Below are positions 1 to 64,000 of a stretch of 64,000 bases of DNA, one piece after another (positions within the stretch are counted from its first letter, which is position 1; the number at the start of each line of letters is the position of its first letter). Position numbers and translations under genes: made by a program. Below the pieces are notes generated by a model. The model did no database searches, was not told the DNA's origin, and saw only the letters and a program-made list of their open reading frames with translations. The stretch covers positions 47,254,847 to 47,318,846 of the forward strand of contig OX359248.1 in assembly GCA_947179485.1 (NCBI GenBank). Direction: 5' to 3'. The stretch comes from Allacma fusca. Lineage: Eukaryota > Arthropoda > Collembola > Symphypleona > Sminthuridae.

Positions 1-2549
1 AGCTGTGTGCATAGTTCCTAGCCCTATTATTATGTGGCATGGCTGAAGTATGTACATGCTTGGTCGCTTATATATGGCGTTAAATAGCAGGGAAAGAGGC
101 AGCATAGCCAGAGTCTGAGTCTCTCCATTCGGATTTCGATATTGGACGGTCGTGTTTCGTGTGGTGTAACGCCATTCAGTGCCAGATGTGTCGTAAATCG
201 TCACGTGAAGTATTTGATACTGATTAATCCGAATATACAAAATCCGCCCGTCATTAAGTAACTCGATTTACCAGGACAGTTGTCTCTATCTCCAGTAGAC
301 CACACGGCCATTAACTAATTATCAGCAGTCCCACAAAACTCCACGGCTTTCCTAACACCCTTGGGCTCTCTCCTTTAAACAATTACTACAAATCCCTCAA
401 ATATATATGTTCTACAACATTAATACAGGTTACATCATTCCACGGGTCTGACCTGGGAACTAAATTTTTTCACCAGTCCACACACAACTATACTCTCAAC
501 GGAGTTAAACAAGTGAGTGTGTTGTCATTTCTCATCCCTAATTATTTCCCTAGTTTCAAATATTTAATTTAATTTATTTGTCATTCACTCAAGTGTACGT
601 ACTTTCCTGGAATATCCGAATTTTTTTTGGAGTCATGGCATTAATGTAGTGATATTTGACATAATTACTAGGATTCTGTGTTGTCAATAGAGCCTCGATA
701 TAGTGGACTTTGTCTGGGAGCTAAAGTGGGGGGAAAACGTAATTATTTATTTGGATCGGAGTATATAGAGTAGTCGTCAAGTTACAAGGCATTTTTCCTC
801 AGCTGTCAAATGGGGATATGGGTGGATAAATGTGGACAAAAGACTGACAAAGTGTGACGTGATAAAAAGAGTTTAGAGCTCGGCTATGATGGGATATCAA
901 ATATTTAAATTGTAATTAGGTGATTCATCCAAGTTAGTTAGGAGGAGTCGTCACCAGTACATAGAAAGTCAGGGATTGTAGGACTGTATGCAAACTGGTT
1001 GTATTCGTCATTTTTTTTTAATGGCAGGAAAATTATTGTAATCGTATTGGAGCGATTTGAATATGCTGATGTGTTTTAGGCTAACGTTTTTTAAAATTTT
1101 AATGGGACGATTGCCCGTAGGAACTGTATACTGTTTGATGGAATAATTATGACACGGCGCCTTGTTATATGTGATGCTTTGATTTGTGTCCCTTCAGATT
1201 TCTTTAGTCAGGTGGGGAGAGTCATTACAAGAAGAAACCTGCGTTAGGGGGATTTCATTTGTAAAGAAATGATCTGGAATAGCTAAGTTTGTTGAGTTTT
1301 AGCACAACTGTGTTTTGTGGGGTTTTTTATTCATTGTAGAAACCGTGGGTGAAGGAGCAAATTGACCCGGGTGAACTTTTGATTTGAAGCCAAATGGGAT
1401 TTTTGGTTTAAAGGGAAAATAAGCATGGAAGCATCTTCAAATCAATATATTTATAGGCAGTTTTGATTGTAAGGGAAGTGAATGAGGTGTGCCGACAGAT
1501 TTGATGGAAGTAGTGTAATTTTGATGTTAGGGTAAATTGTTGTTGGTGGTTTTTTTATAGCCGTTTAATACAAATTTTTCGGCCCGTTTTGAAATTATGA
1601 AAACTGAGTGCAGAGCATTTTGGATTGCCAATTCCATTTGACTTGAACGACGAGGTAGTGTTTGATTGAGTTAGAAAAACAATAAATATTTTACATATTT
1701 CGTGCAGGAGCAAAAACGTCTTTCGGGTTGGGGTTTTAATTTTTTGAAATGTAATTTTTTAAGTATAGTGAGCTGTTTTTTGTTTGTGTAATTACGTGAT
1801 TATTACATTTTCCTGGATCTAGACATATGTTTGTAGTTCAAATACGTAGAATAGATAAGGGGATAGTTTATTCCTGCAATTTTGTGGCAATTTGGCATTT
1901 AGGATAGATTGTACCAACTGATACTTTGTGCAAGCATATCAAATAACAGAAATGTTAAATGCGTGATAAATGAATAAGCCTGTAAGTAGAGAATGTTTGT
2001 AACGTGTTATTTGGGCGAATATTGTTAGAGGCGAATCTGTGAAGTGTGATGTAAAGGGGGTTCTATGTATGTTTGATAAGAAGCAGGTATGTTTGATAAT
2101 TAACCCTTGAGATTAAATATATCCCTCGGGTTTTGTGTAGTTTAATGAGCATTCTCATTAGTTTAAATAATTAGTACGATTGCGCGCCCCCTTGCTGCTG
2201 AATAAAACGAAAATAGCTTAAGGATACGTGCATTCAGATTAATTAAGCGTTTTAAGGATTTCGCTCAGGAAATGTAACGATGCACATAATTGTAAATTCT
2301 GTAGTGTGTACCTACTTTTTAGTGACAGTTTGATGGTTGTGTTACATTATGTTTGATTGACTGACATATTTCAATAATTTATTACTACCGCATTTTCTTT
2401 GTATGCAGGTTTGGATTTGGAGTTGAGATAATATTAACAACAACTGAGGTGCCCAGGACCGTCTTCATACGGACGTCTTCAATCTTCCCTGACTCGGAAA
2501 TTGGTCATTAGACAATTACTTGTTCCGTCAGATTGTTATAAACGCAGAT
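1..2549. other. Upstream region of SCAMP, no coding gene seen
   Basis: AT-rich sequence without a convincing coding exon on either strand. It presumably holds the SCAMP promoter and a first non-coding exon. A good splice acceptor (TTTCTTTGTATGCAG) ends at 2408, so a 5' UTR exon from about 2409 running into the start codon at 2550 is plausible. The matching donor and the transcription start were not located. Confidence 0.4.
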
Positions 2550-4244
2550 ATGTCCGGTTTCGATGATAACCCCTTCGGGGATAATCCATTTCAGGTGAAT
2601 AGTCTATAATACTAAAGGGTTTTGGTCCAACATACTGCCGATATAAAGTGTGATTGTTCTATGATGATTTTATTGTATACTTATTATTTCAGGACCCATC
2701 AATTCAGCAGGCGACGAAGAACTCAGCCAACAATCCAGCCAGAGGATTAGAGGATTACAATCCATTCGAAGACACCCCTCAAAACCAGAGACCCACTACG
2801 GTACCGATCTCACCTACAGACGCCTTTGATCCCGTAAACCTGAAATTAAAAATTCTGTCTTCGGTCTACGAAATGTGCTAATTTCTTCCTTTGACATTAT
2901 AGATGGTGAGAGGTGCCGCTAATCCCCCTCAGTATGGATCAACTGGAAATCCTTCACCTGCTGTTATGTCCCCCACGCAGGAAATTCCTCCTCCGTATGC
3001 CAAGCCCATGTCTCAGCAGAATGCTCCTCAAATATCAACCGAAGAATTGCAAAGAAGGCAGGAGGAGTTAGAACGGAAAGCTCGGGAATTAGAAAGAAGG
3101 GAGGAAGAGCTTAGGAACACACCCTTTAATGGTAATTAAATTAGGGCTTTTATTTTACCTTCGGAATATATTTCAGCGGATTGTATTTCTTTAGTTGCAA
3201 TTTGATGGTTTTTGTGTTCATAGCTCGCAAGAATAACTGGCCACCACTGCCTCAGATAATACCAATTCAGCCGTGCTTTTATCAGGATATCAATGTAGAT
3301 ATTCCAGTAGAGTTTCAGCGAATCGTTCGATATTTGTACTATATATGGATTTTGCACACCGCTGTACTGATTGCAAATGTCCTGGTCTTTGTCCTAAGAT
3401 TGACGATCCTAAGCTTTACTGACTATTTTGGATCGTTCTTCACGGCGATAATTTACTTGGTTGTCTTCACCCCAACTTCTTACGTCTGCTGGTTTCGTCC
3501 AGCCTATAAGGCATTTAGGTATTGTCTCATGCCACTTTTATCCGTTCTCGCTATTACGTTATATTTTATCCCAACTATAACCAAACAATGCTATTCTTTT
3601 ACAGAAGTGACAGCTCATTCAACTTCATGGTTTTCTTCTTCATTTTCTTCTTCCAATTTATAACCAGCCTGGCATTGAGTACTAAACTTTATGGAGCTTG
3701 GTAAAGAATATCTGTTGATTATACTGTAGGATTAACTGTAAACGCTATCGTTACTACGGTATTACTAATCCGAACTGATGAAAGTATCTTGAACTAGAAT
3801 GAACTCAAAATGAATGGGTTATTTGTGGGTAATTTTCAGCGGGATATACGACGGAATTGTTGTCATAAATTCAGGAGGCGCAGCCAGTGTCGTCATCGGA
3901 ATCCTGGTGCTGATTGTTGGAATTGCTTTTGTTTTGATTGCAGCCTTGGATTTGTACTTGCTAGTCAAAGTATGATTTTAATAATAATTGCTTCAGTACA
4001 GTATGGCACAATGGAAATTGTGATTGATTGTTTGTTGTTACAAATCAATAATTCTATTAATCAGGTACACCGGATCTACCGTAGTACAGGAGCAAGTTTT
4101 GCCAAAGCGCAGCAAGAGTTTGCAACTGGAGTCATGAGGAATGAACATGTTCAAGGAGCCGCGACAAATATAGCTTCAGAGGCAATTCGAGCACAGATTA
4201 ATAATATGGCCAGTGGGAACAATGCAAATGCTCCACGATACTAA
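2550..4244 (+). CDS. SCAMP: Secretory carrier-associated membrane protein (SCAMP), complete
   Basis: Seven coding exons join in frame: 2550-2594, 2693-2833, 2903-3131, 3224-3518, 3605-3700, 3840-3969 and 4065-4244, giving 371 residues (vertebrate SCAMP1 is about 338). The N-terminus has repeated NPF motifs (NPFGDNPF, later YNPFED), which bind EH-domain endocytic proteins. A proline-rich stretch follows, then a charged coiled coil ([20 protein letters not shown]). Next comes the family signature [15 protein letters not shown], then four hydrophobic membrane segments. The conserved cytosolic loop [15 protein letters not shown] lies between segments two and three. The tail [19 protein letters not shown] is also typical. 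SCAMPs are four-pass proteins of recycling endosomes, Golgi and secretory vesicles. All introns are GT..AG. The exon 2 donor is the least certain: GTAAAC at 2834 was chosen, and GTACCG about 40 bases earlier would also keep frame. Confidence 0.95.
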
Positions 4245-5815
4245 ACCTCGATTTTAGCATCGCTTCATTGCGGGAGGTCGTTGCTTTATTCTTTTTGCCA
4301 CAAAATTGCTATTTCGACGAAGTATGGAAAAAAATATTTGGATTTGTTTTTCGACATTCGTATTTTTGTTTATTAAATATTATTGTTAATGTGTACTCAC
4401 AGAGTTTGTAACCCTACTCGTGTACTACAGCTGCATTGTGTAATGCGGTGGAACTGCAAATTCGGAGGAAACATTGTTGTACTTTGTCGGCAGATGTTCG
4501 TACTACTGCTTCTAATTATTATTTCTTAAATGTAACTTTAACGTAAATAATGTGATTATTGTTTTCCACGTTGGCAACTTTGTTGAAATTAGACATATGT
4601 AAAAGGTGGATTAGTCCCCTAATCTTTAAGACATAACTAGGTCGTAATTATGTAATAGTAATGAATTGTTAGAATTAGTAATGCTACTGTTCACACCTTT
4701 TTACTTGCTTGTCATAATAATGTTCTTTCAGAGAGTTGAATAATAGCGATGACCGAGTAATCTTTCTTTGCACCTATTTTCATGTGGCAAATAATATCTA
4801 ATACTAGTTGATAAATTAGATAATGTTATAGAACTACTGGAAAGTCTTTGATACATCAGTTGTTAAGTACCTAGATGTATGTATTTATTTAAAGCTTACC
4901 CCTGTAGTAACCAGGAATATTACCTTAAGCTGATGATATGATTATACGTATCGTAATGCATATATCAGTGTAATTAATTAAATATTGAAATTCCATTAAA
5001 ACTTGAAGATGTGCGTTATATGAAATAGGATCAAATATAAATACTGAATGATATTTTATTTGGTGTATTTCCGTCGGCGTGCGACTGATTTTTTATGTGA
5101 TTCAGTTGGGAATTTAGGATCAAAGCGCCTGATATCTGCAGATGTAATTTATGGAATGAAAACAGATTCTAGCGCCAGGATAAGTCTATTGGTGAAGCTC
5201 TACTCCGAATCAATTAAAACATTATTCTTCAGATTATTTTCTAACACTAAGTTATTAACAGAAACATCGGAATATGCAAGAAATAACTTTAAAGGACACC
5301 TACGAATTGGTTATTACCGAAGAGGGAAGAATACGTCGGTTACAAAAACAATTTTCGAATACAAACTGAACTTGTAGTGTATTTCTTGGAAACTGTTTGA
5401 AGTTCATTTTGCATTGAGTCTCGTAAGTACTTAGCCATTTTTGCTTCTTAAGTAGCGGTAATTCTCTAAATTACTGTTGTGCGTCGAATCAATAATACAA
5501 TAACTACGTGTTGTGCTGTAATATCTACACTACAGTGGCTTCAGTTTACGAATGTAAAGTATTATTTTCACGGTGTTTAAGTGCTATTGTTGTTACGATA
5601 CTCTATCAAGGATTAATAATAAATAACTATTGAAAAATCCCTCCACATCTGATTTCTTATTCATGATTTGGAGTATGGCTGATTAAATTCACATGCTGAA
5701 TGACAACACGCTTAATGCTTCCGTATATAGCAAAACACAGTAGAGTAGTTTTTTTCAGAAAAATTTTATTGAAGGCCTGATGATGAGCCAAATAAAACTC
5801 CATGTTTATTTAAAC
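4245..5815. other. SCAMP 3' UTR and convergent gap to RpS6
   Basis: AT-rich non-coding stretch after the SCAMP stop. The first canonical AATAAA I find on the plus strand is at 5618-5623, so the SCAMP 3' UTR may be about 1.4 kb long. It would end roughly 150 bases from the end of the convergent RpS6 transcript. A 109-codon open frame at 5048-5377 lies inside this stretch but resembles nothing I know. Confidence 0.45.
5765..5770 (-). promoter_or_regulatory. Poly(A) signal of left RpS6 copy
   Basis: AATAAA on the minus strand, about 46 bases past the RpS6 stop codon. It sits in sequence still weakly alignable with the 3' end of the other RpS6 copy. Confidence 0.6.
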
Positions 5816-7285
5816 TTATTTACTCGAAACAGAAGACTTGGATTCCCTAAGAGAGGCAGAACGTCTTCGACGAGCTTCCTGTTGCTTCTTTTCCTTACGT
5901 TCCTTCTGCCTTTGGGCCAACAATTTAGCATATTGGGCAGCTTCGTCCTTAACCTTCTCTGCACGACGGCGTTTCAAAGCAATGCGATGTCTCTTACGCT
6001 GTGTCAAACAAATAAACCAATTAAGATTTGTTCCATTCAAATGCATACATTACATTTGTAACCACTACAGGTCTTTGATAATTTTGACAATTCCTAATAT
6101 CTCAACGGTACACTGAGACCATTTTCATTGTATCAAAAATGGCCTCAAATCAAACACTGAATTTGCTTTACCACACCAATTGAACACTGACGACCAACAA
6201 TAATGGACTCAGTTGCCTGGTTGTGGCCAATACTATTATTTCCATGCAATCCCACCCCACTTTACCTGGAGCATATTAGGAGTAATGAGACGCTGAATCT
6301 TGGGGGCCTTGAACCGTTGCTTCTTGCCCTCCTTTTGGGGAAGTGGCCTCTTAATAACATACTGACGCACATCATCTTCCTTGCCCAAATTGAACAGTTT
6401 ACGGATCTTAGAAGCCCTCTTGGGTCCCAACCGACGGGGGATTTGAACATCGGTCAGTCCGGGGATTTCCTACAATACCCAAAATCAACACATTAGTTCA
6501 TCTAATCACCATAACCAACATCACCTTCATAATACAAACTACTACTACTCCGTGGAACCCACCCCCTTAATCCACACCATATCCCTTAAAATAATCCAAT
6601 CTCATCCAAAATATTACCTGTTCTCCTTTCTTCACAACGACGAGGGATAACGCACTCAAGTTACCATCAACAATGCATCCACGAACAGATTTACGCTTCC
6701 TTTCTCCGGTACGACGGGGTCTGTAGCAGGAATGACCCTTGGATAACAACAAGCGAACACGGGCTGTAAGGTCACACCACATCAAATTATTAATCCACCC
6801 TTCCTTCACACTTCCAACATCTCAAATTCCAACAATTACTCCTTTCCTTCATTACCACACAACCAACCTTCCAAAATTAATTTTAAAAAAAACTTGAACT
6901 CACTATTAGCCAACACTCCTTGTTTCATGGGGAACCCCTGTTTGTCGTTTCCACCGGCAATTCTCAGAACGTATCCTTTCCATTCATCTCCAAGAATGTC
7001 TGCTTCCACTTCAGCTCCCATTCGCTTCTCATAAAATACTCGAAGCTTGTGGTCATCGTGGATCTCAAAAGACTTTTGGGCCCCGGTTGACGGGATGGCC
7101 ACGTTCAGCTGGAAACAAAATCAAACTTTCACATTATAGCAGATGCAACAAGCGGATTTCTTAGAGACCAAGAACTTTTGTCTTCTTCTTTTATTTTTGT
7201 TCTATAAATAATAATAGTAACCATAACGAAGTTACTTTCAGAATGTTTTACTCAAATAATTAAATGTAAAGTTACTTACTTTCAT
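5816..7285 (-). CDS. RpS6: 40S ribosomal protein S6, left copy, complete
   Basis: Five coding exons on the minus strand: 7280-7285 (only ATGAAA), 6904-7108, 6618-6763, 6266-6469 and 5816-5998. They join to 247 residues, the normal length for eS6. Signatures include [48 protein letters not shown] and the basic C-terminal tail [17 protein letters not shown], equivalent to the S6-kinase target region. The product is a small-subunit ribosomal protein on which TOR/S6K signalling converges. A start exon of only two codons followed by GTAAGT is supported by the correct eS6 N-terminus and by the same arrangement in the second copy. That copy lies at 19210-20694 on the opposite strand. By eye, exons 2-4 are identical, and the predicted proteins differ at two places in exon 5 (I/V in HRIALK, V/L in SSVSSK). 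Confidence 0.98.
6115..6146 (-). ncRNA. Possible hairpin in intron 4 of left RpS6
   Basis: Inverted repeat with 12-bp arms around GATACAAT. In RNA the stem holds with wobble pairs (GAGGCCATTTTT against GAAAATGGTCTC). The right RpS6 copy has a perfect 12-bp stem at the same place. It is not a recognisable snoRNA (no clear C/D or H/ACA boxes), and its function is unknown. Confidence 0.35.
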
Positions 7286-7344
7286 TTTAGCTGAATATTT
7301 TGTGCCTTAAGTTAGATTTTTGGTCCTGCCTTGCCTGAACTACC

Positions 7345-7400
7345 AGCCGAAGTCCGAACGCATATGCAAGGAGTTGAATGGAGGGCGACATGCCGACATC
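7345..7400 (-). promoter_or_regulatory. Putative core promoter of left RpS6 copy
   Basis: About 60-115 bases upstream of the start codon, the minus strand reads TCGCCCTCCATTCAACTCC followed by a TTCGGA motif. The same motifs in the same order lie upstream of the right copy, although the surrounding sequence has diverged. This suggests a retained core promoter or 5' UTR start. No TATA box is evident. Confidence 0.35.
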
Positions 7401-7639
7401 CACTTTTGAGGGGAACATTCAAATAACTAAGCACTCGCAGCATATAGTTACTTCTTACACAGCAGGCCGGCAAAGCACTCATTAGTGCTCATTACATTCA
7501 GTTTTAGAGCTGTAGGTGGCAGCCCATGCACCAGTTAAAACCTGGAATCTCCGGAGATTTGGCTGTTTGCACTTGAAAAAAAAAGCAAAATAAAGGTAAT
7601 TACAGATAATTGTAAGTACTTCCTGAAAAATCGTTCAGT

Positions 7640-7850
7640 CCCCTTCTGAAGCCTTCTTTGAAGGTTAGCCTTCGAAAGCTGGACATGTCTGCCTTAAACA
7701 TCAAATATGTGGAAAACAATTCATTCGGCGCGTGAAGGGTGCTTTTTCAATTTTTCGATCAATACGCTGATCCCTTCCCTTCATTTCTGCAGAAAGAAAA
7801 GATTTCCTTCCTCGAAGGAAACCTTGATTGAAGGGTACCTCTCTGATTGC
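7640..7850. repeat. Transposon remnant with GAAGG motifs
   Basis: The stretch ending at 7691 (GCCTTCGAAAGCTGGACATGTCTG and the bases before it) closely matches the right terminus of element T5 (16925-16968), in the same orientation. GAAGG/CCTTC motifs continue to about 7845. No matching left end or target duplication was found, so it is called a remnant of a T5-type element. Confidence 0.5.
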
Positions 7851-7919
7851 ATGCGTTTATATGCGAGCTCATTTAATTTTTGGAGGTCAAAGGGATGACC
7901 CAATGTAAAGGCGTGGCCC

Positions 7920-9973
7920 TAGTGTTTCTGTCGGTGCAAGTTTTGGGATTAACCGAACTTGCAATTACAATTATACTTGATAATGCAAGTACTAGTATTG
8001 CCGTAACTGGTACTTGCTAAAATGCGCCAATTAAATTATGCAAATAACCGAAGTTGAACTTGCAATTAGTTCATAAGGTCCTTGCAGTTGGTAAGGCAAT
8101 TGCAAAAACATTTGGATGTAATTGCATCGATAAGTATAATTGCAAGTGCAATTGCAATTTGTAATTGCAAGTTAACTGATATATACACTATAAATCAGCG
8201 AAGAGACAAAATGACGCATTTTTGAATGCTAGCAAGATGATATATGTACGTGCTGTTTCACTCAATTGAACAAAGTGTATTAAATTAAATGTTCTAGATC
8301 AGAGATGTGTAAAATACCTCATTTTTGTTTCAAAAATACTAAATACTTTTAATTTTTTTCTTAACACAAAATACTAAATACTAAATAAGATACCAGCTAC
8401 TAGTTTTCTAAAATACTTAAGTAAAATACATATCGAAGACCGCTCGAAAGATACTTAAGTAGAAAATACTATCTTAAATACTTTAACTTCAGGAAATACA
8501 TCTAATAATTATTGTTTTGGAAATCGAGTACAGAACTTCAAAAATACAAGCTTTTTTTTCATCCGACAACCTAGCTCTACGCGAACTAAAAATTAGTCCT
8601 TCCGGTGGTCCGTCTTAATTAATTAAATTATATTTAATTAATTTAGTTTAATTTAATTTAACAAACTAATTCAATACGATCCCAAGATAAACATTATTTG
8701 CTTACCAAGGGCTTTAAAACATTTGACGTTGATGACAAAGCTTTTATCATCCCACTAGTTTTACTAGCCCTCGCCGTTTTGGTTCCGACTCGGAGGTTCT
8801 TTTCACAAATAATGCCCTGGCGACCACACTTCCATTGTCTAGCTCAATTACTCGAAAATAATTACCGTCCAGAATTAAGGGTAAAGGTCACACCGATGAT
8901 GACATTTTGAAATGCTTTCTGAACTACCGATTTCTTATAATTTATAATTAAAGCATGCTAACGAGAAGGACCATTCTCTCTGACTTTGCAGTGGATAGTC
9001 TGAATTTACCCTGATTAATATTTCCCGTACGTACGACGTATGTAAATCGCTAAAAAGGTTGTTCCTGTACTTAAGTAATGCTAACGGTAGGAAATAGTTT
9101 GACAATAAGTACGATTGTGGCAATTTCAAAATGTTGAGTACTTAAGTATTTTGATAAAGTATCTTATTTTAAATACTTATACTTACTATTAATGGCTAAA
9201 AATAAAATACTAAATACTTACCAGCATCGTATTTCGTAAATACCAAGATACAAAATACCCGGTCGACCCCAGTAGGTTTGAAATACAAGATACAAGATAC
9301 GTATTTTGTATTTTAGATAGTATTTTGTATTTAAGTATTTCAAGTACTACCAATCTCTGTTCTAGATGCAATGTATAATGATTCGAATAAAGTGTAGTGA
9401 TGTAAATATAGCCTTTGTTTAAGCCTTCCAAGGCTAAAATATTGTAAAATTTCATTCTTTAACATCTTTACAATCCTTAAAATATTTGGCCTATTTTCTT
9501 TAATTTTGTGTAAATTGAAACATTTTGATGCTAACCAAAAATTTACTTCCATCAATTTGCTTACTCACCGATGAAATTGTACAGCCAGTACAGTAATTAC
9601 ACTCGTTGAGACAATACTCGTGATTGTTATGTACATTAGTTAATAGAGCGGAATGACTTATTGAGGCATTTTGCGAAATTTTGCGCTCAAATTAGAAACG
9701 ATTGCAAGTTGCAATTAACTTGTAAGTATTTTTTAAATTGCAAATTTTTGCAGTGCAAGCACTTGTAATTGCAATTGAATTTCTTGCAATTTCAGTTGTA
9801 CTTAACAGGTAATTGCGAGTATTTATTGCGTTTGTAATTGCAATTTAAGTACACAGAAATGGCACTTCCACCGACAATTGCAATACCTTGGTGTAAAATA
9901 ACCGCAATTGAACCGAACTTGCAAGTGCAATTAGTAATTATTGCGGTTAACTTGCAATTGACAAGAAACACTA
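7920..9973. mobile_element. T1: hAT-like non-coding element, TTGCAA arrays, host of T2
   Basis: The left end is TAGTGTTTCTGTC. The right end, read inverted, is TAGTGTTTCTTGTC. It is flanked by 8-bp copies CGTGGCCC (7912-7919) and CATGGCCC (9974-9981), one mismatch apart. Inside both ends lie long degenerate arrays of TTGCAATTGCAAG/ACTTGCAAT motifs (about 7935-8180 and 9700-9970). The 8-bp duplication and YARNG-type terminus are the usual signature of the hAT superfamily. There is no transposase, so it would need one in trans. About 1 kb of its length is the inserted element T2. Confidence 0.8.
8300..9359. mobile_element. T2: hAT-like non-coding element nested in T1, AAATAC arrays
   Basis: Flanked by perfect 8-bp copies TTCTAGAT (8292-8299 and 9360-9367). 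Ends are CAGAGATGTG on the left and, inverted, CAGAGATTGG on the right. Both subterminal regions are degenerate AAATACT/AAGTATTT arrays (about 8315-8515 and 9125-9350). The core is AT-rich with no meaningful coding frame. It was inserted into T1 after T1 arrived, since T1 reads on each side of it. Confidence 0.85.
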
Positions 9974-9981
9974 CATGGCCC

Positions 9982-10705
9982 GCAGGTCATTTTCTAACCC
10001 AACCTGAGTCTTACCCGCAAATACGTAACCCCAATCTCCGCCCGACCGGAAAGTCGATCTCTGAAACATTGGCCAGGCCCGAGGCGAGGACATTTTGGCA
10101 ATATTTGTTTTAGGCCCACACTAGAACGGATGAGCCTGCTGGGTTTCAATTGACACGGCCCAACCCAGCTGGAGGACCCTCGCGGGAGCCCGTATATGTT
10201 TTATAACTTACCACATTTATGCAAAATTATTAAAGAGCTTTCACCAGGAAGATCGAACAAAAACGAGTAGTACAACTTGTAACAAAATGAGCTGTTACAG
10301 AGGGAAATTTGAGCATCTCAAAGTTAATCAAATTCAGAAATTAAGACATAATACACCAATTGTAAGATATTTTCTGAATATGATCATTTAATTAATAAAA
10401 TTAATGAATGCACGCTTTTGAGTTCAGAGCACAAACTTTCGAAACGTTTTACAAGTCACAGCCATGTTTAGTGTTTAGAAGGAAAAATGAAATTCTAATG
10501 GAAAAATCCCAAACGTCGTTGGTTGAAATTTGAACGTTTTGCTGGCCCCGCACGTATTTAGAACCAGGCCGAACTCACCCGCAACCCGCACTACGTGCAT
10601 AAAGTACTACCCGACCAGCCCCATTGAAATACGATAACAACCCAGTCCGAACCGGAACTTGGAACACAAAAAAGCATTAAGCCCGAATCCGCCCATAACC
10701 CATTT
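9982..10705. repeat. Paired CCCG-rich patches around an AT-rich core, ends unresolved
   Basis: Two GC-rich patches of degenerate CCCGCA/GGCCC/CCCGACC motifs (about 9976-10195 and 10545-10705) flank an AT-rich middle. This is the same architecture as the delimited elements around it, so it is probably another non-autonomous transposon, partly split by T1. I could not find convincing inverted termini or a target duplication. Confidence 0.45.
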
Positions 10706-10708
10706 TTT

Positions 10709-10957
10709 AAATTTAAAACTAGAATTTGAACTACGAAAAATTTAAACTGGAATTTGAACTACGAAAAATTTAAACTGGAATTTGAACTACGAAAAATTTA
10801 AACTGGAATTTGAACTACGAAAAATTTAAACTGGAATTTGAACTACGAAAAATTTAAACTGGAATTTGAACTACGAAAAATTTAAACTGGAATTTGAACT
10901 ACGAAAAATTTAAACTGGAATTTGAACTACGAAAAATTTAAACTGGAATTTGAACTC
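10709..10957. repeat. 28-bp minisatellite, about 9 copies
   Basis: Near-perfect head-to-tail repeat of a 28-bp unit beginning GAACTACGAAAAATTTAAAC. The first copy has two differences and the others are essentially identical by eye, suggesting recent expansion or homogenisation. It abuts the CCCG-rich patch. Confidence 0.95.
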
Positions 10958-12331
10958 GAATGTAACATCATCTCGTGTTTGAACATTGAACTTTTAAGTA
11001 GTGTTACTTGAAACTCGAGTTTGCACTCAAGCGTGACTCGTTTATCCAATTTGATCTTATTCTTACATTTCACACACGTATTTGACCAGAAATCATTTAA
11101 AATCGAATCTTTTTCCGTGCACTTCAAACTTAAATAATGAGGTTTAGGATTACAATTTTGGGGATTTTATGGATTGTTACAAAGATTTGCCATAACAATA
11201 AATATTTTTTCTTTACTTCACTCTTGACCCTTATTTTCAGGTTTTGAGACTTATTCGGTATAGAACTTACAAAATTTACTAAAATAAATCACCATAAAAT
11301 TTTGCGGCAAGCACAGCTTCACGGCAAAAAATTATGACCCTGGAAAAATGACAAGATCCTTCTTTTCCGCATCTTTCTAACTTTTCTTCACACTTCATGA
11401 AGCTTAATTTCTTAAACATTTCTCCGTGGTTTTTTATGGCTACGTCCACAATTCTCGACGTAGGGACCTATCAAATAGCTCGTTGGAAAGCCCATGCCCT
11501 ACAAACCAGTGTCAGAACATTTTCTGAAAATCGAGACATGAAGATATTTTGGAAAAATCAACATTGCTTGACGTCGGTATGTGGTCTCCATGGGGGGACA
11601 AATGTCTGCGGTCACCGTGCAAGTAAGTTGATTATTATTTGGGGGTTTGGTTACAGCTACCTCGTAATATTACTTATGTTTCATAAATCCTTGAAGATGA
11701 TCACGTCCTATATTTCATGTTGCAATAAATCATTTTTAGACGTTCGAACTTATTTCAGCGCTCACGCGTTCACAAAAATCTCCAACGTTCAGCATAGCTT
11801 TGTTCAAAACATTCACTTCATTGTAATCATATATTAGTTGTGTAGATGGGAAAATGAGTGTGTGATGTATTGAGCAGCCAGAAGTGGGAAAATGCAAGGT
11901 GAAACTGTTGTGAGTCATTTGGGCAAGATACAAAATAAAATACTTTCCTTCCAACAAAAAGCGAAAATATGAAATAAAAATACCGTATTTGAAATACGAA
12001 ATACATATTGAAAATACTCTCGAATATATCTCAGAGTAATTACATATCTGAGATGTATCTAAAGTTTATTCTCCCAAAGTATTTTGTATAATTCGGCCAA
12101 ATAATGCGATATTTAAAATTAAATCAATTTACGTAAGGTAACTGCATGTTATTAGACTTTAGAGTTGTGCATTTGTGTATTAAAGTAAATTAACATGGCC
12201 GTACGTACAGAATATTTTTCCTTTAAATAAATAATCTTATAACTCTTGGGCAATGTATTTATATTCGCGTCATTAAATTAGCTAGCTTTATAGTCAGATA
12301 CATTGAATTTTATGTATTTATACAGTAATTT
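10958..12331. other. Gene-free AT-rich stretch with an AAATAC patch
   Basis: No recognisable gene. The longest open frame (11397-11837, plus) has no family resemblance that I can see. Between about 11925 and 12050 lies a patch of AAATAC/GTATTT motifs like those of T2, ending near CATATCTG at 12051. It may be a decayed T2-type element, but no convincing ends were found. Confidence 0.4.
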
Positions 12332-12339
12332 CTTCAAAC

Positions 12340-12781
12340 TAGTGTTTCTGTTCGGTATCGGGAATTCCCGAGGTTCCGGTTCGGTTGCGGGTCAACGATT
12401 TAAAGAACAGTTAAATTTCGGTCCGGTTTCGGGTCACGGGTTAAAGAACCGTTACATTTCGGTCCGGTTTCGGGTACAAAAATTAAAACCGAAAGTGTTC
12501 GGGAAAGGCTTGTTAAAGCTGTAGTTTTGGATGAAAACGCGAAACATGCAATTGTCAAGCATCTGTCAACTATCTTTTGAAAACGCGACAAATTTTTCTA
12601 CCGGTTCGGAAACGAACCGGAACCGGTTCGGGAACCGCTTTTATTTTCCGGATCGGTTCCGGGAAGGCAAAAATGTCCCCGACTCGAATATATCGATTCC
12701 GGTTTCGGGAACAGAAATGGGATTTTTTTCGGTTCGGGAAAACGATTCCGGTCGAGTCCATGGTACCGTTCAGAAACACTA
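12340..12781. mobile_element. T3: short hAT-like element, CCGGTTCGG arrays
   Basis: A 442-bp element. The left end is TAGTGTTTCTGTTCGGTA and the inverted right end is TAGTGTTTCTGAACGGTA. It is flanked by perfect 8-bp copies CTTCAAAC (12332-12339 and 12782-12789). Almost all of it consists of degenerate TTCGGGT/CCGGTTCGG motifs. Its first ten bases equal those of T1, yet its internal motif is entirely different. The right-hand CTTCAAAC is shared with element T4. Confidence 0.85.
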
Positions 12782-12789
12782 CTTCAAAC

Positions 12790-14386
12790 CAGTGCTCGGA
12801 CTGGGTACAGAAACCGTGTACCCGTACCCATACCCGTACCCGAATATTGGGTACTACAAAATGGTGTACCTATACCCGTACCCATACCCGAGTACCCGGG
12901 TAAATTATTTCAGTACCCGTACCCGTACCTGAAAATACAATGTAGTACCTGTACCCACATTTTACCCGTACCCGTAATGTACCCAAAACCTGTACCCGTA
13001 CCCGAGTATCTATTGTGTGTACCCGGGTATTACTCGGGTACTGGAAGTTTGGCCGATTTGAAATCCCCGACGACATTAGCCTGCCCAGCTGAAAAATTTT
13101 AATTTGTCAATTTTTTGACCTCCATTAAAAGTGTCCTGGATTTTGGGAATTTTCCCTAGGCGTTAAAGACATCCTATTTGAATTTTTTGAAAACATTATT
13201 TAAGGCATTTTGTGATTTTTTTAATAAACACTGACGAAATTCAAATCCTACTACCCCAAAATAATAACTTGCTGAATGAAATGAAATGTGTTCTCGCTAA
13301 TTGGAATTGGGACGGATTCTTTAATACTAAACTCTCCATAACTTGCTTTTCAACTTGGAGAACAAGAAACAATTTTTTTTCCGGCTAATCGTTTACGGCT
13401 AATCGAACTTTGTGTATAGAAAATGTTATACGGAAAAATTGAGTTGATCATAATTTTTCCAAGTCAAACTTTGCGGTTTCAGGAAATAAATGTGGGAGGC
13501 AATATTGAATATTCATTTTATATTACAGCTTTATAAAACAAACATTCGTAAACTGTCTCTCACATTTATGAAGCCCGAGACGGAGATTTTCGAAAAATGC
13601 AGGCAAAATAGGACTAAAATGCAACCCCATGGAAGTTTTGAACGTCAAGTTCAGATGTCTGTCAAGTTCTTTTAACAACAAAATTATCAAGATTAATCAA
13701 AGGGACTGGAATATAAATATTGCGTACAAGGAATACCCAGAATTGACAATGCTCAAATTGCCTGCATAAAATGCCTCGGCGTTTTCATTTGAGCAACCCT
13801 GGGTACTTATAACGTTAAGAAATGGGTCTGCTAATAAATGTATATTTATTCCGATCTTATCTCGTAATACGTCTTCAAATAATTGTAATGTTACGCTCCC
13901 AATGAAGCTAATTAAATATAATCCCAAGAACCTCCAACTTTGAATTCTTCGTTGATGAGCTTCACTATTTAAGTCGATAAACACATGATTTCACTACCAC
14001 GTAATCATAAATGAGACGAAGCCACTTGGCTCTGTCACTAACGCAAGTATCTGTATACTAAGAAATAAGCAACTCCACGGTTGGTAGGTCTTATTTTTAG
14101 CCATAGTATATAATCAATCCCATCAGGAATCCTTGAAGTTACCCAAAAATACTCGGGTACAGGTATTTTGCATAGTGATACCCGTACCCATTGGGTACTA
14201 GCCGATTGCCACTGAGTGAGTTCCCATACCCGTACCCGTACCTGTACCCACTTTATTGACTAAAATCAAGAGTACCCGGGTAGTACCCGGCTACTTGCGA
14301 GTACGCAACTTCTGTACCCGGGTAGTACCCATACCTGTACCCGTACCCATTTACCCGAGTATTACCCGTACCCAGTCCGAGCACTG
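12790..14386. mobile_element. T4: hAT-like element, TACCCG arrays
   Basis: A 1597-bp element with inverted termini CAGTGCTCGGACTGGGTAC (19 bp, perfect by eye). It is flanked by CTTCAAAC at 12782-12789 and 14387-14394. Subterminal arrays of TACCCG/TACCCA run at about 12818-13040 and 14150-14375, both C-rich on the plus strand, so they lie in direct rather than mirrored orientation. The AT-rich core contains a 95-codon minus-strand frame (13697-13984) that I do not recognise and no transposase motif. It is the same family as T7 in opposite orientation. Confidence 0.9.
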
Positions 14387-14498
14387 CTTCAAACCCGTCA
14401 AACATGTTTCAAAATCTCGTTTAAAAATGTTTTAAATTTGTGCTTTTACATTAAAAATATTTATTTGAGCATGTTTTAGAGACGACCTTAACAATTGC

Positions 14499-14761
14499 CA
14501 GAGTCATGTATTTTAAAACTATAATTTGTATTTGAAATACTGACTGGGTAAATTTTATAAGATAAATAAATACAAAATACTATCACGTTCGTAATCTTCA
14601 AAATACGAAATATAAAATACAGTAGACATGTTGGTGCTGACAAAATACGAAATACAAAATACCTTAAACAATTTACGGCTAGAAAAATACCAAATACGAA
14701 ATACTAAATGTATTTCAAATACTATTTCAATTACAATATTTCAAAATATTCCACACCTCTG
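14499..14761. mobile_element. T8: probable short T2-type element, eroded
   Basis: A 263-bp patch filled with AAATAC/GTATTT motifs. It begins CAGAGTCATG and ends, inverted, CAGAGGTGTGG, close to the T2 termini. The flanking octamers ACAATTGC and GTAATTAG match only at four central positions, so the target duplication is weak. The call rests mainly on motif content and termini. Confidence 0.5.
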
Positions 14762-15067
14762 GTAATTAGTAACAACTCTACTCATCAACCTATTGATTTG
14801 GGAAAAACCTTCCATTTTTCGTACTTTATTACTTCATTATGTACTTAAAATCTAACCCTGTGAGTGATTATTCAGTAACTACAAAGTTTTGCCAACTCAA
14901 ATAATAGAGAACTTGCATTCTGGAGGCACAAAATATTAGATATTGTTTCCTTGCGGAGCGGAATGGCACTAGTATTTTTAGGGGCGACGTGAAATGAAGT
15001 TCCCTTTTGTTATTGTTTTGTATCCGATTGTGTGCCAATCTGCGTGTCTGTTTAATAACGGTCGAAC

Positions 15068-16968
15068 CAGAAATGTACAAATGAAATTGCCTTCCTTCAA
15101 ACCTTCGAAGGTAATTTTTTGAAAAAACGCATTCCTTCATCCTTCTACAGATATTAAAGGAAGCCTTCAAAATATTTTGCCTTCCTTCAGCCCTATTTAT
15201 AAATTTAAAGCCTCAAGCCTTCAGCCTTCCTTCCTATTCAGCCTTCATAACACGAAATACCATAGCAATGCATTTAAATAACCCTTTTGCAGGTAAAACA
15301 CCTGAAAATCAGCGATACAATTTACTGAATTGAGTTCGTTTATTAAAATCAGAAGCAATGAAGTAAGTCTCATTGTGCATATAACTGTACATTTGTGCAT
15401 TTTTAGTGTTTTAGTACACTCATTGTGGTATTTGTAACTATCTATTGTAGTTCATTCCATGCGCGAAGCCTTGTAAGGAGCACCATACATGGGCACCCTC
15501 ACGAGGGATTGAGGGATGCCTCGCCCTCTCCCTCGTCCTCGCCCTCACAAACTGCGAGGGTGATGGCGAGTACACGTTGATTTTAGGCGCCCTCATGAAC
15601 ATGAGGGAGAGGACCTATGAATAGGATGTGAACGAAAGAGGGGGAGGCAGAGTACATATGTAAGCCCTCATGACCTTCTCTTACCTTAATCGTTATGCGA
15701 AAATCATACATATACATATTTTTCTGTAGCAAGACCAACTTCATACCGCCTTAGGTACCTGGTTTATGGCCCTGTGCAAAAATCCTAGTTTTAATTTTTA
15801 AAAGTAAAAGGTCCTCTTGTTTAGGTTAAAATTTCTCATATTAAACTCCAGAAAAAAATTTCATTTTAGGATGTCGGGGAGACATGATCATTTATAAACA
15901 AGGGCACCTGGGCTTTATGATTAATGCTGTTTTCAGACCCTACTATTGAGTATTACTGGTATGAGGTTATAGAACCTATTTGTGACTAATCTTTATTAAC
16001 CAAAGACGTAGAAAACAGCTTTGATCAGTAATAGTCATTTTCTGAGCTACTGAATCGATTATAATGAAGAATTATTATCATAGACCAACAATTTTTTTTA
16101 TAACAAAATATAGTAGTTTGACTACTGAATGTTTTCCATTTTGGCGACAATTAAAATGTAAGGAAGATATGCACTTTGTACCGATGAATTAGAATTTTAA
16201 ACTTGTTTTTCACGTTATTTTCAGGACAAAATCGAAAGAACATTGTAAATTTTTCAAGTTTTTTATACTTTTTACAATTATGTCAATCACGAAACCTAGT
16301 ATGTACCTGTACCCTAATACCTGTGTAAAACCTGCATCAATAAAGGGCACTATTTTGAATACAGTAGTTTATTCCAACAACAATTTTTTAAAAATTTGTT
16401 TTGAACGCTAGGTTGTAGAAAATTTTATAAACTTTGTAAGCTATCCAAAAGTTCCGTACGTTCAGAACTGGGGGGAATGTCGACACATATTGAAGTTGTC
16501 ATATTTTAACCAAGTGTCAGCGAAAAAATTATTTGAAGGCAAAGGTAATGTAGGAAATTGTAGGGGGATTATTTACGTGTAATATAAAATAACGAGGGCC
16601 CTCATGAGTGCGAGGGAGAGGGATGTGTTTTAAAAGTAGCCCCTCACGAGGTCGAGGGCGAGGACAACCCGTAACGTGTTGCTCGATTGATGACGAGGGA
16701 GAGTGCGAGCAGGTTATATTCCATCCCTCGCACAAAGAGGGAGAGGGGGAGAAAAAAGCCCATCTATGAGGAGCACAGGCCGACAGGCCTACTTTAAATA
16801 CTTCCTTCCTTCGCCCTTCGTTTTCTGTTAATACTAGGAAGGCCTTCTTCAGCCTTCCCGAATTAATTCAGCCATCCCGCCTTCCCTTCTCAACTCTCTG
16901 GAAAATTGATATTCCGCCTGCAATGAAGCCTTCATTGAAGGCTAGCCTTCGAAGGCTGGACATGTCTG
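15068..16968. mobile_element. T5: hAT-like element, CCTTCAG arrays, host of T6
   Basis: Flanked by perfect 8-bp copies GGTCGAAC (15060-15067 and 16969-16976). The left end is CAGAAATGTAC and the inverted right end CAGACATGTCC. Arrays of degenerate CCTTC/GAAGG motifs lie at about 15088-15245 and 16800-16960. Without its insertion T6 the element is only about 0.6 kb. A near-identical right terminus occurs at 7649-7691, showing a dispersed family. Confidence 0.85.
15484..16768. mobile_element. T6: hAT-like element nested in T5, CCCTCG arrays
   Basis: A 1285-bp element flanked by perfect 8-bp copies AGGAGCAC (15476-15483 and 16769-16776). Ends are CATACATGGGC and, inverted, CATAGATGGGC. Subterminal arrays of degenerate CCCTCG/GAGGGCGAGG motifs lie at about 15495-15670 and 16590-16755, with an AT-rich core between them. 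No coding capacity seen. It lies inside T5 and is therefore younger than it. Confidence 0.85.
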
Positions 16969-17013
16969 GGTCGAACCAATGTCATCACGCAACTCAAACT
17001 TTGTACAGTCAAC

Positions 17014-18325
17014 CAGTGCTCGGCACGGGTATGGGTAATACTCGGGTAAACGGGTATGGGTACGGGTATGGGTACTACCCGGGTACGGATTTTGTGTACC
17101 CGAACAATTCCGGGTACTACCCGGGTACACTTTGGTCGGCTCAAAATTTCGGGTACGGATACGGGTATGGGTACGGGTACAAGGATTTCAAAATGGGTAT
17201 ATACCCACCGGGTACGGGTACAAGGGTGTCATTTACCCGTACCCGCGACCATTGTACCCGAGTATTTGGATATGTTGAGATTTGATACATTTTGATGAAT
17301 TTTATGAAAATAATGGAACTTCCGTTGGAAAATTCTGTCGGTGTTTTTAGTAATTCTGAATACATATAGCTTATTGTTAATACCCTTTTAACCTTACAAC
17401 ATGCAGTAACTGTATTTCAGACTGTGTTGCTAAAATATGTATTTATATCTATAATAATTATATATTTTTATGAAAACAGGTTTTAGGAAGAATAATTATT
17501 AATAAACAGACGAGGAATAATATCAAAATAGAAGTGGAGAACAGGATTCAACGAAATTTTATACAAAACGTCTTCATAATGTAGTATTTTGTCACTAATT
17601 GCATAAATAGTCTGATTGACACGTATGCACATGATACTTCATTAGCCACAATGAATACAATTTAAAAATTAGAGTTCCGATGAGTTGGATGGCAAGATAT
17701 TTTTTGTAGTTGGTAGTTGATTAGGAAAAGGCGGATATTTGTAACAAGATATTAATGAGTTACATGTACTTAGAGCTACTGAGGTGAGAAAATTAATGTA
17801 AAAGGCCGAATAAATCAAGAAGTGAAAAATCGAGTCGCCAAGTCCCAAGCCAAAAATGCATGTACATATGGACTGGGTGCTATAAAATACTTCGCCCATC
17901 AGCCCATAAACAATCAAATGGGGATAATTTTACTTCTAATCAAAAACGCTCTACTCTTCAATAAAATATATAATGTCAAATACCTCTCTAGCTAGTCAAA
18001 ATTACCCACTCAGGTGTCATACATTATTACATATAACGTACTATGTATTACATTAAAACATAATCTGGATAAAGTACCCGGGTGCGAGTACGGGTACGAC
18101 ACTGAGATACCCGAGTATGGGTACAATTTTCGAGTATTTTCGGGTACGGGTACAATGCGGGTACAGGTACATGGATTGAGATAACATTGCGGGTACGGGT
18201 ACGAAAAATTTGTACCCGGATATTCGGGTATGGGTACGGGTATAGATACCAGTTATTGAAATACCCGCACTTCGGGTACGGATACGGGTACGGGTACCGA
18301 TTTTTCGTACCCGTGCCGAGCACTG
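17014..18325. mobile_element. T7: hAT-like element, GGGTAC arrays
   Basis: A 1312-bp element with inverted termini CAGTGCTCGGCACGGGTA, flanked by perfect 8-bp copies CAGTCAAC (17006-17013 and 18326-18333). Arrays of GGGTAC/GGGTAT lie at about 17030-17240 and 18070-18305, both G-rich on the plus strand. It is the same family as T4, inverted relative to it. Runs such as GGGTATGGGTACGGGTATGG (from 17052) satisfy the G-quadruplex pattern. Frames across these arrays translate to repetitive GYGYG or YPYPY strings, which are artefacts of the repeat. Confidence 0.9.
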
Positions 18326-18333
18326 CAGTCAAC

Positions 18334-19209
18334 CGTTGCCTAACGATCCAAAACCCTACTTATTTTGGAGAAGATTGGGTGATCCGGTTGACCTTAGGAA
18401 ATTACAAAATGCCACTTTGAAATACAAGGTAATACACGCAATTCCGAGGTACTGTCCAAGGTAAAAAGTTCCCTGGGCAAAACTTTTATGGACATTGTCA
18501 TAAATGATTTTTTATTCAAAAGAAAGAACGCTTAAGAGAATTGGGCTCTTTGTAGGATTACAAAACATTGCATTTTTGTACCTCCTACGTTTATAATGAA
18601 ACAATGTACAATGTAACACCGGAATGCAATAAAGGTCACACCATACTGACATAAAATTGTTTTGTTTTTCAAAAATTACTGCATATTTTTTTGTACAATT
18701 TATTAACTTTCCGGAGTAATTAGAAGGTATTTCAAAACGTCTTGGCACATTAGCTAATTACCTGGACCTGCCTTTATGGCTTTAAAGTATTACCCCCAAC
18801 AGCCCCAACAGCAGTAGCGGAAGCATACAAAATAATTATTAATATTAACAGTAAAGATTGCAGTGAGTTTGATAAATTATAAATACAATAACACAGACCC
18901 CTACAGTAGCAGAATAGCATATCATAATTATTAGAATGTTGTAGAAGGTTTAATTCTGCAACAATTATGCTACCTAGCGGAACCCATTGGAAAAATCGAG
19001 CATGCTATGTGAAGGCAGTACGGCAGGACGGGTGCTAAGCTTCAAACTGTCCTATGCTCACTGTTACATGTACATATGCGTGTGCTTCAAGCTCCATGTG
19101 TTGTCGTATCTTTCGCCCATTCAATTCCTCACGTTGAATTCGGATGGTGTATCCGGTGGAGCGTTATTCTTAAAGTTAGTGAACGTTCAAATAGGTTTAT
19201 TTTTCCAGC
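18334..19209. other. Gap upstream of right RpS6 copy
   Basis: AT-rich, with no coding gene recognised. It should contain the promoter and any 5' UTR exon of the right RpS6 copy. A strong acceptor (TTTATTTTTCCAG) ends at 19208, one base before the start codon, so the 5' UTR is probably spliced. Confidence 0.4.
19101..19147 (+). promoter_or_regulatory. Putative core promoter of right RpS6 copy
   Basis: Contains TCGCCCATTCAATTCC followed by a TTCGGA motif, matching in order and spacing the segment upstream of the left RpS6 copy. It lies about 60-110 bases before the start codon. The surrounding sequence is not alignable, so the conserved words are the best candidates for shared promoter elements. 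Confidence 0.35.
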
Positions 19210-20694
19210 ATGAAGGTAAGTCAATATTTTTCATAAATATTCCAATAATTAATTGTTGATTTAGTTTTTATTCCAACATTTGTAATTATAGTAGAATATT
19301 ATCAAATGAGGTTCATTTCTGAAGAGGCATGCTCACGTATATATACAGATACTGCATATTGTAAGTTATACAACGTAATATGAATTTTGTTCTCAGCTGA
19401 ACGTGGCCATCCCGTCAACCGGGGCCCAAAAGTCTTTTGAGATCCACGATGACCACAAGCTTCGAGTATTTTATGAGAAGCGAATGGGAGCTGAAGTGGA
19501 AGCAGACATTCTTGGAGATGAATGGAAAGGATACGTTCTGAGAATTGCCGGTGGAAACGACAAACAGGGGTTCCCCATGAAACAAGGAGTGTTGGCTAAT
19601 AGTGAGTTCAAGTTTTTTTTTTTAAATTAATTTTGGAAGGTTGGTTGTGTGGTAATGAAGGAAAGGAGTAATTGTTGGAATTTGAGATGTTTGAAGTGTG
19701 AAGGAAGGATGGATTAATAATTTGATGTGGTGTGACCTTACAGCCCGTGTTCGCTTGTTGTTATCCAAGGGTCATTCCTGCTACAGACCCCGTCGTACCG
19801 GAGAAAGGAAGCGTAAATCTGTTCGTGGATGCATTGTTGATGGTAACTTGAGTGCGTTATCCCTCGTCGTTGTGAAGAAAGGAGAACAGGTAATATTTTG
19901 GATGAGATTGGATTATTTTAAGGGATATGGTGTGGATTAAGGGGGTGGGTTCGGCTGAGCAGTGATTTGTATTATGAGGGTGATGTTGGTTATGGTGATT
20001 AGATGAACCAATGTGTTGATTTTGGGTATTGTAGGAAATCCCCGGACTGACCGATGTTCAAATCCCCCGTCGGTTGGGACCCAAGAGGGCTTCTAAGATC
20101 CGTAAACTGTTCAATTTGGGCAAGGAAGATGATGTGCGTCAGTATGTTATTAAGAGGCCACTTCCCCAAAAGGAGGGCAAGAAGCAACGGTTCAAGGCCC
20201 CCAAGATTCAGCGTCTCATTACTCCTAATATGCTCCAGGTAAAGTGGGGTGGGATTGTATGGAAATAATAGTATTGTCCACAACCAGGCAGCTGAGTCCA
20301 TAGTTGGTCGTCAGTGTTCAATTGGTGTGGTAAAGTAAATTCAGTGTTGGTTTTGAGACCATTTTTGATACAATAAAAATGGTCTCAGCGCAACGTTGAG
20401 ATATTAGTGATTGCAAAATTGTCAAGGACTTGTTTTCTTTTGTAGTGGTTTCAATTGCAATGCATGCATTTGCATGGAATGAATCATAATTGGTTTATTT
20501 GTTTGACACAGCGTAAGAGACATCGCGTTGCTTTGAAACGCCGTCGTGCAGAGAAGGTTAAGGACGAAGCTGCCCAATATGCTAAATTGTTGGCCCAAAG
20601 GCAGAAGGAACGTAAGGAAAAGAAGCAACAGGAAGCTCGTCGAAGACGTTCTGCCTCACTTAGAGAATCCAAGTCTTCTCTTTCGAGTAAATAA
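19210..20694 (+). CDS. RpS6: 40S ribosomal protein S6, right copy, complete
   Basis: Five exons: 19210-19215 (ATGAAG), 19397-19601, 19744-19889, 20035-20238 and 20512-20694, giving 247 residues and all intact. The exon lengths equal those of the left copy exactly. Exons 2-4 appear identical in nucleotide sequence, and introns 2 and 3 differ at only a few positions. Intron 4 and exon 5 carry more changes (residue changes HRVALK and SSLSSK). Exon 1 uses AAG instead of AAA, and intron 1 and the upstream region are essentially unrelated. There is no sign of pseudogenisation: splice sites, frame, stop and AATAAA are all present. The pattern of an identical core with diverged flanks points to gene conversion between inverted paralogues rather than a simple recent copy. 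Confidence 0.97.
20355..20386 (+). ncRNA. Possible hairpin in intron 4 of right RpS6
   Basis: Perfect 12-bp inverted repeat GAGACCATTTTT / AAAAATGGTCTC around the loop GATACAAT. The same structure is kept by wobble pairs in the left copy, in an intron that otherwise shows scattered differences. Confidence 0.4.
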
Positions 20695-20739
20695 ATTTAA
20701 ATAAACACGAAGTTTTATTGGGGTCGTCATCATGCCGGC

Positions 20740-20745
20740 AATAAA
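20740..20745 (+). promoter_or_regulatory. Poly(A) signal of right RpS6 copy
   Basis: AATAAA about 45 bases after the stop codon, at the same distance as in the left copy. Another AATAAA overlaps the stop codon itself. Confidence 0.6.
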
Positions 20746-22480
20746 GTTGTTCTGATAAAAATGATGCCCTTACCTTGTATTTATTTTGAAATATAAGTCA
20801 TGTCTACTGTATTTTCGTTCATTTTTATGAAAATTGTTTTACTGGATAATTTCGCTACATATATTGCGACTCTGAAGGAATTTTGTTGTGCAAACGTTTG
20901 CTACTGGAGATAGGGGTGGATGGGCCAAAGTGTTAAAGGTGACGACAGTTACACCGACACGTGTACACCACGTACTCAACTATAACATTTCCTTGTAGGG
21001 GTGTCTTGGAATTATGCATGTTTAGTATTGCTAATGTCGAACAGCAACCCAGCGTCGATACTGTACATTAAATATCCGCAGCATAAATGCTGATTTCAAA
21101 TTTTTTATTATTTCACTATCTGATTGTAGAAATACAAAATCTTCTAGCTCTTGGTTAGATGAACTTGAACTTGAAGTTAAGAAATATTGTCTACCAAATG
21201 TGTGATTTACTTCAGTGGGGGGGGGGGAAACTCATACCGATTTTAAAAATTTATCATACTCTCACGCTGTGTATGAAACGAGTGGGCTCCTAATACATCA
21301 AATAAGTACTTTCATGCATCATCAGTAGAATACTACTTATTTGGCAATGTCAAATTTTGGAATACAACAAGACTACTCCAAAACTTCAAATCATTAATAA
21401 TCAAGTTATAGATGATATTTTCGTTACAATTTAAGCGTAAACGAAAATCTTCAAATATTTGGATTTTAAAAAATTAGGTTTAACATACTCCATCTCATTT
21501 GGGATTTATAGAAGGTATACCGTCAGTTTATAAATACATATTAGAAGCGTATTTTAAAGGCAGGTTAACCTCTAAACCTTAAAACAAATTAAAACTATTG
21601 TAACTTCAAGAAATATTATTTGGGAAAAATATTCTAATTTTCTCAAGCTAAATTAATCCAAGAACCTGTCTTTGTAATTAATTCTTTACTTAAACATTTT
21701 CATTTATAGGTTACTATTTTTCTACAGTTCTTTTTCGTAAATTCCCCTTAAAAAGGGGCAACAAAATTTTTCACATTTGTAGATTAAAAGTATTCTAACA
21801 AAAAAAATAATCCCTCAGAAATGCAATTTTGAGGGGTTTTAATATTTTTGGTACATTTTGCTCATTTACACTTTATCCTTAGGCCTGCTGAGCAGGTTAC
21901 TTGCCAATCGTTGAGTCCAAAGTATTTTTGACGTGTGTGTATGGAATCTGTGGAATATGACAGAACAGCTGCATTACAACTGTATTTAAATGCGCCCAAG
22001 TTTCGAAAGTTACGTTAATATATAGTAGTGGTTAATTTTTTTACTGATAATCCTCCTGTGCATTTACAGTGATTTAAATATTAAGACCTTATAGTCTGTA
22101 TATGTAGGGATTTAATATTACAGATGTGATTAGTTCTTGAAGAAGTTTGAATCTAATTTTAGTTGGCAGACACCGGGCTCATTGAAGAATGTGGCACGAC
22201 TAGACATAAGTACTGTAATGGTTTCTTGTCAAACCAGATATTATGTGCAAATATACAAACTTTAACCAAAGTATCCTTTAACTTATAAGTGAAGTGGACT
22301 CCGGAGTTCTCGCTTGTGTAATAATTCAATTAAATAGAAATCCGACAATACCGTCATGCTCAAAATTGTTTACGGATTTTAATAATTGTTCGGGGAAACA
22401 TCATCTTTAGAAAAAAGTTACTTTTTGCGTAATTTAAATTCAGTTGTAGTAGTAGTTGTGTATTTGTACGGGGTTGCAAA
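20746..22480. other. Gap between RpS6 and AP-3 beta
   Basis: AT-rich with a short poly-G run near 21220. No gene, transposon ends or tandem repeat recognised. Its right end carries the AP-3 beta promoter. Confidence 0.5.
22440..22445 (+). promoter_or_regulatory. Possible arthropod-type initiator of AP-3 beta
   Basis: TCAGTT matches the arthropod initiator pattern TCAKTY and lies about 40 bases upstream of the AP-3 beta start codon. One such hexamer is weak evidence, and no TATA box is evident. Confidence 0.25.
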
Positions 22481-25400
22481 ATGGAGAGGTCATTTTCGGT
22501 CAACGATGGTCTGGACTACTCAGGGGATGCTTCTGTAGGATCATTTTTCAGCTCTGATTACAAAAGGTAAGGTTCATTAGGACATTCAGCCTAAAATAAA
22601 TTAGTATTATTAGTGTTAGGAAAGTATGTCATTGGGATTTATAATATTTATTTATTTTGTTATTATTGTTGTTGTTAGTGTGTTTTAGTATTTGAAATAT
22701 GATGGTGAGGGTAATTATGACTGGCGGTGGCATTATGATTCGGGACTATGTTAACATTATGGTATTAATATTTTGGTATTACTTTAGGCATGATGATCTG
22801 AAGCAGATGCTCGACAGCAATAGGGATAACCTGAAGCTGGAGGCTATGAAAAGAATCATTGGCGTGAGTATTTTAAAGTTTTAGAGTTAGATATTTTGTA
22901 TAAAATTATTTTTTTAATGTAGTTCAGAATGATGATAGTTAAATAACCTGTTATGTAATGTTTTGCGGAATGTTATGAGGAATGTGTTTGAAAGCATTGG
23001 GATATTTTGATATTTTTCAGATGGTGGCTAAAGGTCGAGATGCTTCAGAATTGTTTCCGGCAGTGGTCAAGAACGTTGTTTCAAAGAATACGGAAGTGAA
23101 GAAATTGGTGTACGTGTATTTAATGAGGTATGCGGAAGAGCAGCAGGATTTGGCTTTACTGTCAATATCAACATTTCAGAGAGCTTTGAAGGATCCAAAT
23201 CAGTTGATACGAGGAAGTGCCTTACGAGTCTTGTCCAGCATTCGGGTTCCGGTCATTGTGCCAATTGTGATGCTGGCAATTCGGGATGCCTCTGCGGATA
23301 TGAGCCCGTATGTGCGTAAAACTGCGGCTCATGCTGTTCCGAAGTTGTACAGGTATGTATTTAATGGATAATTGTAAAACAACGTATGCACAGTTGTAGA
23401 CTACTCGATTGATGGTCCAGAGTTCACAACAAGATTTGTGAGATGGAATGCTGATTTTCTTGTTGATAAACTTGGTTTTTATAAAATTAGTTTGGACCCG
23501 GAACAGAAGGATGAATTAATTCAAATTCTCGACAAGCTTCTGGCTGACAAAACCACTTTAGTGGTGGGGTCTGCAGTCATGGCATTTGAGGAGGTGTGAT
23601 TCCCTTGAAGAAATTAATTATTCAAGTTTTCAAAAATGGAGAATTTTATATGTTGTATTTTTGCATGTAGGTCTGTCCAGAGAGGATTGACATGATTCAT
23701 AAAAACTACAGGAAATTGTGCGCTCTGCTTGTGGATGTTGATGAATGGGGCCAAGTTGTCATTCTCAATATGTTAACTCGATATGCGCGGTCACAGTTTG
23801 TGGACCCCAATATTGGAGTAAGATTTCAATTTTAGTAGTGGTCGTTTAGTTTGTTTGTACTTTAAATACACAGCAACACAGCTACGTAAAAGTTAATGGA
23901 TCTATTTTTTTTACACTAATTATCTTTGAGTTACTGTTGTGTCAGTTATTACATTAAAATCTTATTGTGATGAATGCAATTTTCATATGTACTGTCAGGA
24001 TTTAACGATTGATGGTGAAGACAAACCCTTTTATGAAGATGAGGATGGAGACGAGGAAGAAGATGAAACTGTGAAAAATGCAAGGGAAGCTGCTAAAAAT
24101 AAGCCTCAAATGGATCCGGACCACCGGCTTCTACTAAAAAATTCACGTCCTTTGTTGCAGAGTCGCAATGCCTCAGTAATTCCTACGATGAATTCAATAA
24201 ATTATTTACATTCATGCAAGGGACGTAATTTTGAGTGGAAAATGTGCATTCAAATTTTTGCTCCCTCAAATATTTCTTTTGCTGGACGTTTTCATGCTGT
24301 CAAATTCATTTATTTTATTCGATTGTCTACCAGGTCGTTATGGCTGTGGTACAGCTGTACAATCATGTCGCGCCAAAGACGGAGGTCCCTATAGTGGTGA
24401 AAGCCCTAATAAGACTGCTGCGATCGCATGTAGAGGTTCAAGCTGTGGTACTAACCTGTATTGCCGCTATGTCAACTGACAGAAAGGTAAGATATTCTCT
24501 TGAAAATTGGTTTAGTGTTATTCTACATCATTGTAAAAATATTATTATAATTAACTGTTTTTTCTTCATCTATGAAACCTTCAGTTATCTATTCGTTACT
24601 TGAGTTGCTTAGCATAAATATACCGTAAAATCTGTATTACGATTCCCGATGTTATTGCCTTACATTTATTTTGGGGTGATGTAGCGCACTATCTGTGTGC
24701 CATATTTTGACATTTTCATATTCTTTATTAATATTAATGGCTGACGTGTAAGTTTAGCCTGTGTCAGTAGTAATACATAGCAACAGTGCAGAACTATAGA
24801 AGTAAGACAAATTCAACTCCAAAATTTAAAGTCCCACATTTTTTAATGCCATGTGTCCTATCTGGTCTATATTTATTTTTTGTTCAGTGTCGTCGCTGTT
24901 GTGATTACGACGATGTCTGCTTTTAGCAAAGTTACAACATCAGAGCGTATCGCACCAGCTGTGCAATTTAATGGAATTGCTGAAATCAAAAGTAACCTAC
25001 CTTTTCCCTTTTATAAGTGTCGGGTGTCCAATATATAAAGCTATTTTGTATTATGGGTGGGCCATCGTATTCTTTTTACATGGTATTTAAAGTACTTAAT
25101 GGGAAAAGACAACGTTTTGGAAGTGAAGATTCAAAATGAACGTTTTACGGTATTTTTATAAGCAATTATTGTAAGTTCTATTGCATCTTTTATACATATT
25201 CAAGTTTGAATGCAATTTTGTAACATAGTATAGGTATGTAGTTATATATGTATATACGTATATATTAAGAAATAATTACTGACGATTATATTCATTTTAA
25301 TTTCGGAATTGCTTTTGATGTCTTCAATGGATGAACTGGTCGTGCTGAATGCGGGGTTGATTGTTGCATCCAAATCCGCTTGCATTTATTTCTCCCCATT

Positions 25401-28400
25401 CTCTTGATGTAACTACCTGCCTGTACATGCCCTGAACTTGAATTTACTATTCTGTATGTTGCGCTTCCTGCTCTACTTCTTCTTCTTGGTCCACTGCAAC
25501 CTAAACCACGACAGAATTTAGTAATATCCTTTAATACTGGTTCCTTTTCTTTCGTCTTTCACAATCTCTCACAAGTTTTTCAGTAGTCTTTCCTTTATGT
25601 AGGATGGGATGGTAGTAATGAGCTGATGTAATTTGTATGAATGTGCAGTCCCTGTTTGAGCCGTACATGAAAAGTTTCTTCGTCCGAAGTAGTGACCCAA
25701 CTCAGATCAAACTGCTCAAGCTGGAAATCCTCACTAATATTGCTAATGAGACGAACATTCCGCCGATCCTCCGAGAGTTTCAGACTTACATTTCCAGTCA
25801 GGATAAGAAATTTGTGGCTGCCACAATTCAGGCCATTGGAAGATGTGCTTCGAATATCAAAGAGGTGGCTGAAACTTGTTTGAACGGTCTAGTTTCTCTA
25901 CTGTCTCACCGGGATCGTAAGTTTTTTTCAAACTAAAATACCCCCTCCGACTTTTCTCCGTTTCACTAAATTCTCCCGAGAGTTTCATTATTTCCCTTTT
26001 CTTATCCTTTCTGTGCTGTACCGACACCTTGACTCAATAATTCCGTTTTAAAATAGGGACCTTTTTTAGTAACGGGAAAACTTTAATTACAAATGTAATC
26101 GCTTAATTACTATGTTTCCTGGTTTGTATAATGTTAATTTCTGTTTTAGACCAAAATTTACTGGCAAACGTGATGGTCAAAAGGTAGATTTGTAAGTTGT
26201 ACTAAAATGTTGTTATTGATATTGCAGCTGCTGTGGTGGGTGGTGCTGTTGTGGTCGCTAAAACTCTCTTGCAGACTCAACGAAGTGGAAATAAAGCTGT
26301 GATTGCTCAATTAGCCAAAATGGTAGATCGTGTTACAGTTCCTCCTGCCCGGGCAGCGATTCTTTGGTTGTTGGGGGAGCACTGTGAGCGACTACCAAAT
26401 TTACCGCCTGATGTTCTTCGAAAGATGGCCAAAACTTTTTCAGATGAAGTGAGTTGGATTTTTCTATTTACTCTTCCAGCGTCTTTCTCGTGTGTTATAG
26501 CTACTCTTTCTCTGCAACAGAATGTATATGCAGCTATCTGTATAAGAAATTGTTGTATCCAAAACTTGCTAGGGGCTTTTACCTCCCTTTTTTGTGCCTC
26601 TTCCAATAATACGAAACGTATGTATTTATATTATGTACAGATTCCTTACATGACATTATGACCTGCAGTTACAATATATAGTACATGGTGTAGACTTAGT
26701 GGAAACAGCCCACGTTCACCTTTTATTTTTGTCAATATTTACTTGAGATTTTTGAACAAGTTGGGGAGATTTTGCTTGTTAACCAACAGCAGATCACGCC
26801 AACTTCAGCAGGTCAGTCTTACACATGTGTGAGTGCTTAGTGTCTGTTTGCGCTTTGGATTAATTTATTGTAACGGTAGATACACAAGGGTTTTCAACTT
26901 TTCCCCAGCAAGTAAAATGTTATGGTGGTGCAGCTGACTCGTGTAGTTCGGTCTGAATGATATAACGGTTGTAATACAAACTGTTATATGTAGATATGTA
27001 TGTGTTTGTTCCAATAACTACAGGGGGTCTCTGTTGTTAGTATAGTATAGTAGTAGTTAGTATGTTACCGTTGTTTTCATGTAAGTAAAGCGTTAGTATA
27101 AACTTGTGTTTTCTGAGCTTGATAAGGATTTCAGGGATTTATTTGGGAAGGAAATAAAAATGTGAGGAAGAAGGAAACCTTTATTTGAATAAATGATGAA
27201 TGCACAAAGAAAGGAATCGACAGATTTTGCGGATATAATTTGCGATATGTGGCTTTATTCCTAAACTAATAGTTGTTGTTATTTTTTTTAAATTCCAGGA
27301 GGATATTGTAAAGCTGCAAATCATCAATTTAGCAGCAAAACTCCAACTAACAAATCCAAATCAAACTACGCTTCTGTGTCAGTATATTTTAAACCTAGCC
27401 AAGTATGATCAAAGCTACGATATTAGAGACCGAGCTCGTTTCCTGCGTCATCTCCTCTTCCCCGAAAATCCAGAGTCAGCCAAATTGCCTAAACTGGCAA
27501 AAAGAATCCTCCTGTCCTCCAAACCTGCACCAGTACTGCAGTCGAAATTCAAAGACAGAGATCATTTCCAACTGGGATCCTTGTCTCACTTTTTAAACTC
27601 AAGGGCAAATGGCTATCAAGACCTGCCGGCGTTCCCAGTGGAAGCACCTGATTCCTCTCTTCGGAATGTGGAGCCTCCACCGAGTTCATATGAGGATAAC
27701 TTGTTCGTAGATTTGGATGGGAAAAAAGGAACGAAAAAGAAAGGGAAACAGGGTAGCAAGAAAAAATCCTTCTACTCTGATGGCTCTGGTTCGGACAATA
27801 ACTCCGGCTCCGAGTCTGGATCAGGCTCATCAAGTGGCAGCAGTGGGACGGAAGACTCGGAGTCGGACTCGGACTCATCCTCAGATGCATCTTCCTCTTG
27901 CTCCTCCGGTGCCGGAACTTCGGATGAAGAGACTAAGGCCAAGGATAAACTAAAGAAAAATGCAGCGAGCAGTAAACTCAAATCAAATTCCGAAGGAAAG
28001 TTGAGCGACAGGAAAGTTGTGCGTTATTCCGAAGATCGAGCCGAGTTAGACTCAGGGAGTGGAACTGACAATGATGATGGTAAATCTTCTTCGGGACACT
28101 CTGATTCATCCGCCACATCCTCATCAGACGGATCTTCCGCATCCAGCGAGTCGGAAGAGGAGGACCAGAAGAGAAAGACAAAGAGTAAGAAGAATGACAA
28201 AAGTGCAAAAGTTTTAACGAGGAGTCAAACCCAAACAAAAGTCAAGACGGGAGTTAATACTGGAATGTCAAATAGTACGGGCAAGAAGATCAAAACGAAT
28301 ACTGTGGAAGAGCTGCTTCTAGATTTGGATCTGGGTGGGGATGCTTCTGCAGCTGCAAGTGGAGATAATGGAAGTCAGCCCTCTGCTGCCATGATCTCCT

Positions 28401-31400
28401 CATTAGGTGGAATTTTAGCTCCCACCATTGGTCAGGATTCCGCCAGCGTATCATCGGCCTCTTTGGCTTCCCTCAGCACCCTCGAGGTACGCTCTATCTT
28501 TATCTATCCTTTCTTTGAAAATACCTAAAAATACACGTAAAAGTAGTTTTTACTTTGGTTCCAAATCTCCATTCCCTTGTACATTTCATTTATGGTAAAG
28601 CTAGAGCTGCGTTCGGGCCAAACATATAATATGAAGATCCGAACTTTAACTTTTGTAAACATTTGACGTATAACAGCACCGGAAAATACTTTACCTAGCC
28701 CTTCACTGACTCATGAGAATCCAAATGTGATTTAGGACTTGACCCTATGAATTTGCCCCTATGATTATACCAGACACACCCATATTTAACCTGTACTTAT
28801 TATTAATTACCAAAAATCCACGTTATGATACATAGTATAAACAAACTTGTACCCAAAAGTGGCTCCAAAAACTGACGCAAGATTATTTTTGACATTGACT
28901 TCAAACCCCCCGAATTAGATAACCTCCATAGTTTACCCCAAATCTCACCAGAACTTAACCCGACTTGTAAAGCATTGTTTAAACTTGAACGCAGCTCTAG
29001 TATATGCGAATTACACGAAAATATCCATAGTAGTGGAGAGGCAAAAGCTACCTATACTAATGTAATTAATGGGACGTACGTGAGTGCTACCGAGACGTGG
29101 TAAACCCGAGCGTTGATGTGTGTTCATTTGATTGCACAGAGTTCGAGCTCAATGTTCATTCCAACTAAAACTATGGAGCTGGTGAATAAAATCGGGTCTG
29201 GTGGCTTACAAATCATGAGCAGATTCACGCGGTCACCGCATCTCGAGTCCTCCTCGTTAATCTCCATCGAGCTTACCATCTCCAACGTCTCCACCAAAGA
29301 AACTTTTAAACAAATACGCGTTGGTAATAAGGTAAATACATTCGTTTCATCATCTAAATGCATAAGTATTTTACATGGAGTTGTCGGGGAAAAATTCAAA
29401 TTGTTTGATCTCGCCTCTGCCATTCCGGCCCTATGATGTGCTTCCTCATTCATTCTCGTCAGGTTCCCGGTTTATCGCCCCCCGACCTTCCTCTCTTCAA
29501 CATTGTCATCAGATAGTGGCTGACACTACACACAAAGCTCCTTGCTACTCTGACATTTCACATTCACATACTTGCGGCTCTTACTCTTGGCGAGAATGAA
29601 CCTACACAGTTGCTACTTTCCCTCCACAAAAGCTCCTTTCTATAGCTTCTCATTTACTCTACAAATTTTAATTTTGTATTTTTCCTTGTCTCCGTAAATA
29701 GTATCTAACTTTGAGTACGTTTTGAACTTGTGTAATCCCTTATAATGTATACTTGCATTTCTCGGAGGCAGCTTTCTCCCACCCTTGAACGGCGTATTGG
29801 TTGACAGAGCATGAACGAAGTTCCTAAATTAAGTATAGAATTTTATATCAGCTTTTTTAGTTAAATCAAAATAATTAACACAACACGATACTGGTATTGT
29901 AAAATGTAATATGACACTCCCCTGCGAATTGTTGTTTTTATAAGCCTTGTTATAATTAGATATGTGTTGCGTTACAACATTATTTGACATAAGAGTTCCT
30001 TCTTACAATGAGATACAAAAACAAGACGGCCACCTACATACAGTCAGAGACCAAAATCCAGTTCTAGTGCTAGTTTTGAGGACGCTGGAAGCAGCGTCTT
30101 GAGACCATTTTACGCCACAACAGGCATTGTGTAATTTCTTTTAGAAACGTCGAACTGATGTCAAATAATAATAAGAGGTTGGAGTGAGAGTCCCGAGAAT
30201 TTGGGCCCATCTCCCATACCTGCCCGGGTTCAGATTATCAGCCTTGCGATCAATCCAATGCCATGGAAGGCCTTGAGAAGGAGTTGGTCGACTTTTTTAA
30301 CCATAACTGATCTGCGTACATACTGGGAGTTAGAATCCAACCTGTTTCGACTTTTAATTTTGTCCACCTACGTGCCACCACATTTTTTGACCCATTTCGT
30401 GGGTCGGGGTAATTTGGAGCCATAATAGTAGTGTCCAAAAAACCAGTCAATGTGCACAGACGGGGTGAGATTCCTCGTAATTACACTTCAAAGGTTACAC
30501 TATACAAAACTAAACTTCTTGCAATAATATCTCGGAAAACAAAGTGACTCTATAATGTTGACTAGACCCTTTACTTATAAGCAAATTTTTATTTGTGTAG
30601 TGATTTTTTTATGTTTAAGAGGAATATAACAGTGTGTATTTAAATAACTTGGAAACATAGTTCATTTGGATAAATTCCAAGATACAACGATGGCACATAG
30701 CTAGCTGTGCATAGAAAATTGCAATTAGTTGTTATTATTATTATATTTTTCATTATGATGGGTCACCCCATGTCGAAGCATCCAGCATAGATCGAGTTTT
30801 TTGCGATCTTTTCAATGACGCTAATAATTGTAGAGTCCTTCAAGCTCAATAAAAAATAGTCCAGCATATTATATACATATGTAAGTGTGCCAAAATAATT
30901 ATACAAAAATGCATATTTGGCGCTGTAATTAGTTTTTTTATCGTTGTGAGTACAGAAGACTATCACGGAATAAAATTCACTGGAAGCGCTATTGTCAACA
31001 CTTTTGCTTCAGAAACGTCACTTTTATCGTCTCCAAAATTAGTGCTAATGACGCTAGATCTGGCTTTTGAGCTCCGGCTGACATAAGTATCGATGTCATA
31101 GTAGTGATTGTATTTATCGGGCCGTTGAGGCTCTTGTGTCTATGTTTGAAAGGGACAACAAATTTGGTTCCGTCTGTGCATTCCCTAAGCTAACAATTGG
31201 ACTTGTTTAATATTGGAACCTTTACTCTGTTTGCCCCATTTTCTGCCATATTGCAGACTCTTAACTGAATTATTAGTAACTACAGTCGACTCGATCTCAA
31301 AAGTCACACTTACCTTCACTACATTGTGAGATCTGGGTTTATCCCAAGAGTATGTCACTTTGTGATCAGACACTAAATCATACCCTTATAACACTTCCCA

Positions 31401-34400
31401 TATAATAACGACACAAAGATCCATGCTGTCGGGATGTTGTTTTAAGGAGAGCGGCTTTGTATCCTCGAGATATAAGACTAGAATTCAGAGAGATACATGT
31501 GACATATCTATTTAGAATAAATATAATGATATAATGTAGCAATGGGCTGGTACTAAGGGGGATAATGCCTGCCGGGCAGTTCTAAATCTATTACTATATT
31601 ATTGCTGTCCTATGAATGTAACTTACTTATATTGTGCTCCCGAGTTTTTGTGAAGTAATAGAGCGGGAACCTTTTGCCTTTATTTTTTTTTGTGTTCCTG
31701 TCTCTCCTCATCGAGGTGACTTTTACTTGGAATTTTGTCCACATTGATCGTTGATACGGGTCCGGACGTTTGGGACCTTTCCATTTACTCCTATATTTCA
31801 AGTCCAGAGGGAGAGAGAAATTGTATAGAAAAATGATGATGGGGTGATGTTGTCCGCTTTTATTCTCTCATTTCTTTCTCTGCCCACTTCTTTTTACCCT
31901 TTATTTTTTGTGTTAGTGAAGCATGTTTCTTGGCCAACTTTTTTTCTTTTGGTCTTCGCTCCGGTAGTGTACTCACACTATTTTGTGTGACCATATCTTC
32001 TGTATAATGTTTCTCATCGTACGTATAGTATCTGTAGCAAGTCCTAGGTGTATTTAGGGGTAACTGAAAGCACACATAAAATCCGGAGCTTTGTTTCATC
32101 TGTTGGAAATGATGTCATCATCATCGGAACTCATGAACTCTCATGGACGGGACGTGTCGTCTGTGCTTGTTCCGTTAGTTTATTCCGTAGCTTGCTATTT
32201 TTATCTATGTACGAAGTTTGGACACATGGGTGTATGTATGTGTGTGTGTGTGTGTGTGTGTGCATGGGTCTCCTACTCCAATTTCCCAATGCTCTTGCCA
32301 TCGAATACACTTATTATCTGACAGGGAAAAGTACAATTTTTTTTGGTTCGATCAAAGCCTTTTTTTCTCTTTCCTGACGTATTTCTTTAGCATAAGATCC
32401 GTGGATACATTTTTTGTCAGGCCTAGGCCTAGCATATGTACCACTGCCTTAGTTTCTGTGAGGTCCTTTTGTCATAGGACTATTCTTAGGGCTGCGTTTG
32501 AGCCCCCTTTATATAATGCAAAGATCCGAACTTGAACTTGTGTTCTCAACTTGAATAAGTACTCCAACAAGGATGACAAAATTGGCTCATGAGAAAAATT
32601 TTCAAATTTCAGTTTTAAGGAAATAAATCTAACTCCTAAGCTGAACTTTCAATTAGTTACAATTCCAAACCAAACTTGATTCAGTAGATAGATACGTTTT
32701 ACTTGATTATATTTTCTTATAGATATGAATCCTCAATTGGTCAGCAGAACGTTAGCTGAAATTTAAAATGAATTGTGGTTACAGTTTATTAATTCTATTT
32801 AAAAACTTACATGTTTAATTTCTTCAGGAATTAATTCTGAAGTAAGTACATTGTAATGCAGTAAATTGAAGCTCACATTGTCTTGACATTTGTCGAGTTT
32901 CAAATGCACTTGAGCAGAGCTCCAACTTCGAGTACGATTGATGCATCATGTACATATAAGTAATTATGTACATACCTAGGAACAACTACCGAAATACAAA
33001 TTATTGAGAAGGTCTCCTGTGGGAGTTAGCATGTCCAGGTTGGGATATGAATTCCATTACTCATGTATACTTACATATATGAACGCATCAATTTCCCCCC
33101 ACATACATACATATGAACATAGATGTGTATGTACACGGGGTATTACTTTTTGTGCATTTATTGCTACTGACTCAGTGGGGACTGGACCTAGCATATTGTA
33201 AAATACGTTTCCTAAACTGTACAATACTAATGCCCACCTGCCGTAATCTGTGTGACTATAGGCGGGTAGTAGGGACCATTCCTACTTGTATAGTTCCCCG
33301 ACACAAGTGCATATCTACCTATGTGTAGATACGTTTGAGGGCAACCAGGGAAAGAAGAAATGGTTACATGTCCGGAATGACTCTTGTCCAACTTGAATCA
33401 GATTATGCTCGTTCCATCATGTGGACGAGTAGTCAGAGTGTAACTGGACGTGTAACATTAGACATTCTTCAGACTTGTTGGGTTTCATTTCGCGTAAATC
33501 TTTAATAAGAATTTCAGTCCTTCATAGACTGGGGATTTCCTGGGTTCATGTCAAACTTGAGTATGTAGATACTTAGAGGTATGTGAGCTTGGGTGAGTTT
33601 TTCCTGGAAATGCACTTGTGCTCCTGCTCTTGAGAAATGTGCGAGCAAAGGACATAAAATGTGAATAGACCAGATTTGTAGTATCTAACAGTATTTAAGT
33701 GTTTTATCGAGGCGGAGCTCACCATGGAACTTTGCCATGGCTACAGTGTACTATTCATGCACAGTCAGCTTTGAGTGTTTTTTATGAGAATTGATTGAAT
33801 TTTAGTGTGTATAAAAAAGGTGGAATCATAAGTATGTACGTAATTATTTGTAGCTCAAAAAGGAGCTACAGACTACAGAGTTATTCCAAGCAAGAGTCTC
33901 TAAACTTGAATAAGAAATTCAATAAAAAAAAATACGAGAATTTTAATTTTGAATGGTAATTTTTGAACCACGTTCTTTTTCAATCTACACGGGCCTTACA
34001 TAAATTCTTTCATATATATTTTCTAGAACTCAGGTTTGAAAATATGTGTCACTTAATGCATGCATTGTTTCCCGTGGCCTTGAATATTGTCAGGATTCCG
34101 GGGAAGTTGTGCCGTACTTTAGTTTCTCATACGGCAGGATTTCCTTATAATTATAACTATGCATTATAAGTAATAATTTATCATGAAAGGACTGATTTCA
34201 AGGATGATGTGTAGTTTATTGGATATGTGGAGTAGCTCCGTTCAGTCTGGGCTCATGCTAATTCATATCCATCTGTACTCATAGGCTATAAAAACAGGCA
34301 GTTGCTTTCAGGAATGATGGGAAATTTGGGATCCAGGGATCAAAATTGACTGCTCCTAGCAGCTCAATCCCATATATAACTATCTATTATCTATCTATCT

Positions 34401-35809
34401 ATACATGTGTAGTAACTGCTATGGAGAAAGCAGTGGTTAACATTCCCGAGGGTCCTCGGTAGTGAGATTAAAGTGAGTATATGAGTATATGTACTATTAG
34501 TAAGAAGAAGTAAAACTGGAGAAGGAAATGCACAGACTTACAAAATACTTACAAAAATTCCAATTTATCCGACTACACTTTTTCCCTTCCTTAAAAATTA
34601 CCTGGACATTCATGGCTCACTCCAATACTCTTGAGTAGGTTCACATTTGCTTCTTAGCCTAAAATAGGTCATTTGACTTGAGACTGGAAATAAGTTACTT
34701 GTTATAGATATATCTAGTAATAGATAAAAACATATCACGGTGACTGCTTACTATAATTTTCTACAGGCTGACACTTCTTAGCACTACATCCTAGGTATTG
34801 ATTGATTATTTGAGTATAATGTTACTTACTCAGAGCTGGGCATATCTGCATGTCGTCGGGGAAGAGGGGAAATGGTCTACGTGCTCAGGCATTTGTACAG
34901 CACTTGGACCATTTTCCCTCTTCAGCGTCGATATACACTTTGCCGGGACATTTGTCCCTGTAATAATTATGTATATTGACAGTACGTGAGGGAGGGCTTG
35001 GAGCTGGAAGGAAATGGTTGAGAATATTGGATAGTTCAGATCTGCACGAGGACTTGAGTCCTTGTAATTCCTATTAGCAGTGGTAGCAGGAGTGTGTGAG
35101 TGTTGCCGGGGAGGAGGAGAAAGGGAGAAAGTACGGGGGAAAAGATTGAAGCTGTGCAGATCGGGGTTACTAGGTGAAAGAATTTACGGAATGAGCAGTG
35201 GACCGGAACAAAATGCAATTTATGCGATTTGATTTGGTCCCCTTATACTTTGATGCTATAATGTATCCACTGAGTACATGGATTTATACAGTGGCATCTG
35301 TACGGACGTATGTATGTACGTGCAATAGGGCCAACTCCGACTATGTATGTATGTAGAGGAATAAGTTAATCGTAGCATTACATTGGCTGGGCTATATATA
35401 AAAAATGTATCTTTTTTTTATACTGTGACAGACGCTCGCATCGGGAATGTCTGTCTATGATTTTGAGCCGATAGAAGTACTGGAGCCGGGGAAAATTATG
35501 GTGGTCACACTTGGAATTGACTTCAATGACACGACTCAAGGAGCCAAGATGGAAATTCTATGGGCAACCGAAGTGGAGCCCACGAAGAAACACACGGTGA
35601 CAATCACGGCTCCCGTAGGAGAACTCATTCGAGCCGTCAGCATGTCCGAAGCACATTTTATTGCCCAACAAGGTTTCTTTCCTCCCGTTCTATATTATTG
35701 CCCACTTTTACTCTCACACTCCCTTCTCCCTCTCAATGGCCCTCTCTCATGACTTTACTCCTTTAAGACTCCATTCCCTATGGATCTCATCCAGGCTATG
35801 GAGCATAGC

Positions 35810-35858
<49 letters not shown>

Positions 35859-38800
35859 GAAAAGGGAGAGAGAGAGAGAGAAAGGAAAAGCTCTTTCTCT
35901 CTCAATTGGCTGTCAGACTGTGGTCACTATCCCTCATATTTCATTCTCTCATCAATTTTTACAACTCTTTAAAAAACTATTGCCGCCCTACTCTCCCCTG
36001 CCCGACTTGAATATTTGATGTACTACTCCGGAACTGCGTGGGGACCGTAAATTCAACCATGAAATACGAGTCGGCAGATGTGTACAGTTATAAAAGTCGT
36101 TTTGTGTCAGCAATTCCGCCTGTTAGAACACAGAGGGGGAGTGAAGGTATACACTATATAGTAGAGGGAGATAGACTGAGAACGTTCAGGAAATTCCCAG
36201 CACCTTCCTCTTTCCCATATGTACATATGTACTTTCTCCCATACTTAAGCGTATGTGTATCAATACGTTCCTTGTGGTGAGAGTAGAATATTTATGTATC
36301 TACCTCTCCAGAAACACATTGACAGGGATTGGGGGGGGGGAGACAAAAAAAATATAGCGAAAGAGAGATTGAATGCTGGAGGGACGTTTGCAAATCACCT
36401 CATGTGGGAAAACAAATTTTTAGGAAGTATTTTGGGAGCAATGGATTGAAAGAGACCCATTCGAATCTTCTTATATAGGGACCAAAGGCTATCCATTAAG
36501 ACTCAGTGAAAAATTAATATGAAGCCCTCACATGTCAATCAATGTATATGACATTACAAACGATTTTGATGAGGTTTTTTAAACATTGCTTAGTGGGTCA
36601 GTGGATTAAAATAGGCATGCGAGAATGCTCTCACAGTATTGTAAAGATTTTAAATTAGGGTTTTTTTTTGGGACAAGTACATATGTACATACATTGAAGA
36701 GTCCTTGGGTTGTGCGAATGGATGGGATCCTTAGTTTGGAGAGACTCCTTTGAAGTTATTTGTACAAGTCCTCAGACGTGCGTGAATTTATCCCTGTACC
36801 TCACAAGGACGGACGTACTTGCATCTATGTATAAAATTCTATTTGCGTAGATGCATGCATATGGACGGGGAATTGTGGGTGTGTGTGTGTGGGGAGAAAA
36901 ATGGGGAATTCGGTAACGGAAAAAGATTGGAGTAGTCCCGGAGCAATGGTTCTGATGGGAGAATAAGTTAAGGTAAGCATTTATTTGCAAGTTTGAATTG
37001 ATGGTGTGGATATTTTGTGGTAGGTAAATTGCGAGGGATGAATGAGCACGAGACGAAGACATTAGTCAGCCCGGCACTTGGGAATTCCAACACTACTACT
37101 ACTCGCCTCGTCCAAAAGGTCTACGAGACAGCAAATCTTTTGCAAGTGCCATCCACGCAGGATGATCTCGTTAGGTAAATGGTTATCATCTCATAGTATA
37201 TCTATATCATGTACGTATGTATGTATATACTTATGGATATATTAGTATACACATAAATGCACATTGCCTGCCTGTCACTTCCTCCTTGTCTCTCCGTCTT
37301 CTCAAGCTGTCACCTCTCGTGTACCTTTCCCATCGTACGTACATACGTATCTATGAGTATGTATGTGAGCATGTTCATCCTCAACCCTTTCTTATTACTA
37401 CGACTACTACTACTACTACTGCAGCTTCCGATGATAAAAGGGAACAACATGGAACTTGTCATGTTCTCTCGTTTTTCCTTTTCAAATAACCCTGCATGCA
37501 TATGTACGTGCATACATACAAAATGTAAATACAGAGACGTGGGCTTTGCCTGCATGTGCTAATGTGTGTGATTTCCTAGGCTTGTTTTTATAGTGAGGTA
37601 CACATGTCACTGTATTTTGAACACATCCAGTAAATATGTATATGTATGCAGTGTCCGCCGAGATTGAGTGTTTTTAAATATGTACGTGTAAATACAACAT
37701 AACATCACATTAGTGTCAAGGCAGTATGATTACATCCCACTGTAGACACACATGCATCAATAAGAACTGCTCCAAATGCTAATGTTATTAATGCTGTGTA
37801 TGTGCATGGGTTTATTACACGTACATATTTAAAGTACAATATTTGTCAGTGATTTCCTAGAAATATGAATTATTTTATTTGTGCTTTCCATACCCTGACC
37901 CTATATATTTTGAACTTGTGCTTTAGAAGCAAAATATGAAAAAGGGAAACAAATGAATGGACTACAGCATTTGAGCAGCTGTGAGTAACTGGAGATATTA
38001 TGTGATGTATTGTGCATATGTATGTGCATATAAGTTATATAATTTTATGTTACTCACTGAGAAACGATATTGAACTTTATTATTATTAGAAGCTTCAAAT
38101 GCGTTTACAAGTTTTCCTTATTAGTCTTTACTAACAATTTTGAGGAGTTATTGGTTTTTAACTGTGTTCTTAATAATGGCTGAAAGCATTTTGCTTTGCT
38201 GAAATAATACCAGTGACTGCACATGATTAGATTTGCTTCTTATCTGAGCATGCATGAGGGAAGATATATACTAAAGAGATACAGTGACAAGAATTTTTAG
38301 TAGGATCGTTTTGACTGGGATTATATATTTGTCCTTCCCTGTCCATGTAATGTGGATCTGGGAGGAGAGGGCATTAACTAACGAGGGCCATGCAGGCCGT
38401 GTGCGCTCAAATGTTTACTGCCTTTGAAATTCTCCTGGCTTTCTCTTTTTGTCCTGATGTATGAAACAATGCAGGGATTTTAAACATGATTACCTCTCCT
38501 AAATTCGCTATCTCCTTGAGTAATTTATTGTTGTGTAAGATTTTTTCCCTTTTTCCTGTTTCTTTTCCCCTTCCCTTGATTCTGTCTGTCGTGAAGCTTT
38601 CTCTCCGTCACTATTTCCCTTCTCTCGGAGTTTTCCTTTAAATTATTATTGTGAACTCTTAGCCTGGCAAAATACGAGCTATGAGCTCCTTATGCACAAT
38701 GTCCTCTTACTCTCTCAAGTTTTGTTAGGGGGAAGAGAGAGAGAGAGAGAGAGAGAGACAGCGAGAGAGACTACAGTGTAGGGCTGTTATGGGAAATGTT

Positions 38801-39877
38801 CCCTTATCCATGTTGTAATGACTTGGTGACTCTCATAAAGTATAGAGCTGAGCTGTGGAAGTTGACAGGACGACACATGGCTCCTCCGTGGAAATTGTCC
38901 ATGTTTCTCGTTAGAGATAATGTAAAACTCTCTGAGAGTCTCTCTCTCTGTAGCTTGATGTGCTTCTATTTTTATGACGTTATTTCCATATGTTAATGCA
39001 TTATTCTCCTGCCTCTTTGCCTCCTGAGAATTTACCAGAACGTTGATTGTCCTCAAATTTCTGTAGCAAATGACTTTCTTTCCTTGTGCTCTTCCCAAGC
39101 GGGAGATTTTTACAAGTTTGTAACAGTCTCTTTCCTCTTGCTCCACGTAGCAATGTATATGCAAAACCTTTCTGTCTCTTTATATTTTGCTATTTTTTTT
39201 ATTCTCATTCCATATTTGCCATTTCTTGCGTGTTCCTTTTTTTCCCAGAATCTTTCCCTCCAAACCCTCCAGCCTTGCCTTAAACTGAAAACAAGTTAAA
39301 AAGATATAGGACAGGGAGAAAAATTGCGTGCGAATGAATTTTGTCTTTTTTTTTTCCGAGAAAACTCCAGTTTTCATAAGACGAAAATACACAGTAGGAA
39401 TGATTTGATTACATATCCTTCGGTCCTTTTTAAATGTGTGTAACAATTGTTATATAATGCCATTCATTTTATTCTTTTTGAATTTTTTATGGTAAAATAT
39501 ATAACCGAACCAATCCAAGGTTCATTGTACTTGAATTTTTCGTACCCATTATCATACGAGAGGATCACATTGTTCATCTGGAAAAAATATTGGGGGAAAG
39601 AGAGCAGGACTTTATTTTTGTAGTTCATATTATTTTATATATCAAAAGTGTACGGAAGATGAAAGGGTAAAGCACACTAATTCTCATGTTTTTTATCCGG
39701 TCTTTGTGTAGATTTGCGGGGCAAACCACCTCCCAGAAAACGTTGGCCCTGGTGACAATCTACTTACCGAAGGGAATTGATGACACGAATAGTAATTCCA
39801 TCCGTTTGGTGGTGAATTGTGAGAAAATCGTGATTGGCTCGATGTTGCTCCAGGAATTGAAAGAAGCTCTAAAATAA
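22481..39877 (+). CDS. AP3B: AP-3 adaptor complex beta subunit, complete
   Basis: Fourteen exons join in frame to 1166 residues (human AP3B1 1094): 22481-22566, 22788-22863, 23021-23352, 23491-23593, 23671-23817, 23999-24175, 24334-24486, 25649-25916, 26228-26448, 27299-28486, 29140-29331, 35432-35672, 37024-37174 and 39712-39877. The adaptin armadillo region covers about residues 30-640, with [45 protein letters not shown] and [15 protein letters not shown] serine/acidic, lysine-studded hinge follows (about 660-850). Then come the beta-sandwich and appendage ([27 protein letters not shown], and the final [20 protein letters not shown]). AP-3 sorts cargo from endosome/TGN to lysosomes and lysosome-related organelles; the Drosophila orthologue is ruby. 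Introns 11 (6.1 kb) and 13 (2.5 kb) carry microsatellites and small transposon-like repeats, and no exon is damaged. Confidence 0.96.
28604..28997. mobile_element. Short TIR element in AP-3 beta intron 10
   Basis: Perfect 14-bp inverted repeat CTAGAGCTGCGTTC (28601-28614) and GAACGCAGCTCTAG (28987-29000) around about 0.39 kb of non-coding AT-rich sequence. If TA is taken as the target, the element proper starts GAGCTGCGTTC and is flanked by TA on both sides, as for Tc1/mariner-type MITEs. No 8-bp duplication fits well. Just inside lies AGATCCGAACTT, a motif also found at 32522 and 61101. Confidence 0.6.
32240..32262. repeat. GT microsatellite
   Basis: Uninterrupted GT dinucleotide run inside AP-3 beta intron 11. 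Confidence 0.9.
32489..32922. repeat. Possible second member of the GCTGCG element family
   Basis: The left end TTAGGGCTGCGTTTGAG and the inverted right end TTGGAGCTCTGCTCAAG resemble each other imperfectly. The sequence AGATCCGAACTTGAAC near the left end matches the element at 28604. Ends and target site are uncertain. Confidence 0.35.
35813..35882. repeat. AG microsatellite in AP-3 beta intron 12
   Basis: A pure AG run of nearly 40 bases followed by an impure purine tract to about 35882. Confidence 0.95.
38733..38770. repeat. AG microsatellite in AP-3 beta intron 13
   Basis: AG dinucleotide run with interruptions at its right end. Confidence 0.9.
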
Positions 39878-42800
39878 TAATTCTCCTGGATTTTTCATCC
39901 CCACACCCACATACTACATACATCCATACATGAACTGTTTACCTATACCTGCTTACTTATATGTGATTTAATATTTGATACTACGGTCCATCTAATATAA
40001 AAATTGTGTATCTATACAAATGTATACTTGCTGCTTCGTCTCACGCTTCCCATCTCTGCTCTCGTCTCGTCTGATGGGATAATCCCTTTGGAGCTACGAC
40101 TTCGAATTTCTGCTCCTGCTCCTACACTTTTTGAAAATTATTTGGAAGGAGAAATTGCTACTGGCATGGATCGGGATTATGAAAGCTTATGCATGCAGAG
40201 GAATAGATACAGATCCACATGTGAGTTACTAATAGGATTTACTGTGGAAATTAAATTTTCGTTTAATTTTATCTACATATACAGGTGAAGTCGATACGTG
40301 CGCTCTGGTCAGACCTGAAGGGATAACTAACTATAAGGCTAGACATTTGTCTGTAATTTTGTCTGTGTGGGAGAAGTGTGTATAGTGATAGCGTATGAGA
40401 GGGAGAGGAGAGCTAGGTGGAGGTTATAGACAAGAATCGATAGAGACAAGAGACATGATCCGGAAATTCCATCATGATGGAGATAATGATGATACGATCG
40501 CATCCTGTTGGAATTATTATCGACCTCACCAAAAGCTTTCACTTAGTCAGCTTTATGAGTTTTTGTTGGTTTAATAGAATTTACAAAAGTAATTTAATAA
40601 TTTATTTCCTGGCTACTTCTCCAAATCATTTTATGGTCAGAGACATGAGCAAGACGTAGAGTACATGAAATGAACAGAATTCCTATATCGAGTTTATTCC
40701 AGTTTTTTTTTGGGGGGATATTTTATGGAATTGCTTATGATTATGTTAATGTGAGCCATCAAGTGAGTCTTTACTGTCTACTACTTTTTGTTACACAAGT
40801 TATATATACTGTGGTGATTTTTTTCCCCGGTCTGGACTAAAATAAGGCGTTTATAAGCAAAATATGTTTAGCAGGGGGTATCTGTTGATACTGATAGTCT
40901 TCATATTATTCCATATGTATAAAACTGTTTATACTCATAGCCAATACTTGAACTGCTAAATGGTCGGTCGGTGTTGTTATGGGTGGTGAGTTGGTGAGGA
41001 CTGAGTTATTGAATGGTCCATGTATATGAGTAAAGGTTTATAGACATACGTACACACAGTTTACTGTTATTGTCTCATTGTAGTTATCTGGATTGTACAG
41101 TTACTCATTGTTGCCTCACTGGCTAGTTGATGCTCAATATAGGAGCAGTTTTAAATAGCAATTCTAAGCGGAGATAAAGAAGGGGGAAATTGTGAACGTT
41201 AACTTTTATATTTCTCATGTTTAAATCATCAGGAAGATATATATGTATACAGGGTTGGACGTTGGGAGCCCTATAGTATTAGAAAACGAGAGCAAGAACA
41301 AGAAGGAAGGAGGAAAGTTTTTTTGTCATACATATTTATGCAGCCTCAGCTATAAATTACAATTCTCATTCCTATCTCTGGATTTTCTGTCGGTTATTAA
41401 ATTTTCAAAATACAATTCTCGAAATTACTATTGTGCATCTTAGATGTTTATTCCGTGATGTACAGAGTGTCACAATACGTTTTTCTCCCCCTGACCTACA
41501 GGAAGGGCTATCAAAATAATACATATTTTGCTTTTTTACTTCGCTATACAGTATATTGGAATTGATAATAATAGATACCTCCAAATCAGTAATTCCCTTT
41601 GCCTAAGTATTTGTTATCACAATCTGTTTTCAAAAATCCTTTAAATTTTCCATGACATCAAAATTTAAATTTTCGTAATTTAAATTTTAGTTTTTGGACT
41701 ATAGAAGGATGAAACAAATGTTTAAAAATCGGGTAGAGTATTTGCTAAGGCATGGGAAATTGGTTTGTTTAACCAGTGCTCCTTCCACTTGCTAGTGGGG
41801 AGAAAGAGGTATTGTGGCTCTTAGTGCATGCTTCTCATATATATTACAGGTTTGGTACAGTTAAATGTGACATATTGAATATAGATATGCATGTGTACGT
41901 GCGCTAAAACGGATTTATTCGTACACTAGCATTACAGAAGTACATTGAAACTTCCATGGAATAAAATATATTTGTTTGCATGTCCCGCTTTCAGAGATAT
42001 CCTGTCGACGGGTCTGTTTTGTTATTTTGTGATTACTATTTTACTCAAGTATGATACTGAACTATGATATTATGATATTCATATTGTTCAACCCCCTATG
42101 CATACAGGCCTTTGGACGTTTGAATTCGGTTTTAATTTACGTGTGGAGGAATTAAGATCCTGGTGAACTAGCGGGTTTCACTTGGTTCTCACATCTGATG
42201 GTTTCAAGGGGCTTTCAAGTATCTTACACAATTTACTCCCTCTTTCTCAAGTCTCTTAGGTACACTCTGAGAAGCAGGAGAAGGTAGGCTCAAAACTTTT
42301 CCTTGGTTAATCTTGAGTTTATGGTGGCTCCTTAGTGAGCGACATTAATGGGCCTTGGAACATTGTTTCTACCCGCCTAACTTACATTTTACTGGCAAGA
42401 TTTTCAAAGTCTATTCAATTGAATGGATTGCTGGAGAGTTGTGAGCATATATACGAGAGTGAGGGAGTCAAGTCAGTGCTTCGCTCAAGTTCAAGTTTTA
42501 CTTGACAAATTTCAGCTCAAGTTCAAATTCTATTTTGAGGTTCTAACTCTTTCAATTCAAGTGCAAATTTTCGAGTGCAAGGTCGAAACATACTCTTCAT
42601 GTTGGAGTAGAGTTTTAGCTCAGATTGAGCATTTAGATATTAGAATCAAGGTCGAGCTGGAGTTTAAAAGCTGAGTTGGAATCCCTCAAAAATATTCTCG
42701 GTGATGGGGTAGAATATATGGACTAGATGTAATCTAATTGAAAATGCATCCAGTTCATATTGTCTTTCCGTAGAAAAATTCAAATCAATTAATTCCCTAC

Positions 42801-43290
42801 AGAGCCAATCATTCAGGTTTGAATTCTGTGCTAAAAAATAAGCTTAAAAGGTTTGTAAGGTCAAGTTCACATTTTAATGGCTGGCAGTTAATTTTTTATT
42901 CCGATTCGGTATCTCAAAACAATGGTGACAACATTCAGTATGCGCTTACTAGAAGGGACTCCCTCAGAAGAGCATCTTATCCACGCGGGCAAAAATATTT
43001 GGTCCTACTACACTACATGTATATCACAATATCATTTTTTATTTTCTTGAAAGAGAGCTTTTATTGTTAGCTCCTCTGAGGGCTGCTCATATAAAGAGAG
43101 TGCATGGTATAAGGAAGCTGTAAAGTCCGGATGTTCTGCATCAACTCTCTCGCTAGTAAGGCAAGAGTTGGGCCAAGTTCAAATTCGGCATTTTTGAATT
43201 CCTTGACCTGAACAGAGCTCGGGGTGAAAGTAAAAGAGAAAGCGAGAGAGAGAGAGAGAGAGAAAGAGGGGAGTTCTCCTTTAGTCCGGC
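39878..43290. other. Convergent gap between AP-3 beta and FAM169-like gene
   Basis: Contains the 3' UTRs of the two convergent genes and otherwise no recognised gene. The region at about 42440-42680 is a degenerate patch of CAAGTTCAA/TTGAACTTG motifs. An AG microsatellite at about 43243-43262 is directly downstream of the FAM169-like stop codon, inside its presumed 3' UTR. Confidence 0.45.
43243..43262. repeat. AG microsatellite in FAM169-like 3' UTR
   Basis: Short AG run about 30 bases past the stop codon of the minus-strand gene. Confidence 0.85.
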
Positions 43291-46200
43291 TCAGGCCACC
43301 TTCTTGCGTTGTCGTTGTAAAATCAACCACAAATTACGGCAGTTTCCTTCACGACCGCACCCGGTGATTTCCCAGAATCGGGGTCGATCTTCGGCTCGTT
43401 CCTCTAAATGCTTTCCCAGCACTGTCGCATACAAAATAACAGCAATAATTACAAAATTATGGCCTACCACGAACAACCACACTCACGTCTGGCCCATATA
43501 TACTTCCCACACCGTATCTTCCTTCCTTAACTTATTCCTGACTTAAGAGTCCCCATATAGTGGCCCTTCTATTCTACGGAGTGCTCAAAAGCCCGGGCTT
43601 TCCTCCCTCGGATCTACATATCATGGGTGAAGAGGCGAAATAGACGGGATGCATTCTCGACTCCAAGCAAAATGGTCCACATGACTTTCTTCCTCAAGGC
43701 AAGAAATGAGCAACAATAAATGGAATGTTCCCTAAAAGCCAAATGGACTACAGTGGGTTCTTCCTCTAACCCAGACTCTTTAAAAAGCATCACTGGCACT
43801 CACGCTCACCACAATGTTAATTCCGGGAATGCCAGTGTAAGGTTTACATTTTCTGCTTTTTTAGTATCTACTACTTTCAGAAAGAGCCATGCACTGTACA
43901 CGCAGTTGTCACTGTACTAGCAAAACTCACTACCAGCAGTTAGCGCATAATAAACGGAAGCAATGAGTCCATTTAGATCTTTTGGAATAAATTCCATATC
44001 GTTCATTTTGATTTTAATTTTTAAGGGACTTGCATTTAGCTCATTTGACACTTATTATTAGTGTAATTGCTCCAAGATCGATCTGCATTTATTCCAAAAG
44101 GCACCCAGTTCAATTTCCCTCTCCACCCACAATACTGAACTCACGTACGTCGTACTAGTAAAGTTGTTTTGGGGAAATGTGAAACTTTGAAAAGTTTTCG
44201 TCCAATGAAATCCCGGGTCCAGGGAACCCTTCTACGAAGCTATCTTTCTATTAAGGACGTGGAGTCAAGCATGTGCACCTTTATGTCCCGCAGACCTCTT
44301 TCTCTGGCTTTAATTTCTTCCTCTGTTCTTCTCTTCTGGCAGCAAGTAATATCCTTTAAAAAATGTCATGTGCAGGTTCCGGGCTCTTTTTTTTTTGAGG
44401 GTTCATAAAAATAACCCCGTATTTTATATATGGACCTGTGTGGATGAGGCAAGAGACAAGGAGACAAGCTGTAGTGAAGGTATTATTATTGGCATAGCAG
44501 GGGAAGAGTGAAAGGGAGGGAGTTGAGGAAAGATGATTGTCGTGCATTTGATCTCGTCTGTCTTTGCCGATATTGGAAAGCAAGACAGATATGATGTTGT
44601 GTTCTTCTTGGACACGACATCCTCAGACGTGACATGCACGCCAAAATCATCGTGACTCATGTGTGATCCGGGCTCTCCTGACTTTCCTCTTAGCTTCTTA
44701 CCGCATCCACAAGTACATACATATGCACGTCCATACATACACGTGCGTGTGCCTGGGTCCCACAAAACCCTTCTCCCCCGATTCCCTAACGCAGTAGTGA
44801 TTTTAATTATAAGTGACAATAGTAGAAATATTCGCTTCCCATACTTTCCGGGAAATTTTGCTAGCAATAGAGCTCCACTAACATATTTCAAATAATTATT
44901 CTTACAAGTTCCCAAACTTTGGAGCACCTTTTTAGTTGCATATTTTGATGAAAATTTGATTGCAATATTTTAGTGAGCTGAGTTCCGTCAAAGCGATGAA
45001 AGCAGTAATATATTGATGATGGCAAATATGGAAGAAATGTTGGGACAAAATAGGGGATTGACTTTTTTAACCATTAGCCCTTATAGTGACAAAAGGGGGA
45101 GAGAAAAAGTTTTTGAGGTGCGGTATCTAGCTGACTAGCTACCCTCCAACTTTCCTCCTATATGTATCTACTTATATGGGACTTCCTGTCAGAGTCTTGT
45201 GTGCACGCTCTGTCTGCTCGAACGTCTAAGTCTCCTGTCATCTCCTAAACGGATTCAGCCCTCAATCGAATTCCCTGTAGCTCTTTATTAGTTTACGACG
45301 GACTCAATAATCATTCGGAATAATTACTTTTAGCACCGTCTTGTCACTCGTTAGCAAAAGCGCCCAACTTGTAGCGCTCCTCCAAAGTTTACTCAATACT
45401 TCCGTGAGGACGGGGCTCAGCCAAGCAGAGGATCTATCGGCTAATTGGTCCACGTACATAAACTACTTGTAATGTGTCAGAGGACGTCGTGTACAAGTCC
45501 CGGATACTTTATGCAAATACAGACACAAATATCTTCAAGCATGGGAACTCAAGAGAGGGGGAAGGAGGAAAACCGAGACTAACTATTTAAAAATCTATAA
45601 CATGTTCATTCAGGTCTGTCAATTCCTAACAACGGAGGATTTGTCTCCCCACAGAGCCTTCCCAACATTTTAAATTCTCAAAATCCATGTGAGGCCTGAG
45701 AGTTCCTTTTGAACAGTCATTAACTCTTTAAAACCATCGTGCGAGCAACATTTGATTTATAAATTCACAAATTTAAAAAAAAAACCTGTGTACTTCTACC
45801 AGGCCTCTTCTAATATATGGAGTCATTAGCCCCATTGAAAAAACCCTTGGAAATTTTTAAAGGGGCCTCTTTCATTATTATATTTATGTAAAAACCATTG
45901 TGGCCTCAATAGTTCTTACGGGCCCCTTCCAGAAGGTATTTATCCCTGAAGAAAAAAAAATTTCGTTTAAAATTGTTTGAATAAGGAAAACAATCCCGTG
46001 ACTGTTGTAATTAGTCCCGTAAGTTCCCATGCTTTTGGACACGCTGAGTGACTCCTGCCTCCCTACAACTCTGACATACCTTTGAGCATTGCTAGAGAGA
46101 TTGGGTAACTGAATCCGATGTCAAGATGTGGGAAAGTGGATGATACGTCTTGGACGGCCAGAGACGCTAAACCTTGTCTTCGGTAAGTTTGTCGGATGAA

Positions 46201-48032
46201 GATGGTATCGAGCGTGGGCATAGCATATGTCTGGAGAGTTTCCATGTCCAAAGTGCCTACAAACATTTGGAAAAAGTTTCATCTCCACGATCAACAACAT
46301 CCTCAACACCAATTCCCTGGAAATTGACTTACAAAATGGATAACGTCATTATAAACTTGGTCTTGTTTCACATGTCCCACTTTCCTATACATTAGCCCAG
46401 CACACCCACTCCCCCCTATGTATATGTATATTTACTTATACCTTTCCACAACTTATTTACTTTCTCAGAGCTGGGGGGAGGGGTGAAATCCCTCCACTCT
46501 TCCCTCAACACTTTTCAAACCTTCCTTCCAAGAATCTATACATCTTATATTATAATCAATACTTCGAAATTTGGATCCAAGGAATTGAAAATATCCTCAG
46601 AATCTGGAATAGTCTGGAACCTACCCCCAGAACCTCCTCACCTATATACATAATTATGTCCAGTGTGCTTTTTTTTTCATGAAAGCCATCCTATAACATT
46701 TCCCTCAGAAAATAAATTGCAATTCTATACATATGTACATATCTACCAGAACAAAAAATAATATTGTCCCTGAAAAAGGAATGCCTCCAATATAAATTCC
46801 CCCCTACAAATACACTGCTCTTTTAAAAAAAAAGTCTCTCATAACGATAACCCCTGTGTACATATGCACGCTCTTACATATATCCAAATAAAAATTTTGA
46901 AATTACTACCCCGTTAAATGCAAGAGACATACATATATTTTCCCCTCACATAAAAATATAATTTTACAAGGGAGTGGGGGGGTCACTATTAGCAAGATAT
47001 AGTACACTCTATATGTGGAATAACAGTAGATGAGATTTGGGATCGGGGCTATATCTATACATATGCTGGAGTCCCCAGAATAAAAATACCTTTGGGCTTG
47101 ACGGAATAGAATCCTGCAGCCTCTCCATCGATCCAGAGAATTTTGGCCAGATCAGTGGGAGGCGGAAGGTCGAATTCAAATTCCAGGAGATTTTCTTGAG
47201 GAGCTTCCAATTCTTTGTAAATAATCTGACTCAGTGTAAATAAAACCAAGCGGTCGGATTCCGTTTGAACCTGTGCACAAACAGGGAGGAACAATAATAG
47301 GAGTATGTACATCCCATATGTATGCATGGGAGAGGAGCAGGCCCAGCTCCAGTATCTATACCTCCACACTGTGAGAGAGGAGTAATAATGTCAACATGGG
47401 CGGCATGTTTACCGTCGTAATGCATACGAATGATCGCTCCAAGCTTTTACATCTGGAAACAATTTGTTGCCAACAAATGTTCGCCAAACTTTTAATAAGG
47501 TTAGACAAAACACCACTTTCCCTCACTTTACTATTCCCACAACATTACGGCAGTCTCTACGTCCACACTACGGGCTACTCCCAGTTAAGATGCTCTCTGG
47601 CCCCTCCAAATCCCAAAGAGCATCTTCTACAAGAGTAGCTTTAACAGGAGTAGCTTCTACAAGAGTAGTTTCTACTCAGGCTTAGAATTTCTAATTAAAA
47701 AAAAAAAATATACAAACTAAAAAAAATAATACATGTCAAATCTTCCTTATTTTTACGAATCTTCCTCATAATAATAATGATTCCAACTAATGAAGGACTA
47801 ATTGAAAACATGAGAATTTCAAGAGCCTCCTGATCCCATTCATGTATACATCTTAACCATTGCGGGGGGGGGGGGGGTGGGGAGGGAGGGAAAGCATAAA
47901 AATTTACATGGAGCTATAACACCCAAACATATGTATCTATCCTTACGGAGTAACATCCCTTGGCGGTTTTCAAGCGATCAGTGAGGAGCATTTCCAGGGA
48001 ATGGAGCCGGCCACGGTGAGCTACGGCAACAG
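43291..48032 (-). CDS. FAM169-like protein, 3' exons (5' end unresolved)
   Basis: Four minus-strand exons join with consistent phases: 47947-48032, 47090-47270, 46080-46256 and 43291-43421, giving 190 residues to the stop. The sequence follows vertebrate FAM169A (soluble lamin-associated protein of 75 kDa): DRLVLFTLSQIIYKELE, then AKILWIDGEAAGFYSVKPKG, then PTLDTIFIRQTYRRQGLA, then FWEITGCGREGNCRNLWL. The segment YRRQGLA, after a hydrophobic strand, resembles the R/QxxGxG/A acetyl-CoA loop of GNAT acetyltransferases. An acetyltransferase-like fold is my inference, not an established activity. It ends shortly after the conserved core and lacks the long acidic tail of the vertebrate protein. 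Upstream exons encoding the N-terminal third must exist; candidates reach to about 51.96 kb. Confidence 0.8.
45890..45930. repeat. GGCCTC stem-loop repeat, copy 3
   Basis: Reads AAAAACCATTGTGGCCTC, then a spacer, then CTTACGGGCCCC. It lies in the long intron of the FAM169-like gene. A more degenerate relative precedes it at about 45800-45875. Confidence 0.5.
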
Positions 48033-48948
48033 CTGTGACATATAAATATCACCACATTATTCCACACGTATGTACATAAATGTAATTACGAGATATGTAA
48101 ACACGAGGAGAAAGAGAGGGAGAGAGAGGGAAGGGGCACTCTTGTAAGTAGTCTCTGGCCGTTGGAGAGGTGCTTCCGCCTCCACAACTGATTAGTACTA
48201 CAGAGAGGAAATTAGCAATTACAACAATAGATTAGAATAATTGGAGGGAGCTAAAGGGACTATTTACGAGTTTATAATATTAATTCCGATCCTCCTTCAA
48301 GTACGACATTATCCAGGGGAATGGGGCATGGGAGGGAAGGAATTAGCGAGCGAGTCATTAGTCCCTCGAATACAGTGCACTCTCACTCTTCAACTTCAAC
48401 AGCACCCCCAAAGTTGTACAATTCTAAACTTAAGATCGTACTTGAGGGAGGTAAGAATCAACATTTTGTGTACGGGAAGGGATTAGAAATAATTATACAG
48501 AATTTCTTGGGCCGGAGGTGACAATGTACAAAAGTTTTCCCGAAGTTACAAGACGCCACTGCAAATGTCTAATGATCCGTCAAGGTCAGAGTTTCTTCCG
48601 TAATATTTCCACAAGTGAGAAAAATAAATTGTGGGGAACGGGGCAGAGTGAGACAATATTTACTAGGATTAATATCCACCTACGGATGTGGATATATAGA
48701 CGCTAGGTCTATTATAGCCAAGGGGCCTTGTACGCCTACTGTCCCCTGTATGTACATTTACATGGAGGGACATATTATGAGAGCCGATTAGCAGTACATT
48801 GAATGACATTAGCGCTCGCTCTTTCCCCATCCCCCCAAAAACAGAAGACAACACGTGCATATCCTCCATTATGATAATTCCACGTCCCTGACATATGATT
48901 ATGCTCAGTCCTCAAAAGCCCCACAGCTGACTATATTTGGACATACCT

Positions 48949-48972
48949 CCTCTCTCTCTCTCTCTCTCTCTG
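48949..48972. repeat. CT microsatellite
   Basis: TC/CT dinucleotide run. Confidence 0.9.
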
Positions 48973-49568
48973 CCTACATTTAAAACTTACCCGGGCTTTG
49001 GAGGAAATTACCCGGGTGTGAGATATTTACTCAGGGGATTTACAAATAACCTTCCTTTTTTCATATGAAGAGCAAACAATATTCTAATAGATTCAGAATG
49101 ATGACTTGGGAGGATTTTCCCTCTCTCCTTAAAAATCCCATCCCTTTTAAATACCCATGCATATGGAGCTACTGTTGCTCTTGCCTCTTACAAACACGCA
49201 GTGCATTTCCAGAAATTAGCATTAAGTTAAACGGCACGTGCTCAGATATTTCCTCGCCTCTGTTATAGGGAGGGAAGACTGTACAGTGGAAACTTTCCCC
49301 ATAAACCAGTCCTGGAGAAAGCACAGGGGAAAGTGCGGACTCACAGAGCAAAGTACAGGAAACTTCCGCACAATTCGGTCCCCTTTTAAGGGATTCTTTC
49401 TAAGGGCCCTTTATCTGCACAAGAGCGGAATTATTTGGAGATTGTTCCTTTTTATTTGTAACACCCTGTTAATTTGCATGAGCGTTACAGCGTCGACAAG
49501 GGCCAGTCTCGTTATAAAGGACTGTCAAATCTTTGCTAATTTTAAGGTTGCTTCATGATGGGGAGAGC

Positions 49569-49595
49569 AAGAGAGAGAGAGAGAGAGAGAGAGAG
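49569..49595. repeat. AG microsatellite
   Basis: Uninterrupted AG dinucleotide run. Confidence 0.95.
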
Positions 49596-50159
49596 TGCAC
49601 CGTATGGGATAGGATTTGTGGGAGTGAATTCGAGAGGAAAAGTATGTTCGGAGAGTTGAGTCTCTCACTAAGTCCATCCTCCAATTTTTTTTTCATGGAG
49701 GAAGATTTTTTCCCTTTGGAAAGAGAAAGCTGTGAGAGTATAGTGGTGAGTCGTAGGGAGACATTCAGTGCAATGAAAGCGACACTGGAGTGGAATAAAT
49801 TGGAGCATATGGGAGTAGCTGGAGACAGGAATAGGCCGTTTAATCGTCACTAAAATGAGCGTCCTTGGCAAGGAAATAGCGAAAGCGTTACATAAAAAGT
49901 CCCGTACTCCTCAGTCCCTATAAAGACGAACACCATCACACCCCCGTATAAGGGACATTGACGGTACATCTGTAATTATCTTGGCATCCTCGGAGTCTAC
50001 AGAGGGTCCGGGACATTTTTCCCTCTCAAGTTTTCCCCTCTATTACAATTTTTCTAATTAGCCAGAATCAAATTGTACGTGGAACGCCAAAAACAAATTT
50101 TGTATCAACATACCCCAATTTTAGAAACAATTAACATTTTGCATTTATTTTGCAACTCT

Positions 50160-50245
50160 TTCGGAAGATTTTCAGGAATCATTTTTGGAAGATTTACAGG
50201 AAGAATTTTTGGAAGATTTACAGGAACAATTTTTGGAACAATTTT
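50160..50245. repeat. Short tandem repeat of about 24 bp
   Basis: Three to four degenerate copies of a unit containing TTTTTGGAAGATTTACAGGA. Confidence 0.8.
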
Positions 50246-51930
50246 TAATTTGTTTAAGGAACAATTTCGCAAAATGATTTAGTTGCATTAAAAAAAAGAT
50301 CAGCAGAAAAACGACTTTCGGAAAATTTCCCAACCTTATTTTTTCAAATGAAATTTTCAGTGAAATTCGCCCACAGGAGTGTTATAGTGTAGTCTTAATT
50401 TTTAGTCTGAATCAATGCAAAATAAATAATTTTATTGCAGTAAAAGTTACTGCAATACAATTTTCTAACAATAGTGGCAATAAAATTTGGCCAGTGGAAA
50501 ATAGTTGGGATTTACTGGAGAGAGGAAATTCCCCCCTGGACCCTGTAAAGATTTTGTAATTATGTGCACCAGAAGAGACAAGACTTTTCTCCTTTCAACG
50601 GAACCGACAATCCTGGGAATCCTATCTATTGACTATGTCGTCCGTGAAGAGGGAAAAATGTCCCGATGCATTTCCCATATTAAAGCAAATATGGGTTGTA
50701 TGAAATCCTGCACTCTGGTCCTCCCGACTGGGAAATGAATTCCGACCATTTCCCCTCTCCACCCCCAACATGTAAATAAGTGCCTATCAGTATATGCAGA
50801 ATATATGGAAGCAAAAGAGGCTCCCCTTCCAGAGACAGACCCAGGACGGAGGATACTTTTAATTGCCGTAATTAAGTTTACATTTGTCACAGGAAGTGCA
50901 CTTAACACGAGACATTCGGGAGTCATGGAGTTGTTCCATCTCTTCACATTCCGTTGGCTCTTCATTGAGGATGGGAGGACTGCCGCAACTATCAAAATCA
51001 AAATTAAAACTTTTTCTCCCTCCCAACGAGAAAAAAAAATTAAAATTAAATGAGAGGGGAAAGGGAAAGCCAAATTTCCACCCAATATCAAATCCAAATT
51101 AAAATCTTCAAGTCCCCTCCATACAAATAAATACAGAGAGCAGAGTCAGTCCTCTCCATACATAACCCCTGCTCGGAGTCCTCTCAAAATCCATCCTCTC
51201 CAAAAAAAAATGTAAACACAAAATAAAACCTCCACTATAGATATCTACATACATCTTTACTCACACTCAGCCCCCCTAAATAAAATAAGTCTCTTGTATA
51301 CAAAATTCCTCAGCATTTACATGCTCTACATATTAAAACCTCTCAATTTTATCTTTACTATACTTTTGGCTACCAGGCGTAATTACTACACTACTCAGAA
51401 CTATACACGTGTTCCATAAGTAATCCCACAACAGTGGACTCCTACTAGGACAGTCCCCCATTTAAAAAAAAATCCCCTAGTCCTATAACTCATAAAAAAT
51501 CTTGGGAGGAGTCCTGAGCTATCAAGAGTTCCGACTGTGCATTCCAATCGAACCTCAAGTTATAAACGAACAAGTTATAAAAATATTTTTATGGAGATTT
51601 CCTCCTCAATTCAAATTAAACATATAGTCTCATAATTTTACATACTTGCTCGTTCCACCTCAACCATTAGGATTTACACTATCACAAGTATACATCCCAT
51701 TGTCTGTAATTTCCACGAGCAATAATATTCTCGGAGGTAATTACTAATTGTTAGGTTCGCCCATATATTTATTTAATACCGGTCCGTACAATCCAAGGAA
51801 TTAAAGAGCCTCCAAAATCCTACGAATTCAAGATAGGGATAGATATTTCTAAAGAGACTGAGAGACCCACTCTTGCCATACAGCTTTTGAGGAGATGGAG
51901 GGGAAGGGAAGGAACCTTTTAAAAACTTAC

Positions 51931-51959
51931 TTCGGGCAGGTCCAGGGAATTTGAGACAT
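51931..51959 (-). CDS. Candidate first coding exon of FAM169-like gene
   Basis: Reads MSQIPWTCP and ends in a consensus donor (GAA|GTAAGT) after two bases of the next codon. This phase would accept the candidate exon at 50979. There is no family match in so short a peptide, so the assignment is speculative. Confidence 0.25.
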
Positions 51960-53639
51960 GCTCCACTTGGGAAGTGCACAACAGACGGAAAATCCAAGAT
52001 TGACGTCAACTCTCAAGACTCAAGCCAACTTGTGTCGTCTCACGTATCTCTCCCCACTCCTGTCTTACAACTCTAAGGAGAGACGATACGGAGTGATAAC
52101 TTATTCACTAGTACAGTACTCCCTTGCTGTAAGTCACTCACCCCTTGGGAGGGAGGGAGGGAGGGAGGGGGGATTTTATAAAACTCCTCATTTGCCCCTT
52201 CCAAAAAAAAAATCCCTTCAGAAATCCACAGCCTACAGAGTGGAACTTCTCTATAGTGGACCCCTTGTCAGGCATTAGTGCTTCTTATTATGTTCTCTCC
52301 ATTATGTTCTTTGCTTTACTAGAATGTCTACAATAATTATTAGAATTATGATTGTGTATTGGAAATTTCAATACATATGCTGGGACTATATTTATTACAA
52401 ATGAGCTATGGAGGCTGTGTATAGGAGCCCAGGTTTTTGAGTACGATAAAGTTGGAGTATGAGAGACAAATCCAATGGAATTATGTAGGTCATATGTATC
52501 TACATATGTACATGACTGTCTCAAGACAGGAATTTCCTCCTGAGTGAGTTCAATAGATTGAATGGAGCTGGGGAGGATAAATGCAAATCAGCAGAGTATA
52601 ATATACTGTTGACATTTGTAATAATAATAATAATAATTGTGGGGGGGGAGGAGGGAGTTGGGGAGTTTTATTTAAGTCAATTCCCTCCTGTTAGAGTTAC
52701 AGGAGTGGGTATGTGTAATGTAGGGTCTTGTTATGAGCATCTCCTTTTTGCGGCCTGAGCGGGGATTAAAGTAGGGCGCTTAAGGACTTATGGCTTGTTG
52801 TTAGTATTAAGAGGGATAATAGATATGTATGTTTGATTAGGGGCATAGACATATGCCATAGGAACTGGGAGACGTTTGGGGTAGGTCCGACTGTAAATTG
52901 GCAGCAGACACTAAATCCTGGGCAGGATATGAAATGTAACTGGGACACTGTGCAAACATCGGGACAGGCTTTCATACAGTCAACTTGACTTAAATAAGTA
53001 TCTTGTTGTTTGTACTTGGGGTACAATGAATGGGCTGTATTTTGGACCCTATTTCATACAGTAATAATTGGAGATGTATTACTGTAAATGATAAAAATAG
53101 GGAGGTCCTCTCTTGTGAAGGTAGCCCTTCTAGTAAAAGAAGGGAAATTATGGGATTGGGTTGGGGGGGGGGAGAAATTGGGTGAGTTTGGAGGAGAGGA
53201 GTTGGGGGGAGGGGGAGTCCGTGATAGTGAGGGGGCACTGTGGATGTGGGACGAGGATCTTTACATATGGAATGATGAGTCAAAGAATAAGCTCTTATTA
53301 CTGTGACACTCTACTTTATTGTAACTGGGCTCTTCTGAAGCTCCCTTTTGAGCTCCCAGTTTGAAGTGGGAAAGTTTTCTCGTATCTGCGTCTTCATGGA
53401 GCTTATAACTGACTCTTTACATGTTGTATGACCCCTCAAAGGACTTATCTTTTTTTAACTTACACTCATCCGAGTCCATTGTACATATGTCCTCATCCAC
53501 TGACTCCTATCCAAACTTGCTAATCCTCTTCAATGGGGAAGCTCAACGAGTCTTTTTCAAAGGAGTACAAAAAATAGAGAGCTTTAGGGTCATTAATATA
53601 TGCACTTCCCATCTCAAACTTTCCCATAAGTATTTTATG

Positions 53640-53641
<2 letters not shown>

Positions 53642-53676
<35 letters not shown>
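53642..53676. repeat. CT microsatellite
   Basis: Uninterrupted CT run of about 35 bases. Confidence 0.95.
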
Positions 53677-53680
<4 letters not shown>

Positions 53681-54074
53681 TGGAGGAGCCGTGCAATAAA
53701 TTTTTCATTCCGCTCATCTCCTCTTAATATATCTGCAATATAATGCTCCTACTATGCATAGAGAGAGGGTTGAATCAAATCTTTTCCCCCATTAGGGCAT
53801 TTAAGGCTGCGTTATCAAAATACTCCTCTGACCCATTTTCCGGATTTTGGGATGTTTCTTTCATTGAGTGACATACTACGGATGTGGGTCAAATTTTTTA
53901 TCCAGTGTCGCAAAATTTAATGTAACTTTGCTTGAAAATTTAATTTGCATATTGTCTTCAGATTTCCTAGAAATGTAGTTGTAAATCTCCAAGACATGTT
54001 TTAGGCATTTTTGAAATTATAATTAATTACATATATTTAGTTGTAAACTTTGTTAAAATTTTCTAAAAATTTAG

Positions 54075-54243
54075 CTGCAAATTTCCAAGCCATTATTTTT
54101 TAAACGGTTGTAAATTTCCAAGGCATTATTTTAAAAAACAGATGTAAATTTCCAAGACATTATTTTAAAAAACAGCTGTAAATTTCCAAGACGTTATTTG
54201 AAAAAACAGTTGTAAATTTCCAAGACATTACTGAGCATTTTAG
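54075..54243. repeat. 34-bp tandem repeat, about 5 copies
   Basis: Unit starting TGTAAATTTCCAAGACATTA; copies start at about 54109, 54143, 54177 and 54211, with a degenerate one before. It lies inside a longer tract of related words. Confidence 0.85.
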
Positions 54244-55310
54244 CCCCAAATTTCTACGACATTATTTTGAATTTTAGCTGCAAGTTTCCAAGACATTTTC
54301 TCAAAATGTTTAAGAAATGCAATTGCAAATTTTCTAGGAATTTTCTAAAAATCGAGTTTGCAGAGTTTCAAGACATTTTCTAGAAATTTAATTACACATG
54401 TTGCTGTAAACTTTTAATACATTTTTAGTAACTCAGTTGCAAATTTAGCTCCGAATTTTCAAGGAAAGTTTTAGTAACTGAGTCGGAAATTGTCTAGAAA
54501 TTTAATTTTGAATTTAGTTAGAAATTTTCTAAAGGCTTGGTTGTAAAATGCAATCACAAATTTTCTAGATATTGGTTTCAAATTTGGTTGTAAATTTTCT
54601 AAAAATTTGATATTAAATTTAGAATCAAATTTTTTGTAAATATTTATTTTAAATTTAGTAGCAAATGCTCTACACATCTGATTACAAATTTGGCTCGTCA
54701 ATTGAGGCTATCATTTTCTAAAATCCGGACCAATTGAAGTTGGAATTTAGAGGGTTTGAATATTTTTGAACATTAATTGAAGTGCATCGAAGGATGAGAA
54801 AGGGTTTTCAGCACACCCTGTGCATATAAATGTGTATCCTTGCCTGACAATACAGTAAGTGCAAAAGGGGCTCCAGTGCACTTGTAAATGATCGATGATT
54901 GTGTGCATGTGGGTGTTTGAGTGTGTGTGTGTGTGCAATGCTGCAATGTAACTGCACGATCTGCAATTTACTCAAGCATTTCCTTAATAATTTCCCATTG
55001 AAAAAAAAACACTATCCATTTGCGTCCCCCTCGCCGTTTTTACTCATTATTTATGCATTAAAAAGAATTACTGTCTTTAGGATCTATCGTAGACCGGTAG
55101 GGAAAATGTTTACATGGATGTACATATGTTCCAGATTTGTAAGTGCATTATGTATATAATTACAAAATGTACGTATATTCAACATTAATGCATCCTGTTG
55201 GCAACTTCCTATGTAAATAAATGATACTGTTTTCCCCCAAAAGAGCCGTTCTAAAATAAATTCCAAACGAAAAGTTCCTCTCTTAAATTTTTGAAGGTAC
55301 TTTACCCTTT

Positions 55311-55350
55311 AAAAACCATTGAGGCCCCGTGTAATACTTACGGGCCTCTT
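55311..55350. repeat. GGCCTC stem-loop repeat, copy 1
   Basis: Reads AAAAACCATTGAGGCCCCGT, then nine bases, then ACGGGCCTC, forming a 9-10 bp stem with one bulge. Similar sequences lie at 45890-45930 and 55559-55600, all in the same orientation. Confidence 0.6.
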
Positions 55351-55558
55351 TTTCTTGCAAGCCTCAAATCTAAAAATATGGGCTACAATCCTACTGGGAA
55401 ATATTATATGTAATTACATATAAGAACTGAAAATATGTTCATCAAGACAATCATTGTAAATTCTTGCTCTTACGAACTCCCTAATGAGCACACATTATTT
55501 CTTCAGGACCGACAAATTTAGAGTAAATTTCCATTGAGCACTAAAATTATTCCCCCAT

Positions 55559-55600
55559 AAAAACCGGTTGAGGCCCAATGCTATCCTTACGGGCCTCACT
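55559..55600. repeat. GGCCTC stem-loop repeat, copy 2
   Basis: Reads AAAAACCGGTTGAGGCCC, a 14-base loop, then GGGCCTC. It shares the AAAACC lead and the CTTACGGGCC right arm with the copies at 55311 and 45890. Confidence 0.6.
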
Positions 55601-57038
55601 AAAATTTAAAATCCCTTGAAAAATTCAAGGTGTCAGATGGGAATTTTATTATAAATTTATAACAAGTACAGATTAAATATAAATAAGGTTCTACTATAGT
55701 GAGACTTCACCATTGACCTACATAACTGCACACTAAACATCGTACTTTACGTGTAAGTTCAGATTCTTATTTGAAACATTCTTGAGGGATTCCCTGGAAA
55801 CTGAACTGACCTTCCCATTATCGATTGTCCACATGTAATTTCTAGTTACAATAAACCCCCACTATATCGGATGGCTCAACGTCACGTACATACATATTGT
55901 ATTTAAAAAACCAAATCCTTCTCCTCGGGCCTCTTGTCCTTACAAAATGCTTCAACATTAATAGGGGTTACAAGGAATTAATTTCTACAAATAAAAACCC
56001 TACCCTAGAGTGACCACTATATCGAGGTTCCGTATGCCCACATATCCTCCTTATGACAGCCCCTCTGTGGACATCTCCCAAACTCCAGGATTGTATTTAC
56101 AAAAATTATATGATTACCCAAAAGCTAACCCAGAGCCCACTACCTGAACATATAAAATAAAAACATTCAGGACAATCCCTCTTTCCAGATCTTCTTGCAG
56201 GGAGAAAGCTCCATTTTTCACTTTTTTTTTGAAAGCAAAGGATTTACATGCAGTTGGAATTTTTTACTGAGGGAAATATGACATGTCATGGGAATTCCGG
56301 GGGGGCTCAGTTACATTACATTCTTATTATTGTTTCCCTGCCGGAGCTACAACTTCCGTAGTGCTAGACCTCGTCCAATATCTCATCTGGCTTCCTTCAT
56401 TTTTGTCCTCCGTCTCTGGAGTTAATACCAGAGTATTTACTTGTAAAAATCTCCTTATGTACAGCCCATGCCCGAGCATAGGGTGTCTCAGTGACGAGCA
56501 TAAATCCCACGCGAGTAGCTCAGATTTTCATAAATATTTCTAAATAAGCAAAAGGAGGACAGTTCAAGACCAAATAACTGGGAATGTTCCCAAAAACCTA
56601 TGTACTGTTATGACACTATTAGAAGAATTAATTTTTAACAATATTAGAATTCGTCATTAATAAAACGGGGGGTTAAAATGCTTACAAAAAAAAATTTGCC
56701 GACAGAAACCAGGCTTGTAAAAAATAACATACGGGTCTGGGATAGGGCAAGGGTGACTGTTCTTACTATTCCAAAACTTTTTAATATAGTTTTGCTCCTC
56801 TCCTGGAAATATCTACAGTTAGGGGAAGCCTCGGAAATAAATATTTAGGAGAAAGTAATAATCATTCCTAAGGATTCCAATGCATCCTCCAGGAGTGTAC
56901 AGAGTTGCTCTTTCTTGTACAGTGGTCTCTGACAATGTCATGACTCCTTCGGAAAATATAAAGTCACTTATTAGGAGTCTCAGAAAATGGGAAGGATACC
57001 ATTGAATATGCTATTGAATATGCTTGATTAACGTATTC

Positions 57039-57062
57039 GTGTGTGTGTGTGTGTGTGTGTGT
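57039..57062. repeat. GT microsatellite
   Basis: Uninterrupted GT run. Confidence 0.95.
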
Positions 57063-58385
57063 GGATGTGTGACTTTTGAAATGCGAGGGGGAAGGACGAG
57101 ATGGCATTTGACAATTAAAATGGTACAAGTGAAAGTCATGTATGTACATGTGGGAGTCGGAGGGTGAAAGCAATGCTAGGAGGTTGTTTACGGGAGGAAA
57201 CGACATTTTTCCCATTCCTTGTAACTTGTGCTCCTCTTATGTTTAACATATGCATATCCGAGCCCATTTCAAACCATACATAATCCCAGCTCGAATATCT
57301 CTGGTAGTTTTCGACTCGGATTTCCCAACTTTTATAGAAACACATTTTATGGGCGTACAGGACTCCTGGAAATATTCCCTCTTTTTTGCAAAATTTACCA
57401 AAATCCCGTCCTAAAAAATATAAATTCCTTATTATAGAAATAGCTCTGCCCTAATTATTTCTATTTTTTTTAAATACAAAAATGTACAGCCTCACAATCG
57501 ATGGGCAAAGCAAAATGGGGCACTGTGAGAATTTTGAGAGAAAGCAAAGGAATTGATTTTTTTAGTACTTCAAAAAGCTTTTTCTCTCAAAAACAATGTA
57601 GTTATTTTGTAGGAAATTCCCTAGGCTTCCGAACCCACTACTTTTCAAGTGATTGTGCTCAAAATCCTTCGGTTGGGCCAATCAAATATCGGAGAGGAAG
57701 CAGAGCTGGCGTAAATAAAATTGGCCAGAATTTTTTTTTGTACACAAGGGGGTATGTATCTCACACATGACGTCCATATGCTCATTTATAGTTACCTTTG
57801 GAAGGTAAATGGCACTCGACGGTATTTACGGGGAAGGGAGCTGAAGTCTAGTGGTTGTTCTGGGGGAGGGTCTACTGTACAAGAAAAAAGTGAAGTGTTG
57901 ATATTATGGGAAAGGTCGACTACATACTCTCAGACTATATGCACAGGCTCTGGGCTGGGGAGTATCTATATATATGGGAGACATGGTTGCAAGTCAATTT
58001 ATTAGGCAGTTATGCACAAACTTGCAGAGAATTGATGTTTCGACTGGTCGTAAAAATGTCATTGGATGCGGGACGAGCTGAGAATGAGAATGAGAAGTGA
58101 CTCCATCGTCACGCCTTGCTTCCTCCCAAGAAGACGAGAATTCTCCACAGTATTTTCTCCCAGCTCCCGGAGAATATTACACATTTTTGTCGACAATCCA
58201 ACTCCCATATAAGATCCTTGTATTTTTTTTTTACTACTACTACAATTCCTCCGTATGTACAGTATACGACTTTCTTCCTCCTTCAAATACCTATTTTTCC
58301 CTTCCTCCTTCTCACTGAGTCTTCCTCTTCCTCCTCTTTCTCCTCTTTCCCTCCTTCCACCATCTCATCTTCTTCATATGTTCAG

Positions 58386-58454
58386 TAAGAAGAAAAGGAA
58401 GAAGAAGAAAAAGAAGAAGAAGAAGAAGAAGAAGAAGAAGAAGAAGAAGAAGAG
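58386..58454. repeat. AAG microsatellite
   Basis: About 20 AAG/GAA triplets with a few interruptions at the left end, preceded by a CT-rich tract. The poly-Lys or poly-Phe frames across it are artefacts. Confidence 0.95.
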
Positions 58455-58697
58455 GTAGAGGAACAGGTACAGGGCCCTCTCTCTATAAAAAACACCTCTC
58501 AAAAGGATTATCCCTATAAATCCCACGTTTTTCTCACACTGCCCCTTTTTTTTAATTTCAAATTTCCCCCTCCAAAAAACACTACAAAAAAATACTCTCA
58601 TATTTTTAGAATTCCAGGGATCCTGCCATAGGGACGGGCCACTGTACAAAAATCTATTGATGTAAATACACGTGAATATAGATCTGGGTACATATGC

Positions 58698-58974
58698 AGG
58701 CTTGAACTTGGAAGTTCCTAAATCTGAGAAATCTGTTTCTGTCGAGGAAATTTCTCCCGTACTTTTGCTTTCTCCCTTCATTTTTTTTTCTCGCTACAAT
58801 AACAGTATTCTTATTCCAGACGTGCACGTTCCTCTTTTGGAATCTCAACTCTTCCGGGACGAGAGCTTTCATTTGTGTCAAATTCCTAACATCCCGGAAG
58901 TTGTCCCTTCATCGCAGATGCTACGGAAATACGGAACAACTCCCTCCATTATTCTGCATACGAGGAGACACTAA
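58698..58974 (+). CDS. Unrecognised coding-like frame
   Basis: An open frame preceded by an acceptor-like CATATGCAG reads GLNLEVPKSEKSVSVEEISP. After a T-rich segment that may be a small intron (about 58759-58818) it continues DVHVPLLESQLFRDESF and NIPEVVPSSQMLRKYGTTP, with a stop at 58972. Composition away from the T-rich part looks protein-like rather than repeat-derived. I recognise no family. It could be a terminal exon or chance. Confidence 0.25.
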
Positions 58975-60164
58975 TGCAATTGATTTTTTTCTTCTTATCT
59001 TCAATTTGCAGAACAGAGCACATATGTACGGTCCTCAGATCCGGCGGATAGCACAGGGGATGTAACACACGGGGGAAAGTACAGTGAACATTTTTATGTT
59101 GAATTATTTTTTTTTATACTGTAGGAAGACTCCAGAATGAAATTTTGGAAAATGTGAAGGATTGAGAAAATAGAGGATTTTTGTACAGGCTAGTAGGACT
59201 GGGAGGGAAAGATTTTCTGGGACTTTTGTAACTATAGAGGAATTTATTAGAGATGATAAAAGGACGCTTTAAGGTTCAAATTTTTTGTACGCATTTGGAA
59301 TATGCTGGTGTGTGTGTGACGGTGACCTATATTGAGTCAGGTGACTTGAGCCTTGTTGGACTTATTATGGTAGGAGGGCACTGTGGGAGTGATATTGTAT
59401 GTATGTACATATACGAACTTGGGTGTAGTGTGCATGAGGGTGTGTGTGTGTGTGTGCCATGCGGGAGCCCTCTTTTAAGGAGAGTGCTCTTCCAGAAATG
59501 AAAATGGCATTTGAGTCGCTTTTGTCCTTTTCACTTTCCTATTTGCATTTCACTTGCCTTTTATGTTTTTATCTCTGTTTAAGTAAGTACCTCTCTCCTT
59601 CTTTTCCCCTCCCTCTTCCGTCCATGGTCTTTGAGGAAGGGAGAGATGCTTCCCTCAGTTGCTGGTACGGAGGTACGTATGTATGTATGTGCATGTCTTC
59701 TATATATCTATACATATTCCCATAATTGTGGGCGTGAGTGGCTGGGAATAATCAGGATAGGGGTCTATACTTTGACATCGCATCTTAAAGGGCGCCACCT
59801 CCGGTTTTCAAGTAGTCAAATTTATCACAATTCCCTCCATAAGTTATTTATTTTCGGGACAAAAGCAACCTCTTTTTTTATCCTGAGCTTCAGCCCCGTA
59901 TGGACTTGTTATGTGCCCTAAATTAACTTTCCAATAGACATTACAACAAAATTGGGCCTCTTGCTTCACATACAACATGAGGCCTTGGAGGCCTCATTTA
60001 GTCAATAGAGACAGCTTTATTTGATGTCTTGGATAGTTTAGGGGCTCGTGTCAAAATTGTAATTGAGGCCTGAGAGATGCCATTATTTTTACAGGGTTTG
60101 TATCTTGAGATTCAAGAAGGCCTAATGGAAATATCTGTAATACGTGGGCCTCAAAGGTTTTTAT

Positions 60165-60290
60165 TTAATGTGTCAGTAGTGGGGCAATGTGATCCGGAAT
60201 AATGACAAAAGTCTCCCAGGCTTTTAATTAATGTGTCAGTAGTGGGGCACTCTGATCCGAAATAATGACATGGGCCTCAGTCCGTTTATA
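60165..60290. repeat. 63-bp direct duplication
   Basis: Two adjacent copies of a unit beginning TTAATGTGTCAGTAGTGGGG with a few differences. It is embedded in a tract (59.95-60.43 kb) dense in GAGGCC/GGCCTC words. Confidence 0.8.
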
Positions 60291-60881
60291 AGACACTTGG
60301 AGAAAAAGTTGGGAGGGTTTTTCAGTTTGAAAAAAATAGTAATTAACAATAATCATGTATGAGGCCTATAAGGAATGAAAGGTTTTTTTAGACGGGGGTT
60401 TCGAGGGTAAAAGAATTGAAGAGGCCTGACTTGAAAAACTTTTTGGACTCGTGTTTTTAAAAAATAAAAATAAAATCGGAAGGAGTGGAGGAGGAAAGGA
60501 GAAAAATAAACGGTTTTTGGGCAAAACTTGAAAAGTTTCGTTTATTTGTACAGGCACGTGTTACAAAGGAATTGATATACAGTAGTACTGGGGTAATATA
60601 GGTCATTGAAGAAAAGTGAAGTCTGTTACTCAGACCTCAGTGGTTTCAAAATGTAGGGTATAGGTATGTAGCGTATACTTATATATACATAGTTAAATGC
60701 TGTATATAAGGTTGCAGTCTTATTGAGGCTGAAGATGTCGACCAGTCCTTGGGCTTGTGTCAGAGGCTGTGACAGCCAGTGGCTTTCTTCTCTTTACTGG
60801 AATGACCATGTAGGCTAATAATTGCTGACACATGAATGAAGGAACGATAACACTTAAAGACTTTTGGCCTCGCAACAATCC

Positions 60882-62229
60882 TCATGAGTAATAAACGAGG
60901 GTCTGGATGGATCTGGCAGGGACTTGATGGAACACAGTTCCCATCTCCTCATCCAGTAATGAGATTTTGGCAGCGTAAGATAATCTGTCGGAAATGCCAA
61001 ATTCACCGGAAAATTAGTATCAACAATGTTTTTGTATCTGGGAACTATTTTTAACAATATAGAAGAGTAAATCTTGGGCCTCCACAAGGTCTGAAAAATT
61101 TAAGATCCGAACTTGAAATTTATTTGAACTTGAATTTTAAGAAATAACGTATCACTTGACCGAACTTTAATCTAAACTTGGCCTAACTTTAATCTAAACT
61201 TGACCGAACTTTAATCTAAACTTGGCCTAACTTTAATCTAAACTTGACCGAACTTTAATCTAAACTTGACCTAACTTTAATCTCAACTTGACCTAACTTT
61301 AATCTAAACTTGACCCAACTTTAATCTAAACTTGACCCAACTTTAATCTAAACTTGACCCAACTTTAATCTAAACTTGACCCAACTTTAATCTAAACTTG
61401 ACCCAACTTTAATCTAAACTTGACCCAACTTTAATCTAAACTTGACCCAACTTTAATCTAAACTTGACCCAACTTTAATCTAAACTTGACCCAACTTTAA
61501 TCTAAACTTGACCCAACTTTAATCTAAACTTGACCTAACGTCATAATGACATTAATAAACTTGACAACAAGCTAGTGACTTGTGCTTCACCTAAACGTGA
61601 CTTGCATGTGACTTGTGCTTGTCCAATGCTTGAACTAAACTAAGCCTAAACGTGACTTGCATGTGACTTGTGCTTGTCCAATGCTTGAACTAAACTAAGC
61701 CTAAACTTGGCCTTAACGTTATCTGCAAGTGACCTGCACTTGACCTAAACTTGAACACCACAAGACTCGCACTTGACTTGTATTTGACTAGCACGTGACT
61801 AGCCTGTGAGTTGCACTTCATCTAAATTTGGCCGGAAAGTGTCTTGCACTTAACCCTCTTGATCAGAACATGACTTACACTTGACCCAAACTTGACCTGT
61901 AAAACAATTAAAGTATAGAAATTAGCAACCAGTGCCAAATCATACCTGTTAAGGAACACAACAACAGTGGCATTATCCGGCCGGAGGAAAGCCATATAGC
62001 CCAGCTTCCTAGGCGCCTGGACCCCCTCCATTTGAATCCTAACTGACCCCTTGGGGACAAACTTGGACAAATGGCTAATGGCATAGTAAAAAGGCTGCTT
62101 GAAGAATTCATCAGTAGAGGGATTCACGATGATTGAAGCATCTGCAGCGAATTTGGCCCAGTTGGGCCCACCCTTAATGTCCAACGCCAGATTCCAGTCC
62201 AGCCAACCCGCCACCCAATTTTTAAAATC
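60882..62229 (-). CDS. GBA: Glucosylceramidase (GBA family), last two exons
   Basis: Exons 61946-62229 and 60882-60984 join in frame to 128 residues ending in a TGA stop. The first reads DFKNWVAGWLDWNLALDIKG, GPNWAKF, FFKQPFYYAISHLSKFVPKG and ATVVVFLNR, the hallmark C-terminal blocks of lysosomal glucocerebrosidase (GH30). The last exon reads LSYAAKISLLDEEMGTVF and ends PARSIQTLVYYS. Its acceptor (CGACAG) is preceded by a canonical branch point TACTAAT. The enzyme hydrolyses glucosylceramide in the lysosome. The catalytic acid/base and nucleophile glutamates lie in upstream exons that I did not find in 62.2-64 kb, so the gene probably extends past the right edge. The intron between the two exons is filled with minisatellite. 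Confidence 0.93.
61158..61540. repeat. 22-bp minisatellite in GBA intron, about 17 copies
   Basis: Head-to-tail unit ACTTGACCCAACTTTAATCTAA. Copies at the left end vary (GACCGAAC, GGCCTAAC, GACCTAAC), while about the last eleven are uniform GACCCAAC. This suggests a recent local expansion inside an older array. Confidence 0.97.
61590..61699. repeat. 55-bp direct duplication in GBA intron
   Basis: Two adjacent, apparently identical 55-bp copies starting CCTAAACGTGACTTGCATGT, within degenerate ACTTGACCTAA words that continue from the 22-bp array to about 61900. Confidence 0.9.
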
Positions 62230-64000
62230 CTGCGGAAATAAAAAAGAAATACACTTACGTTTCTTCCAACAAACTTCCCTAAAATAACCTTCTACATTTA
62301 AAATTCAAATAATTTAATATCCGGTCACATTCCCGTTTCCCTCTCCAGTTTCACTCTACAACACCACATACAGTTTAGTCTCACTAGAACGGCCGTCCAT
62401 AAAATATACATGTGTAATGCCATGCCAATTAATTTTGCTCCTTGAGTAGGTCCCCATAAAAACAGTCTCCCGTACCTATCTTTAAGCTCGTACAATAAAA
62501 AAGAATCTTCCTCCCCTCTCCATATGTACACACGGGAGATTAAACGGTAGAAAATAGGAAGGAATCAATGCGCGTCTAATTCCAAGTGAAAGCTTTACAA
62601 GCAAATAAAGTTTGGCTCCTATACATCTGCACAATTGACAACTCCCGGGAATCTCTACTCACTCCAGCTAACTCCATAAATCCGTCCATGCAGTCACCTC
62701 TGGTTATAACGAACGCCCTCACTTTTATATTACATTGTTTATTTTACACTATTTTTAAGTGGCCCAATATTCCCATACATTCCAACGCATTTGCAAAATA
62801 ATCTCATTCATTTTTTTTTATCTGCACGCCAAATCCTCACATTATAATTTATCCGTCCAGAGATGCTATTATAGCCATAGTCCACTGTATGAAGGAAGTC
62901 CCTTCTAAGTAGGAGTCACTGTACAAGCTTGATTTACACTTACACAAATGAGCAAAATTCCGAAATTGCAAAACTGAGCGTCCTATATGTACAGGGGCCT
63001 TTGAAAGGAGGTCCGTTATAGCGAGAGCCTCTTGTGTATATTTTAACCCGACGGGAGAGTTTCAATGAACATAAATTTTTGGCGGAGAGGAAGAAGCAAA
63101 TGGTGGAATTGAAATGGGAGAATGGAGGGATATTGTATGTACGTAACATGGTGGAGGGAGGAAATGTAAGTATGTACGTAACATGGTGGAGGGGAGAAAT
63201 GTGTGGACATGTTTTGTGGTCAGTGAAAAAACCTCGAGTCCTTTCCTGAGCGTCATTCATTTAAATCCTTTGGACAGATAGCACATTCACAGAGGATATT
63301 CCTCCATTCAAATACGTACAAGCACAGACACACTCACAAATAAAGATAACATGGAAACTATTTGTGTTGGGAACAAACTCAATAGAAATGACCGTTGGCA
63401 ACTTGTCCTTCGTCTCCATCCCTTTATTCACAATCAGTTTCTCGTCTAGTGACAACGTCTCTCCTATATTTGTGTATTTATGGGCTGAGCCCTCCCAAAC
63501 ACTAAATACAGTGAGGGGTTCATATAAAAGACCCCCGTGTTAAAAGTACTGTATAACCAGGCAAAAAAATTAAACTCATTTATCTGTACCCTGATGTTGT
63601 TTGTGCTGCTTGTAAAAGCAAATTTTTTAGAGAGTCTCGATACAGGAGTCTCCCTTGTAAAAGCGACTTTCTTCAGGTGTCAGACCTAGGTGCAATTTCC
63701 CCTTTAATTCAATGGAAATGTTTCGTGTTAAAATAGGGGGATTTTTGTGAGCCCGGGGATGCTGTTTTAATGCGAGGGTCCTGTACTGGATCAGGATGCA
63801 ATTTTAATCCGGGGCTGGAAGACGAAGTTGTGAATGGCCAGGGCTACTTTGCATTCCTTAGCTGGGATGACCATTCTTGGGAAATACTTTGACAACTTCT
63901 GGGAATTATTTTTCCGTGTCTGTATCCTTCCATTTAATTAAATTCAATGCATGCACTATTTCCTTACGTGCGCAAGCAGTTCTCGGGACTTGACGCTCAA
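62230..64000. other. Right-edge stretch, probably GBA intron
   Basis: No further glucosylceramidase exon recognised on the minus strand. One coding-like frame at 63.3-63.5 kb does not match the family. CATATGTACATA-type simple words are common. Confidence 0.4.
63338..63463 (-). CDS. Possible exon of unknown gene
   Basis: Between a TATAG acceptor and a TTT|GTGAGT donor the minus strand reads ETLSLDEKLIVNKGMETKDK followed by LPTVISIEFVPNTNSFHVIFI. Its alternating hydrophobic pattern suggests beta strands. It does not resemble glucosylceramidase, and its donor phase does not fit the next GBA exon. It may belong to another gene or be chance. Confidence 0.25.

Follow-up and report, generated by a model that had tools for sequence, protein, structure and literature searches.

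The tips of hAT transposons obey short common rules, and YARNG is the rule for their terminal inverted repeats. To our knowledge, the word choice of the BED finger and the number and layout of words that it requires are understood in detail for few hAT elements. Short subterminal repeats have reportedly been used for telling hAT elements apart, and Buster1 and Buster2 carry subterminal tandem words that are specific to the family, TGGGTCGCG and TGCGGCTC; a spacing common across families is not described in the consulted excerpts of this source (PMC4298943). In Hermes of the house fly, the transposase is an octamer, its BED finger binds subterminal words, and the left and right ends are asymmetric (PMC10368747). 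In the maize Ac/Ds system, where Ds2 and Ds-l4 are the classes for comparison, non-autonomous members keep the tip, and Ds2 has an arm of ~200 bp with the word AAACGG and a core of unrelated filler (PMC3260210). Beside Hermes, further literature support comes from Herves (PMC3143072), Ac/Ds (PMC3260210), and Tgf2 (PMC4890040).

The window analyzed here is a stretch of 64,000 nucleotides from Allacma fusca. With a probability of about 93%, its cluster at 7920-18325 consists of nested hAT transposons that are non-autonomous, and their arrays of short words are docking sites for a transposase encoded elsewhere in the genome. Elements with hAT tips and arrays of their own are present at this locus, as originally reported. 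Seven tipped inserts with target duplications, genomic copies, and transposase-bearing relatives together identify the elements as non-autonomous hAT transposons, and the arrays are therefore most likely transposase-binding sites. A private docking word per element is ordinary for hAT; what seems to be new is a repeat spacing of ~42 bp common to unrelated words. The features are as follows.

7601-7691, minus strand: lone E-type right arm, ending in CAGACATGTCC at 7691
7912-7919 and 9974-9981, unstranded: target duplication of A, left CGTGGCCC and right CATGGCCC, 7/8 bases
7920-9973, unstranded: element A, tip TAGTGTTTCT, TTGCAA arrays and AACCG words, with B inserted within
8300-9359, unstranded: element B, within A, Tol2-like left tip CAGAGATGTG, AAATAC and AAGTA arrays, duplication TTCTAGAT 8/8
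11879-14761, unstranded: element H, right tip CAGAGGTGTGG at 14761, position of the left border uncertain
12340-12781, unstranded: element C, tip TAGTGTTTCT, CGGTTC/AACCGG arrays, duplication CTTCAAAC 8/8
12790-14386, unstranded: element D, tip CAGTGCTCGG, GGGTAC arrays, duplication CTTCAAAC 8/8
12790-13043, unstranded: left-type arm of D, homologous to G 18072-18325, reversed
14178-14386, unstranded: right-type arm of D, homologous to G 17014-17221, reversed
15068-16968, unstranded: element E, tips CAGAAATGTA/CAGACATGTC, CCTTC arrays, duplication GGTCGAAC 8/8, with F inserted within
15484-16768, unstranded: element F, within E, tip CATA(C/G)ATGGG, CCCTC arrays, duplication AGGAGCAC 8/8
17014-18325, unstranded: element G, tip CAGTGCTCGG, GGGTAC arrays, core unrelated to that of D, duplication CAGTCAAC 8/8

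The seven inserts of the original prediction are borne out, with hAT-type tips and an 8-bp target duplication that is exact in six and conserved at 7/8 bases in A. The right CTTCAAAC copy of C doubles as a duplication copy of D. Element H is an addition to the original list. It has AAATAC arrays near 11930-12060 and 14520-14750, and C and D are nested inside it; a search for its target duplication found none, so that seven of the eight window elements have one. No left end was found for the E-type arm at 7601-7691. Between 7500 and 18800, pairs of tips with duplications numbered 5/2/8 at 0/1/2 tip mismatches, some of them array self-matches, versus means of 0.01/0.08/0.94 in 200 dinucleotide shuffles. 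The YARNG rule is satisfied by A, B, C, D, G, and H. E and F deviate at one position, and transposase-bearing relatives with the tips CAGAGGTGT, CAGAGATGT, and CATAGATGCAC have the same sort of tip. Subterminal repeats stand behind both tips, as expected of hAT elements. The cores are non-coding, as had been proposed: a six-frame search of the cluster found no Pfam domain, and the positive control was detected. The elements may be MITEs, which are mobilized in trans: they lack a Pfam domain, and C, D, F, and G have at least tens of same-ended copies. All but C have lengths of 1-2 kb, which is larger than the usual MITE size.

The genome contains many further copies of B, C, D, F, G, and the left part of A with the same ends. 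A search with the first 1081 bases of A gave 14 rows besides itself, spanning base 1 to the insertion site of B. In all seven fetched copies of B, 7-8 of the 8 bases are duplicated. For C, 35 of 40 scored places (its own included) match positions 1-442, and two further copies of F are 100% identical. B, D, and F together gave 37 copies with both ends; the duplication is 8/8 in 31 of these and 7/8 in 3 more, giving at least 7/8 in 34; the remaining 3 have no duplication of at least 7 bases. In these 34 duplications and 5 from the window, position 2 is T in 20/39 and position 7 is A in 22/39.

Each of the seven elements has 6-19 hits of its own word in the 200 bp inside a border and 0-1 in the 200 bp outside, so the arrays lie just inside both ends, as first described, and do not run beyond any of them. 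The words of A and C are not wholly private, as AACCG is enriched in both arrays; AAGTA words are enriched in B, and no such enrichment was found in H. Significant same-strand polarity was found in D, E, G, and H. It was mixed in B and not significant in C and F, and A, with its palindromic word, is outside this test. Hermes words are likewise co-oriented at both ends on one reading of the source, but the Hermes word AAG(T/C) is shorter, and a ~42-bp grid is not described in the excerpts consulted (PMC10368747). Since D, E, G, and H each have words pointing one way in their two arms, we considered whether a single array had been split by insertion of a core; the homologous left-type and right-type arms of D and G speak against this origin.

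Elements with the missing enzyme were sought among genomic places with hAT transposases, and PF05699, the hAT dimerization domain, scored over cut-off in 150/150 scored places. At C8:69412115-69415905 and C8:55033231-55037436, transposase exons lie between CCTTC arms flanked by matching 8-bp duplications, CCTCCCAG and CTTCCGCT. Two PF05699-bearing elements carry the word, tip class, and arms of E at both ends. Alignments starting at base 0 link the left arm of E with the 3' arms at the transposase places L172, L154, and L155, and the right arm of E with the 5' arms at L154 and L155 (0/200 shuffles in each case). The right arm of F aligns at equal tip distance to the 3' arms of L161/L177 (0/200 shuffles), for the 3' arm only. 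The proposed search for an autonomous partner gave transposase-bearing candidates for E at both ends and, more weakly, for F at one end. No partner for A, B, C, or D/G was found in the 50/150 transposase places inspected, 20 of them one-sided. Together with the genomic copies and duplications, these relatives support the proposal that the arrays are putative hAT subterminal transposase sites.

For mobility, a pair of arms, each roughly 170-260 bp long, may be all that an element needs, and the core would be filler. The short tip would be the site of strand cutting and joining, and the word cluster behind it could be recognized by a matching transposase through its N-terminal BED zinc finger, the enzyme presumably being supplied from elsewhere in the genome. 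Multiple words along an arm might hold several transposase dimers within one ring. The arm length needed, the reading of the word by the BED finger, a ring that needs ~42-bp spacing, and partners for A, B, C, and D/G are all inferred. Compared with Ac/Ds, the cluster uses another word, and several families with different words stand side by side here.

From the tip inward, the arms of D and G align colinearly for 253 and 208 bp, and no relatedness was found between their cores. Identity between the two is 378/390 at word positions and 326/491 at other positions. This difference of 0.31 compares with a maximum of 0.19 over 900 neutral simulations, which were run at an identity of 0.78-0.83 with 17-25 gaps (observed, 0.775 and 39 gaps). 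Within the D family, when the majority base decides what counts as a word, 28/3467 word positions versus 67/4031 others have changed, a small but significant advantage (ratio 2.1, P 9e-4). A fivefold conservation was discarded, as it arose from words defined on the window copy. The word advantage was not significant within the F (P 0.24) and B (P 0.89) families, nor were the control words in D (ACTGG, 0/170 changed; AATAC, 6/255).

Another reading treats the arrays as satellite or minisatellite DNA that has no role in transposition and that unrelated elements entered or arose from; it is very improbable. Some arms do contain tandem 41-42 bp units (C and H; Tandem Repeats Finder), and one arm of L154, an E-type transposase-bearing element, is a plain tandem repeat. 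However, the words end at the tips, the D and G arms are colinear with words better kept than spacers, and transposase-bearing elements have the same word at both ends; a satellite origin was rejected on these grounds. A different doubt concerns the tips. A and C share theirs, and the original prediction took this, together with unrelated arrays, as a sign that arrays seem to turn over independently of termini. The sharing, and that among B, H, E, and F, could be convergence on hAT tip rules and uninformative on turnover; tip rules are short, the comparison covers 10 bases only, and the tips of B, E, and F are alike at 7-8 of 10. We consider this unlikely, as TAGTGTTTCT occurs 0/1263 times among YARNG-fitting 10-mers of the window outside the cluster, A and C have AACCG words in common, and the transposase tree groups carriers of different words. 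At the family level independent turnover is supported, with related transposases adjoining different words behind similar tips, several of which were read by eye. The sharing of the A and C tip stands, the claim of wholly unrelated arrays does not, and the five terminus types may be only about three classes by tip similarity. "Fast-evolving" is only partly supported: related transposases lie beside different words, but in the one pair tested, D/G, the arms are colinear, and A and C have a word in common. "Extreme" does not hold, since family-specific subterminal words are the usual hAT state in excerpts of PMC4298943 and PMC4890040.

The ~42-bp lag was first noticed in window arms with unrelated words, and the hypothesis formed there was only afterwards tested on new arms. 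It was recovered on 19 further arms, 10 of them individually clear; these were hand-chosen from the 50/150 transposase places, with limits partly by eye. Near-identical copies and the plain tandem 3' arm of L154 were omitted, as were other arrays, e.g., L151, L157, L170, L195, L207, and L209. For L161, L162, and L163, the word was identified by eye rather than by blind scan, and that of L163 is weak. In the window arms, lags 12 and 6 (word steps) stand slightly above the ~42 lag, and lags 11 and 31 are also raised in the 19 arms. Helical phasing at 10.4 bp was rejected, as no clear such period appeared (periodogram 2.5 vs 10.6 near 42).

One account of the spacing, to which we give just under an even chance, is that it is a by-product of array growth by duplication of units of a typical length, or that a single ancestral 42-bp repeat left it behind. 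The left arm of C and right arm of H do contain tandem 41/42-bp units, the window signal is weaker once the strongest arms are removed, and 9/19 further arms have no individual signal; yet the same lag occurs on arms of further families whose words differ, and it echoes at 83-84 when all 35 arms are taken and at 126 in the set of 19. The other account, which we hold tentatively and at somewhat lower odds, is that across the hAT families of this genome the docking word can change freely and the layout is fixed, with word clusters every ~42 bp, or about four helical turns, a step that the geometry of the transposase ring would dictate. If so, word and BED finger would co-evolve on a fixed grid, and the arrays with two words (AACCG in A, AAGTA in B) could be steps of word turnover, a joint reading that is equally tentative. 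A spacing set by the complex would be a structural prediction, testable with existing transposase assays. The genome is also a natural series in which transposases of known kinship lie beside different arrays and tips change less; the BED recognition code should therefore be readable by comparison.

The ends of B and H were compared with those of the fish hAT transposons Tol2/Tgf2. Their first 9 bases, CAGAGGTGT, equal the right tip of H at 9/9, and the left tip of B matches at 8/10 and its right tip at fewer than 7 (ends as given in excerpts of PMC4818426 and PMC4890040). Against the 50-base Tgf2 end, likewise taken from an excerpt, random segments scored as high in 18/2000 cases for the left end of B and 41/2000 for the right end of H. 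The right end of B, where AAGTACTTAAGTA aligned to AAATACTTAAATA, was not significant (234/2000). AAGTA-type words, which together with this tip mark the Tol2-like group, are enriched in B and not in H. B and H differ in being non-coding with mainly AAATAC; the comparison covers the ends, and a Tol2-like affinity of the two is tentative.

A prokaryote collection (genome_contigs) gave 0 loci, and a viral collection (viral_contigs) gave 15, 10, 0, and 94 loci; no locus that was checked combines tip and array. Scanning the window blindly for 5/6-mers placed dense word arrays at the arms of the seven elements, at H, and at the E-like end near 7691. Elsewhere in the window, the scan picked up minisatellites, simple repeats, and a small number of isolated words, such as TCCGA near 27751, GTGCA near 54751, and AGGCC near 59876.

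The window is located at C12:47254847-47318846 in the genome searched (392.7 Mb, 91 contigs) and contains the genes SCAMP, AP-3 beta, and glycosyl hydrolase 30, from which it is judged to be animal DNA. The seven hAT-like inserts (A to G), with exact or near-exact 8-bp duplications, all lie in the stretch that separates the SCAMP exons from those of AP-3 beta. The original observation of seven inserts with such duplications and hAT tips was upheld by a scan of 7500-18800 for 8-bp duplications combined with 10-bp inverted tips, which returned 5, 2, and 8 pairs at 0, 1, and 2 mismatches (a few being array self-matches), whereas 200 dinucleotide shuffles averaged 0.01, 0.08, and 0.94. B is nested within A and F within E, while G is separate. 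C and D are adjacent, have one duplication copy in common, and are both enclosed by an eighth element, H, whose left end was not placed and for which no 8-bp duplication was found when looked for.

Features in and around the cluster (window positions)
5749-7121 and 19384-20761: 1.4-kb repeat, inverted, 94.7% identical, bracketing the whole cluster
9974-10720: weak CCCGC/AACCC word array, adjoining A
10709-10960: 28-bp minisatellite, nine near-perfect copies
12332-12339, 12782-12789, and 14387-14394: CTTCAAAC, three duplication copies around C and D

The three copies of CTTCAAAC indicate that whichever of C and D arrived second landed precisely on the other's target duplication; hAT elements differing in tip and word therefore used this 8-bp site twice. 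The CCCGC/AACCC array is perhaps another, older hAT element that was the target of A's insertion. A 101-aa open frame in the inverted repeat had no Pfam match.

Motif arrays had been proposed inside the element ends, and each border indeed has 6-19 own words in the 200 bp on its inner side versus 0-1 in the 200 bp on its outer side. That each motif is private to its element holds only in part. Own-word density is 16-41 per kb in each of the seven elements versus 0.4-3.0 in the remaining window, but AACCG, the word of C, also occurs in the arms (tip plus array) of A (five copies, all within 126 bp of a tip; P = 0.0095 left and 2.8e-4 right), and the left and right arms of B are each enriched for the Tol2-type word AAGTA; array words are thus not wholly private to one element. 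A blind word scan of the window found dense arrays at the arms of A to G, at H, and at an E-like end near 7691; the rest of the window yielded simple repeats, minisatellites, and some scattered single words. At another genomic place (L205), a GAGTAC array lies downstream of a hAT transposase domain; GAGTAC, GGGTAC (D/G), AAATAC (B/H), and AAGTAC (Tol2) suggest a chain of one-step word changes.

Genome searches recovered the same ends for A (left part), B, C, D, F, and G. Only the best 40 places were scored, the window's own copy included, so that counts are lower bounds. Among these, C was covered over 1-442 in 35 and F over 1-1285 in 39; D started at base 1 in 39, and G started at base 1 in 39 and stopped at 1311-1312 in all 40, with 95-98% identity in its other copies. 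A query limited to 7920-9000 gave at least 14 further matches of A from base 1 to B's insertion point, and at least 25 places matching B, 14 from its first base and 11 starting at most 8 bases from it. Among the best 40 places for F, two besides the window's own copy, L179 (C8:66765790) and L180 (C8:181490), match it at 100% identity along all 1285 bp; their duplications differ, which points to very recent movement. For B, D, and F, 40 copies were fetched and both ends located in 37; 34 of the 37 have the expected duplication (8/8 bases in 31, 7/8 in 3), and the other 3 have fewer duplicated bases. Across 39 duplications (these 34 plus 5 from the window), T occupied position 2 in 20 and A position 7 in 22, which is the known hAT target preference.

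In line with the non-coding cores noted earlier, 7920-18325 translated in six frames, with stops as X, had no Pfam match at E values up to 1; as a control, two frames of 20800-31204 were handled identically, and one of them yielded AP-3 beta exons. hAT transposases abound in the genome, with the PF05699 cut-off exceeded in 150 of 150 scored places from 860 candidates. Fifty of the 150 were inspected (30 together with 1.5 kb of both flanks, the other 20 together with 1 kb of downstream flank), and a blind scan found at least one enriched word downstream in 38, some of these words being AT-rich or past the element's tip. At two places (L154, L155), transposase exons are followed by CCTTC arrays and the tips CAGAGGTGT and CAGAGATGT; the opposite sides, when fetched, contained second tips, arrays, and identical duplications.

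Transposase-bearing CCTTC elements
C8:69412115-69415905: duplication CCTCCCAG at each end
C8:55033231-55037436: duplication CTTCCGCT at each end

E is thus a non-coding relative of this transposase-bearing family in which the 5' and 3' arms have stayed distinct: starting at base 0, its left arm aligns to L172, L154, and L155 in their 3' arms, and its right arm, likewise from base 0, to L154 and L155 in their 5' arms (0/200 shuffles each). L161 and L177 have the tip CATAGATGCAC and GAGGG words, and the right arm of F aligns to L161 at 101-178 from the tip in both and to L177 at 148-178 (0/200 shuffles). The search for transposase-bearing relatives thus succeeded for both ends of E and gave an alignment for one arm of F, but no partners for A, B, C, or D/G were seen among the 50 of 150 places inspected.

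D and G align from the tip over 253 bp of the left-type and 208 bp of the right-type arm (scores 205 and 170, where 200 block shuffles reached at most 88 and 80), whereas their cores, when compared, had no similarity. Identity was 378/390 at word positions versus 326/491 elsewhere, a difference of 0.31 that exceeded all 900 neutral simulations (largest 0.19, same aligner), although the simulated pairs were slightly more identical and less gapped than D and G themselves. The contrast was 2.1-fold within the D family and not significant within the F and B families; this is what one would expect were most copies now immobile. The arm lengths are consistent with those required by Hermes (~220 bp), Ac (200), and Tol2 (200 and 150), as given in PMC10368747.

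Independent variation of arrays and termini, as originally predicted, is favored between families but not within D/G, the sole within-type pair compared, where words are stable. A and C have ten tip bases in common and different main words, and the transposase-bearing L169 (CGTTA) and L172 (CCTTC) have the common tip CAGAGATGCGCA. A tree of 25 transposase C-termini, with arrays assigned by adjacency, related L150 (CTCTA), L152 (ACTAC), and L169 (89/98, ultrafast bootstrap/SH-aLRT), L162 (AGGAAGG) and L156 (AAGGC) (93/98), and L161 (GAGGG) and L163, whose word is weak (100/99), the words differing in each of these groups. It also placed the three CCTTC carriers in one group (94/97), and grouped L212 (CGGTTCGG) with L171/L206 (CGGATAGG) (99/97). 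Support values had not fully stabilized, stars mark only 4 of the 22 inner branches, and L199, L213, L164, and L212 are marked as long. For the tips of L150, L161/L177, L162, L163, and L199, the point where homology ends from copy to copy gives support; those of L152, L156, L169, L171, L172, and L213 were identified visually. Since related transposases lie beside different words and tips are common across words, it seems that, from one family to another, words change more quickly than tips do.

The earlier observation was right and its reading mostly right, and the elements belong to the already known hAT kind. Published studies term subterminal repeats a defining hAT feature (PMC4890040), describe the use of short ones for telling hAT elements apart (PMC4298943), describe maize Ds elements as non-autonomous with kept arms and foreign cores (PMC3260210), and report binding of own words by the Herves (PMC3143072) and Hermes (PMC10368747) transposases. 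No paper was found on a common ~42-bp repeat spacing in arrays or on word turnover versus tips in a search outside which most subscription journals lay. The chief interest is in transposase-array pairs within one genome and in this spacing, apparently common to unrelated words. In three nearly identical copies (L158, L159, L160), a D/G-type end with its array lies upstream of a transposase domain beside the common flank ATTACAAT; a hAT element carrying an older D/G-type insertion may thus itself have multiplied.
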